Of a stretch of DNA of 64,000 nt, positions 1 through 64,000 are shown in pieces. The first letter of the stretch is position 1. The number at the start of each line of letters is the position of its first letter. The position numbers and the translations under genes were made by a program. A model generated the notes under the pieces. That model was given only the letters and a program-made list of their open reading frames with translations, did no database searches and was not told where the DNA came from. The DNA lies in contig CM035313.1 in assembly GCA_002900995.3 (NCBI GenBank), positions 124,001-188,000 on the forward strand, read 5' to 3'. The DNA is from Ganoderma boninense (taxonomy: Eukaryota; Basidiomycota; Agaricomycetes; Polyporales; Polyporaceae).

Positions 1-2248
1 CAAGCATGTCCAGGCGTTTTTAGGTCTGGCCAACTTCTACCGCCGGTTTGTCAAGGACTTCTCCAAGATTGCCTGTCCCTTAACTGTCTTAACATGCAAA
101 GACTCTCCGTGGCAATGGGAAGAAGCACAAGAACAAGCATTCCAGGCCCTCAAGACCGCGTTTACAACAGCTCCAATCTTGAGAATCCCTAGCGACACTG
201 CACCGTTCCGGCTAGAGACCGACTCATCTGACTTCGCAACTGGAGCAGTGTTAGAACAGCTCGGAGAAGACAACCTCTGGCACCCTGTTGCGTTCTACTC
301 TAAGTCATTAAATGAACATGAACGCAACTATGAGATCTATGACAAGGAGCTACTGGCAATCATACGAGCGTTAGAGGAATACCGTCACTACTTGGAAGGA
401 CACCCAATCCCTGTCGAAATCTGGTCCGATCACCTCAACCTTACCTACTTCCGACAGGCTCAGAAGCTCACTCAACGACAAGCTCGCTGGAGCCTTTTCC
501 TTTCACGATTCAACTTCAACCTGCGACACCGCCCCGGAAAAACCATGCTTCGTGCGGACCCTCTGTCCAGGAGGCCAGATCATGAAGAGGGGGTAAGCAG
601 TGACAATGCTGGCCAAACCCTTTTGAAACTGGAGTTTTTTGCAATCAAAGCAATACAGCCAGGGCATGCCTCAGAAGTTGATGATGAACAACTGTTGGAA
701 AGAATCAAAAAGGCACTGGAAGACGACACGATGACCAAGGATTATAGGTCACTGCTCAACAGCGGTCCCCGGGAGTTTGGAAAGGCGCTACAGGAATGGA
801 ACTTCGAGAATGGCTTGCTCCTCCGTAGAGGCAAAGTTTACGTGCCAAAGGATAGACAACTGCGACTTGACCTGCTAAAGCTCCACCACGACACACTACT
901 CGCCGGACACCCAGGCCGATGGAAGACTCAGGAGCTCATCACTCGCAACTACTGGTGGCCAGGAATCACGATCGATGTCAAGAAGTATGTCAAAGGCTGT
1001 GACACATGCCAACGAAACAAAGCATCACGGCTTCCCCCATACGGCCTCTTGCAGCCGAACGAAGTCCCAGCAGGTCCATGGGAAGTGTGGAGCATAGACC
1101 TCATCACCCAACTCCCCGAGTCCTACGACAAGCATGGCAACACATACACAGCAATTGCCGTGGTAGTAGATCGGCTAACAAAACGGTCTCACTTCTTTGC
1201 ATGCGATGACCACTTCTCAGCCTCGGATGCTGCTGAGCTCGTATATGAACACATCCTGAAGCTACATGGCCTTCCACGGCAAGTCATCTCAGATAGGGGA
1301 ACACAGTTTGCGAGCACACTCTTTAAGGAGTTTTGCAAGAAGCTGGGAATCCGGGCATCAATGTCAACAGCATACCACCCTCAGACAGATGGACAGACAG
1401 AACGGGTCAACCAGTCATTGGAACAATACTTGCGGATATTCACCAAACACCGACCCAACGACTGGGCCACCCTCCTCGCCTCAGCAGAGTTTTCGTACAA
1501 CAACATGGCACACGAGTCTACCGGCCTGTCCCCCTTCTTCGTCGAGTATGGCTACAACCCCAAGATGGCTCCGGACGTACAAGGAGAGCTGGGCTTCCCA
1601 ACTCTTGAAGAAATCTTCCAAAACCGCACGGAAGCCCGAGAACAGGCACAAGCCTCTCTGACTTTGGCCGCTGAATGGATGAAGTGGTACTACGACCAGT
1701 ACAAGAGCCAGGTGCCGTTCAAGGTTGGGGACAAAGTACTACTCAAAGGAAAGGATCTCAAGATCAAGCAGTCAGCAGCCAAGTTGTCAGCTAAGAACTT
1801 TGGTCCCTACGAGATCGTCGAGCAAGTAGGACCTGCAGACTTCAAACTCCAGCTGCCTCCACAGAACAAGATTCATCCAGTTTTCCATGCCTCAAAGCTT
1901 ATTCCCTACCACGAGGACGAGATCGGTGACCGAAACCCAACCAAACCCGATCCTATCGAAGTAGAAGGCCATGACGAGTTTGAAGTTGAAAAGATACTCG
2001 ACTCGAAGACCTACTATGGATATGTCCAGTACTTGGTAAAGTGGGTAGGATACGATGTTAGTGAAGCCACCTGGGAGCCAGTACGGAATGTCAAACATTG
2101 CAAGGACCTGTTGGACGAGTTCCATGTCGCACACCCGGAGGCCGCACAGCCTATCTCACTCACAAACCCGCGCCCAGTCCAGAGGCAGTTTAACCGGCAT
2201 GTTTGGCTTGAACGTTTCACTGGAGCTCAAGTCTTGAAGAGGGGGTAG
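1..2248 (+). CDS. Ty3/gypsy chromovirus Pol polyprotein, 3' part (window edge)
   Basis: An open frame runs from base 2 of the window to a TAG at 2246-2248, so the start lies outside. In order it shows the end of reverse transcriptase (FLGLANFYRRF near the edge), RNase H (LETDSSDFATGAV, then SDHLNLTYF), the integrase H2C2 zinc finger (HHDTLLAGHPG...CDTCQRNK), the integrase core, and a C-terminal chromodomain (VEKILDSK...YLVKWVGY...TWEPV). The integrase core has D in WSIDLITQLP, D in SDRGTQF and E in QTERVN, with 35 residues between the last two. The order RT, RNase H, integrase, chromodomain is that of fungal chromoviruses, which copy their RNA and integrate it, with the chromodomain steering target choice. 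There is no stop or frameshift in about 750 codons, so this copy is probably young. A purine tract (2237-2245) lies just before the LTR. Family assignment is secure; gag and protease lie outside the window. Confidence 0.96.
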   Translation, partial: KHVQAFLGLANFYRRFVKDFSKIACPLTVLTCKDSPWQWEEAQEQAFQALKTAFTTAPILRIPSDTAPFRLETDSSDFATGAVLEQLGEDNLWHPVAFYSKSLNEHERNYEIYDKELLAIIRALEEYRHYLEGHPIPVEIWSDHLNLTYFRQAQKLTQRQARWSLFLSRFNFNLRHRPGKTMLRADPLSRRPDHEEGVSSDNAGQTLLKLEFFAIKAIQPGHASEVDDEQLLERIKKALEDDTMTKDYRSLLNSGPREFGKALQEWNFENGLLLRRGKVYVPKDRQLRLDLLKLHHDTLLAGHPGRWKTQELITRNYWWPGITIDVKKYVKGCDTCQRNKASRLPPYGLLQPNEVPAGPWEVWSIDLITQLPESYDKHGNTYTAIAVVVDRLTKRSHFFACDDHFSASDAAELVYEHILKLHGLPRQVISDRGTQFASTLFKEFCKKLGIRASMSTAYHPQTDGQTERVNQSLEQYLRIFTKHRPNDWATLLASAEFSYNNMAHESTGLSPFFVEYGYNPKMAPDVQGELGFPTLEEIFQNRTEAREQAQASLTLAAEWMKWYYDQYKSQVPFKVGDKVLLKGKDLKIKQSAAKLSAKNFGPYEIVEQVGPADFKLQLPPQNKIHPVFHASKLIPYHEDEIGDRNPTKPDPIEVEGHDEFEVEKILDSKTYYGYVQYLVKWVGYDVSEATWEPVRNVKHCKDLLDEFHVAHPEAAQPISLTNPRPVQRQFNRHVWLERFTGAQVLKRG

Positions 2249-2684
2249 TGTCACGGTTTTTCGCGCCACACTCGGTCTGGCATCTTATCAGGACAAGTTA
2301 TCTCTCGGTTCATCTTATCTTTTCCTTTATCTTATCTCCCTTTCCCTTATCTCATCTCTCCCTCTTATCTTATCTCTTTCCCTATCTTATCTGCTTCTTA
2401 GATCATTTTCTCACCTGCGACAGGTCCCGGGACCTGCCCTGAACTGATGGTCTGTGCACCGTTCCCATGTAATATATAAAGGGCTGTGATATGGGATCAA
2501 GAACCTCAGATTCTGTCTTCTGTTCTTCCCTCCCTTCCACTGTAGGCAGCCTAACAGCCCCTGCCCCTCTGCACCTTCTAGTCTAGGCAATCCATCCTCT
2601 TCCCTTCTGTTGCCACCCCCTGTGTGCCCCATCAGTGAGCCCTTTTGTTTGTTTGTTTGGTGGCGCAGTCGATAGGCTGTGACA
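2249..2684 (+). repeat. 3' LTR of the Ty3/gypsy element
   Basis: The 436-bp segment starts TGTCAC directly after the pol stop codon and ends GTGACA, which is a perfect inverted terminal hexamer. It holds a long pyrimidine tract of TTATCT/CTCATCT units (about 2300-2400) and a TATA-like TATATAAAG (about 2472-2480). From 2685 on the sequence matches the exon and intron of the F-box/WD40 gene at 44.85 kb, which fixes the boundary independently. The presumed 5-bp target duplication would be GCTGT (2685-2689); its partner is outside the window. Confidence 0.9.
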
Positions 2685-3518
2685 GCTGTCCAACTGCAAA
2701 GCATTGATGTTCACAGAGCCACAAGGTAAATAATGCTTCTGCCACATCTCAGATGTAAAAATAAAACTAACCACACTGTATCTAGCTAATCCCAGAGCAG
2801 GCCATAATGCCCCTGTAGAGGATCTTGCAGTTTCCCCCAATGGGAAGTGGGTAGCAACTGCATCTCATGACTGTTCTATCATTCTCTGGGACAGCTTCAA
2901 TGGTGCCATCATCCATCAATGGGCTGCTCACAGCTACAAACCTGTCACCTCTCTCGCATTCTCCCCAGATGGCCAATACCTTGCTTCTGGTGGCAATGAC
3001 CACAATGTCAAAATTTGGGATCTGGATAAAGGCTTCCACAATATTGATACACTGGAAGGGCATACTAGCATGGTCACCTCTTGTGCCTGGTCCCCCCGTG
3101 GAGACATGATTGGGTCTATTGCCTTTGATTCTACTGTACGACTCTGGGACATCCATTTATTCTACCAAATCTACATCCTGGAATGTGAATTTGGAGGCAA
3201 CTATGTCAAGTTCTCTCCTGATGGCCACTGGCTTGCCTATGGGTCCTACTATAGTCACTTCCTCTGGAACATTTATTCCAAAACCCTGCACAAATCATTT
3301 CAGACCAGCAACATCATATTTTCCTGTGCTTCAGTTGACCCAAGCAGCTCATGCCTTCTTGTGCCTGATAAAAACATGGTCAAAGTCATGGACATCAAGA
3401 CAGGAGAAGAACTAGCTGTCTTAGCACCATTGGACAACCTGAGGGACACTGCATTCTCACCAGATGGCGCACTAGTCGTGGCTGGGTCTGACGATGGCAT
3501 GATAAAGCTCTGGGATGC

Positions 3519-3545
3519 CACTACGCGCTCCAAGGGTCGGGAAAA
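3519..3545 (+). repeat. CACTA left terminal inverted repeat
   Basis: It begins CACTACGCGCTCC and ends GGGAAAA. It pairs with the inverted end at 9271-9297 at 19 of 27 positions, including the first four, the GGG block and the AAAA. TGC immediately precedes it. Confidence 0.9.
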
Positions 3546-3782
3546 GTGACATGTAAGTCAGGAGATTTCGCGTTTACCGGTGTATAGTGGGTGTAAGATC
3601 GGAGTAGTGAAGAAGTTGCATCTTTCACCACATCGGGATTTTTCGAGGAAAGCAGGTGAATTTTGCCGTTGGCTTGGCAGCCCGAGAACACGATAAACAA
3701 ACAGTGAATTTGACAACTGTATACTAGCCAAATACAACGTGTAAGGACGACGTCTAGAACGGCGCCCGCTGCCGCGAACCTG

Positions 3783-6700
3783 TCAAATGGTGTCTGGATC
3801 ATCATCAGTGAACGCCGCGCGGACAAGGTCGCCACTGCGGTCAATAAGCGCGAAGCGACCGCGGTCCTTGACACGGCCCACAGCACATGCCACAGTGGAC
3901 GCGTCGACATAGTCAAATGCGCCCAGGCGAGAGTAGTAATGGATGTCGAGTTCATGGTCTGATTCTTCAATGTCGCAGCCCTGGATGACAGCAAATACCA
4001 GCGTCTGCGAAGCTTCGATACTGCACTCGGGCATAGCGCCAAGCTCGAACTGGAGTATGCGCTGGAGTTGACCGAAAAAAGTGCCGGGGCGGTATGATAG
4101 ATCGAGGTGGCGCCAGTGTGCGTTCTGGTCCACTTGAAGTTCATACTACATATAGGAAATCAGTCCGGGCATGGTATTGATGGGAGAAAGGGATGGAGAG
4201 AGAGATGAGTTGGAGTTTGGAGAGCGTGGCAAGAAACTCATGCGAACGAAAGAAGCATCCCGCCCATCCTCGGCTTCTGCCTGTAGCGATGATGCTCGCA
4301 TGGTATCACCGTCGTTGAGGACACAGATCTTGGCCCATTCTGTGAACGTGGCCGGGAGTGCACGACGGACTACTGTTGGAGTAACCTTTGAGTCAAAGCG
4401 GGTGCATAGAGCTCCAATGAGTCGTGTCGTTGCCCCTCGGTCTAGGGAGACGGACTGCGAGGATGGGAGGAGCTCGAACGTGGGGTCTGGATGTATTCCG
4501 TAAGTCATGGAGCTTCACACGTCACTGGCATGGATGCACTTACAGCCTGGGACGGATGTTCCATAATTGGATGTCGGTGGTGGAATGAATTGGAGAGTGG
4601 ACTCGATTCGAGTGCCGTACTTCAGCTTGATTTGGTCAAGGCGTGCCTTGTCAAGGACGTAGCGGTTGAGAGAGGCGTAAGGATGTCGCCGGTTGCGAAT
4701 CGCCGGTCCTAGTCTCCCACAGTATCGCTCCATGGGAAAGGCCCATGCGGTCCATACAGGACCGGTAACCACGATACTATCAGGGACGTGAAGGAGGCCG
4801 TGAATGGTGAGTGGACAGGCCGAGAGACGAGAGGGATCTTTCTGGTAGTAGATCCTAGTAGACAGGTCCGTGTATCAGCCAACATATACCAACCACTGCA
4901 TGGACACGAGTACGTACTTCTCGTACTCATTCACCCATTGGGTGAATCCCGTGCGGACTTCGTCCATCCGCTCGGTCGAAAGCTCCCAACCTAGGCACTT
5001 TCGCACAAGGGTGATCAGCAGATGGAAGTGCCTGTAGTACTTCTCTTCTTTGAAGCAGCCCTTGAGAAGCACGGGTCCGACGTATTGCATCCAGAAGGAC
5101 CGGGTATCGGACGTCCATGAGATCTTGTCGCTGGCCACGTTTGGAGGGCGGGGCCCAAAGACGTGTGAGATATATGCGCCCGTCTCTTCGCTCACCGCGC
5201 CGACGAGAGACCAGATTGCTTCCTCAATCTCGTAGTCCTCAGAGCCAGTATCGGGACCCTTGTAGTTCCCGGTCCAAAGAGCCATCAGGTTCTTCATGAC
5301 GTTCTCAAACATGAGATGCATGAAATCGTATGGGAAGGATTCCGGGAAGGATAGGGAGTGGAGAGCGCTGAGGAGGGGAACACCTTTGATACCGGACTCC
5401 TTTGCGAAACGCTCGGCATCGGCACCAGTGAGAGCAAACTGAACTTTCCGGGCTTCGGACATGAACTGGGAGTGAGTGCGAAGTGGGAGTGCGGTGGGGT
5501 TGTAAGACTTGATCGCAGTGGGATTGGCGCGCACGTCGGGATGACGAGAACGATCGAGCAGTACGTAGTGAATTGGGTTCCGAGAGTCTGGAATACGGAT
5601 GCCACGGATGGTGCACATGCGACAGGGGACAAATCCATTGTGGCCTTTCATGTGCATGATCATTGAGATCGCGGGGATGTCACCGAAGACGAGTATGAGG
5701 AAGGCGCGGAGTGCAAAGAAGTCGTCCGAGAGGATGTCGTAGGCATGGACGCCAATCGCGAGGCGTAACATTTCTTTGACAAAGGGCCAGAGGAAAGAAT
5801 CGAAGTCCTCGGGCTTCCGAGGGCCAGGGATGATGCCAAGGCCAAGTACGTACTCGAGCTTGGAGCGGAACTCAGGGGGAAGGTTGTAGAGGATGGCGAT
5901 GAGGGGCCATGCAGTCTTGGTGCAGCGTTTGAATGGTGCGAAGCCGTCAGTTGAAAGACCGATGGCGATGTCGCGCTTGTCCTCGAAGTACTTGTGGGGA
6001 AGCTGCTTCCCATCGATTTCGACATGCTGTGAGCAGAGATCTAGATACCGCTTGGAATCGAAGACATCGTGAATGATGCCAGGACGGGGTTTGTGGTCGC
6101 GCGCACAATGGAGGAGAAGATCGGCCATCTTGGCATTGCTGAGCATGGCCTTCAAGCGCGGAATGAGGGGAAGGTACACAAAAACCTGGCGAGGGCGACC
6201 CTTGCCGTTGAGGCGCGATGTCTTGCAGTATGGGCAGGCGGTAAGGGATGCATGTGGTCCAGTGAAACAGCAGCAGGAGTTTATACAGCAGTGGTATACC
6301 TCCGGTTCGAACCCTGACAACTTCGCAATGCGACCTTGGACTTCTGCCCACGTTCCAAGTTTCGACCCGGGGAAGACGCCGGGAAGCTTGGCAAAGGACC
6401 TGGTCGGTACATGGTCGGTGACCTTGTACGCAAAGGCTCGTAGGCATTGCAAGTCGTGCTCTGACAACTCTCCCTCTGAAGTGGCTCAGCTCAAGGCTGA
6501 AGAAGGTAGCAGACTGAAGTAACTCACCTGATCCAATTCCTGCCCTGATCAACGCTTCTCCGAGCTGATCCCACACCGAGATCGCCTCAAACTCATCGTC
6601 TGTTTCTTCCTCCGGCACCGTAAGGTCTTGATCCTGGAATGCAGTGTACGCAGAGGGCATGCATCTATCAGCGCGGACGTGGAATGGAACATCATCGTCG

Positions 6701-7277
6701 TCATCGTCAGAAACATCGTCAACTGTAACACGAAACTGGGGTCCACTCCAGATGCGGTCTGCCGTGTTTGAAAGAGCATCTTCAACATCCAACATTCCTA
6801 GAATAAAATTGGCTGAATGTGACGACGAGAGGACGAGAAGTGATACCACTTACCATCTTCCAGCAACGCCTCCCGATCGTCGACCTCCAGTGCCGCCGCC
6901 CCTGTGCCCGGCTCTCTAGGATCTACATCCATGAGGTCTTGAAGGCTGTTGGAATGTTCATCGACGGCGTCATCTTCGAGTTCCGGTGGCAAGTCATGCA
7001 GAAGAGAATGAGGGGCAGGAGAAGGTGGATCAGGCCGGGAGGCTTCAGAAGACGATGGTCGTTGTGTCTGTTGGAGGGCAGGAGGAAAGACTCGGTGGTT
7101 CGAGGGGTTGTGGTGATCTGGAAGTTCAGAGGCTCGGGCTTCTGCCACTGAGGCCCGCAGAAGAATAGGAGCTTTTCCGAGCTGGTGAGATTGTGCGGTC
7201 CGCTCGGACACCCATTTGCTGCAGCATCCAGGAACCTTGCATAGAACCTTGCCTTTGGGTGGCATCATCTGAGCCAC
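3783..7277 (-). CDS. Tnp2-family (CACTA) transposase, six exons
   Basis: The model on the minus strand is 6854..7277, 6528..6797, 4918..6475, 4544..4854, 4242..4486 and 3783..4145, which gives 3,171 nt and about 1,056 residues with every phase consistent. Introns are 52-96 bp. The N-terminus has a small Cys/His motif (CKVPGCCSKWVSERTAQSH), followed by an acidic linker (VDDVSDDDDDDVP). The large exon is the Tnp2 domain: CCCFTGPHASLTACPYC, IGLSTDGFAPFKR, GFVPCRMCTIRG and the FPYDFMHLMFENVMKNL block. The next exon has FPMERYCGRLGPAI, typical of the family's C-terminal part, and the last exon ends CAVGRVKDRGRFALIDRSG. It should cut and rejoin the ends of the element in the nucleus. One oddity is that the expected donor of the last intron reads ATGAGT rather than GTGAGT (at 4241-4236). 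A GT six bases upstream would keep the frame and lose two residues. Confidence 0.93.
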
Positions 7278-7774
7278 AGAACAGAGTCGGAAGAGATGGA
7301 GAACAAGCCTGCCAAGTGAGGGCGAATGAACCTCAAAACTGAGAGGTACTCGTACTCATGCTCTGTACTCGCACTTGCGCTAGTGCACAAGGCGAGGGGT
7401 ACAAACCGACTCGGACAAGCACGTGCACGTGCAAACCCGCTCTATTTCCTTGAACCCGAAGATGTACGCACATATGGCCCGTGCACACTTGCACCAAGGT
7501 CCTCTTTTGCACAGGAATGCTGCCAGAACCAATCACATAGCCTCATTCTCCTAGAAAACGTGATTTGATTCAACAAATGCATTCAACAAACGTGTCGCGT
7601 CGATCACGCGGAGGCGTCGCGGTATATAAGACCTCAAACTTACGAAGAGTATTTAGGGCATGCACAACCAACCGCCCTCTCTGGCACCCTTCACACTCCA
7701 TCCTCAGCCGCCACCTCATCCCTCTTCTTCCGCCTTCTCTTCTCATCTGCTCGATCCCCTTTCAAGAAGACACT
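7278..7774. promoter_or_regulatory. Shared divergent promoter inside the CACTA element
   Basis: This 0.5-kb gap separates two genes transcribed away from each other. A TATA-like GTATATAAG lies at 7622-7630, about 145 bp before the ATG of the plus-strand gene. Between about 7365 and 7500 the pentamer GTGCA and its complement TGCAC recur, including the run CACGTGCACGTGCA and GTGCACACTTGCACC, so a dimeric binding site is possible. No experimental support is available. Confidence 0.45.
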
Positions 7775-8718
7775 ATGAAACCGGTAAGTCAGATATTAAT
7801 ATTAGACTCCGCATAGAACCTGACTCCTGATGGCATTGATGTTCGTGTCCGGGCAGCTCACCAAAGCCCAACTCACTGTTGCAATTGACGATCTCACCGT
7901 CCAACTCCGACAGGCTAATACAGGTAAGCATTTTCGAAACTGAGTGCTCAACATAGACATGAGCCACCTGCTCATCGCCTCCAGCCCGACTCGGGCAAGC
8001 CGACGCTCTCACTGCACTCGAAGCAGCCATGGCTCGCCAAGCCGATGAACTCGCTGCTGCACAGGCCCGTGCTGCCGATGCTGAAGCTCAAGCTACAGCC
8101 GTAGCTGAAGCCCAGGCAACGGCTGTTGCTCAGGCCGTCGCCGAGGCCCAAGCCGCTGCTGCAGCGGTGCAAGCCAACGCCCAGGCAGACGCCGCTCCGC
8201 AAACTGAAGAGCTCATACCCAAGCCCGACGAGGCGAGATTCAACATCAACAATGCCATGCAACTTTCACGCCAGGACTTCCTCACTATTCGGGTGCGTCT
8301 GCATGCATGCAGCACTGACTCAAGTTCGCATCTAGACTGAAGGGCTCACCGTATGTGATCTCTAGGCAACTATCCACAACCTCGTCAAGTCCACCCAGCT
8401 TAACTGGCGTGAAGACTTCCGCAACCTGGATCCTACTCAACTCGGGTACCTGTTCAAAGCTGTGAGTACGCCTCTTGAACGTGTATGCCTGCGCCGAAGC
8501 TAATATTCAGCCAGGCAAGGAAGGAACATCCTGTTCTGAGGTGCTACATCAATAACTGGGCCACCGCGGCAATCGCGAGAACGTACATGCAGAACATGCG
8601 CAAGCATGTGCGAAAGCAAGGCTACATTCCGGCGTGGCAGGCGGGCAAGAACGCGAGAGGCTCCACGAGCGGGAATGGTGGAAGCGGTTCAAGCTCAAGC
8701 GTGGGACGCAGGAACTAG
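7775..8718 (+). CDS. CACTA-borne small alanine-rich coiled-coil protein (TnpA-like position)
   Basis: The model is 7775..7783, 7857..7923, 7985..8292, 8366..8461 and 8515..8718, with introns of 49-73 bp and canonical sites (GTAAGT...GCAG, GTAAGC...CCAG, GTGCGT...CTAG, GTGAGT...CCAG). It gives about 227 residues. The first coding exon is only ATGAAACCG. The middle is an Ala/Gln-rich helix with heptad character (MARQADELAAAQARAADAE onward). The C-terminal half has an aromatic, basic stretch (WREDFRNLDPTQLGYLF, WATAAIARTYMQNMRKHVRK) and ends in a Gly/Ser tail. I recognise no named domain. Plant CACTA elements encode a DNA-binding accessory protein beside the transposase; position and composition make this a candidate analogue, but that is inference. 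Confidence 0.72.
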
Positions 8719-9297
8719 ACAGGTGGTCGCTCAGGGCCAATGCGCCGGCCATGTCGCTTAACGCACACGAGTACCGTGCGACAGTTCAACGTTCAACGTG
8801 CAACGTTCAGCCTCGAGCTCGTGCTCGTCCACATCACATATATACCTACGTACTCTGCCTAGTATCTTCTATTGTATGCTCTTACCATATGCACATCTAC
8901 TGTCCCCGCAATGCAATCGGGCAAGCGTTTCTCCCTCATTTCAGGTGTCAAAATTACGCAGAGGCCCCCGCGAAAATGCCGACTAACAAAGTTGTGCTTA
9001 ACACAAGGTTGTCAGGTCATATTCCCTCAAACACGGTGGTGAAAACCAAGCCTCCATCCCGGTTTATTGAATGTTATAAAGACTCGAAAATGTCTACCCT
9101 ACTCAGGCAAAATCGCGCGGACCTCGTTTTGAACAAAGTGGTGAAACGGAAAGTTTCTCGGTCATTTTCTCTAGGTTTGCTCCCAAGGAAAGCTCGTCAT
9201 TTTCCACCAGCGCCTCACCTGCGAAAGTGGTACAATCTACGCCTTTAACATCGGGGATCCGAGGTGTCGTTTTTCCCCACCTACGAGGTGCGCAGTG
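8719..9297. other. CACTA right subterminal region, non-coding
   Basis: It lies between the accessory gene's stop and the right end. No supported frame is present. It has AT-rich stretches and two copies of TGGTGAAA, matching the inverted TTTCACCA near the left end, and the terminal repeat at 9271-9297. Confidence 0.6.
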
Positions 9298-10212
9298 TGC
9301 ATACTCTGGTGCAGAGCTGTTTGCGCTTGCAGGCCACCAGCAGGCAGTTTACAGAGTCTGTTTTTCCCCTTGTGGGAAATATGTGGCATCAGGGTCAGGA
9401 GATGGCACGGTGCACTTGTGGAGGACCAGGGATGGATCATCAATTGCGACACTCACAGAGCATGAGGGCTCATTGGTCCAGCATGTGGCATTCTCCATAG
9501 ACGGGGAGACATTGTGGTCTGGAGATTACAGCGGGAGGGTCATCATGCGGTGTATGCGCGACATTGTCAAGAAAGAAGAGCCCTCTGCTACACCCCTTTC
9601 CAGCTCCACACGACCAATAGACTATGATGCTGACAAACCCGGATGTGCCGACGGCGATCCCGACTTGAGTTACAAAGGATGCGAGGACCGAGGAGATTCC
9701 GGATGGCGGTGGGAACTGGGAAATTCACATCCACTAGTCGGTCCAGCCGTTGAGCTGGAGAACATTGAGGGCTCCGAGACTTCAATGGCTGGCAACAGTC
9801 ATCGGAGGTTGATCACCCGCTCGCTCTTCAGGGATGCAACAACTCCGATCCCCGTGGCCATGCCAATCCTAATGACGATGTCTCAAGTTGGACAAGTTCT
9901 GGAAGAACTATCATGTCCAGTACCTCTCTGGAACGTGAAGCCGCCACATTTCCTGAGCAGTCGCTCTTCCCCAAATATCCCCACCCTGAGGCTCTGGAGG
10001 ACGTGTACAGCGCGGAGAGGGCACAAGTTGCGCTGACTGGTGTGGAGCTAGGCAACTACTCTCATGTCTACGGGACATCGTCGCTGGTGGACCACGCTGT
10101 TTATCTCCCTGACTGCTCTGCCGATGAACACGAACAGATGCTGGCTGAGGAAGCAATAAGGCTTGGGCCGCATTCGCATGGACCCTCTGGTAGCCCCTCG
10201 AGGTCGTTCTGA

Positions 10213-12400
10213 ATGTTTGAGAGAATCAGTACGTGCGTATGCAATTTTGGATGGAGGACGCTGGCTGACGCAAGTGAACAGATTGTCAATGGTGCAGAGG
10301 AATGTCCTTTGCACAGCGCGATGTGTCACAAGGAAGCGAAGAAGTGTCTCAAGAAGCTGATGAATCTTGGGATGAAGGCCACATTGCGACGCAGTGAGCA
10401 CCACTCCTCCGCAACGGTATCTTGAAGTCAAGCATGTTCCAGTGCTGCTACGTGATGGACATTGGATCGTTTCTGAAGGCCAGATTTCTTGTCACTGTTC
10501 TGAATGTTAGTGACGTGTACAATATCAAGACTGAGAATGAGCGTACCTCTATGTACCAAAGGCCCGGGGATCCGAAGTTTTTTTGTACGATATGTCGACG
10601 ATGGTCTGGTCAGGACGTCTCGTAGATACGACGTGCTTGCTTCCGTTGACAGATATGACTCGAGATTCGATTGTACTATATATGTATACTTCAATGATAC
10701 TCGCCGTTGGGGCCGACGACACCCGAGAAGGCCCAGACAATTTCTGCTGAACATCTGTTGCTGAGAACGTTAGCACCAACCAGAGAAGATGGGATAAGTA
10801 GACTCACCTCGTGTATTCGGGGAAAGGAAAATATCATACTGGACGACCCGCCAGCATCTATGTGCCTCCGCACCGTATCCTTCTCCTCGCCGCTCCGTCA
10901 GCGACAACGGACGTCGTCTCGCTTCACCATGGGTCGCGTACCTCGGGCGGATACCTACCCCTCTTAATTGCTCTGTACATGCAAAACTTCGTAAGAAGTG
11001 CTGTCACCTTGGGCGCATACTGCGGTAATCCTGGCCCGACAGGGGCAGAGACGATGAAGACTCGCCTGGAGATAATACTGGTATTGTGGGAAGTTTTCTT
11101 TCGTATGCGAACGATGCGGAATCCGTCGAGTCTGCCTTTTCCTAGCGATCAAGGATCTATTAGCCTGAGTATCACATCGACCTCAGCTCCGGATGCGGAC
11201 TCGTCTTTTACAGTGGCTGCTGCACTTGACTAGCATTGACTGAGAGAATCAGTGATGGACGTTATATAGCAGTAAGCGAAATGGGCTGTGAATAATGAAG
11301 GACGTGATACTTTGGATGCACGGTACGGAGAGCAGACATGGTGGGATGAAAAGATAGCACCCGGCCGAGCGAGACCGCCCATGGTAGGCAAACAAGGCCA
11401 AATACACGCCTGGTGGCCGCTGTGCTCTGTTGACTGCCCGAACGCAACCCGAACCTGACACACGTCTTGCCTCCCCTTCTCTGCGACGGATGCTGATCTT
11501 CTCAGACACCATAGAGCTCATAGCACCAGTCGCAGTGCCCAACAAAAGTCATGCGGTAGGACATCGTCGACATCTCTCCCACATGTACATTGCCCACACC
11601 CATCCGAGCCAGGTCGAGCCATATTCATTTGACATCTCATTCTTCCATCTCACAAATGTTCACAGAGGTATGGGAGGGTACGATGTGGCAGCGTGTAGCA
11701 TGCAGAGTGTACAGGATGGTATGAATGAAGGTGAGCATAGTTCGTTGTCGTTGAATTGCGTCCAACCCCGATAAGCTCCAGGATCTCTAGAGTCCCATCC
11801 ACCTTCGAACGCTGGAATACCCCTCTATCTGGCACTCTAGGCTGTCTAGTCCTCGGTCCTCTTCTTGCGCTTCGAATACCGCTCCTCGTCGGTCCTTGAT
11901 CCTCGCTCCACAATCCAGCACCACATCGAGAACTCCACTGAAACCCGAACACGGGCCACACTGGCATGCGTCTTTGTGATGTTACAGGTGCGTACTCTCC
12001 CTCTAATTTACCATGTACAATGAACTGAAAACGTGTGCTTTTTGTCCTCCCGCTCATATCTACGACATCGACATGCCCATTCGCAACTTTCGCGACCATT
12101 CAGTTCTGCGCATACACGCATGGAGCACTTCTGATCGTCACCTCCGACCTGCTGCACTTATCTCTGCCCTCTCGGCATTCGCTAGGATGGCTTGGATACG
12201 CAATCGGCGAGGGCTGCTTCCTGCGCGAGCTCAAGCTCAATCTCCAGACCGTCTCGTGCACCATCCATATCCGCTGTCCCAGCATATGAGCCCCGTGTTC
12301 TCGGTACGCAACATACTCTGGACCTCTGGCAGTTCTCCGTCGTCCTGGGATAGGAGGCTGCCCCACGAGAGTGTCATAGGCGATGCTGCGGAGCGGGGCG
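10213..12400. repeat. Downstream flank of copy A; degraded duplication, no intact gene
   Basis: Several stretches can be matched by eye to sequence downstream of copy B and again at 60.4-61.9 kb. Examples are 10555-10720 with 47340-47505 (former 3' untranslated region), 11240-11500 with 48050-48315, and 11780-11960 with 48605-48840 and 60790-60990. Identity is roughly 60-75 percent by eye with many indels. No open frame of credible length survives, so it is read as ancient segmental duplication. Confidence 0.6.
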
Positions 12401-12699
12401 TTATCCTGTCGTGGGCCGCAAGAGGTGGACGGAAGAAGGCTCGCACCCTGCTCAAGATGCGGCGACGGCGCTCCAGCCGCGAAACGACCTGTGAGGAGTT
12501 GCCGGAGTGCGGTGGTGGAGCACGCCCCGTGCGAAGGCGGAGAACGCAGAGGGAGACAGCGTTGGCCGCCACGAGGCCGCCCAGCATACGAGAGAAGACT
12601 GCGCCTCCAAAGGAAGACGTCGACATGGAGATGGAGTCGAGCAAGAAGACGTATCCAGCAGCCAGACCATCGAAGGTACGGTCCACGCGATCCCGGCGA

Positions 12700-15000
12700 T
12701 CCTATACCAGAGCGGAAGGGCAGAATGCACCTGGACACGGGCACGGCCTCTCCGCCGAAGGCGGCGGAGGCTGGTGAATGGCTGAGTCTGTTCTTGGACA
12801 AACCCAGCGAGAACGTCGTCACCAAGGACCACGTCAATAGCAAGGTCGTCAAGACGGGCGCGAGGAGATGGCCTTGAGTGAGCCGGCAGTCCAGACTGTC
12901 GGTGTACGCGGGCTTGAGAGCTGTGACGAAGGAGCAGGCGTTGCGAGCCGACGGGGACGTAGAGGTACGTACATCGTTTCGCGAGCTCTCAGAGCGGGGC
13001 TGAGCTCGGAGGCAGGGCGAAGACGAAAGAACTTGGTCGCCGGCGGACACGGATCGCGCTCGGACACATATGCAGGACAGCGAACTCACCTAGAATCTAT
13101 CTCATCGGCGAGCGCAAGGAGGGAAGAGGTACATACCGCCACGCACGGCGCGCTCCCCTCTGAGACTGACCCGCGAGCGATTGCCAGTGCGTGCGCTCCG
13201 AAGATGGATCCGCCGGATACGCCGGGAGTTGCTTGCTCTGCACGTTGAAGGGAGGTATTCGAGAAGGTCGCGCGAAGGTCTAATGGTGGACAGAGACCCC
13301 ATTGACAGACTCCGCTGGCCGTGCGGTTCGAGGCGGACGAGCCGGCAGGGTACTCGACTGGGAGACGGAGGAAGGCGGATTGACATAGGGGAGACTCACC
13401 TGGGCTGTATCTCTCTGGAGGAGACACCCGAGAGTGTCGAGGCTATTCAGCGAGTGGCGAACGACGACAGTTCTCGATCGGTATTTGCCAGCTGGCGGGC
13501 TCCGAGGGCTACTCTGGTAGTGGGGGGCTTTTGCCAGGGGCAGGTCAAATTCCGAGAGCTGAGAGCAGGAGTAAAGTGCAGCACGGAAGTCGAAGGAGCA
13601 CGCGAGCGCGAGGAGGTGGTACAGAGGAGGGAGACGTCCGAGACTCCCAAGGCCCGGGCCAGACGCGAACTGAGATGCGGTGGCTCATAAGCGCCGACGG
13701 ACTTGACCTCACCCGTAAGTTCCATTTTCCATGAATGCGCCACTGCCTTGGAATTGACAATCCCTGTATGCTCCCCAGATACACCCAGAGGCCGAGTATA
13801 ATCAAGAGGTATGCTTGCCTCCTCATGTGTAGCATTCTGTCGACGCGTCCAGCCCGCCGCCACGCAAAATGAACCTACAAGACGCACGAAAAAATATAAC
13901 CCAGCTTTGCGAACATGCCTCCCGCAGCCGTCAGGCCCATCTCTTCCGGTGGAACTCATATCGTGGATCATTCGAATGACGTCCAACCCATGCCCTCAGG
14001 CCTGAAACCAGTGCCCTCCTACTTATCGGGAGAGAACGCAAAGTGTTCGAACGCCACACGGTGCCCGCCGGAAACCTGAAACGTCGCCATGCACCTCACA
14101 CTGCCTGTCGCCTACCCTCCACACCTGCACCGTCTGGCCCACGGCCGTAGAAGCGACATCTCGCCCGCACGGCGAAAACTGTGCTCTCGCCACGGGTGCC
14201 CCGGGACCTTGAAGTGTTCGATGCTGGTCGTCTCGGCCCAGACGTGCCTTGCGTTCCGTGCCGAAGCAGCTGCAGAGAACTCCGAGGACGATTTTGCCAT
14301 CGGGCGAGGAAGCGTCACGCATGCTCATGAACTTGCTCCTCTTGTCAGCCATTTGCGCGAGCATGCCCTCGGTCGTCGCGCATCAACAGAGCCTAGAACA
14401 GGACCACAACACAAGGGGCGGCGGCGAGCTGCGTACGTGCTTCTGCAGTGGTCGGATCGAAGTCGACGATGGTGTCGCGCGGCCGGTATCGTGCTTGCCA
14501 GCTTGAACTAGGCCCATAGTCACACTATCACCGTCAATGGAGCTCCAGAGGGATCGTTGTAGACTGCTCTACGCGACGTTCATGGTGCAGGCTGCCCCAC
14601 TCGACTCAACGGCCAGGAGGGTGGCGGCACAGTCGGACCGCGTGCTCCGTGGAGGCAGAGAAGCGCCAGACGCCGAGAGGGTGATAGCCGCTCCTCTCCC
14701 CTCGTCCACGACCTCGATGGGGCCCGAGGACGGGCTGTCGACGGCCTTGCTCTCGCGTATGGCTCTCTTTCTTTGGCTGCAGTCTCCGTGTTTCTGTCCC
14801 TCGGCACTTGCATCCTCACCTCCCCAGTCTCGTCTTTCAGGCCCTCGTTTGTCTGCAACCATTGCTTCGCCGTCGGCATGCCTTCCGACACACGGTGTGG
14901 TGTTCTCAGCCTCCTCCTAGCGAGAAGAGCGCTCTTCGACACCGTACATAGCACTGACGGGCTGGCCAGCATCGTCTTTCGACCCCGGTTCGACGACCAT
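12700..15000. repeat. Degraded duplication matching 62.25-63.65 kb
   Basis: 12770-13100 aligns with 62270-62590 (shared blocks such as GGCGGACACGGATCGCGCTC against the same with ATGGATC), 13300-13400 with 62790-62890, and 14640-14830 with 63410-63600. Between 13.7 and 14.6 kb this copy carries extra sequence containing the WD40 relic at 14023-14364. Frames here are short and interrupted, and I accept none as a gene. Confidence 0.55.
14023..14364 (-). pseudogene. WD40 relic, minus strand
   Basis: The fragment reads SPDGKIVLGV, then ARAQFSPCGRDVAST...VQVWRVGD, on the minus strand. The same two blocks occur in the same order in gene C (PPDGTLVLGV and ARFSPCGRFIASAD...VRLWSL). There is no upstream or downstream open frame able to complete a propeller, so this is a decayed member of the gene C type, not of copy A, which lies on the plus strand. 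Confidence 0.6.
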
Positions 15001-18000
15001 CGTCATATCCTCCCGAACTTGACACCCCGAACCAACTGCAGATGCTCGGGACTTGCCTCCGAGTAAGCTATCCACCGCTCTCTCTTGCTGCAATGAATGC
15101 TACGTTAATACTTGGCTTCTTTTCGTCCCTTCTGCCAGATGGCACCCCTCAGAGACACACTGCTTGTCCTGGCAGGTCGCCTCCTTCGCCACGGTGATTG
15201 CGCTTGCTGGCGGGACACTGCTCTGCCCCTCAAGCTTTTACCATCCGGTATGCCATAATATGACATTCTCACCCGTCGTCTCATGCTGACACCTTTGCTT
15301 ATACAGCTCCAGAATGCCAGGCCTCGAGCAGCGACGTATGCGCCGCCGTAAAAGTAGAACACGATCCAACAAGTCACTGCTGCAGTCCGTCGTCCAGGTC
15401 GGAGGTCTTTCTCGATCTCACGATGCTTTGACGTAAATTCACGGAGTTTTCATCTGAAGGTCTCGAATGACAGCATCACAAACACTCCCGACTGAACCGC
15501 CCAGGATGTGAACACGAACATGATCCCCGGTATACGGGAATCCGCTCCCGCATGGTGAACACTCAAGGGACCCCCGCAGAACGACCCATGTGGGCACTTT
15601 ATTCCTTCCTGCGGCCGGGTGACTTGTTCTTGTTAGATCGACGGGACTGCCGCTGCCGCAGAGTGAGCCTCCCACTGTGGTTCAGTACCTCACGCCTGAA
15701 ACGCTATTCAGGCTTCATGCGAACACGGAGAAATACGCTCGAGGTGGTCGAAGATCATTCGCCATCGAATCACGCAGATGTCGAGGGTCGACAACACCGC
15801 TGCCTCGACAAACACCGCGTCGCTCAGGCTGGTCACTTGCGACCGCGTTGTCATGGCTTGGCTGTCTGGAGGGTATATCAGTACCTTCACTACAGAGACG
15901 GGCGAACCTCAAACGCAGCGCAGTACGGCTGTTGGAACAGTAGCCTGGCACTTACGAAACGATCTGTAGGTGGCGTACGAGTAAGTCGCGCTTTACTCGA
16001 GCCTGATCTCTTGGAACACGCTCTGACGCACATTCACACAGCTCGTGTTCGTCTCCCGGACGAACGCACCCTGTCGCCCGAAGCTCCGCTGGAGTCAAAA
16101 GAAAGGCGGCATGGAACGCGCGTTTCATCATGAGAACATGGCGAACGGCGCCCGCAGGCATTCCAGAGGGGCAGACGCCTCCAACGAAGCGTAGAGGACA
16201 CGCACAGGCCGTTTGAGATGTATGCGGCCCAGTCGGCACCCAACGGCACGAATCACGAAACCAGATGCGAACATGGTGGAACATGGACACAATATCACTG
16301 GATACCTGCCATCCCTTCAATGCAACGTGATTTCCTCCAAGGCGTAACCTGCGTGTGAACAGAGGGCAGACCGGACTCGGATACTCTGCGAGATGGCTCT
16401 CGAAGGCGAACGCGGAGAATGACCATGCGGACGGTTGGCTCCGCTCGAGTAAGTTCGCTGAGGCCATTCCCTGGACTGTTCCTAACCTGCGTTCCCAGAT
16501 TCCCTGTTAATCTTCCGTGACGGACGTACGGGGTATCGTCGAGAAAGTTGGACGAGGCTGAAAATAATGTGTTTCGTGCGATGTCAGTATCATTCAGACA
16601 AAGCGGCCACAAGACCCGGCTTTCGGTGAGCAATCCATCCGAGTGTCGCCCTTGAACGCGATACCAGGACAGTACATACATTGCGACCCGCAGGTATGGA
16701 TGCAGCCAATCTGCCATCAGGAAGAGTCGAAGGGAACCCCCCGTCAGCCCGAACGTGGACTCCGAAGCCGACGAGCCTCGGCACATCAATTTCAAGCGAG
16801 CACTGTATGGAGATTATCTGTGAACGCCGTACGAGACGAACGGGATTCTATGGAGAAGAGACGCCGAGGGAGACGTACCGCGTCCTGAGCACATTCGGGT
16901 GAGTAGGTGACTGTTCATGCACGCTGTCGGCGCTGGTGACGCTGACAGCAAGCTACTCGCGTCTGCGAACAGCAAGAGCAGGGATCACGCTGCGTCGGCG
17001 GCGAGCGATCCTAAATTATAGCAGCGGGTGCGACGGCAGGGGAGACGTCCTCGGGGATTAAACACAACTATGTCTGCTACCTACGTTGGTTAGGCGACGA
17101 AGGAAGCTCGGGCGAACCTGAAACGACCTCTTTTGGGCTCAGAGCAGCCGGGCACGAGGAGACGGGCTGCATTTCTGCTGCGTACAGTAAGCGGATCAGG
17201 GATAGCTCCCGCGCCGCTGAGCAGAGGCGACGCTAACTGCTTGTACCACACTTCAGATTAATTCTCGCATCCAATGCCGCCGTTTTTTCGACGAGGTTGA
17301 AGAGATCTCCTCCATTCACGCGTCTGCATTGCATGCGAGTAACAGTGCGCTATCCGAAACGGCCTTTCCACCCACGATCTGTCCAGGAAAACATTTCGAA
17401 CGAAATGCCTGGTGCATCGAGGCCCCCGTGTCACCGGTTTGACGCCGCTGGCGAAGCAGCTCAAGCTCATACGTGAATCGGTCGCCGACCACCGACGGAT
17501 CCCAGACCCATGCGTAACACTCAAGTCCTGGGATTGGACTGCCGCCACGACTACCGCAGCCCGCGATCACTCGGGAGGACTGATAGGATGGGAGACGGCG
17601 GCAGTGCCAGTCAACGTGAAAAACGGCCGTCTCGATTTGTTGGATCGCGATGGGGGGGAGACACCTCCCGCCGCAAATATCAAGACGCCATCACTCAGCA
17701 TATACCTGGAGGCAGGCCACTGCGGTATTCGCAAGCCTTTCACAGAGCTGGAGTCCCGTCGTATGTGTACATGCGAGTCTCTCGGACTGAGGCTTTCGCA
17801 GGCACTCTGTGTTGAGCGGCCGAGAGAGGGACCGTCCGCCGCGGCTCATAGGACGTGGTTGAGCAGGGGACAACCGAGCTGCGATGGCGATACAGGCGTA
17901 CAGGTCTGGAGTTCGAGCACCGGGCAAGGAGACTGGCTTCGCGAAGCCGGACGATGGGGACACATTCGCCCGCCGAGTCCGGCGGCGGCGGCGCGATCAT

Positions 18001-18209
18001 GTTGTATGTAGACCATCTATTTAGTCACCCCATTCCGGGGTTGTCAATATATTTCTTGCCGGAAACAAAAGCATGCATGACGTACCGAAATAAGCCAAGG
18101 GGGTCTTGAAGGAGCAGGCCGTGCGCAGAGAGAGAGGGAGGCGGAGAGAAAGAGAGGCGTGACCAAGGGCTGGGCACATAATTCCCGTAGAGTACCCTGT
18201 AGTTACCAT
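15000..18209. other. No intact gene recognised
   Basis: This 3.2-kb stretch has only short, overlapping frames on both strands with no recognisable domain. Weak WD-like patches on the minus strand around 15.7-15.95 kb could be further relics, but the similarity is too poor to call. It ends at the proposed left end of the KDZ element. Confidence 0.5.
18202..18209. repeat. Candidate left target-site duplication of the KDZ element
   Basis: GTTACCAT directly before the left terminal repeat compares with GTTACAAG (37426-37433) directly after the right one; 6 of 8 positions match. An 8-bp duplication is, as I recall, what Zisupton-type elements make. Its decay is in line with the decay of the terminal repeats. 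Confidence 0.5.
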
Positions 18210-18264
18210 ACAGCCGGGTCCTATAATTCCCTGGACATGTCAGGCAGCCGGCCCCGGCCCGGTT
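18210..18264 (+). repeat. Left terminal inverted repeat of the KDZ element
   Basis: It starts ACAGCCGGGTCCTATAATTC. The inverted partner starts ACAGCCCGGCCCTACAATAG. The shared core continues with CCTGGAC and AGCCGG; matches then thin out, though ATAGCTGTGC/ATGGCTGTGC recurs further in. Confidence 0.65.
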
Positions 18265-18599
18265 TCCTCCACATAGCTGTGCCCTCCCCTCGGCCGGGCT
18301 CTCATATACGTTCTACTTCAACCATCATCGCTGCCCCTTTTGGCGTGCTGTAATACCTTTCATAGACTTCATGGAAGCAATGCATCCGCAATGCGATGGT
18401 AGTATGCCCCCTAACGACCTCATATGATAAACGTCATAGCTAGCATCGAAGGCTTGGATCCAAAGGCCGACATCCCTCATACCCAGCCGGGACAGGCACT
18501 TCGAAAGCTTGAGTGACATTCTTAATTAATCTTGTGTTCATGTCGATAACCTCTCATAGGTACGTCTTCCATCGGGGTAAGGAGAGGGGTCAGAGTGCT

Positions 18600-20760
18600 G
18601 GCTGATTTGGGTGGGAGGTGGCCCCGGCCGCAAGGCGACTGCATGTACGGCTCACGTCCGGCCGGTCTTCGCACCTGCGAGAATCCCACCCACCTCATCA
18701 TGCGTCTACCACGGTGGGGCGCTACGGATTCCCGTGAAGGCGACCTGGCCGGGAGGCCAGTGCGGTGAATGCTGACGCCTGGCCGGGATTTGCACCTCAA
18801 AGTCCTCCGCCGGGAGCTCCAGGCGTCGATCGCGGTACGTGATCACGTCAGTGAACAGACATGATTTCAGTAAACGCTCACAGACACTTTACAAACAAGG
18901 GGGGGCAGACGAAAAATTCGGGGGGCGTACCCGGCCGGGTGGCGAGTGCCAGTACTGCTGCCACCCGGCCGGCCGTCGCATTTCGAGGACTCATGCACGG
19001 TGCGCCGACTGTCGGTCCGGCTCATTTGTGATTTGCGCGGATCTATCATATACTAAAGCATGTCTTGCAGCCATATTGAATGCCCCGCGCACGGCACGGA
19101 AAATCGAGGGGGGCGTACCCGGCCGGGAGGCGAGTGCAGGTACTGCTGACGCCCGGCCGGGAGTCGAACTTCGAAGTACTTCCACCAGGCACACGTTGTG
19201 TCGGTGAGGCCTGACGTTGAGTTGCGCGGTTCAGGCATATACTAACTACTACTTTCAGCCATATTGGATGCCCCGCGCGGGACACGAAAAATCGAGGCGG
19301 GCGTACCCGGCCGGGAGGCGAGTGCAGGTACTGCTGACGCCCGGCCGGGAGTCGACCTTCGAAGTACTTCCGCCGCGCGCATGATGTGTCGGTCGGGGTC
19401 AGCCATACTTTGCACGGACTTTGCACATACTAACGAGCACTTTGGAGGCACTTGTGGTCCCCCACGCGGGACACGGAAGGTCAAGGGGGGCGTACCCGGC
19501 CGGGAGGCAAGTGCGAGTACTGCTGACGCCCGGCCGGGGTCGCACCTCAAGCACTCATACCTGGTGCTTCGCCCACGGTTCGTCTCTCGAGGGCGTCAAC
19601 CCTCTCATGCAGGCATCCGCGGGGGTACGTCTCAACATGCATGCATGCATCTAAGATTGAATAATATTTATTAGCTTCCTTGCTTTCGCCGCGCAGCTCA
19701 CGAAGTTTCGGAGGGGGCGAACCCGGCCGGGAGGCGAATCCAGCTACCGCTGACGCCCGGCCGGGGTTCGTCTCTCGAGGGTGTCGAGAAGGCGCACCGG
19801 GCATCGGCCATGGTGCGCATTATATGCCGCCTACTTGTATTGAACTAATCTACGTTTTCAAGGTCCATGCAGCCGGACGCGGCCCTCGCGAAATTTTGGG
19901 AGGGGGCGAACCCGGCCGGGAGGCGAATCCAGCTACCGCTGACGCCCGGCCGGGGTTCGTCTCTCGAGGGTGTCGAGAAGGCGCACCGGGCATCGGCCAT
20001 GGTGCGCATTATATGCCGCCTACTTGTATTGAACTAATCTACGTTTTCAAGGTCCATGCAGCCGGACGCGGCCCTCACGAAGTTTCGGAGGGGGCGAACC
20101 CGGCCGGGAGGCGAATCCAGCTACCGCTGACGCCCGGCCGGGGTTCGTCTCTCGAGGGTGTCGAGAAGGCGCACCGGGCATCGGCCATGGTGCGCATTAT
20201 ATGCCGCCTACTTGTATTGAACTAATCTACGTTTTCAAGGTCCATGCAGCCGACGCGGCCCTCACGAAGTTTCGGAGGGGGCGAACCCGGCCGGGAGGCG
20301 AATCCAGCTACCGCTGACGCCCGGCCGGGGTTCGTCTCTCGAGGGTGTCGAGAAGGCGCACCGGCGTCGGCCATGGTGCGCATTATATGCCGCCTACTTG
20401 TATTGAACTAATCTACGTTTTCAAGGTCCATGCAGCCGGACGCGGCCCTCACGAAGTTTCGGAGGGGGCGAACCCGGCCGGGAGGCGAATCCAGCTACCG
20501 CTGACGCCCGGCCGGGGTTCGTCTCTCGAGGGTGTCGAGAAGGCGCACCGGGCATCGGCCATGGTGCGCATTATATGCTGCCTACTTGTATCGAACTAAT
20601 CTACGTTTTAAAGGTCCATGCAGCCGGACGCGGCCCTCGCGAAATTTTGGGAGGGGGCGAACCCGGCCGGGAGGCGAATCCCACTACTGCTGATGCCCGG
20701 CCGGGGTTCGTCTCTCGAGGCTGTCGAGAAGGCGCACCGGGCATCGGCGGTGAGGGACAT
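18600..20760. repeat. Left satellite array, ~188-bp unit with paired CCCGGCCGGG palindromes
   Basis: The first CCCGGCCGGG of each unit begins at about 18930, 19118, 19306, 19495, 19722, 19911, 20099, 20286, 20473 and 20662, so the period is 187-189 bp with one longer interval. Two degenerate units precede at about 18622 and 18745. Each unit carries a second CCCGGCCGGG about 35 bp on, then a hairpin-capable GCGCACC...GGTGCGC. Units from 19.7 kb on are nearly identical, those to the left are diverged. The array sits just inside the left end of the element. Open frames across it are repeat artefacts. Confidence 0.93.
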
Positions 20761-20962
20761 TGCTTTCACGCACGTACAGCATGGTGAACACAGAGTAAGC
20801 GCCCTCGTTCGCGTCTCTGCACCTCAGCAGGTCTCTGTCTGGAGTCTGGATGCAAGGATCGTCGCATTCAATCTGGCCACTGTCAACATTCTTTTCAACC
20901 GGTTGGATACATTCACATTTACTAATCAGACAAGCTCAGCTTTAGCTCCGTTATTCTTCCCT

Positions 20963-21669
20963 CTATTCCCTGCAACTGACACTCCTTTTGGAACAATATT
21001 TTGGCCAATGACTTGTACGCCTTCCCGGAAGTCGCTTCGAGGTCTGCGCGGTCAGATTCGAACAGCGGTATTGGCGGACCCTGAACGCCATGTCAACACT
21101 GGAACGATGTTCATGTCTGCTACATACCACATCCAGCGTCGGCGCCGTCCACCACCCTGGCATCTCAGGACTCTCAGCTGGCGGTGCCGCCTTCCACAAC
21201 CACCATTTCGGAAACCCCCAGTTATCTCCCCCGCTGATCGGTCCTCTCAGCAGTGATTGCGCCGAGGCCAGGTATTCGTCTTTATCCAGCCGAGACAGAT
21301 CAAAGGCGAGTCTTCTATGCCTCCAACTGACTGCGCCGAAGAGATGCACTAAGGGGGGCAATTCGTTTGTGGCGACTGCAGAATGCTCGGCCGTGACCCC
21401 GATCGAAGATGCTCCCTCCATACCAATCGCCGAAATCGCCATCCACTGGGACATCGTACCCATTTTAAGCTCAACATACTAGAACCTCTGCGATATGATT
21501 GGCTCACCAACTCCCGTGCGATACCATGGTTCCATCGGCGCAACGTCAGAACGTCGGCGTTGTTCGGAAAGGCTTCAATCGCCTCAGCGATGCGGGATAT
21601 GGTGATCAATACCTCCAGTCGAGATGACCACACAGTGTCTGGTCCCTGCGAGTTGGTGGATGCGTCCAT
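20963..21669 (-). CDS. Small two-exon gene of unknown function in the KDZ element
   Basis: Exons 21508..21669 and 20963..21445 are joined by a 62-bp intron (GTGAGC...CCCAG), both in phase 0, giving 214 residues. The ATG at 21669 opens MDASTNSQGPDTVW. The middle has a Trp/Gly-rich block (GPISGGDNWGFPKWWLWK). It is followed by a basic C-terminus that may be poorly modelled. It lies 113 bp downstream of the transposase stop on the same strand. I do not recognise a family. Its frame and intron support a real gene; the absence of any domain keeps confidence moderate. Confidence 0.5.
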
Positions 21670-21782
21670 GGCGAATAGAAAGAAGTGTGATTGGTCACGG
21701 CAATTTTCACAGCGTTCAATATTGTATTACATAACCATCGGCGTCCACTTCCCGAAGCACCGGCACCATTCTACTTCGCCGT

Positions 21783-24700
21783 CTAAGGCTTATATGTCGC
21801 GCGAGCGGCGCTGAACGCCGCCTTTGCATGATCCCTCAGACTCGTCCAGATCCATCGCTGCGATCGAGCGAAAGCAACGTGTCCGGGAGTTACACCGACG
21901 GCTGACCACCCATCCCACCGAGCAGCGTGCGTCTCAAAATGCCGCAACACGCAGTCCATCTCGAACGGCACCAGCTTCACCTCTTCGTCCCATCTCCGCT
22001 TCCGTGCGTATGCACGCAGCCAAAGCATGCGGCGATCTGTGAATGCTGTCGGTCAGGTGCTTCAGAGGGATGGACTAGGGATCCCCACTCACATTCCTTC
22101 ATCCATTGGCTGTCAGACCCTATCGCGGTGTCGGCAAGGTTCCAAAACCAGGCGGCATGCTTGTTCCTAAGCCCTGGCGTGAAGGACTCCAGAACGGCGG
22201 TTGTGGCCAAGAGATCTTCCCGCTTGATATCCTTGTATTTCTCCAAGAACTGCTGTCTAAGTGCAAGGTCGGCTTCGTCGGCGGGGTCGAAGAGTTTCTG
22301 CATCGCGGTCCGGGCGTGCATATAGATTCGAACGTGCTTGCGGACCCCTTCATCGGCGATATGCGTCTCGTCGAAACTTCGAAGCTTCGAGCGGTAGGTT
22401 GGAGCGTGACGGACCTTCGTCCTGTAGAGCAGCGATTTGTAGCCGATGCCAGTTCGGATCGCCTGAAGGGCATCGTTCATTTGGCCCTCGCGTAAGAGCC
22501 GCTCAGTGAGGGCGAGACCTAGACAACCCCGGGAGCGAAGGAAATCCATGCCTACGGTGGAAGGCAGCGCGAGTCTCAGTCTCTCGGGCTGTGACAGATC
22601 CTGACCTTCATCTTCTGCGCCGTCAACGTCGCCGGCATTGGGATTAGCATCCCCAGCATAGCCATCCCACTCCGATCCCAGTGTACCCTCATCAACGTGG
22701 TCGGCGGCGATAACAGCGGCACCTTGCTGCCCGAAATGATCGCTGCTTTCCTCATTGAAAGCAAGAATGTCTTTGCGGAGCTTTTGACGCTGTTTCACGA
22801 AGCTCAATCGCGATTGCGTGGCTCCCATGACCTTCAGTCGGCGGGCTGAATACGCAACAGCAAGCCTGGAAACGCAGTCAGCACCCATACCCGCGTGTCA
22901 TTGTATGGCAAAAAAAGCTCGTCGGGGACGCACTTAGTCTCCTCCAGTTTCAGACCGGTGGCAATCCAATCAGCGACACCGCCTGCCGATGTGCTTTCGG
23001 TGAGCTCTTGCTCTGCCAACATAAGCTGAATCTCCCTTCTTGACGGCACTAAAGGGTGTTACGGTTAGCGTTACGGCGAACCAACGTCGTTCAAATGAAT
23101 TACGCGGTTGGGCAGACACGTCATAGATATCCATGGCGGTAGGGTCGGCGTCCCTCAAGACATCGGCCCCATCGGCAGCTGCCTGCCACTCTTCCCGGAG
23201 CTGCGGATCGGTCACTCTGCAGAGGTCGTCGAATGCCTCCAGGGCAGGGGTGTGTTCGCGGCATGCCCGTTTCCACTTCGTGATGAGTAAAGTCGCTAGC
23301 AATCTTCTTGGTCAGCTCATCGTCGGGGTGAGGAAGCCACTGGTGCGCACATATTTTGGTCAACTTCTTCCAGTTTGAATCGTTCATGTGATCGTCGATT
23401 ACTTCACGCCGATGCGCCGAGGACATGCCTCTGGTGGAGTCGGCGATGGCATTAGTTTGATTCCACAGTGTCTCTATAATTTCTCCGTCCTGCATTCCCG
23501 CTCCCGATATGAAGTTGCTGGAAAAACGGGCAAAACATTGAGCGATGTGGCCGTGCACGTGGAACTGACCGATCCCTCTGCAAATCTTGACGCCGACGGG
23601 CATCGTCAAATGAGGACTCTTCTCGAACCGTGCGCGAAGATTGGTGAAGTATTGACACATAATGTCGTAGAGAACGAGGATGCAGGAGAGGCCGTTAAGC
23701 CATGCAAGGATCCAGTGCAGCACGTAATCCATATTCCGCTGCCTATAGCCAGCCCCGTGTAAGCCTTATCTCCCGAAAACATCATACGAAACACGCGAAA
23801 CAATTACCTCTCTCCCAGCTGGAAATCGACACATGCATGAGGGGCGAAGAATCCGTGCCGGGAACATGCAGCCGCGCCGATGCCCGTCGCCTCGAACTTC
23901 GCTCGTTCCATAGTCGCAGTCAGCACGGCTCGATGCTCGTGGCATGTCGATTTCTGGTACGTGTGAGCGACGACAGTTAGCGCTTGGATCGAACTTACTC
24001 TCTTGTGACTCACCTCTTTGAATTCGGCAGCAGTGCGTAGGTGTTCTTTGTACGGTGCGTCGGTCACCATGAATGCGTGCCCGTCGGCAAGAGCGACGTC
24101 ATCCTCTGGATTTCTCATGTGCTTGTGCTGCGCACTGAAGTTCCCGTCCAGTACCACCGATCTCATGTACTTCCAACTTCGCATCCCGGCGTTAGACGTT
24201 CGTCGGCGCAAGTATCGGTAACCACTTACGTTTCAGGGTCCTCCTTCCAGTTATCTGGAATGTTGTCGCCAGGTTGGGGGCAGGCCGGACAGCGGACGGC
24301 AAGATCTCCTGGTCCGACTGACTCCTGCCGGTGAGCGAATCCCGCCGACAGCCGCATTGCCTGGTTTCGCCACTGACGCGAAACCCTCAACAGTTCTTTA
24401 TATCGGTCCTAAACGCCCGTTCAGTATGCACCACATGTATGGACAGTTCGTATTAGCCTCACAGGAACCATGTGGGGAAATGCAGCGTTCGTCGTGCGCC
24501 GAAGCTTGTTGTAGTAGTTGCGAGCAGGCGTTTTGCATTCCTTGTTTGAGAGCAAAAAGTCGTCCAAGACGCGCATGGTGAATACAGTTTTGGGCCTGGT
24601 TTGAGAGGCGGGGTAATAACCTAGATCGAGAAGCTGGAGGTCTTCACGAGCAGCGTTCGGACATATACAGAATGTGAACGGGAGCTCGTGGATGCCTGAC

Positions 24701-25835
24701 TCAGCAGTCAGGCTTTCATGTCATCGGTGGCTGCGTCCCCTTCGGTACTCACCTTCCAGATCAACAACGACGACCATTCTGTCGTTGGCGAACAGGTTCC
24801 CTCGCATCGATGGTGGTGGCTGCTGGGGACCCTCACCGATCCAAGGCAACTCGTCGACTTTGGGAATATCTGCGACAATGCCGGCGCCGACGTACAGGTC
24901 GGCGTCCTCATCTTCGAAGTCGGATTCGATATCGCTTTGAAGGAAGGCGTCATCGCGGCCTTCATCGTCATCATAACGCAGGGGCACCTGCCCAGCATGA
25001 AAGCCATCGGCGTCGGCGTCGGCACGGGCGTCAGCCGCCTCACGCGCATCGGCGAGCACATCGGCGACCTCACGCGCGTCGGCGAGCTCATCGGGGACCT
25101 CGAGGGCATCGGCGGAATCGCCGGCGTGGAATGGCCGCCGCGAGGCATCCGTCCCCCAAACATTATGGGCATCCGTTTGTCGGTAGGACGGCAACATCGG
25201 GCAAGGATCGCCGCCATGACCGCAATGTATCTGGACGCCGACCTGACGAAGCCATGCGGGTTGGAAGAACTCACCCTGCCAGAACTCTACGCGGTGCAGA
25301 GGAAGCTTGGCATGGATGCTGTGACAGCATGCGTAGCAGAGCGTCGGTCTTCCTTGGCAAGTAAGACATCGCCATGAAGCTGAATGGCCGCAGGCTCCCA
25401 CCCCTCCGACTGGATACGCCTCCCGTTCAAGGCGGCGGGAGAGGTACTCGTCGCGGACCGCCACATATTCGCGCTGGTAATCGTTCTGAGTCTGGTGATC
25501 CCGTAGACGTCAATGTAGGCGTTCGGACGCATACGCGACGACTGGACACAAACCTTCGCTTTACGCCGCTTCAGTAAATATGGCTCCCAGCTATTCTCGG
25601 CCTGCTCGAACGCAGTAACTTCGTCCGTCGCTGCGTAAACCAGGGTGTCCGACAAGCCAACATCGTTTGGAGCGGCCGACGCTGTCGAGGCGCCCGCCCT
25701 TGCTTGTTCCACCCGCGGTTCGAAGACTACCGGAGCCTTGGTCGGTACGATTCGAGACCCCCGTTTGGTGTTTCGTACTACCCCTGAATGCTCGATGATC
25801 TCCTTTCTCGGTGGCCTGTCTCGGCGTGAGCTCAT
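21783..25835 (-). CDS. KDZ transposase with CxC2 zinc cluster
   Basis: The N-terminal exon is 25554..25835 (ATG at 25835, MSSRRDRPPRKEIIEHSG), followed by a 62-bp intron and an exon from 25491 to about 24753. Several smaller exons follow down to the stop at 21783; I estimate about ten exons and roughly 1,000 residues. The CxC2 cluster is clear (CGHSASWRCLTCQG, LCYACCHSIHAKLPLH, CGHGGDPCP), followed by an acidic linker rich in ADAREVADVLADA-type repeats. A further CPACPQPGDNIPDNW motif comes next, then ATGIGAAACSRHGFF. The KDZ core has VLYDIMCQYF, GQFHVHGHIAQCFARF, SGAGMQDGEIIETLWN and STRGMSSAHRREVIDDHMND. The C-terminal part has WLRAYARKRRWDEEV. These are hallmark blocks of the KDZ superfamily. 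No stop interrupts the inferred exons, so it may be functional. Exon joints after the second are approximate. Confidence 0.92.
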
Positions 25836-25941
25836 CGACGCTTGTTTGCTGGGGTGGGTGGGGGAGGGGGGGGCGTGTGGAAGGGGTTGCAACGGCGTCG
25901 GTGCGAAGGCGATCGCACCGACACCGGCGGTCGTATTGCAC

Positions 25942-27005
25942 CTATCTACCAATCACATGCGTTTGTAAATTGGACATACCCACCTCCTCCTTCTTGGCCC
26001 AACGAAACACGTCTTCGTCCATGTAAAATGCCAGACACACGCGGTCCGTCGGCACTTTCGGCACTCCGTGCACCACAATCCTCCCGGATAGGAGCACCAC
26101 TGAACCGGCATCGTAGGATAGGGACGTCCCGAGGTTCCGAAGCTCCATCACCGCTGTCTCCCCATAACTTCCCAATGTGAGGAGCAGGTCCAGCCAGCCC
26201 GCTCCCGCGCTCATATCGCGATGCCTCACCGACTCACGATTCACAATGATCTGGACCGCCGAATAGCAAGTAGGCCACTGTGCGATAACTGCACGGCTGG
26301 CTGCATGTTCGGCGTAGAGCGTTTCGATAAGGCCGATGGCTGACCGATACAGCGCGGGATGCACGACGGCTAGGATCCCGTCAAGGAGGCCGCCGACGGT
26401 TTGGAATTCTTTCATCCAGATAGCGCAGCCATGGCTGGCAGTCGCGAGGCTAGGCGTCGGCCCTTTCGGCGTGCGCTGTCAGCATGCGAAGGGCGGTATC
26501 AGCAAACACCACCGCAATGCCTCTGATCGTCAATCGTTTACCGTCTGTCCAATCGGAAAACCGGCCGGGTAAAGTAAGGTGGCACCCTGGCCCCAATGCC
26601 CCCCATCAGTGAAGAAAGCAGGCGCAGTCCGCCATCCTTTTGTGTAGGAATTGGGGCTGCGCCCCTTGGACGGTGTCTTCGTCTTAAGGTCCCCACGGAT
26701 GTGCTCCGTCATTTGCAATATGGCACTCTGTCCATCGATCAGTTGCCTATATATGCATGCGGACAATAGTGCCCCACCTGACGGTGCGGTGGTATTATTC
26801 CTGGAAGGCTCCATACGAGTGCATCACCGCCGCTATCGGTGATCACGGCAGGTCTGTCGATGATGGGGAGGTGTTCGACACGGCCAATGATGTCTCGGGC
26901 TGGAATCAGAGGCGGATACAGGTGGAGGAGTCGGTCTTCACGCTGAGCACGGTATGGCGACACCTTCGGCGCGTCTTCGATGTAGTCATGAGCATTCCAC
27001 CTCAT
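25942..27005 (-). CDS. TET/JBP-type 2-oxoglutarate Fe(II) dioxygenase
   Basis: Exons 26778..27005, 26542..26727 and 25942..26475 are joined by introns of 50 and 66 bp, giving 315 residues with phases kept. The N-terminal block PPLIPARDIIGRVEHLPIIDRPAVI is followed by VWSLPGIIPPHRQ. The dioxygenase fold shows the iron-binding H-x-D as VRHRDMSAG, then LLLTLGSY, and the distal His and 2-oxoglutarate-binding Arg in VVHGVPKVPTDRVCLAFYM. TET/JBP enzymes oxidise 5-methylcytosine (or thymine) in DNA; the fungal group is expanded next to KDZ transposons. The gene sits 106 bp upstream of the transposase on the same strand. All expected metal and cofactor residues are visible, so an active enzyme is plausible. 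The second intron starts GTAAAC. The substrate is not predictable from sequence alone. Confidence 0.88.
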
Positions 27006-27553
27006 TTCATCTGGGCTCAGGGTAAGAAAAACCCGCCTAAACTACACTAGGACAAATTACACACATTTGTTTCCGACCGCCTGACCGAGGACCGTCGCAA
27101 TTTGGTGACAATCTGCTGCCATCATGGCATCGAGGTGACTCGGCGGAGTAGGCAAAGTCCTGCCCGTGGCGTTGTCATTGGCTGAGGTGTGGATAAAATA
27201 TTGAAACAAGGCGACAACGTATTCTGCAGTGCGTGCTCGGAGCTCGAAATGGAGCGGAAGAGATTTCATGCTCGAGGCCATGGGACAAGATGACCATGTA
27301 TGAGATGGAGAGTGCAAATTTGTCTGGGCGTTCCACCCTGCTTGCGTGCTGTGGTCGATCAAAACGCTCCGGACAGCTTCCGGCACACTTAGCGCCCGGG
27401 CCGGTCCGAACGGGTGGTGGTTACCTATAACCGGGTGCCAGAGATTCACCTCGTCCTCCCCACCTCGACCCTCTGTCTGCGTCCCGTCTCCGTACTCTCA
27501 TCGCCTCAGTGCCACCGCTCCTCGACGTTTCTCATCATCGCCCCCCCTCCACC
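27006..27553. promoter_or_regulatory. Divergent intergenic region between dioxygenase and homeodomain-like gene
   Basis: About 0.55 kb separates start codons pointing away from each other. A pyrimidine-rich stretch (about 27450-27550) leads into the plus-strand ATG in a CACC-ATG context. No other motif is convincing. Short frames here have no recognisable content. Confidence 0.4.
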
Positions 27554-30500
27554 ATGCCCCGTGTCAGCGACCTCACCGAAGCGGAGGACCAGTACCTCAC
27601 CTCTCGCCATGCCGCCTTCCGCCAAACCCCCGCCACCGAGAAGGACGCGTTCCGCGAGGCATGCGCCAAGCACATCATTACAGGTCGCAGCCTCGCGCTT
27701 GACGACCCATATATCCTTGATCTCTTTATCGGCGTGAGTCCTTTCTTCATCTACTCACAGCGTCAGCACTCAGATGGAGTTGCGCACCACAGAAGGTGCG
27801 CAACTGGTTCCAGAACAACGCGCCGGTCAAAAAGACTCGGCTTCCTCTCCGCATCAATAACGACTTTCATCCGGAGCGTGTCTGGGGGATGCTCCACCAG
27901 GCCAACATCCGGGACGCGCTTTTGAAGTCTCGCCCTCCGAAGGTGGCCGACGATGCCCCTCACGTTGTCGTCTGGAATGCGAAACGCAAGCAGATGTGGA
28001 AGGCGCTTGACGAGGAGGAGCGAGGCGTCTATGAGAGAATGGCTGTCCTATGGAGCGAAGAGGGTCCCGACGACGACCTGAAGCCTCAGTGCGTATAACG
28101 ACGTGTCCTTGAACTGCCAAAAACACACTAACCCTGCGTCGTAGAATGGCTGAGCGCCGGGCAGTCGCTTGGATGAAGGCCGTCTGTCTACTCTTCTGGC
28201 AGCAGTGCCGCATGCCGGTTTTTATATACGGTTGCTTCGAAGACAGCAAGGCACAACTCCAGGGCGCAACGTGAATTACCTAGCCACTCTTATCTTGTGT
28301 AGCTCTGATGTATGCGGCGAATATAGTTTTGATACTTCGTTACTATTCGAGGACACGAAAGAAGCCAAGGGGAAACCCACGTTCCGCCAAAGCAAAGAGT
28401 GGGCCACTGATTTCCGGGCCTACTTTTACAATTTCTTCACGCCGTACATCCGCCCCGATCTTGCCGCCCCCGAGGCGATGGAGTATCTCCGGACCACAAG
28501 CAAGAAGGTGGTGCAGCCTTTCGAATTTGAGGAGACGGAAGAAGGGTGGCCACTCCTGCCGAAGGGCGACGATATGTCGCACACGCGTCGGCAAGAGGTC
28601 CTTCGAAAGTGGTTCAAAGAACTTTACGGTGCGTGTGATCCGTATTGTCCACTAAGGCCCTACCCTAAGGAGCGGATGTCAGGTCTCGCCTGTGGGCGGG
28701 AGGTTCTATCCGCCCCTTGGACCTCGATCGTAAAGGTACCCGACAAATTCTTCGCACCAGGCATGCTCATGGACGGTTTCAAAATCGACGACCCGTCTCA
28801 CATCCGCCGCAAACACCTTATCGACTTCTACGCCCACGTAAACGCAATCCAATTCCCAACGCCCGACGCCTCTTCCCAGCTTCCTCCCCGCTTCCAGTTC
28901 TCGCATTTTGAGGAGGGCCCAGAGGACGACCGAACGTACCCGGAAGCCATCAACACCGGCTATGTGGAACCCTGGCGGCCGCGTCGCGCGAAGAAGACGG
29001 TGCGCCCACCTGGGTTCGATGCACCCCCGGGGGCCACCGACGACGAGGAGGGCGATAACGCAGGAGACACAGAGCCCGCCGCAGCCTCTACCGTCAAGAA
29101 CCAAGGTCGCGGCCGATTCAACCCAGGGCCTAAGTTCTACAAAGATATGAGGAAGATTCAGCGGGAGAACGAGCGGGCGAAGGCTCGCAAGGAGAAGGAG
29201 ATGGCGAAAGCGGCGAAGAAAGCGGCCAAGAAAGCGGCCAAGAAAACCAGGAAGAAGGGTGGTAAGGGAAAGGGTAAGGCTTCGGCTGCATCGGATGAAG
29301 ACCTTTGGGAGACGGACGACGCGGGCACACCCGAGGAGGAGGAGATAGACTTCGATGCGATGGATAACGATGTTCCCGAAGACGACACCGAACCCAGCGA
29401 CGACGAGGAAAACCCCGTACCGCCGCGCAGATCTCCAGACGACCTCACCGACGACTCCGGAGATGAAGTCGAGGTGGAGCTGGAACGCTATGAAGAGGTG
29501 CTCTCATCCTCCGCCGTTCGCAAGACCGCTCTTGGCCGCGGCGCCGGGCCCAGTCGATCGGCGGATCAGTCTGCCTCCGTGGTGAAGAACCGTACCCCAT
29601 CTGCTTTGCGCTCCAAACGATCGCGCGTCGCGGAGACGTCTGTCGCCGCCGATGTCCACCCAGTGGCCGAAGGTTCCGCTAACGCCAATGTCGTCCGTGT
29701 GGCCGACCACGTCGGGAGCACCGCCGAGGCCGTCGAAGTCGCTTGGTCTCCCCCATCCGGCTCCGACCTCGCACCTTTTGAGGTGCCTGCCGACGGACGG
29801 TCGCGGCTCTCGTATCTGCGGAGCTTAGATGCCGACCCAGCATACCTAAATATGCTGGAACGCGTACAACACCTCGTATGCATCCTTACATCATTTGACC
29901 TCGATCGCCTACTAATCCGATGACCAAACTCCAGCTCGCAGAAACGTCGGCCATCCGCGTCCAGCCTCCTCTATTCTGGGCCAGCTGGGGCTACAGGTCG
30001 CCGTTTCTCCCACAGGAGGCTCATTCTGGCCAAAAGGCACGGAAGGCGCTAGATGGCATCCTGAAGTTCCTAAAGAAGGGACCGCCGAAGACGTACGGGG
30101 CCATGGAGGCACAGCGGTATTGCCTCGTCATGGGGCTCGCGCTGCACAACATCATGGCCTTACAGTTCGTCGAGCCAGGGGAGGAGTGGCCAGCCCGTCT
30201 GCCATCCTATATGGCAGGAAGCGCTCTCTCCTTTGACTTGCTCAAGCCCTTGCTCGACGCATGCGAGGCGGCATTTTGTCCCGCCGATGCGGTGTCGGTG
30301 AACCAGCGTGATCCTCCTGCGGGTCCATCTCATGCGGCATCGGCGGCTTCGGCGCCACTGGAATCTATCCCAGTAGCCATGCCGAAGGCTGCCCGCCCGG
30401 GACAACCGCCTCAGGAGGTCCCCGCAGCGCCGCCGAAGGCCAACTCTGCCCCAGCACGCAAGACTCGAGGTCGAAAGGCCAACCCTGCCGTCGACCGTAA

Positions 30501-30705
30501 CGCGGCCGCCAAAGTGGCGGAGGCTTCCGAAAGGCCGCTCAAGCCAGCCCGTACATCACCGAGGCGGAAGCGCGGAAGAGCGGTCGCCGATCCTGCAGAG
30601 CCCGCCGATGTTGTCGCAGAGGCTGACAGGGCCGACGCAGAGGCTGATGGCGCCGATGCTGGATCCAAGCGGGCGACGAGGCGGAGCACAAGGCTGCGAT
30701 CCTGA
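27554..30705 (+). CDS. Large KDZ-cargo protein with homeodomain-like helix and charged linker
   Basis: Exons 27554..27733, 27793..28088, 28145..28270, 28325..29875 and 29935..30705 have consistent phases. A further in-frame intron is possible near 28630-28690. The protein is about 970 residues. The second exon opens KVRNWFQNNAPVKK, which resembles the recognition helix of a homeodomain (the WFQN core), and is followed by WNAKRKQMWKALDEEERGVY, a helical segment similar to HMG-type boxes. A lysine-rich stretch (29200-29280, KKAAKKAAKKTRKKGGK) suggests nuclear entry. Long acidic segments follow, and the last exon ends in basic AT-hook-like patches (KTRGRKANPAVD, SPRRKRGRAV). DNA binding in the nucleus is likely. 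I know of no named family with this whole architecture. Confidence 0.78.
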
Positions 30706-30865
30706 TAGAGCCGTGTCGCATGCGTTCATGCATGAGCCTTGAGCCTGTATTATAGATTGGACGATTAACTACTATGTGCATGCATGTTTCCACCGGAACG
30801 CACTGGCGCAAGGAACACCGTTGTCGGCCAATCCTTGTAAATTCTATACAGGTGAGCGCCTTGTT

Positions 30866-33800
30866 CTACACGGTACGAGCACTAGCGTCCGCAACCACCC
30901 GCCGCAAAACGTTGTCACTGAGACCCAGCCGCTCCAAACTATCCAGAACCTTCCGGTCGAACGCATGCCGATTGGCGGCCTCAAGCTCCAGAGCGTCGAC
31001 CCTACCGCGGAGCGACTCTATCGCCGATGTGAGCCCGGAGACCGTGCTCGCCGGCGAGGCTGTACCCTGACCCGCGCCCACACCGTAGTCCCTCTCCATA
31101 CGCAAGAGCCGACCCTCGAGATCGTTGATCTTGGAGGAGAGTCCCGCTGAAACCCGCGTGCACGCCGCATCAATGAACTGGTCGATGGCGGCCGTCGTGC
31201 GCCACATATCGGCCAGCGCTTGGCGAAGAGCCTCGACGATTTCCTGCAGCATGGACGGCGTGAGGGTACCCTGCTGAGCGATGGCATTGACGAACCGCTC
31301 CAGCGGTGCCGAGATGGCGATTCGCATGGCATGGATTTCGTTGGATAGCTGAGCATGGAGGTTGGAGAGCAGAGGTTCCATTGCGTGCGCTGCCTCGTTT
31401 GCTGCCACTTCCGCCATCAACTCGATTGCGTCTGTGCGCCCTTCAAGCCGATAGAGCCGTCGCCGAACGGGGCGAACGTCTTCCTGTAGTACTGAATACT
31501 TGCGCATTGCATCCTCGTAGGCGTATTTGAGCTTTGCTACCTCGCGCAGGATCTCCTCCAAGGTGTCGCCCGTCATAGGACTCGCCATAAGATCCTTAAG
31601 ACAACGCGCTAGAGACGAGATCCATTTGTTGCAGTGGGAGAGCTGCCGCGAGAGCCTGGCGACATCGTGTCCGAGACTCTGCGATTCCTCAAACCAGGTG
31701 TCAATGAGCTCGGCTTGCTGACGACTATCTGGGTCGCGCATGGCGTGCTCGCTCCTTGCCTTCACGGACTGCGACTGCCGGATGAGAGCGTCGGCCGATT
31801 CCTGCGTGGATTCGATAATATAGGATACACCGACTAGGTTCGACTTGAGTAGCTCGGTTTCGGGCAGGGCGATCCTGCCGTCTTCGGACAGGGGCATGAG
31901 GGAGTCGAGCGTTGCGGGAGAAGGATCGTCGTTGTGATCGTCGATGGGTAGCTCCTCCTCGCTCACCGCTGCAACCTGTAGCCGGGTAAGCACGTCGTCG
32001 AGACGCGGAATACTGCGCCATGTACCTGGAAACGTATGAGAGGACATTCCGATTGATGTAAAACATAGCTCACCCCTCACAGGCGGAACGATTACGTCTC
32101 GAGCTTCGGACTGCGGTTCCGTATCGCTCACCGGAGACTCTGTGCCCGCCCTCTGATCCGTCGTTGCGTGGACGAACTCACTGCCCCTGACTTTCACGAT
32201 GCGCTCCAGGGCGTCCGGATCGAGCGGTATAGGGGCCGACGCATTGGGCTGTGCCTGACCGTCGACCTCCATAGCATCCACGTCGATCGGGGCAGCAGAG
32301 GAGCCGGCCTCTTGTTTACGAGGGCGCATGGCTGGCGACGTGTCGGCGATGTCTGCGGGAGGGGAATACTCTTCCTGTTTCACCGAAGGTGAAGGGTCCG
32401 AAGCACTCGCGATGTCGCTACGTGGCCGGCTGAGGGTGCGGAGTGTCGCCTTTTCCGTCGCAGCCTGAACGGTCGGCGTAGACGTGTGAGGGCGGCGCGG
32501 GAGAGACACAGGGGGCGCGGACGACAGTGTCTTCTTCATTCGAGCTGAAGCCGCGCGTGTGGCAGGACCGGCGGTGAAGGACGAAGGTGCGCCGTCCTCC
32601 AAGGGGGGAGAGCGGGTGCGGTCCTTGGCTGTGGATGCCCTGGTCGACGGCCGACCGGGATCTCGCTCCGACGCTGGGCGCGTTCCAGCAACTGCGGAAG
32701 GGGACAACATTGTGTCATCCCCCAAGCCTGGCGAGTGGGCCCGGTCCTTGCCTTTGGAGGCCCTAGTTGATGGCCGACCTGGATCCTGAAATGCTGATTC
32801 CGAAGGGGAGCGTGCGGGTTCTTGAGTTCCCTCGGGCCAATCTGGGCGTTGCTTCCCAAACTGGGCCTTAAACCACATCGGAGGCTCAGATATTGGAGGG
32901 GGATTGGTAGCAGAGAAGGAATCCGGTGTGAACGCCGGATCGCCGAAGAGCACGGGGAAGGACAAAATCTTCCAGTACGCCCACGCCAAGAAGGCCGACA
33001 GTGGTCGAGTAAGTCCACTGAAAGTTAGTGTGCACTTTTGCTTCCGGCGGGCGCAATAGGCGCATACGGAGGTCGACAGCGGATGTATGCTGCATTCTAC
33101 GCCGGCGACCTGGCATCGAAGACAGGGAGCCGGCTGTTACATGCATGGGGCTGTAAGAAATCTGGAGGGAGAGGAAGGAGAGCAAATAAAACCCACATGA
33201 CGCATCCATATGTTGGAGATTTCCTCGGATGGAATGTTGGAGAGGGCGGCTAAGATGTCGGACGTAGAACCGCGAGGGGTGGGGGCTGTTCCATGGACAT
33301 GATTACAACGAGGCAAATGGGCGCAGATCAGGAGAAACTCACCGCGTTCGGCTACCGTTTCGTTCTCCTCGCCGCCGATGCTCGCCTGTGTGTGTGGCAG
33401 CGCGTTGCTCGACGCAGCGGCATACCGATCCTGATCCGCGAAGGCGTGCGCCGATGGCACTTCTAAGGACGTCGGTGAACCCTCACGCTGGCTTGTTAGG
33501 TTCGGAGGAGGGGAGGAAATGGATGGTAGGTCTTCATAAGGTGAGAACCCGTTAGCAGTAGCTCATAACGCATCAGACTGCGACGTGCCTGGGGTCCCGA
33601 AAGCTGCCCACCACCGATCTGGAAGCTCCTGCTCCGGAAGTAGTCCCATGGGTCCGAGGTCATCTGCTTGGTACTTGAGGCGGCGCATTCCCTTTGGCAG
33701 AACATCCTGTAGTGCAGGATGACCGGCCACCATGGGCTGAATGGCGTCAAGGTTGAGAGTCGACTTGCGGGGAACTTCGCGGAGGCGGCAGTTCGCAGCC

Positions 33801-34027
33801 CATACACAGCCGATCGCCAGAGTGGGGAGCGTTTTGAAAGAAGCAGTATTGAGAGCATTGAGGAGACACACCACGTCACGCATAAAACGATCGTCCCAGG
33901 GGGCTCGTAACGGACTGTCGACGGGAGGGCGACTGGGGAATGCGTAGTGGATCTTGCTCGCAAGTTGACGAACCGTATATTGCTGAGCAGCGGTCGGTGG
34001 TGGTTTGGCTGCGCTGATAGCTGACAT
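30866..34027 (-). CDS. Large coiled-coil KDZ-cargo protein, unknown function
   Basis: The last long open stretch (about 33010 down to the stop at 30866) encodes a Pro/Ser-rich disordered part (DPGRPSTRASKGKDRAHSP, nearly repeated downstream as DPGRPSTRASTAKDRTRSP). A long helical region with coiled-coil character follows (LIDTWFEESQSLGHDVARL through LRGRVDALELEAANRHAFD). A 51-bp in-frame intron is likely near 32050-32080. Upstream exons contain VPSAHAFADQDRYAAASSN (about 33.35-33.45 kb). An ATG at 34027 starts MSAISAAKPPPTAAQQYTV and reaches about 33570, and may be a first exon joined through a weak donor (GTCGCA) or a separate 154-residue gene. It is convergent with the preceding plus-strand gene. 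No enzyme motif is seen; a structural or DNA-tethering role is only a guess. Confidence 0.6.
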
Positions 34028-34406
34028 ATTGAGGTATATGGTGGACACACCGAGAGGGGGGCGGTAGAAGAGACGCAAACAGAGCTGGGGAAAGTGGGCG
34101 CAAATCGATTAAGTTCGAAGTCACGTGAGGTTAACAGATGTGACCCCGAGCACACACTCTCTTGCATCCTACGCCCATCGGCGGCACTGCGCTAAAAGGA
34201 AGGTAAGTTATGTTGACCAATGCGAGGCCAGATAGATAATCGTAACGTCTGGCCATGCAGATCACAACACCATCTTGCTGCAATGTCGCGCCCCGGCCGT
34301 GAGTGGGGCCCCCTTACCTGACAGCCGACATTGATTTTGTTAGGAGGCAAGAAGAGAGGGACAAGAGGAAAAAAGCCCGGGAGGGCACCACGTAGGAGAC
34401 AAACGG

Positions 34407-35582
34407 ATGGAGGTCTCGAGTTCGAGTGATGAGCCAGAAAATGAGACGGAACTGATCGTAGATTGTTTACAGAAACCTCCCCAGACCACAAGCGCGTACG
34501 CCTGCAATCCCCACGGAAACAGGGGCCGGAGGAAGAGGGAGATGTGTACCATCCAGTGATGCCCTCGGACTCGAACGACTTTGGCCTTTCAATCTCCAGC
34601 GCAGGTGAAACATTCCGAACATGCCACACCAGTATTTTTTATTGACTGATTTTCAAGGAAATCGCTACCAAGTTCTGCAGGATGCGTACGAGCTTCCCGA
34701 TATGGTGCTCGGAGAAGCATCCGGGTCAGACAGTGAAGCAGGCTGCGAAGCTCTAGACGGCCGTTCCGAGGATGGTGTTGGGAGCGCGCGAAAAGGTAAA
34801 ATTTGCGGAACATCTTGAGTACGTTTTGTGATTTAACATCATGCTTCCCAGCGGAATGGAGCTTGGACCTACCTGACGAACCCCTTGGAGAAGGGTCTGA
34901 CTCATCGAGCACTACCTCAGACGGTAGTCATTGCCGCTTGGTGTCCCGCCCCCTCGGCCAACCCCTTTCCTTGTCGCCATCGGTGGCAATCGGCGGTGGA
35001 AGCACGAGGACCGGCGGAGGCACACAACACGTCGGCGACCCTCGCGAAGGCCATCGGGGTCAAATATCCTTACCGAATGAAGTACCTGACGTTATAGTCG
35101 AGCCGGCTTCATCCCCTGTGGGGACAAGCAACTCCCCTGTGGCGGAGCCTGCGCTGGATCGCTTCGCGTATGGTTTTCCTCGTTCCGACTGCACGGACGA
35201 GCCCGCCTCCCCCCCGCCGTCATCGGGTATTCCTAGTTCAAGGAATACGCCACTGTCTGCCAGCGCTGCAACGTTGCCTCCGCTCTCTCCCTTCCTTGAA
35301 GTGCTGGGGCATGGACTCCTCACGCCAGACGATGGACCCGCCAGAATTGGCGTCGAAAACGAGTTAGAACGGCTATACACTGAGAAGGAAGCTGTCGTGG
35401 CTGAGATGGCCAGTGTTTCGTCCGCAGAGGCTGTGGCGCGGAGTATGCAGCAGATGCGATTGGTCTCGCTGCCCCAATATTGGAACGCGTATCAGCTGGG
35501 ATTGTCTTTACGGGCGCACCAAGCGCGAGGCATTTGGGATAGGGCCAGTGGGAGGAGCGAAGGTTCCCAGGTAGAGGGATAA
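34407..35582 (+). CDS. Unrecognised multi-exon gene at the right side of the KDZ element
   Basis: Three open segments look like exons of one gene: about 34470-34603 (SPRKQGPEEEGDVYHPVMP), about 34655-34795 (DAYELPDMVLGEASGSDSE) and about 34852-35582 (WSLDLPDEPLGEGSDSSS to the TAA at 35580-35582). The repeated LPD-(M/E)-x-LGE-x-SxSD theme in two exons suggests internal duplication. The last exon has a helical segment (ENELERLYTEKEAVVAEMA) and ends YQLGLSLRAHQARGIWDRA. The ATG at 34407 (MEVSSSSDEPENE) is a plausible start but its joint to the next exon is unresolved. Function unknown. Confidence 0.5.
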
Positions 35583-35829
35583 CGCTGACTTGTGTACTGA
35601 TTGCAATGTTATACATTGATGCTGCTAAATGGATTGTCAGTCGAAATTTCGCCGGTGTCGCGGAGTTGATGACTGGGAAAGATTCCTAACAGGAGGTTCC
35701 AGCCGAGCGTCATCTTTCGCTGCTTTCGCCTTCCGGCTGGGATGTCCCTCTCGCGAACAGCGACGAGTCGTGTATTGCATGTAAGAGCGCATAGAAGTTA
35801 TATCAGGAATCATAGAAAGGCATAAGGTC
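35583..35829. other. Short gap before the right satellite array
   Basis: Nothing recognisable; short frames only. Confidence 0.4.
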
Positions 35830-36930
35830 CATACGGACCTTGGACGATAGCTGGCGTCGAGGGCACACGTCCTCCAAGTAGGAGTCACGGCCGGGTGCAG
35901 GTTCTACCTGGCTTTGCCTCCCGGCCGGGTTCTCGCCCTCCCAAATTTTTGCGGGCCGCACGGCGATCTGAAGAAATATGCGAAACACATGTAATCCATT
36001 CAAGGCTCCATCCAAGGTCATGCGCACCATGGGCGACACATGGTGCGCCGGGAAGACGTGCTCGAGGGACGAGTCCCGGCCGGGCGTCAGCTGTAGGTGG
36101 CCTTGCCTCCCGGCCGGGATTGCCCCCCGAAGCAAAATGTGTCAACGGTGCGTCGTCGCAAATGGACATATGGTGGGTTAGCAAACCTACAGTAAACTGT
36201 TCCATGCGGATGCGCGCCGCGGCCGACGCAAAACGCGACCTGTGGGAGTCGTGCAAGGGGCACACCCGGCCGGGCGCCAGCTGTAGGTGGCCTTGCCTCC
36301 CGGCCGGGATTGCCCCCCGAAGCAAAATGTGTCAACAGTGCGTCGTCGCAAATGGACCTATGATGGGTTAGCAAACCTACAGTAAACTGTTCCATGCGGA
36401 TGCGCGCCGCGGCCGACGCAAAACGCGACCTGTGGAAGTCGTGCAAGGGGCACACCCGGCCGGGCGTCAGCTGTAGGTGGCCTTGCCTCCCGGCCGGGAT
36501 TGCCCCCCGAAGCAAAGTCTGTGTGCGCGCGTCGTCGTAGATGCACCTGTTATTCGTTAGCAGACTCACAGTAAACTGTTCCATGCGGATGCGCGCCGCG
36601 GCCGACGCAAAACGCGACCTGTGGAAGTCGTGCAAGGGGCACACCCGGCCGGGCGTCAGCTGTAGGTGACCTTGCTTCCCGGCCGGGATTGGCCCCCTCC
36701 CCCCAACCTAAGTCTGTCCGCTGCGTGCGACGTCCCAAACATACCTATGATGGGTTAGTGGCCTAACAGTATATCGTGCCGTGGAAGTGCGCACCGCAGC
36801 CAACAAAACGTGCGATCTGTGGACGACATTCCATGGGGAGACCCGGCCGAGTGTCAGCTGTAGGTGGCCCTACCTCCAGGCCGGGATTGCCCCCCGAACC
36901 AAAGTCCGTCCGTCCGATTGACACCGTACC
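35830..36930. repeat. Right satellite array, same ~190-bp unit in inverted orientation
   Basis: Unit anchors (the CCCGGCCGGG-type palindrome before the GTCAGCTGTAGG block) fall at about 35886 (degenerate), 36075, 36265, 36455, 36644 and 36842, a period of 189-198 bp. Read on the minus strand each unit has CCCGGCCGGGAGGC, about 20 bp of spacer, CTGACGCCCGGCCGGG and, in the first unit, TCCCTCGAG...GGCGCACC...GGTGCGC. That is the order of features in the left array. The two arrays are therefore the same satellite, inverted. Confidence 0.9.
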
Positions 36931-37370
36931 CTCTCGATGCCCACTGCTAGAAGCATATGTTGCATATTATGCTCCTTGATAGGGGTGCGATTCCTCGCTG
37001 AGCAGCAGCCTTTAGGTGCAAAGGCTGGCTGAGCAGCGAGCATCAGTGGCTCGGCCTCTGAGCTGGCCCCGCTCCCCACAGACGACGGTGCTTACCTGAC
37101 GGCTAGACAAGACTTATGCGCTTGCCACCGTGTATACGATCATATTTACTCGCGCTATCGACGTACCTAGTGAGTGATCACGCAAGGGTTACCGCTGCGG
37201 ACATTGACGCTGTGTCACCCACGACGAAAAGATGCGGAGGAAGTGTGATAGCCGGGTCTGTGGGGCCACTCCGGCCGAGTGGTAAGGGCGCTATGGGCCG
37301 TGATCCGGCTGGACGGCATGCACAGCCATAGCCCCGATAGGGCCCGCTGATAACTGCATTACGTTATAAT
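36931..37370. other. KDZ right subterminal region, non-coding
   Basis: No gene. It contains GC-rich inverted segments (GGCCACTCCGGCCGAGTGG near 37264) and leads into the terminal repeat. Confidence 0.5.
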
Positions 37371-37425
37371 TTCCCGGCCCGCCCCGGCTATCAAGCAAGT
37401 CCAGGCTATTGTAGGGCCGGGCTGT
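37371..37425 (-). repeat. Right terminal inverted repeat of the KDZ element
   Basis: On the minus strand it starts ACAGCCCGGCCCTACAATAG, matching the left end at 20 of the first 25 bases and 38 of 55 overall. GTTACAAG follows at 37426-37433, the candidate target duplication. Confidence 0.65.
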
Positions 37426-37510
37426 GTTACAAGTCCGGGTATACTAATGGCATAGGCTCGGCTGGGCCGACGCGGGCTGCTGCAGCCTGTTTAACCCGAT
37501 TTCTCTATAT

Positions 37511-38900
37511 TTACTCGCCATTCCACTCTTCAGAATGCAGAAAACACCCACAATGCAGTACGATACGGCGAATCTGCGAGTCTTCGCCTGGTGCACACAC
37601 GGGCTCCCGATCCGCTTGCATACGACGTTGCCAGACGCACGCAAAAATATATTCCAAATACGCAACGACATGCCCTATAGTATGCCTCCCGCAACAGGCT
37701 CCAGGTCTAGTTCTTCTACAGGAACGACACTGAGCATCGGTCGGATGGCGACTGACCCTTCTCTTGCACCTGAAACCAGTGTTTCCCTGACCTGGGAAGA
37801 ACGCGACATACTCGACGGTGTCCGGACAACGTCGCCACGAACTCGCACGACCCGTCCGTCGTCTACCCTCCACACCCACACCATCCTGTCCACAGCACCT
37901 AATACGACGTAAAGCCCCCACGGGGAGAATTGTGCTCTCAACAAAGGTGCGTTCCGAGCTTGAAGGTGAGCCGCCGGTTGTCGTGTCCCATGCTTGCCTC
38001 AAACTCGCTGCCGACCCTCCGAAGACAAGCCTGCGATCAGGCGAGAGAGAGACGTCGCGCATGCGCGTGAGTGCGCCGATGTTGCCTTCCCCTTGCGTGA
38101 GTATGCTCCCGCTCCTCGTATCGCCAGCGATGATCCCGGAGCAGGTACCCCAGGGTGCAGTCCTGAGATGCGTGCTTACGCCGGTCAGGTTGAACGCGGT
38201 AACGGTGTCGCGCATCTGGCGGGGCATTTGCTAGCCCTCTGAATGAGCACCGGCATCGTCAGAGGTGGCGCTCCAGGTACGGTGCCCGACGCGACGTTGA
38301 CGATGCAGCACTCGCCGCGCCTGGAGCTGCGCGCGAACCACGATCCGCCTGCAGAGAAAGCGTAGGAAACCACGACGCTGACGAGATGGACGAGTGCGTG
38401 CTGGTGGTACGTCGGGAAAGGGCTTACTAATCCGTGTATTGTAGTCGTACCGATTCTCTCCAAAATGTCATCCTCCTCCTCCTCGTGAGCCATGCGTCCC
38501 ACAGCAGTGCCCGTTCCGTCCTCGGACCCGATTGCGGTAGGTCGTACCGCCGGACGAGGACCATGCACAGGATGAGGACGGGCCCGGTGTAGCCTTCGAG
38601 CATGGCGAGGTTGTATGCGCCCCTAGGGCGACCGAGGTCTGCAGTCATGGCCTTCCACCGTCGCCGCACGGCACGAGATATCAGCTGTCACGGGGGCGTA
38701 CGAGCGACTGAACAGCTGAGCAGCACTGCGGGACCCGTCGATGGAGTGTCACTCTGCTGGCAGCGTCCCAGAGGATGACAGCACTTCAGTATACCGACCC
38801 GGATGCCACCCACGTGCTGTCTGGCGAGACGAGGAGAACATGGACGCCGTGTTGGCACGGCGCTCGGTTGAATGACAGACAACGGGCCACCCAAAGATAG
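37511..38900 (-). pseudogene. WD40 pseudogene related to gene C
   Basis: On the minus strand, in order, there are remnants matching gene C. The segment 38900-38750 corresponds to its first blade (the shared +-strand block GCCACCCACGTGCTGTCTGGC against GCCACCCACTTGCTGTTTGGC). AMLEGYTGPVLI...LLWDAW (about 38.6-38.5 kb) corresponds to AILEGHTEPILI...RLWDAS. VVSYAFSAGGSWFARSS (about 38.35 kb) corresponds to VVSLAFSPDGSQLACSS. MRDVSLSPDRRLVFGG (about 38.06 kb) and RAQFSPWGLYVVLGAVD...WVWRV (about 37.94 kb) follow. Reading frames change at least three times and stops intervene. It lies just outside the KDZ right end. Confidence 0.75.
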
Positions 38901-41059
38901 GAAGTACCAGGGGAGGAATGGAGCCCCGAGAGGGACGCGAAGCGAACAATGTTCATGGGCAACGTAGCGATGCTTCCGAACGGCGTTTAGTGGAAGTGCA
39001 AAAACTTCAGAGACCTGTCGAGGCCGGGAGGGAACACAGGTACACCGCGCACACAGAGAAACGGGACACAACTCCGCATGCGATGGGGTATACGGAGTTG
39101 AAGGAAGCGAAGGCGCAGGGGATAGGCGAGTGCGAATGCTAGGAAGGGCCATGTCTGCAGCTCCGGGTTGCGGCCACAGGGATGCGGAGGTACGTGCCTG
39201 GTGCTTTTGGGGCGGATCGACGGGGATCGAGACCTGTGGTGGTGGAGGAGGAGGAGGAGGAGGAGGAGGAGGAGGAGGAGATAGCAAGGGATGGGTGGAG
39301 GGGGCAGGGCAGCCGGCTTCGACGGCACATAACGCAGGAGCCCAAGCACGGGAAACGCATAGGGACGCACCATAAACCCTTCAGACCAAATCCCAAGTCT
39401 AGTCGACGACAGCATCCTCCGAAGCTCTCTAAGGAAGGACGAGGGCAGAGAACGCGAGGTGGAAAGAGGACAGCTTGTGGGGTGGTTCCACAGAGAGCGC
39501 GACAGCATGCGGTGACGATATTAGGTAGACTTGCGTGAGGATACTCGGTAGGGGCTTCCCAAGTTTCGTGGAGGTACGTACATATGAAGAGAATCGGAAG
39601 TCATGCGAGGGTGGCAAAGATCCTGTGGCAGGCGGTGCCTCGAGGGCGATGGGAGCGAAGCTTGTCGAAAACATGACTTTCGGGCGGAGGAGGTAGGTCA
39701 GGCGATGGCGGCGGTCTCCTTGGGATCAGGTCAGGACGGTCGACGAGTCAGGCAAGCTGAAGGTCGTCGATTGATACCGAGGTCGAGGTCGTAGATGTGA
39801 AGACCGGCCTGGGAATACATGCTGCTCACGATCAAACACAACTAGCGTAATCAGATGCCTCGACAGGCGCGACAAGACAGCGCATACACCCACATTCTAC
39901 GACGTTTGGGGCACCGACTTGGCAATGAAGAATACGCTCTCGTTTGGTCCCAGACCGTGATCCACACTCAGACGCTAGCATTGCAAGGGACAATAGACCA
40001 GCGGAACCTAGAGACTGCGACTTGCGTCCAGAGCCTTGGTCCTCCAGCATGCTCCCCGTGGACGGCACGAGGGTGTAAGAATACGAAGCGGAACACAACG
40101 CGGTGTCGATCGACAGAGTAGGACGAGACGAGCATAGGGCGCATATCCAGACGTGTATGATGACGTAGACCATACGCTGTCGAGAGGCATCATCCTAGCT
40201 CGGAGGTAGGCAGGCGAAATAAATTGTCTGGGTTAGGAGCGGGCTGCCCGGTTACCGTCCGTTATCGCGAGAGGGAGTCGAGCTCCTGCGGTATGTGCGG
40301 TTCTCTGTCACTTTCGTTTCGTCAGGGGGAGGGGAGGGGGGCTACGTCCAGGTATGTCCTGTTCTGGTGGCTTGGGAAGGAGCACCGGGAATGAGCGTAC
40401 CGCACCTTTCATCTGGGCGTGGACGGCTCTGAATAACAGTCCTGCCTCGTAAGCTCCGCAGTTGGTGACGTCCAACGCCGTCTCCTTCCGTGCGCCCGAG
40501 TCTTCGCCGCGGGGGTGGTGCGTCCCCTTCTGAGACCGTACGACACGCGGTTGCGCAGGACAGCCAGCCATCCTCTTGTTCCACGAGGGGACTCGCCTGG
40601 AACGACGGGAATGCAGTCCTCTCGTCCGAGAAGCGGTCTAGTGCCATGTCATGCCAGCACCGAGAACAAGGGCCTCCGCAGTGACTGAGACAGAGAACGC
40701 GGGCGGCGGGCGGGATGGTCTGAGGCTAGAGCCTCTAGTGTATCGCCCAGAAGCGAGTACCGGCGGCACAGGTACGGGTACGACGGCTCGGAGGGAACGA
40801 CATTCAGAAATGCTGCGTGCGCATTGGTGCTGATCATGAGATTGACCAGGGCGCATGTCTTGCGGTGTGAAGGACGGAGGGGAATATGGAAGGTCAAATA
40901 ATGATGGAGAAGGCGCACTTGTGAGCATCTCAAGATTGCGCAAACCGGAAACCAAGAGATGTGGACAAGAAGGTCAAGCAAGGACCCGACGCCCAGATAT
41001 CCCAGAAAGCGAGGCTCCGAGTTGGGGACCAAGGAAATGGGGATTTTAAGCAACAAGTG
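38901..41059. other. No gene recognised
   Basis: Only short overlapping frames on both strands, none with a recognisable domain. A perfect GGA triplet run (39244-39280) lies within it. Confidence 0.5.
39244..39280 (+). repeat. (GGA)n microsatellite
   Basis: About twelve consecutive GGA triplets. The poly-Glu and poly-Ser frames it creates are artefacts. Confidence 0.9.
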
Positions 41060-41827
41060 ACTAGAGCAGGCCTGGGGACCGAGAGTTGAGGCCTCAGGGT
41101 TCGCCTGACGATTGGCCTTGAGTGCGTCAAGCGGGAGTAGGACCTGCACCGGTGACGACATTAGACACGACATGGAAGAAAACAAACGCAGTACGCCACG
41201 CGAGACACTCACGATTTTGTTGATCCCAGTCAGACGGCGTAATGCGTCAGCCCACCACCCCTGGAACGGTGCGAGTACGACGTACCAGCCCGCGGTCCCT
41301 GCATCATCATCTTGCCCTTCCGCTCTCCGAGCGTGCTCGTGAAGCTCTCCCTGTAGTTCCTCCCCATGATATCCGAGAACCAAGGCTGCCCGTCCGCCAT
41401 ACCGGTACATCCGCTGCGTGACCCTGCACCCCGCCGCATACCCCAGCCCGGGGACGAGCGAGAGCAGCTTGCGGCCGAGCGGCGTGCCCACGTACTCCTT
41501 GAAGATGGAGGAGATCGTCGACGGGGAGACCTGCACCATGGCGTGAGGGAAAGGGAGGCGGACGAGTGTTAGGACAGCGATCGCAGGTCTGATGCCAGCG
41601 AGGTGGGGAGACGACGGACCCTGGACTTGTTGCTCATCAGCCGCTTCGCAATGATGTTGACCAGGTGGAACACCTGCAGGTCAGCGACATCTTCCTACTG
41701 CAACCACACCATGCTCGTCATGTTGGGAAGCCAGTGAAATTAGGCCGTGCGACGCACCTGGAGCTCCTGGGCCCAGAATACGGGCCGTAGCGGAGTCGCT
41801 GCTCTTGATGTTGAGCTGAGGCGCCAT
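41060..41827 (-). pseudogene. Decayed mitochondrial GTP/GDP carrier (GGC1-like) gene
   Basis: A start (41827) gives APQLNIKSSDSATARILGPG and a plausible first intron. The next exon resembles the carrier signature but reads FHLVNIIAKRLMSNK, so the P-x-D of the usual FHPVDT is lost, and its frame does not join to exon 1. The third exon has VSPSTISSIFKEYVGTPLG and LLSLVPGLGYAAGCRVTQR then MYRYGG, close to the yeast Ggc1 block FxEPLGKRLxxLFPGLGY as I remember it. A one-base frameshift follows, after which GQPWFSDIMGRNYRESFTS and LGERKGKMMM continue in another frame. VLLPLDALKANRQANPEA (about 41.1 kb) matches the second carrier repeat. The remaining half is absent. The protein family moves GTP and GDP across the inner mitochondrial membrane; this copy cannot. 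Confidence 0.8.
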
Positions 41828-43576
41828 AGTCGGGAAGGGGCGATCTGCAGGAGACGACACGATGACAGAGACGGCGATGGCGACGGCACTCTTGAGATGA
41901 AAAGCAGAGAGCCCGAGTCGAGAAAGCAAGAGGACGGCTCTCGTCTTCGTCTTCAGCAAGCCCACAGCACTTGGCGCAAAGCCTCCGCCACGCGGAACAA
42001 ACAAGCAACAACAAGGTTTCGTTCCGATTTTCCACGACCTGTTGGGCGGCTCTCCGACGTCCGTCCTCCCTTCTTGAACTTCAGCTTGCAATTGCCAATG
42101 AACGACGCTCTCCTTGTCCAGGTGTCGCCGTAAGTCCCAAGCTTAGATTCATGCACGCCTGCGCTCAGCCAGCTCCCACAGAATCACGCACTCCAACCTC
42201 TGACAAGGCACGCTGGAGAACTCCCACTCGGACGACTAGAAACGCTTACATGGTTCACGCTGGGCACGTTTGAAGTTGCTGTTGCTACTTTGAAAAAAAG
42301 AAAGTACGTCCCGCTGATTGCTGTCGACTCTTAGATGCTATATATTTTCACTGCAGAGTCCATGCTCGAGTACGCTTTCCGTGCCCAAGAACATCGCGGA
42401 CGGACTTCGTGGTGCTCGTTCTTCCTCCTGGCCTTCTTGAGCTCTCGTGCTGCATCCTGGGAGCTTTGACACCCGCGGCGCTCAACACATGTACCGTTAT
42501 GCACGTACACGCCCCCGCTCACCTGGCCAGTTAACACCACGGCCAGTTCACACTCGAGCCTCTGACTTGAGAACCCCGACTCAGACCTGGCTGGACTCCC
42601 GTGGAGCCGTCTGCGTCTGGCTACGATATCGTCAAGTACTTGTCGGCTCTACACGGAAGATCTCGACACTGACGACTCCGTCCTCGCGTCCACTTTGCGT
42701 TTCAAAAAACGTTACGGACGCACTTCCTGATACAAGTTCTTTACTCCTGACCGTCTCTCGTTCTCTCGCTCAATCTCTGGACCTCCGCCATCGTCAGATG
42801 CCTCCTCCGCCGGGACGACCCCATATCCTATGTTCACGACGTCCTCGAATGCAGTCAGTCGGTACGTTCCGCGAAGAGTTCTGGAAGTACACGCCGCGAT
42901 GCTCGTCGCGAAGCACAAGTATGTTTCTCACCGCATCATTACCTCACGACGTTCCTTCGTTTCCTCTCATCCCTCATATCTAGAAATATTCACGTCCCCG
43001 CACTCGGAGCCCGTCCGTTTACGCGACCGGACAGAGACTTTCTGCTCATCAGTTTGTTTACCTCCGAATCGTTGCACGACACGCTCTGCCTGACTGTTCC
43101 ATTGTCATTGCTGCGAGAAGATGGTCATGCTCCATTTGCGATTGATCTTTTGGAATTGCCTGGTGGCATACGTAGTCGATGTACCGTAGAGGATTTCATA
43201 TACCATCACATTCCTTTTCTTGCGACCTCGGTGTCTATGCTTCCACGGAATGTTTGCATCTTGAGAAGCGACCTCCTGACGACTCATTTCCTTTGCCGCT
43301 GTCCGAGCGCGCGCCATCGCAGTGGATGATGCCACCAACGACAGCGTCAGAATCCCGGCATCGCCCAGCATCAGTGTCTCATCGCCTCGGACATCGAAAA
43401 CGTGTAGATCATGCCGCCATCTCCACGGTTTCCAAGTACACCAGGATCCAGCCCGTGCCGTTCCCTCAACTCAACCTCGCTCTCATCCCGATCTCGTTCT
43501 CATCCCGACTTCGCTCTCATCTCGACCTCGCTCTCATTTCATTCTGACCTCGCTCCCCCCCTCACCTCCACCCCCC
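41828..43576. other. No gene recognised; upstream region of gene B
   Basis: No convincing frame. The last 110 bp before the gene B start is pyrimidine-rich and contains a short minisatellite (see next entry). Confidence 0.45.
43470..43555 (+). repeat. Short CTCATC-type minisatellite in the gene B promoter
   Basis: Four to five imperfect 17-18-bp copies of a unit like CTCGCTCTCATCCCGAC lie just before the ATG at 43577, merging with a C-rich tract. Pyrimidine-rich leaders are common at fungal promoters. Confidence 0.6.
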
Positions 43577-46500
43577 ATGCTTGTGTCCAACGAGCTGAAC
43601 ATCTCGCCGTCTACCATCGTCTCCACCACTCACATGCAGCCCCCATCGGACGCGGATGATATCTCGGAAACCCCATCCGGTTCCCTTACCTGCCCCAACA
43701 ATTTCGCTACGTGCTCCCCATCGCTGCCTTTGGAGGTCATCGAGAGGGTGATCGGGCACTGTGGTGACAATCGCGAGTCCCTGCACAACTTCTCCCTGAC
43801 ATGCCACAACCTCCGTCCCCGTGCTCTGTGTCTACTCGTCGCCAATGTTCACTTCAAGTGCAGGGACAATATTTTCGTTTTTTGCGACTTTGTCAAGGCC
43901 AAACCACATCTGAAGCCTCTTGTCCGTTCCATCGCTGTCCGCCCAGAGGACTTTGCACCCTTCCCCCTCCTCAGCATCCTCCCTAACCTCTCAGCATTAC
44001 AATTCATATCTGGTGGCTATTCTGTGGCTCATCTGATGGGTCATCTGAACCAGTCCACCCTCGAATGCTCCAGGCGCTTTGGCATGCACATTCAAGCCCT
44101 CCATCTTTGCGGGATTACCTTCCGGACCTACCTTGATTTTGGTCGACTCCTCTTGACATTCCCCAACCTTACGGACCTTGTCTGTGATTGGGTTTGCATC
44201 CAGTCACAGGGAAGTCAAGCAGCTCTCAATCTGCTGAAACAACGTATCTCTAAGCAGCTCCACCTACACACTGTGAGTATTTTGTTGTGCTGTTAATTGA
44301 TATTATGGCTGGAAGATTGAATTTGTGCTTGCAAGGCTTATATTGTAGACAGTTATTTTCACCCTACAAAGGAAAAATCTCTCCCCACTCCAGCTGTGAC
44401 TGTGCTGCTTTTGGGTTCAGGATTGATACAGTCCACTTTAAAAGCCCTCACTATTGAACGTAAGTTTTTAGCCTCCATAGCTGTGCTCCACATCATTTAT
44501 GTATGGCATTAATTATAATTATAGCATACAGATCATACAGCCTTTTACACAAATTTGCCTGGCCCCAACTGCGGTCTCTGGTTCTGGAATCACACTTTTG
44601 CACCTCAGATATCACCGATGCTATTGTGCTCCTGAAGGATTTCCCTTCCTCAACACTCCAGGATGTTACAGTCAAGTTTCAGGATGTTAGCATTTATAAC
44701 ATAATGCAAACTCTAGATGGTTCAAGGAAATGCAAGGAGTTTGACCAGACCTTGATGAGGTTCTTCAAAGCCCAGGGAGAGTGGAGATTCTATGGCTTGT
44801 ATCATGGTGCAAAACTGTTTTGGACCCAAAAGCTCAGAGAACACTTTTCTGGGCTATCCAGTTGTGAAGCATTGATAGTCACAGAGCAAAAAGGTGGGTA
44901 ACATTTTTGCCACATCTTAGATGTAAAAATAAAACTAACCACTCTATATCCAGCTACTCCTAGAGCAGGCCATAATGCCTTTGTACAGGCACTTGTAGTT
45001 TCTCCCAATGGGAAGTGGGTCGCAACTGCATCTCGTGACTGTTCAGTGATTCTCTGGGACAGTTCCAATAGTGCCATTATCCATCAATGGGCTGCTCATA
45101 GCTACAAACCTGTCAACTTCCTTGCATGCTCACCAGATGGCCAATATCTCGCTTCTGGTGGCCATGATTACAAGATCAAAATCTGGAATGTGGCTGAAGG
45201 CTCCTGCAACATTGCTACACTGGAAGGGCATACTGGCCATGTCACCTGTTGTGCATGGTCTCCCAGTGGTGACATGATTGGGTCCACAGCCTATAATGAC
45301 ACTGTACGACTCTGGGACACCCATTCATTCCACCAAATCTACATCCTAGAATGTGGATTTGACATCAACTATGTCAAGTTCTCTCCTGATGGCCACTGGC
45401 TTGTCTATGGGTCCCTTGATTGTCACATCCTCTGGAACATTTCTTCTAAAACCCTGCACAAATCATTTTATACCACCAGCCCTATGCTCCATCATGCTTT
45501 AGTTGACCCAAGCAGCTCACACCTTCTTGTGCCTGATGAAAACATGGTCAAAGTCATAGACATCAAGACAGGAGAAGAACTAGCTGTCTTGGCATCACTG
45601 CATCGCTTAATAGATGCTGCATTCTCACCAGATGGCACACTAGTTGTGACTGGGTCCTCTAATGAGATGGTGCAGCTGTGGGATGCTGCCTCTGGGAAAG
45701 AGCTGTTTGCTCTCACAGGCCACAAGGATGCAGTTCACAGAGTCTGTTTTTCCCCTTGTGGGAAATATGTGGCATCAGGGTCACGAGATGGCATAGTGCA
45801 GTTGTGGAGGACCAGGGATGGCTCATCAATGGCAACACTCACAGGGCATCAGGGCTCACGGGTACTGCAAGTGGCTTTCTCCATGGATGGGGAGACACTG
45901 TGGTCTGGAGATAGCAGTGGGAAGGTCATCATGCAGCGCATGTGCAACATTGTCAAGGAAGAGTCCTCCAGTGCACCCCTTTCTGACACGCCACCAATCC
46001 ACTGTGCGGCCGATGAACCTAAACGTGCGGACAGCGACCCCGACCGGAGTCACGAAGGATGCGGTGATCGAGGAGGCTCAGAACAGTGGAGGGAACTGGG
46101 GAATTCGCATGCACCCGTCAGTCCAGCTGTCGAGCAGGAGAACATGGAAGGCTCCAAAACTTCCATTGCAGGCGACGAGCATGGGATATTGGCCACCCGC
46201 TCGCGCTCTGGGAACCCAACGACTTCGGCCCCTGTCCCGACACCGATCCTGGTCGTTGACGTCTCGACTCGGACGAGTTCAGGCGTGACTATCTCGTCCA
46301 ATACCTCTGTGGAACGCGAAGCGACTGCATTCCTCGAGCAGTTGCCATATCCATACCCCGAGGAACACCATCTCCAGACTCTGGACAGCGGGTACGGCGC
46401 GGAGAGAGTGCAAGCGACCACAAGTGACGCGGAGTCGGGCAACACCGCATACTCTCATGTCTCCGCAACGGACGAGGCCGCCAGCCTCCTCCACTGCGCT

Positions 46501-47222
46501 GCCGACGAACCCGGGCGAAGGCAGGAAGTCGTGACGCGTGGGCCGCGCTCGCACAGGCCATTCAAGGAGGGCTCCGAGAGCTTCGTGGCAGGCGATGAGC
46601 ATGGAGGGTCAACTCCGCGCTCAAGCCCCAGGGACTCAACAGCCGTTGCTGTCATACCCATCATGGGCACAAGCAACGTCTCAGCTCGGACGAGCTTGGA
46701 AGAAGCGGTGTCTTCGGGTGCCTCCGTGGAACATGCAGCAGAGGCATCCCTTGAGCCGTCACCCTCTCCTGAGGATCCCAGTCGTGCGGCTCGGGAGAAC
46801 GTGGATGGTGCGGAGGGGGCGCAAGCGACGCAGACAGGTGCAGAGCGGGAGAATGCGAAGCATTCTGATGTCTCCGCGACCACGTCGCCGATGGACCTGG
46901 CCGCGAACGCGTTCGAGTGTGCTTCCGAAGAACACGAACAAAGACTGGGAGGAAGTGGGGCTCACGTTGACGCGGACCATCCCAAAGTATCTCAAGGCAG
47001 TTCCGGAGGGTGGAGAGAATTGGTGAGTGGAGTGTCCCTGCATCGGCTTGATCTGCTGATGAACGCTACGAACAGGTTCCAAACACGTTGAAGATGATCG
47101 CCAAGAGAGCCCGTCGGGCTGCACGACAGGTCGCAAGTGGCGCGAAGAAGGTCCACGAGAAGTGTGCGAAGTTTGGGACGAAGCTGGCGGTACGACGTCG
47201 CTCCTTCAGGGCCCTGTCTTGA
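43577..47222 (+). CDS. F-box/leucine-rich/WD40 fusion protein (gene B)
   Basis: Exons 43577..44276, 44349..44459, 44525..44893, 44954..47022 and 47076..47222 give about 1,131 residues with all phases kept. The strong donor GTGAGT at 44273 would break frame, so I used the GT four bases on; this joint is uncertain. An F-box-like motif is at about 50-95 (LPLEVIERVIGH...FSLTCHNLRPRAL). A leucine-rich region follows (about 100-390, LRSLVLES, STLKALTIE). A WD40 propeller spans about 395-725 with seven or eight blades (SPNGKWVATASRD...ILWD, SPCGKYVASGSRD and so on). The acidic tail (about 725-1080) is an internal tandem duplication, and a basic end (AKRARRAARQVASGAKK) follows. F-box proteins recruit substrates to SCF ubiquitin ligase, with the propeller and LRR as binding surfaces. 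Gene C shares domain order and the phase-1 intron before the propeller. Confidence 0.88.
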
Positions 47223-49930
47223 GGGCGAGAGTGTTCTTGGTTGTCGAAGAGGTTGGGTTTCGGAAGACCAGATTGATTTTGGAATATGAGCTGCTTGTAC
47301 GATGGTGTGGAGACTCAGAATTGCGCACCCTTATTTACGAATGTTCCGGGGATTCGAAAATTTTGATGTGTAGGATACGCCGAGGTCGATATGGTCAGAA
47401 CGTCTGGTAGATATGATGTACTCGCTTCTGTTGACAGCTATGATTCGAGATTGAATTGATCTACAAATGTACACTTGACAGAATTCGGCGTTGGATGCGG
47501 GGACAACGAGATCGAACATGCATCGAGCTGACATGGATTTCTGGAACAACCTCGACAGAGTACCTTTTGTTGGAGATGTCAGTACCAGTCATAAAACGGC
47601 CGTCGAGCAGACGCACCCACATGCATCCCCTTATGTCCGTGCTGGATGTCCCTCGCAGCGCGTACAGTCCTCCGCACCATACCCTGGCCTTCATTATGCT
47701 AGCTACGTCCACCATGACCCACTATCCTCTACCGCCGTCCCTCAACCACGCCTCTTGAACATGCTGTATGAATGCGTCCTCGTGAGGAATGCCGTCGTCT
47801 TGTGCATCTCGCGTACACCTGCGCGAGCTCGAGCGCGACCGTTCCGCGTGGATGGAGCGGCTGGTGCCTTGGAATGATGGAAGGGAGTCGGGTCTGGAGA
47901 CGGGGCTGGTGTCGTTTCAAGTTGCCCTTCCCTGAGCGGATGTCGGAGCAAACGGTTCAATCTGTCGTGGTGCGGCAGACGTCCCCAGGCTCCAGGTTCA
48001 GTGTGCCAGTTTCGCAGCTCGGCACGCTCCTTCGCAGTGGTCGGACATGATTGGTAGCATCAGTGGCGTGCTGGATATGGCAGTGAGCAAAGTGAGAGCT
48101 GTGTATCATACTAATGAAGGAGGCAATACCTTGGATGGGGCGACATGGAGAGCGGACACACGACGACGCAATCGCGAGGGCGACAATGGGACAACAATGA
48201 CAAGCGCCAAGATGTGGACAAACAATGCCAAATACATGCCAGTGCGGCACTGCGGCCGCGCTCTGTCACTACTCGAATCCCATCTCCAGCTCGACACACA
48301 TCGTGTTCATCTTCTCTGCAACGGATGCCACAGATGTCATATATCTCAAAGCCTCCAGCTCCATGTCTCTGCAGTTAGGCTAAAGGACATCATTCTCGCT
48401 CTACTCGCTCTCAGGTCACGGTACGCTGCCCACAGCTATCGAATGTTCAGTTAATATCTCATTCCTCCGTTCAACCGACTTTCGCAGAGGTATTGCCGGG
48501 CATGAGGGGGCAGGATGCAGCGTGCAGCGTGCATCAAGTTATGGTAGATTCAGATGAAGTGAGTACTTATACCCCGCTGCCGTACAACTGCTCCCATGAA
48601 CCCCCAGTCTCCAGAATCTCTGGAGTCGTCCGCTTCCTTCGAAGGTTGGAATGCTCCTCATCTGGGTCCACCAACCTCTATCTCGCACTCTCCTCTGTCC
48701 CTCTGCCTGGTTTTCTGATCTGGTCGCCTTGAGTCCCAATCCTCATCAGTCCTGGATCCTTGCTCCGCAACGCGGCATCATATGGAGACCTATATGGATC
48801 CCTGCAGCCAGGCTCTCACTGGCACGCGACGTTGGGACTTTCTAAAGTACGTACACCCACCATTTTACCTTCGACAACATCCTTCACGTGTATCCTTCCT
48901 CATCTTCTTAACTCCTTTTCCAGTCTCTCGTATCTGCAACATGATCGACATCCACGTTGACAAAGTGCGTGATCGTTGGATACCGTACCGACATGCAAGC
49001 AACGTTGCTCAACATATTCCCTTCTATGCAGCGATCTCAGTACTTCCCGCTCGGCCTTCAGTAGGACAGACATGATCCGCGATCTGCACGTGGCTCACGC
49101 CCGAGCTCAACCCTTCGGACTGTCCCGTTCACAGCCCACATCCTCTATCTCAGCATCTACTGGCCCCTGATTTATTCTCGGCGTACGACATGACTTTGCT
49201 CCGGACTACTTGGAGTTCGCCGCCGGGAGGCTGCCAAGCGAGAACGTCATGCCGGTCCTGCGATGCGGCGCGTCGTGAGGTGGCGAAAACCGAAGAAGCG
49301 GAAGGAGATAGCGCATGCCTTGCTCGCATTGTGATGGCCGCGTCCCTGCCCGCAAATTGGCTGGCGCGTGTTGTCGGTCACAAATAGGGCGCACGAGGCT
49401 AGGCTGCACCATTCCAGGAAGACGTGGAGGTGGCTCACGGTGAGGAAGGATCGTCCGCCTCCGGACCCCGAGTCGAAGATACGGGAAGCCCATCCTCCCA
49501 TCCTCGATGCTCCCTCCGACGCCGCAAGAGCCGTCCGCGCCCAGTTCGAAGGTACGATACGCCCATCCTCGGCGATCCCTACGAAGCCGTAAGAGTAGGA
49601 TGCTCCCGTACAAACACCTTCTCGACAAATGCGACGATCTACACACCCTAGGAGTGCGACTCCCAGTAACAAGGGTGACCGATAACCGTGCAACTCACCT
49701 CAGCTCTAGTTGAGGAGCATGTGTCTGACCTGATTTCCGCCTGGGATGCTTCCAAACCTCCTCTACAGACTACGGAGTCCCACATCGGCATCCATTTCGA
49801 GGTCGCACAATCTGCTTACCTGCGAAGACCTCGAGTTCTCTTCCAATCCCTCCCGTGAGATTTATGCGCCCTCCCGCTGAGACGAACCTCGGAGAGCCCG
49901 ATTGCAAGCTCACGTTGGCGTCGAAGGCGG
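47223..49930. repeat. Downstream flank of gene B; degraded duplication
   Basis: Homologous by eye to 10555-12400 and 60400-61860. Clear shared blocks with the latter are 49190-49260 with 61250-61320 (ACTACTTGGAGTTCGCCGCC against ACCACTTGGAGTTCACTACT) and 49705-49755 with 61650-61705 (both can read EE(H/R)xSDLxxAWDAS). This suggests a lost neighbour gene of unknown type carried along with the F-box/WD40 gene. All copies are now broken. Confidence 0.6.
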
Positions 49931-50384
49931 ACCATCATCACGTACAATATCAGAATGCTCGGCTCTTTGCTTTCACCTCGGAAACACGAAGTACGAAACT
50001 GCGACGCATACAAATGGAGAGAAGCCTCCACTTGGGAATTTTCTCAGTTTCTCAGGCCCTCGGAGGCAATATTCGGAGGTAGGGCAGGGAGAAATCAAGC
50101 TGTGTTCGCTCTCAAGTTCGGGACGCGGTCGAAGGGCCCCGCGCATGGTCGGAATGTGGCGCCGTGGCGGTGAGTGCATCCCACTCCCCCTTGTACTCTA
50201 CTACATCCCTGAAGCCTTGTCCAGCTAGGCTCTGTGACATGTGTGTCGCGTACGAATATTTACAGGAATCATATTGTATGAAAAATCCAACCATCTGAGC
50301 GAGCCACCAGCACTACATATGAGCCACAATAGATGACCAGCATACATACTCAACCATGATCGTCATGTCCGGACGACGTCACAG

Positions 50385-52068
50385 TCACTTCGCGATCTCG
50401 CATTTCACTTCACGGAGGTCTACCATCGTCCCCTCATCACGGACCTTGCACCACGCCTTCCAAGCGTCATTAGCATCATGGAAGAAAATGTCCAAGAGAC
50501 CCTGGTACTGCCTGTCCACCCTCTTCAAGTCCACGTCGGAAAAGATGGGACCGTCGGCAGGCCCTTGGTTGATGTACTCCCTGTCCTTCAACACCGAGGC
50601 CATCGCCTCCTTCCACGCCTTCCAGACGACCGCGTTTTGCGGCAGCATGGCATCCAGGAAGGGGAGCGGGTCCATGAATCTCGGGCGCGCGGAGGCGAGG
50701 ACGAACGCGATGAACGCGACGGCGGATGTCACAGTCGTGAGCCGGTACTTCTGGATGTGCCTGGTGTCGTCCAAGCCGAGCTTGTCGAAGAGGAACCGGG
50801 TCAGGAGGGCATCGCGGTCGATGCGGTACGAGATGTAGATGTTGTACGCCCACGACGCGAGGATGGACGCGACGAACATGAACTGCCCGAAGAGCGTGCC
50901 GAACGGGATGAGGAAGAGCTGCACTAGGGGCTGCACCATGAGGAGCAGGGCGAAGGACCAGATCACGTACTCCCACCAGTCCTTGGCTTTGTCGACAAGA
51001 CGCCGCCAAAACGTGGGCACGGTTGGGGTCGGCGCATGTGCAGGTGGGGCCGGGCTTGACGACGTAGGATCTATGCGCCCCTTGTGCCCGTCCACGGTCT
51101 TCTTCGTAGGATATGCCTCGTCGGTGTCCTTCTCTCGATCGCCCTCACGCCCCGCCTTGGTGTTCCCAGTCTCATAGGCTTCTTCCCCTGCCGGCGCGCC
51201 TGATCCCTCGTCCTTGTCCACGCGGTACTTGAGGAAGAAGCGGCCGCGCGTGAAGACGTTCGTCGCACTCCCCCCTCCCACCAAGATCACTGCCTCGCTC
51301 TCGGACGCCAGCACGCCGTCTCCGGGAGGCGCGCCTTTATCCGCTTCCGGGGCCGTGAATGTCAGCTTCCCCGAGCCGATGATGGCGCACACGGATCCAT
51401 GCGCCACCATGCCCACCACGATGCTCGCGAAGCAGAACCAGTCTGCGACGACCGCGCACATAATGGACGCACCCACGCTCACCGCCATCGGTGCGAGCGA
51501 CCAGAGTGTCTCCGTGCTCAGAGGCGGGGGCGAGAAGGAGAGGGGCATCGCGAGGTTGTTCACGACGTGCTGCTGCAAGTTGATGATGGTCACGTTCTGG
51601 CCTGTGCCCCCCTTCCCATGCTCGCCCTTGTCAAAGGCGTGCGTCAGCGGCGTCGCTTCCGCCTTGCTCGTCAACAGGCTTGCGGGATGCCCCGTGAAGT
51701 CCAAGACGACGCAGGAGTGTGCGGCGACGTACTTCTTGCCCGTCTTGCCGTGGAGCTTGAAGACACTGGTCGGGTCCCGCTCGCCGTTGCGGAAGAGGCT
51801 GCTGACGATTTTCAGATGTGCGAGCTCAATGAACTGCAGCTCAACTGCTTGGCAAGAGCTGGAGTGCCGGGAGAGTTGTACCAGCCGAGCCAGCGGCGGC
51901 CCGGCATGAGGGCGACGGCTGACGCCGCCATGAATGTGCTGTCTCCACCGAAGAAGCTCGTGATGGACAATGAGGGCAATGAGAAGGCGCCATTGAGTAT
52001 AGGGAGCGGCAAGACGCCTCCGTTGTCGCCAGGAAGGCCAGCGGTCTCAGCGAAGATGGTTTAAACAG
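50385..52068 (-). pseudogene. Pseudogene of the membrane-protein gene at 54455
   Basis: On the minus strand it aligns almost end to end with the intact gene: GVLPLPILNGA against GVLPTPILQGS, ALMPGRRWLGWYNSPGT identical, and the last residues CEIAK identical. Two lesions are visible. The start ATG context is destroyed (ACC where the paralogue has the in-frame ATG of MISDAAS; the first ATG has also changed). An 11-bp insertion, CTGCAGCTCAA at 51834-51844 on the plus strand, sits between codons for AKQ and FIELAH, where the paralogue reads AKQFAQLAK. The remaining 439-codon frame is uninterrupted, so decay is recent or a short product might still be made. Confidence 0.82.
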
Positions 52069-54454
52069 GGGGCATCGTGGTTGAGATGATGGAGTCTTGG
52101 AGGAAAACCTGTTATTGAAGCCGAGGATTGGTTATAGATCAAGACGCACCGCTGTGTTAAGCGGCCACCGTGCCGAGTGTCGACATCATGGCTGCAATCT
52201 ACGTCAGCGCAGCAGGCTTCGATGACTGACTGTGTCTATTATACAAAGTTCAATGAAAACAAGGTGGTACTGAACGTTAGTATAGCTCCCGACGGACATT
52301 GCTTCTGGTCGCGATCAGGCTGTGTCTATAGATCATCGCAAGATTGTGCTCATGCCACGCGAAATAAACGGTAATAATCCAAACATAGGAAGCGTACATG
52401 GAGATGCAGCGACTTCTTGCGGAAGTCGATAATAGGTTACTCGGTTCCGCTCCTAGTACCGTCCACCTCGTTGCAACAGGACAGTGTATAGACCCTGTAT
52501 CAAAATGAATGTGTCCTCAGCAGCACGTCCTAGACCCACCTGCCCTATTCCTCGATTCCGACAGGCATGTTTGCAAGCCCGAGGGTGTCTCTGCTTCTCT
52601 GAGAGGTAGACCATGACCAGAGGAGGTAGTTCTGATCCGAGTCCAAGGCATTGCTAGCCAGAACCGCACCGTACACTCACACACCGTACGGCCGCAGGGC
52701 GCTGACGGGTTCACAGCCGAAGAGGCGGAGCTCCGACCTTGCAAGTGGACCGGTCCCCCCATCCATGTTCACTCATATCGAGTAGCAAACATCAACCGAC
52801 TTTAGAGATATTTCCATCTCCTCTCTCCGCTACTGACGAAGCCATCGGCGGTCCTGCATCAGGGGAGGTACATACTTGGTGACCTCGCGCGAGAGCTCGC
52901 GCTGCCGGCGTAGATGAATGTATTAACTTGAATGTATGTAGAATAGCTTGTTTTGACAATATATGTGTTCTTTTGGACCTTGTTATGTGTGCGCACTCGC
53001 AATTCGATCCATGCAAGCTGATTTTTCCTTGTACTATCAGGTCTCGCTACGTCTCCGGGAGATCTATCGAGTGCTCACTAGGCGCTATGGGATGCAATCG
53101 AGTACTCGCTAGTCACCACGGAATGCAATCGACCTCTACCTAAAAGGGGACCTTACTCTCACCCTATCGCTACTCTCTAGGCCCGATAGTACTCGCGAGT
53201 AAAGTTGTTTTTTCCTGATGTGCTAATTGAATAACATACACATACATGGTGAGCTCACGGCTATACTTTTATTTCAGAGAGACTTGCGTATGTATTTCAT
53301 TCCATATACTGCGTACCGCCAACTCCCTGAATCCGCACCGCCGACACTCATCGCCGGGTTCTGCTAGTGCTCGCAAAGTTCCACACTCTCAACATCTACT
53401 GTGTTACGGACCTGCGACGTGCCCTCCATCGTGCCCTCGCCTCTACAACAACGCATGTCTCGATAACAGGCTGTGCAACAGACGCACACATGTCAACGGG
53501 ACCCTTGTCAAAGAGGTGAAACTGATATGAATGGAACTCGGGAGGCGGCTGCCGGCGGGTCGCTCGCTGGCAGGCAGGAGTTGGTGTGCGTGTCATGGAT
53601 CCAGATGCTGGTTAGTGGACCCTGACGGAAGACGTTGAAGCCACAGACCTCACTCATGCCTCAATTCCGTAATTATACTTTCAGGTGGCCAGATACACAC
53701 GTCCTGCACAACACAGCAATGATCGCGACGTAGACACCTCGCGTTACAAGTCCACAGGAAGTTACGCCACAATGGTGCATCCTCGCCGACCGTCCATGTG
53801 TCACTATGTCCGAGGAGCCGGCGGTGAGTATCATGCGCTCCTGGGGCACTCGAGAACAGACGGAAGCCGGACGCACATCTCAGGGTTTGCACCCGTGCTG
53901 CAGGATCTGAGTCGAGGAACAGGGCAGGTGGACCAGGGGCGCGCTGCTTGGGTACACTTTGGAGCACTGTCAGGCAGTGAGGCAAGTCTGCGGTAGGGGA
54001 AGAATGGGTTCCGGGCTCCCTTCCGGTGCAACAGCGGCGCCCTACCCAGTGTAAAACTTCACTGCGACTAACGTGAACACGGGGTAATATTTTGCTTGGT
54101 AAGTAGGATACTATCTAGGTCGTCTTTCATTCCCGAATTTTGATCTGATCGCCGTTCATTTTCAGTATGACGAGGTGACGAGACTGAGAGGCCCCTGAAG
54201 CAGGCGAGTGGTCCTCCTGCGCGACTTTGCTTTTAATAACATGACTGGCTATTGAACCCTGCAGCTAACACAGGTTATTTTCCCGTGGTCGACACACACG
54301 TACATGTGTACCGGATGTCTGTAGATTGGATGGGTGTGCGACACAGCACTACGTCTTGAGGTATAAGCCATCGTCCACCTTGAATCAGCAACTACCCTCC
54401 AAGACTGTCCTCCTTTCTAATAATCTATCCAGAAACACCTCTCACTTCTCAACC
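52069..54454. other. No gene recognised; centre of the mirror arrangement
   Basis: It separates the divergent pseudogene (-) and intact membrane-protein gene (+). Short frames only. Around 53060-53200 GATGCAATCGA-type 11-mers and ACTCGC(T/G)AG(T) recur a few times, without clear periodicity. Confidence 0.5.
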
Positions 54455-56125
54455 ATGATTACTGGTTTTTCGACCATGATATCCGATGCCGCCTCTTGCC
54501 TTCCACACGACAGCAAAGGCGTCCTCCCAACCCCTATCCTCCAAGGCTCGTTCGGCTCCGTAGGAATTGCAGGTTTCTTCGGCGGTGACAACGCATTCAC
54601 GGGGGTGTCAGCAATCGCCCTCATGCCAGGCCGCCGCTGGCTCGGATGGTACAACTCTCCCGGCACCTTCGGAATAGCGAAGCAGTTCGCGCAACTCGCA
54701 AAGCTGAAGATCTCCGACAGCCTCTTCCCCAACGGCGAGCGGGACCCGACCCGCCTCTTCCAGCTCGACGGCCAGACAGGCCCATCGTTCATCGCCGCGC
54801 ATTCTGGGGTCGTCTTGGAGTTCACGGGACACCCCGGGAGCATCCTTACGAGCAGAGCTGAGGCCGCGCGCCTGTCCCACGTCTTCAAGGAGGGGACGCA
54901 CGGGAAACGAGGCACGGGACAGAACGTGACTATCCTCAACTTGCAGCGGCACTCCGCGCCTGGCCTGGACATGCCAATCACCTTCACCCCCCCGACACTG
55001 AGCACGGAGACACTCTGGTCCCTCGCGCCGATGGCGGTGAGCGTGGGTGCGTCCATTATGTGCGCGCTCGTCGCAGACTGGTTCTGCTTCACGAGCATCG
55101 TGATGGGCATGATCGCACACGGGTCTGTGTGCGCCATCGTCGGCTCGGGGAAGCTGACATTCACGGCGCCTCAGGCGGCCCCTCTGGGGCCTCCCGGAGA
55201 TGGTGTGCTGGTAGGCAAAAAGGAGACGGTCATCTTGGTCGGTGCGGGGAGCGCCGTTAACATCTTCACGCGCGGCCGCTTCTTCTTCAAGTTCAGTGGC
55301 GATCAGGAGGCCAGCAAGACTCCGGCTCAGCGAGGGGAGAAGGATGCACATGGGATCAGCAGCACCAAGGAGGAAGGGGCAACCAATCGAGCAGTGGGTA
55401 ACGGCGAGGCTCACCATCCTCCTCTGCCATCCAAGGTGTCCATGCCCGGATCTATGCCGACGTACACGTCGCCGCCAGTGCTCCCAAATCCTCCTGCTTT
55501 TTTCACGCATCTAGCCAGCACAATACCGCACTGGCGAGAGTATACGATCTGGTTCTTCGCCCTCCTCCTCATGGTCCAGCCCGTCATCCAGTTCTTCCTC
55601 GTCCCCCTCGGCACGCTGTTCGGGCAGCTCCTGTTCGTCGTGTCCATCCTCGCGTCGTGGGTGTACAACCTCTACCTTTCCAACAGCATCGATCGCGACG
55701 TCATCCTCACCCAATTCCTCTTCGACCAACTCGGTCTCAATGACCGCGAGCACGTCCAGAAGTACCGGCTCACCACGTTGACTTCGCTCGTCGCATTCAC
55801 CGCATTGGTCCTCGCCTCCGCGCGCCCGAAGATCGACGACCCTCTGGCATTCCTGGACTCAATGATACCGCAGAACACGGTCGTTTGGAGGGCGTGGAAA
55901 GAGGCGATGACGGCAGTATTGAAGAATAGGGAATACATCCACGAAGGGCCTGCGGAGGACCGCATTTTTTCTGGCGCGGACTCGAGGAGGGTGGATAAGG
56001 AGTACCGGGCTCTCCTGAAGATTTTCTTCGATGACGCCGAGGATTCTTGGAAGGCATGGTGCGAGGTCCGCGATAAAGACAAGATGAGAAATCTCCGTGA
56101 GCGAAAGTGCGAGATCGCGAAGTGA
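54455..56125 (+). CDS. Conserved multi-pass membrane protein, unknown function
   Basis: A single exon of 556 residues if the ATG at 54455 (CTCAACC-ATG-ATT) is used; a second in-frame ATG at 54479 is also possible, and the frame is open further upstream but without an ATG. The soluble N-terminal part has FFGGDNAF...ALMPGRRWLGWYNSPGT and GNG-like FPNGERDPTRLFQLDG. Hydrophobic segments lie at about 188-230 (two: LAPMAVSVGASIMCALVAD and TSIVMGMIAHGSVCAIVG), about 362-410 (two: WFFALLLMVQPVIQFFLVP and FGQLLFVVSILASWVYNL) and about 440-457. A Pro/Ser-rich polar linker (about 290-355) separates the pairs. No catalytic motif is recognised. It is paired head to head with its pseudogene and tail to tail with gene C. 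Confidence 0.85.
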   Translation: MITGFSTMISDAASCLPHDSKGVLPTPILQGSFGSVGIAGFFGGDNAFTGVSAIALMPGRRWLGWYNSPGTFGIAKQFAQLAKLKISDSLFPNGERDPTRLFQLDGQTGPSFIAAHSGVVLEFTGHPGSILTSRAEAARLSHVFKEGTHGKRGTGQNVTILNLQRHSAPGLDMPITFTPPTLSTETLWSLAPMAVSVGASIMCALVADWFCFTSIVMGMIAHGSVCAIVGSGKLTFTAPQAAPLGPPGDGVLVGKKETVILVGAGSAVNIFTRGRFFFKFSGDQEASKTPAQRGEKDAHGISSTKEEGATNRAVGNGEAHHPPLPSKVSMPGSMPTYTSPPVLPNPPAFFTHLASTIPHWREYTIWFFALLLMVQPVIQFFLVPLGTLFGQLLFVVSILASWVYNLYLSNSIDRDVILTQFLFDQLGLNDREHVQKYRLTTLTSLVAFTALVLASARPKIDDPLAFLDSMIPQNTVVWRAWKEAMTAVLKNREYIHEGPAEDRIFSGADSRRVDKEYRALLKIFFDDAEDSWKAWCEVRDKDKMRNLRERKCEIAK

Positions 56126-56462
56126 TTGTAACTTCGTTGAATGTGATGGTTCTCATAGTCTGTTTTACGGTACCGCTCTTTCTTGGCAGGTGAGCGCTAG
56201 CCGCTCGAGAGGATGTTAGATGATGTATGTATGATTCCTACGAATACATGTGCATGCATTGATGTTCGCAACATGCTCACAGACCCATGATGATCGCCAG
56301 GAGTTGTCAGTTGGAGCTTTTCTAAGGGGTTCCCAAAGTCGACTAATCGCCTGCGCTCTGTCATCCTGCTAGATTTTCACCACAGATTCTCAGCAACTTG
56401 AGAAGTCGTACCGTAATGCCATTAATATGTACACGTCCCTCCCGCGGAGATCGCGATTTCAA
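56126..56462. other. Convergent intergenic gap
   Basis: 337 bp between the stop codons of the membrane-protein gene (+) and gene C (-). No motif recognised. Confidence 0.5.
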
Positions 56463-59400
56463 TCAGTTCGCGCCATGCAAGGGAACAATCGTGGAGGGCA
56501 AGCGTGCTTCGGACTCCATGTCTTCCGGCCACAGCCGCGGCCATTGAATCATCGAGCTCTGCACGCTCGAGGCCCTGCCCCATCCGGTACGAGATGCCTG
56601 CCAATCCTTCATGAAGCTCCAGGAGGCAATATTCGCCGTGACGAAATCCCGTTCTTGCTTGTGGAGTTTTGCAGGAGCAGCCCCATGGACTGAGGACTGC
56701 TGGGGTCGGCGATTGCGCAACCTGAGGAGGTTGGTGACGCAAGCATGCTGAACAGCGACTAATGCGCGGTGAACAGCCATGAGAGCATGACGGGCAGTGA
56801 AAATGGCACGTGGAGCGACAATAGAGCGGTGGATGTCGTCGCTCGTTGAATCCTTTTCCGATGCTTTAGGACTCGGGACAATATCCCTCATATGTCGGAT
56901 GACCACGGATCCATCGCTCGCGCACGAGGAGAGTGTGCGCCCATCCAGAGAGAACGCGACGTACTCGACCGCACAGGCTGAGCCGTGTTCCGACAGCATA
57001 GCCACGCACTCGCACTCGCACGGCGAGCCGTCACGGTCGATCCTCAGGCTCCACAGCCGCACTGTCCCGTCCATGTCCGCCGATGCGATGAACCGCCCAC
57101 ACGGAGAGAACCGCGCTGTGCAGACAGTGCCTTCGTGCGCCACGAGCTTGAAGCGCTCGACGCCGTCCGACGCGGTCCAGACATGCACTGCATTCAGGTA
57201 CTTCGCCTGCGGAGACGTCCATGCCGCAAAAGACGGTCGCAGACCTGTCCGAAGTAGGGGTGTTGTAGTCGCTGTCGACACTCCGAGCACAAGTGTGCCA
57301 TCTGGGGGTAAGAATACCTCGTGCATAGGCGTGAACTCCCTTCTTCCGTCGGAGGAGTCTCCCGTCCGAAGGAACACTCCTGCCCACTTGGCGCCCACTG
57401 GAACGACGCCATTCCCACTGATCGCAGGCCAGTATTTGCACGGCTCCGGGCCATATAATGGCCACATGCTCCGGCGGTGGGTGGGAGGCTGGAAAGCCTG
57501 AGCAACAGTGGCCCGGGTGACGTTGATCCTTGAACGCGGTCTTGGCCAGGTTAAGCGAGAGCGAGGCTTGTCACCGTCGTCATCAGCTTTACTGGTGGAA
57601 TGGTTCCTAGGGGGCTCAGGCAGCCCACCTGATGCGGATACGTCATCCATGATGCAGCATTCTCCCAGAAGGGAACTACAGGCCAGCTGAGAGCCGTCAG
57701 GAGAGAATGCGAGAGAGACCACGGGGGACTTGAGTTGGATGCATGCTCGTTGTCGGAACGCCTGGGTCGTGCATGCACTGACACTAGCGTCCCAGAGCCG
57801 TGCGGTCCCGTCCTTCGCCCCAGTCGCGATCGTGCTTCCGTCGGGGGACCATGCACTTATAAGGATGGGCTCGGTGTGGCCTTCAAGGATAGCTACTGTC
57901 GATCCTGCACTGGAAGAACTGAAGTCCCAGACCACAGCCTTCCCATTGTTGCCACCAGAAACGAGACATCGACTGTCAGGCGAGAATGCAAGCGTGTTGA
58001 CAGGCATATAGCTGTGCGGGACCCATCGCTGGACCACCGTCCCGTTCATAGTACCCCACAGGATGACGGTAGAATCCAGGGACCCGGTCGCCACCCACTT
58101 GCTGTTTGGCGAGACGACGAGAGCCTTGACACGATCGTGGTGCTGAGGGGTGAACTTGGCAAGTCCTGCATTTGCAATCAGCACCAGTTTATCTGTCGTA
58201 CGTAGCGTACGGGTGATGATATGCCGTCATATCCCACGGGGCTCACCTTCGAAATCTGCCGTGACTGTACCGCCGTGGGCGAGCAACATGGGCAAGTGCT
58301 TCTCTAGCTCGTGCATCCAGAAGGTGAGCATCTTGGCGTCCGCGCAGCCCGCGAGGATGAACTTGACTCCCGGCTGAGGGAACTTGAGTAGGGCGTGCTG
58401 CAGCTCTGCAAATGACGGATCATATCTGAATCCGAAGCTGTACCTCGAGTCTGAGGAACTGTCGACGCCGCCAGACATGTGTTCGACAATTCGTGCTGGA
58501 GTCCATCCCCGCCATTCGATCAAAACTTCCCGCAACCTGGAGGCGTGTTGAAAACCCTTCAAAATCTCCGCCATCCTGTCTTGATCTCTCGGATGGTCCG
58601 ACAGCTGCAGCACCAGGTATTCTAGCTGGTGCCACTGGTCTGAGCTGAGTGGGAATGAAGGGTCAAATCTATTTCCTACTACAGCGGGGACAATTGTATA
58701 AGATGAGCGACGGAGAGTTTGAGGCCCGAGAAATGCGAAAAGGTTTCACCTTCTACTAGTACGACGAGCTTTTCAACAGTGGATGGCGCCAGACGGGAGT
58801 CAAAAAGCAGTGTGCTCGAATCGATGCACCGAGACATGAAAGAATCAATCTGCGCGCAAGGATTAATTCGTCAACAACAGATGACGAAATCAGGTGTATA
58901 TCCCGACGCTCACAACGAGTTCCTTCAGCCGCATCCGCTCTGAGAGCCGCTGCGTGACCCGCTCCAGAGCCGCCTGAGATGTGTTGTTGTTCGCCGCTTC
59001 AATTTGCACGTCCTTGCATGTGAGGCGAGTGACACCTGCGAAAGCCTCGAGCATTTGGGCGAAGGACAGGAGCGTAGGGAACGAGACGGAGTGGAGCCGT
59101 AGAGTGCCGACGTGTGCTCCGAGCCGCTTGAAAGATGCGAGACTAGAGTGGTGAACGATAAGACTGCGTCGCACCCATACGTCGGCCCTGGTCCGGGGGT
59201 GCATATAGCCAGGATTTTCCAGGGGCATTTGATCAACATCGTGCCTGTCATCGCGCCTTTCTCGATCATCCTCGCCCTGCGTTTTTCCAAGTTGCGGCGA
59301 GTCGACGCACTCGATCGAGGAGAGGTTCGGGAGAACATACAGGAGGGAGGGGCCAAAAGCGAGTGGTGTGATGATGAGGGTGTGCACAAGAGGCGGGATC

Positions 59401-59600
59401 TTTGTGTTAGCGAGGAGGAAGGCAATGAATTCGGAGACGTCATCACCGCTCTCGAGTTGTATGCGGCGAAACATCACGACATGGCTGCGAGGGCGGAGTT
59501 GACGACACGTGAGGGCGAGGCTACACAGCGTTTTCAGACGGCCGGCAGAATAGTCGATGACCCGCTCGATGACTTCCCAAGAAAGCCGCAGGGAATCCAT
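56463..59600 (-). CDS. F-box/leucine-rich/WD40 fusion protein (gene C)
   Basis: The likely model on the minus strand is F-box exon about 58914..59600, a small exon about 58740-58880 (FDSRLAPSTVEKLVVLVEG), an exon 58247 to about 58680 (WHQLEYLVLQLSDHPRDQD), then after an 81-bp intron (58166-58246, GTGAGC...GCAG, phase 1) the WD40 exon 56463..58165. The F-box is WEVIERVIDYS...LALTCRQLRPRS. The propeller has VSPNSKWVATGSLD...ILWG, SPDSRCLVSGGNN, SPDGSTIATGAKD...RLWDAS, SPCGRFIASADMD...RLWSL and SLDGRTLSSCASD. Domain order and the phase-1 intron before the propeller match gene B, though sequence identity is low, so the two are old paralogues. The end is uncertain: in the last 200 bp another frame (LELHEGLAGISYRMGQGLE) looks more protein-like, suggesting a missed intron or a frameshift. 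Confidence 0.82.
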
Positions 59601-60399
59601 GGCGGGCCAAAACCGGGGAATCCGTCTTGAAGGGTGAGCAGCGGGGACGATGAGGGCGGGATCAGGGGAGATGCTTGGCTACGCGCGCGGCGACTAGTAA
59701 TAAGTCAGGGAGCCATCGAACTTTGAAGCTCAATGATGATCACCTTCTGATAAGTGGCATGAACGGCCTCTCACGGAGAAGATTTCACCGTGATGCCATC
59801 CCCGAGCATAAGCTCTCAGTTGGAGTCGACCAGGGCTGCGGAAGCAGCTGGTGGTGGAGTCCCGGGCGGAAGGGGACATACAAGAAGGGCGCGTTTAGGG
59901 TGGATGAGTGAGCCTGAGGCTGCGAGGTCATCGCTTGTGCCCACGAGCGGTGGTAGAGCTGCTGGGGCATGTGGTTCGTCATCAGTTCCACATGAGCTGG
60001 GACTTGATGCAGTGTGCCTGTGACTCGGAGGTGTGGGAGGGGTCGCCGACAATGTCCGTATCGTGCCTCCGGTCTGCAGCTGGACAGCACTGATGACGCC
60101 TCCCTGAGTCCTGACTCTCCTTCTTCGAATGGCCCAGTTCCTGGACGACCTTCCAGCGTCGAAAGACGGGGAGGGTGTGGGGAGGAACAGACATCGACTC
60201 CGTCTGTCCATTCTTGCCTTAGCCTGAGTGCTCGAACTCCGCAGGCGAGAGCGTAGTCTGTCTGCTGCGACTTGCACTGCCGCACCAAGATGTCCGACGG
60301 TAGCTGTGAAGGAACCAAGACCTTGATGTCCGAGGGCCCGGTGCGGGTGCTTCAAGCTTTAGCTTCAGGGCCGAGAGAGATGATGGTGACTACAGACTG
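59601..60399. other. No intact gene; possible relic of a plus-strand acidic tail
   Basis: A short plus-strand frame (about 60070-60250, STDDASLSPDSPSSNGPVPG) has the composition of the acidic tail of copies A and B, and what follows matches the sequence downstream of those genes. This suggests the tail end of a third, mostly lost plus-strand copy. The similarity is compositional and weak. Confidence 0.35.
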
Positions 60400-61860
60400 C
60401 AGCCTGAAGACCAAGACTGGTTCAACAATTCCCCAGGGACTGACGGTATGAATCGGAACGAACTTGAAACAATGCCCACAGCTTCCAGATCTCCGATCCC
60501 CCATATCCATGCGGTCTACTGCGGTACTGAAGACGGCACCGATTGTTGAGTCCTCGACAAGGGCAGCCTGGCAAGACAATCGCGAAGATACGCAGTTCGA
60601 CAGACTCTCGTTGGCCCGGACATGCGGGCGTGCCCGTCGTGCGTGCTGACCATCATATGCTGGGCTTCCGTGTATCTTCCATTGGTCCGCACGTACAAGT
60701 GCAATCAGACGCTTTGGAGACATGAGCACGACGTCTACCCATCGTCATCCTCAGAGGCTCGCCACCTTGAAGTGCACAGGAATGAATTTCGACATTCACG
60801 ACTGTTCAAAGGCTCCTCGTCCTAGTCTTGCGTCCTCTCTCTTGTACTCTATGCTCTCTAGTTCCTGGTCCTTTTCTGGAGCTTCGAGTCTGATCGCCTC
60901 GAATGCTGCTCCTGTTCAGCCCTAGGTTCCCCCAGTCCAGCACCACGTCAAGACCCTCACTGATGTCACACCTGCAACGAGGCCCTCACTAGTATGCGCG
61001 GGAGATGCCCACGTACGTACGTCCCCACCCTCATTGCACTTTTACAATATTCTGAGCATGTACCTATTCTTGTCTCCTTTTCCGCGCGCCTCTCCTATCG
61101 CCAACATCCACATATTATTTAACACTACGCGGACATGGAAACAACATTTCTGACTGTCGCCTCGTCACACGCGGCCTCAGGCTTCAGACCGTCGGGTGCA
61201 CCACCAGGATTCTCCATCGCAGCATACATGAGCCACTCGTCTTGAGCACGACGTGACTCTGGACCACTTGGAGTTCACTACTGGGAGCCTGCGGAGGGAG
61301 AACATGACTGGCGGATCGTCCTGTGAAGCGGCGCGCCGTACGGTTCTCAAGTGGAAGACAGCGGGCACTCTGCTCGCAATGCGTTCGCCTTGCCCCGGGC
61401 TCCGAAATATCCAGCGAGTATTTTCGGTCACGTAGCACGCGAAGCTACAACACGCAATTCTAGAAGGACGTGGACGTGGGCCGAGCGTGGTTAGGGATTG
61501 TCCGCGTCTGATACAAAGACTACGGTGCATCCTTCCTCGTCTCCGGATCGTTGACGATCCCTCTCAAGCCGCCACCCTATGGAATAGCTTCCCCGATTTA
61601 CATGCCCCGGGAGCTGTACGCTTGGTCACGGGTGCAAGCGATAGACGTGTGGCCCACTCTAGTCGAGGAGCGTTTGTCCGACCTGGCCGCAGCCTGGGAT
61701 GCTTCCGAACGTCTTCGGCGGGGTCGCATGTTGGCCAACCTCCAGCTCGTTTCCCTTTCAGTACTTCGAACGTTCCTCCAATCCCTCCAGTGTTCCTCTT
61801 GGGTTTTCCACACCGTCCGTCCCGCCAGGACGAACCTCAGAGAGCATGCATAATTAGTAG
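60400..61860. repeat. Third copy of the F-box/WD40 downstream flank
   Basis: Blocks match 11.78-12.4 kb and 48.6-49.9 kb (see those entries), for example the CCAGCACCACGTCAAGA... stretch near 60940 with CCAGCACCACATCGAGA near 11920. No open gene survives. Confidence 0.6.
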
Positions 61861-64000
61861 CGGACAACCCTCGTGTACGCATTGAGGCCTATTGAGGGCC
61901 TCTCAGCCTTTCCATCCTGCCTCTGGAAGGAGGGCGCTGCGATGCGCCTCTCGGAGAAGTCGGGCGTAGGCATGGAGGGAAGCCTCACACGTGCTGCCTG
62001 ATCTCGGAAGGGCGGCGGTCTCTGCGACATTGACAGGCAGGGCGGGGAGCAGTTGAGTTGGGCTCGTCGGGTCATCGTCGTCGTGGAAGGCGCACCTCAG
62101 GGCTCTGGCGGAGGCTGCGATGCAGGACTTCCCGGAAACAGGCTCTCCCGGGCTCGCACGGCGCGGACCTTCCACTTTCACTTCCCCTTGCACGTTTTCC
62201 CGACCGGTCGCCTCTCGGCCATCGGATTCCCTGCTGCAAACTCGCTACACGGGTAAGCTCATGGCTCAACCCCGTCTTTCTCTATTGTCGCTCACGGTGC
62301 GTGCTGGCATGTGCAGCGATCTCAGCCAGACTATCGACGTCCTCGCGAAATTTGCAGTGTTGAAACAGGAACACGGCGAGCGGGGCAGAGACTGCCTGCG
62401 TGCGCAGGTTCGAGACTTGCGACGCGAGACCAGGCTTCGTACACGGTTGGGGACGTCGAGGTACGTACCTTGTTGGATGTCTCTTCAGAGCGAGGCTGAG
62501 CTCGAAGGCAGGGCGAAGACGAGGGGACTTGGGTGCCGGCGGACATGGATCGCGCTCGGACACGTACGTAGGACGACTCACCATGGACATGTCGGGCCGG
62601 CGAGCGCAAGGAGGGAATGGGCAGGGACATACCACCACGCATGCCACACTCCGCTCCGAGACCTCTTATGCACTTGAGGCACCGATCCGCCGGATCCGTC
62701 AGGGAAAGCTGCTCTGCATGTTGAGGGGACGTATGCGAGATGGTCACGCGAAGGTCGAATGGCGGACGGAGACAGCGTTGACAGACTGCTGGCGATGCGG
62801 TTCGAGGCAGACGAGCCCGCAGGGCACTTGACCAGGAGACGGGGAATGCGGATTGACGTAGGGAAGATTCACCTGTGCGATATCTCGTTGGCTGCGATAT
62901 CCGGAGGTGTCGAGGCTAGCGGGCGAGTGCAGGGAGGACCACCACCGTTCTGGGCTTTGCCAGCTGCCAGCGAACTCCGAGGGGGACTTCAGCGATAGCG
63001 GCCCATAGCGAAGGGCGGCTCAAGTGCCGAGAGCCGAGGGCAGGCAGGAGCAGAGGCAGACGTCGAGCGCAACACGGGACTCGAATGTGCAAGAGAGCGC
63101 GAGGAGGTGGCGGAGAGGAGGGAGACGTGTCCGGGGGCCAGCCGCGAGCTGTGCTTTGGTGCGCATAAGCGCCTGTGGACTGCTGGATCCCGCACATGGG
63201 CCTGCCAGCCTACGCACGCATATATTCGAGCTACATATGCATACGGCGACAAGACACATACCTCTCGCAGCCTCCAGAGACAACTCTTCCGCTGGAACGA
63301 CATCCCGCATCGGCCGGAAGATGACCGTCCTGCCCCTCGGGCCTAAAACCAACGTCCTCCCATCCCTGCCGCAGAGATCGCGACGTGCCAGGAGACAGGG
63401 CGCCGGAAGAGCCGGACCGCGTGCTCCGTGCAGGCAGAGAAGCCTGAAGCCTGATCGAATCGCTTCTCTGACCTCGTCCACGACATGAATACGGCCAGAG
63501 GATGGCTTGTCGACTGCTGTCCTCTCGCGTGTGGATATCTTGTCTTGGTTGTGGGTTCCGTGTTTCTGCCACTGTGCACTTGGCATTTGCGACCTCGCTC
63601 GGCGCATCAGTAAAACCTGCACAGCTCTGGGAGCTCTGGATCAGACCTGCCCCAGACTTTTCAGACGGGATCCAGATGTTTCAGGTCTGATTGGCGCCCA
63701 GACCTTCAAGACCCACGTTCAGAACATCGGGCGCTCCACTGACTTGACAGCGCTCCGGCTTCCTCCCTTCTCGCTCTGAGCTTTCCCTCCAAGTCTCGCT
63801 TCCATGGGCGACCTACGACCTTCTGCTAGAGCTGCCAATGGACCGGGCTCGACCGAAATGATGCATCAAGACCAGCATCTCTCTGGTAAGCCGGTACTTG
63901 TCAGTGCACGCCCGCGGTTGTGCCGCAGCTCTCCGACCTCGTTCTCTCAGTCTGTTTTCGTTATTTTTGCCATTATCCGGGTTCAGAGTGTCTACACATA
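61861..64000. repeat. Third-copy flank continued to the window edge; no intact gene
   Basis: 62270-62890 and 63160-63620 match 12770-13400 and 13680-14830. Short broken frames only, apart from the minus-strand WD40 relic at 63260-63460. From 63650 to the edge I see nothing recognisable. Confidence 0.5.
63260..63460 (-). pseudogene. WD40 relic, minus strand
   Basis: The minus strand reads CGRDGRTLVLGPRGRTVIF then RPMRDVVPAEELS. Gene C has SLDGRTLSSCASDGSVVIR then HMRDIVPSPK at the end of its propeller, so this is the last blade of a decayed gene C-like copy. No complete propeller surrounds it. Confidence 0.6.

Follow-up and report, generated by a model that had tools for sequence, protein, structure and literature searches.

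The segment from position 18175 to position 37459 of the window (the whole stretch of 64,000 nucleotides of Ganoderma boninense DNA that was analysed) is a single complete KDZ transposon of 19,285 bp carrying six predicted genes. We consider, with a probability of about 0.7, that this element is probably of the Kyakuja type and likely moves by means of its own predicted transposase, and that its core was likely inverted, and its arms likely exchanged with those of two other copies, through recombination or gene conversion within the arrays of CCGGCCGG boxes on either side of the core.

A search of the genome for further full-length copies, as suggested in the first-pass annotation, found them on contigs C12 and C7. 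The homology of the three copies begins and stops abruptly at 18175 and 37459. The left terminus of the window copy, CACATAATTCCCGTAG (L-type), and its right terminus, ...GGCATAGGCTC (R-type), are of identical type in the C12 and C7 copies, and the outermost 150 bp are 84-99% similar across all three. Directly outside these limits lies a perfect target-site duplication, GGCTGGG, present at 18168-18174 and at 37460-37466 (7/7; seven bases at a given position agree by chance with a probability of 4^-7, or ~6e-5). A length of 6 bp, first read from the three copies, was superseded when the copy on contig C8 showed that a shared G lies outside the element. A length of 8 bp, as in Dileera/Zisupton of the KDZ group (a group credited to Iyer et al. 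2014), was rejected, the eighth base being different in both the window and C12.

The first-pass annotation had placed the ends at 18210 and 37425 and had held that copies ending elsewhere would speak against them. The copies do end elsewhere, by 34-35 bp, the true ends being 35 bp (left) and 34 bp (right) further out. The ACAGCC inverted repeat on which that placement was based is real but not terminal: the inverted match between the termini is weak in the first ~35 bp, and an imperfect, subterminal repeat runs inward from there. A target duplication had been correctly expected, but the 6-of-8 pair proposed for it (GTTACCAT/GTTACAAG) is internal to the element: each of the three left ends contains GTTACCAT, and each of the three right ends either GTTACAAG or ATTACAAG; the true duplication lies outside this pair.

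Gene models were built from codon conservation. Out of 23 models on the two strands, six were kept on the basis of third-position signal, domains and matches in C8; those discarded were opposite-strand overlaps of the kept six, or fragments. The dN/dS values of the six genes range from 0.06 to 0.21 and err on the low side, since model choice relied on a score that rewards synonymous change. The transposase gene (21783-25835, minus strand, predicted 1117 aa in 12 exons, dN/dS 0.06-0.08) matches PF18758 with an E-value of 1.8e-48 (165.5 bits for a cut-off of 26.6), as well as PF18803 (CxC2, 2.2e-22) and PF18802 (CxC1, 6.3e-7). Next to it, the TET/JBP dioxygenase gene (25942-27281, minus strand, predicted 389 aa in 4 exons, dN/dS 0.10-0.15) matches PF12851 (E 4.7e-15); its product aligns with CcTet (8jkk/7vpn, E 3e-24), retains the iron-binding HxD and the distal His, and is likely to be a DNA-demethylating enzyme. 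On the other side of the transposase gene lies gA (20922-21669, minus strand, predicted 212 aa in 3 exons), which is conserved in C12, C7 and C8 (dN/dS 0.13-0.17); it has no Pfam match, and a protein look-up gave two unnamed proteins with no function indicated.

The three remaining genes are called from the gene model, conservation among copies and dN/dS. Gene g4 (27554-30705, plus strand, predicted 845 aa) stands head to head with the TET/JBP gene. The N-terminus of its product is weakly homeodomain-like, then HMG-like (profile matches to fushi tarazu, E 0.017, engrailed, 0.041, and HMGB1, 0.4); Pfam gave a low-complexity match only, and the protein look-up a single match, from Ganoderma leucocontextum, with 66% identity and no function indicated. 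In gene g5 (30866-34027, minus strand), inspection by eye shows zinc-cluster-like cysteines together with an extended helical stretch, and its first 363 aa have no Pfam match; its model, which contains exons of 2 and 9 bases, may join two genes. Gene g6 (34283-35582, plus strand, predicted 328 aa) is without a Pfam match. The view of the block as one ~19-kb KDZ transposon with a TET/JBP gene and four further genes is upheld by the PF18758 transposase, the PF12851 dioxygenase, the conservation of the genes among copies, the further full-length copies and the target duplications.

Both ends could be defined in nine elements of the genome, with a duplication of 7/7 in eight of them and of 6/7 in one. 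All nine start with CACAT; the right end is CTC-3' in eight (the window copy included) and CTG in the ninth. The genome contains 28 TET/JBP loci, and alongside them were found the transposase (26/28), g4 (27/28), g5 (23/28) and gA (17/28). Since the order gA-transposase-TET/JBP, g4, g5 is found again at most of these loci, the cargo is the standard set of the family. The earlier impression that such a set had not been described holds only in part: the same genes turn up across the family, and TET+ Kyakuja elements, complete and with 7-bp duplications, were published in December 2025 (PMC12730594). What does appear to be new are the arrays, the core inversion and the mixed arms described below.

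That paper (Kojima 2025) reports TET+ Kyakuja from Agaricomycetes, Polyporales included, as complete elements with 7-bp duplications. Compared with that description, the window element has the same KDZ transposase, CcTet-like TET/JBP, 7-bp duplication and 5'-CA start. Kyakuja elements are described as having no terminal inverted repeats; in the window element the first ~35 bp show little inverted match, but an imperfect inverted repeat begins at about 35 bp. As in AG-type TET/JBP proteins, the HRD and the equivalent of the Asp at CcTet position 337 align with CcTet; the window protein has Ala where PMC12730594 gives Gly or Ser. The TG-3' end given there is absent, the window copy ending in CTC-3'; as TG-3' is reported for two Laccaria families only, we regard it as a variable rather than a defining detail. 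The element is probably of the Kyakuja type. KDZ1 of Cryptococcus neoformans (PMC12810828) likewise encodes a KDZ transposase, whose cysteines include a CxC cluster, and has been seen to move; it differs from the window element by its size (~11 kb), its 241-bp terminal inverted repeats and its 8-bp duplications.

Each arm of the window element consists of a terminal segment followed by tandem arrays. On the left, the outer arm (18175-18905), which bears the L-type terminus and holds the subterminal ACAGCC repeat, is 92.2% identical to C12 (673/730) and 57.7% to C7. It is followed by an outer array of ~188-bp units (18906-19567), which is C12-like up to 19567, where the C12 similarity stops, and by an inner array of 5.6 copies of a ~189-bp unit that are 97% alike (19690-20748); between the outer and the inner array the step widens to 227 bp, against 187-189 elsewhere. 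On the right, inner units (35870-36128) and a C7-like outer array of ~190-bp units (36129-36910), both inverted relative to the left side, precede the outer arm (36911-37459), which bears the R-type terminus and is 95.1% identical to C7 (519/546) and 66.2% to C12. The inverted satellite arrays noted at the outset are therefore confirmed, as ~189-bp arrays inverted relative to each other. Both arms contain paired CCGGCCGG boxes ~34 bp apart, with a period of ~189 bp. Such pairs occur at 77 places in the genome, versus 3 for the reversed control; among the 50 places listed, 16 are outside the three close copies and 15 of these 16 are at 5-18 kb from a TET/JBP locus. The paired-box arrays in both arms are apparently new: in the available part of PMC12730594 they are not mentioned, nor are an inverted core and mixed arms, and the words 'satellite' and 'subterminal' are not found there. 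Among the literature matches listed for KDZ elements in general, none describes such arrays, an inverted core or mixed arms.

The core of the window element (20922-35564) aligns with C12 and C7 in the sense opposite to that of both ends. In the eight other delimited elements the L end is on the g5/g6 side; in the window alone it is beside gA. This inversion of the core relative to the ends, apparently new, is thus found in one element out of nine, so that inversion is either infrequent or happened just once. Equally new, it seems, is the composition of the element: a C12-like left arm, a C7-like right arm and a core far from both, with non-coding identities of 57% to C12 and 46% to C7. The high similarity to each partner stops within the arrays. 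The arrays themselves follow the arms, the left ones grouping with C12 and the right ones with C7.

That this is an ordinary TET+ Kyakuja transposon, in which the likeness of the arms results from strong selection on terminal sequence and the inversion is an unrelated accident, is in our opinion very unlikely. The similarity of the outermost 150 bp in the three copies and the single occurrence of the inversion among nine elements would agree with it. However, the similarity between the C12 and C7 copies is only 56% for the left outer arm and 66% for the right one, so that the arms as such are not conserved, and the window copy matches a different partner on each side. An assembly artefact, with the core wrongly oriented or the wrong arms joined across the repeat arrays, is also quite unlikely. 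In its favour, no other copy shows the anomaly, and the limits do fall in arrays; yet the two arrays of the window copy are on average only 0.55 alike and its arms are 92-95%, and not 100%, identical to those of their partners, so that confusion would not arise with reads of useful length, and one 7/7 duplication is common to both arms, so that they belong to one insertion. The intact duplication and the different origins of the arms could also be accounted for by hybrid-end transposition, where a complex took a C12-like left end and a C7-like right end and produced the mosaic in one jump. This we deem improbable: parts of both parental cores would be expected, whereas the non-coding core is distant from both; the close similarity to each partner stops within the arrays; and such a jump does not by itself reverse the core.

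We favour recombination or conversion between arrays as the likely cause of the inversion and of the mixed arms, as has been published for Galileo (PMC3573991). The average similarity of the left and right arrays within one element is 0.83 in C12 and 0.86 in C7, so that sequence does pass between the sides of an individual element. Against this explanation stand the single inversion among nine elements, the near absence of arrays from the C8 copy, and the arrays on the two sides of the window copy (0.55), which are by now too dissimilar for easy recombination. Breakpoints at the level of array units are only suggestive and weakly placed: for the inner right units, the best long match (70% over 230 bp) is to the inner left array, but a match of 88% over 78 bp to the outer right array has an equal score. 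Under the favoured reading, the paired boxes would be bound either by the transposase or by the g4 product, which is DNA-binding-like, by analogy with the Galileo transposase, which binds arm repeats; like arrays, from the two sides or from other copies, would come together in the course of ectopic recombination or of the repair that follows excision, flipping the core and swapping arms. The TET/JBP enzyme would oxidise 5-methylcytosine on the element and so counter silencing, as has been proposed in print for the family. Since the 7/7 duplication has been preserved, the mosaic did not arise by simple crossover with another locus: it either arrived ready-made or was formed at this site by conversion inside the element.

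Two studies of Galileo and foldback-like elements of Drosophila (PMC3573991, PMC4079207) describe tandem repeats in inverted arms, where extra transposase sites were shown or proposed, and chimeras whose arms derive from different subfamilies, the exchange being proposed to found new subfamilies. The window, C12 and C7 copies likewise have inverted arms made of tandem repeats. The transposase is of the P type in Galileo and Mutator-type in foldback elements, and is KDZ in the window, which therefore resembles them in architecture without being a member. Moreover, the 12 mixed-arm Galileo copies have non-matching 7-bp flanks, whereas the flanks of the window copy match. By the analogy with Galileo, the element's own transposase is predicted to dock at the flanking arrays.

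A broader proposal, which we put forward as speculative, is that Kyakuja elements are modular: arrays of CCGGCCGG boxes, set on a ~189-bp lattice (~18 helical turns), might both dock the transposase and act as recombination platforms that flip the core and trade arms among co-resident lineages, while TET/JBP might keep the CpG-rich boxes open for docking. The CACTA/En-Spm elements of plants offer a parallel: near their ends they carry arrays of short motifs to which a protein of the element binds, and methylation takes part in their control; they differ in that they have a transposase of another superfamily and 3-bp duplications and are not known to carry a TET/JBP gene. In the present elements, the CpG observed/expected ratio is 0.99-1.17 in the arrays and 1.00-1.08 in the cores; not being clearly higher in the arrays, it neither supports nor opposes an action of TET on them.

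With nine TET/JBP-carrying KDZ elements delimited end to end, recurring genes and a concrete repeated motif, the question of why fungal transposons retain TET/JBP becomes testable, in particular whether TET/JBP acts on the CCGGCCGG boxes and whether these serve as binding sites for the transposase. The window copy indicates that a KDZ element can be mosaic and yet keep an intact target duplication; mosaic formation would be a route to new end specificities, hitherto described, in the literature portions available, for Galileo. One further element merits mention. That at C7:1075265 seemed to be a second inverted one, and its far end was not found within 4.5 kb; an R-type end at C7:1076156, beside gA, places it in the common orientation and makes its CACAT end a stray neighbour.

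The left end of the KDZ transposon matched contig C12 (93% over 591 bases) and its right end contig C7 (94% over 521 bases); when these two loci were compared with the window, each was found to carry a full-length relative. In the three-copy alignment, agreement begins at CACATAATTCCC (window position 18175) and ceases after GGCATAGGCTC (37459). The ends proposed by the first-pass annotation (18210 and 37425) thus lie 35 and 34 bp inside the actual ones, and the bases it had taken for a 6-of-8 target duplication are part of the element in all three copies. Each copy is bordered on both sides by a perfect 7-bp repeat: GGCTGGG (window), GGGTACC (C12) and GCACAAA (C7). The 7-bp length was settled by more distant elements, with 7/7 identity for C8 (TTCCATG), C4 (AACTGTC), C3 (TAGAATT), C10:250k (GCTCGAT) and C1:5292k (AAGTGTC), and 6/7 for C7:3721k. 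As calculated from end coordinates, the nine delimited elements range from 17.1 to 25.2 kb. KDZ elements are mobile and leave duplications behind. One of them, Cryptococcus KDZ1, was observed inserting (PMC12810828). The window element is no new class, since complete TET+ Kyakuja elements (a KDZ group) with 7-bp duplications, including some from Polyporales, were published in December 2025 (PMC12730594).

Gene models were derived from codon conservation across the three copies and a simple splicing model. Four genes (gA, the KDZ transposase, the TET/JBP dioxygenase and g5) are on the minus strand and two, g4 and g6, on the plus strand, g4 being head to head with TET/JBP. The g5 model, two of whose exons measure just 2 and 9 bases, may have merged two genes. 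Matches to all six genes were found in the C12, C7 and C8 copies. Among the three close copies, dN/dS was 0.06-0.08 in the transposase gene and ranged from 0.10 to 0.21 in the other five; these values are biased low because the score used to choose the models prefers synonymous change; the third-position pattern was already seen ahead of any gene model. Alignment of TET/JBP with CcTet covers the HRD motif, the Asp337 equivalent and the distal His, with Ala in the window protein where Kojima reports Gly or Ser (PMC12730594). The sole protein match of g4 was from Ganoderma leucocontextum (66% identity), which makes a polypore host probable. Its N-terminus gave weak profile matches to fushi tarazu (E = 0.017), engrailed (0.041) and HMGB1 (0.4), i.e. 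a likeness to the homeodomain, then to the HMG box. The earlier label of 'homeodomain-like' is plausible in view of these matches but not established: in Pfam, the best HMG box (0.015) and homeodomain (0.026) hits each came from single members of 8, and unrelated families scored equally well (e.g. a BRCT model, 0.025).

The search for TET/JBP returned 75 rows, which reduced to 28 loci. A same-strand transposase lies downstream of TET/JBP in 26 of them and a head-to-head g4 upstream in 27; g5 adjoins it in 23 and gA in 17, and all four companions are present in 16. Missing genes are weak absences, as the best candidates alone were scored. C8, a more diverged element, has the same six genes in identical order (25-63% amino-acid identity). 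Judging from these sequences, the gene set is the family's own.

The ends of the window element have the same orientation as those of C12 and C7, but its core (20922-35564) is reversed. L-type and R-type ends (the left and right terminus types) were located relative to the genes of the 28 loci, the R-type pattern occurring at 15 places versus 3 for the control. In eight of the nine delimited elements the g5/g6 side carries the L end and the gA side the R end; only in the window element does an L end stand beside gA. Five loci with one defined end (C1:4383k, C6:440k, C1:6219k, C10:1014k and C7:1076k) are also in the common order. The orientation of the window element is probably the derived state, because the common order is shared by C8, which has diverged furthest among the four elements whose core was read. 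A stray L-type end at C7:1075265, 891 bp outside the R-type end (C7:1076156) of another KDZ element, is possibly a remnant of an older insertion.

The arms carry paired CCGGCCGG boxes with a spacing of 33-36 bp, most often 34. Across the six arrays of the window, C12 and C7 copies, the pairs recur with a period of 187-193 bp, save one step of 200 bp and one of 227 bp. Cores contain next to none (none in C12 and C7, one each in the window element and C8). C8 is without array and has five boxes in its arms, two of them paired at 35 bp, with intervals of 157 and 155 bp. A search of the whole genome gave 77 occurrences of the pair and 3 of the reversed control. Of the 50 occurrences listed among these 77, the C7 copy accounts for 29 and the window for 5; 15 of the remaining 16 are at a distance of 5-18 kb from a TET/JBP locus, and the last is near the end of contig C4 (about 1.5 kb away). 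At nine ends that belong to elements other than the three close copies, the first exact box starts 78-85 bp in from the terminus; in the window element it begins 483 bp inside. Being retained at both ends and nearly missing from the core, the lattice points to a candidate docking site for an element protein. Two further observations concern arrays and ends. In the C7:3539k copy, the array on the right (C7:3558951-3563610) is expanded to 4.7 kb and about 24 units, compared with about 6 units on the left; odd and even units of the expanded array differ, with a higher-order period of 381 bp. At C4:4596310, an L-type end with boxes faces the contig end 1.6 kb away, and the element was probably cut by the assembly or chromosome end.

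The two arms of the window element resemble different copies. In the left outer arm, identity is 92.2% to C12 (673/730) and 57.7% to C7; in the right one it is 95.1% to C7 (519/546) and 66.2% to C12. For the core, the values for C12 and C7 are 57% and 46% at non-coding bases, and 76% and 69% at coding bases. Similarity to C12 stops within the left array at about 19567 and that to C7 within the right array at about 36062. The two arrays of an element are much alike in C12 (0.83) and C7 (0.86) and less so in the window (0.55), where the left array groups with C12 and the right one with C7. Selection on the arms alone cannot account for such likeness, because between C12 and C7 the arms themselves share just 56% (left) and 66% (right) identity. 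The sequences are most simply read as the outcome of one inversion and of a recent exchange or conversion of arms, bounded within or close to the arrays; the exact breakpoints suggested by unit comparison are tentative.

Galileo, a Drosophila foldback-like element, offers a close parallel, with tandem repeats in its arms and chimeric copies, and arm exchange has been proposed to found its new subfamilies (PMC3573991). The flanks of its mixed-arm copies do not match, as expected for crossovers between loci (PMC3573991), whereas those of the window element do, which favours a conversion event within the element or a mosaic that moved after it had formed. No account of an array lattice, inverted core or mosaic arms in a KDZ element was found among the literature matches listed. 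The delimited element, its duplication, six conserved reading frames, the lattice, inversion and mosaic are direct observations; beyond these, the transposase or the g4 protein would dock on the boxes, TET/JBP would counter methylation and the arrays would recombine. The TET/JBP role is given by Kojima as likely, without experimental validation (PMC12730594).

A near-perfect palindrome of 2.6-2.7 kb, with arms 96-99.5% identical and open frames of 172 aa at most, is present in each of the C12, C7:3539k and C8 copies; it interrupts g4 in C12 and C8 and the last TET/JBP exon in C7:3539k. The window copy has none. Outside the element, G+C drops to 46% at window positions 44001-46000, versus 53-61% in all other 2-kb steps beyond the first 12 kb, and a 17-bp tandem repeat lies nearby (43474-43537).
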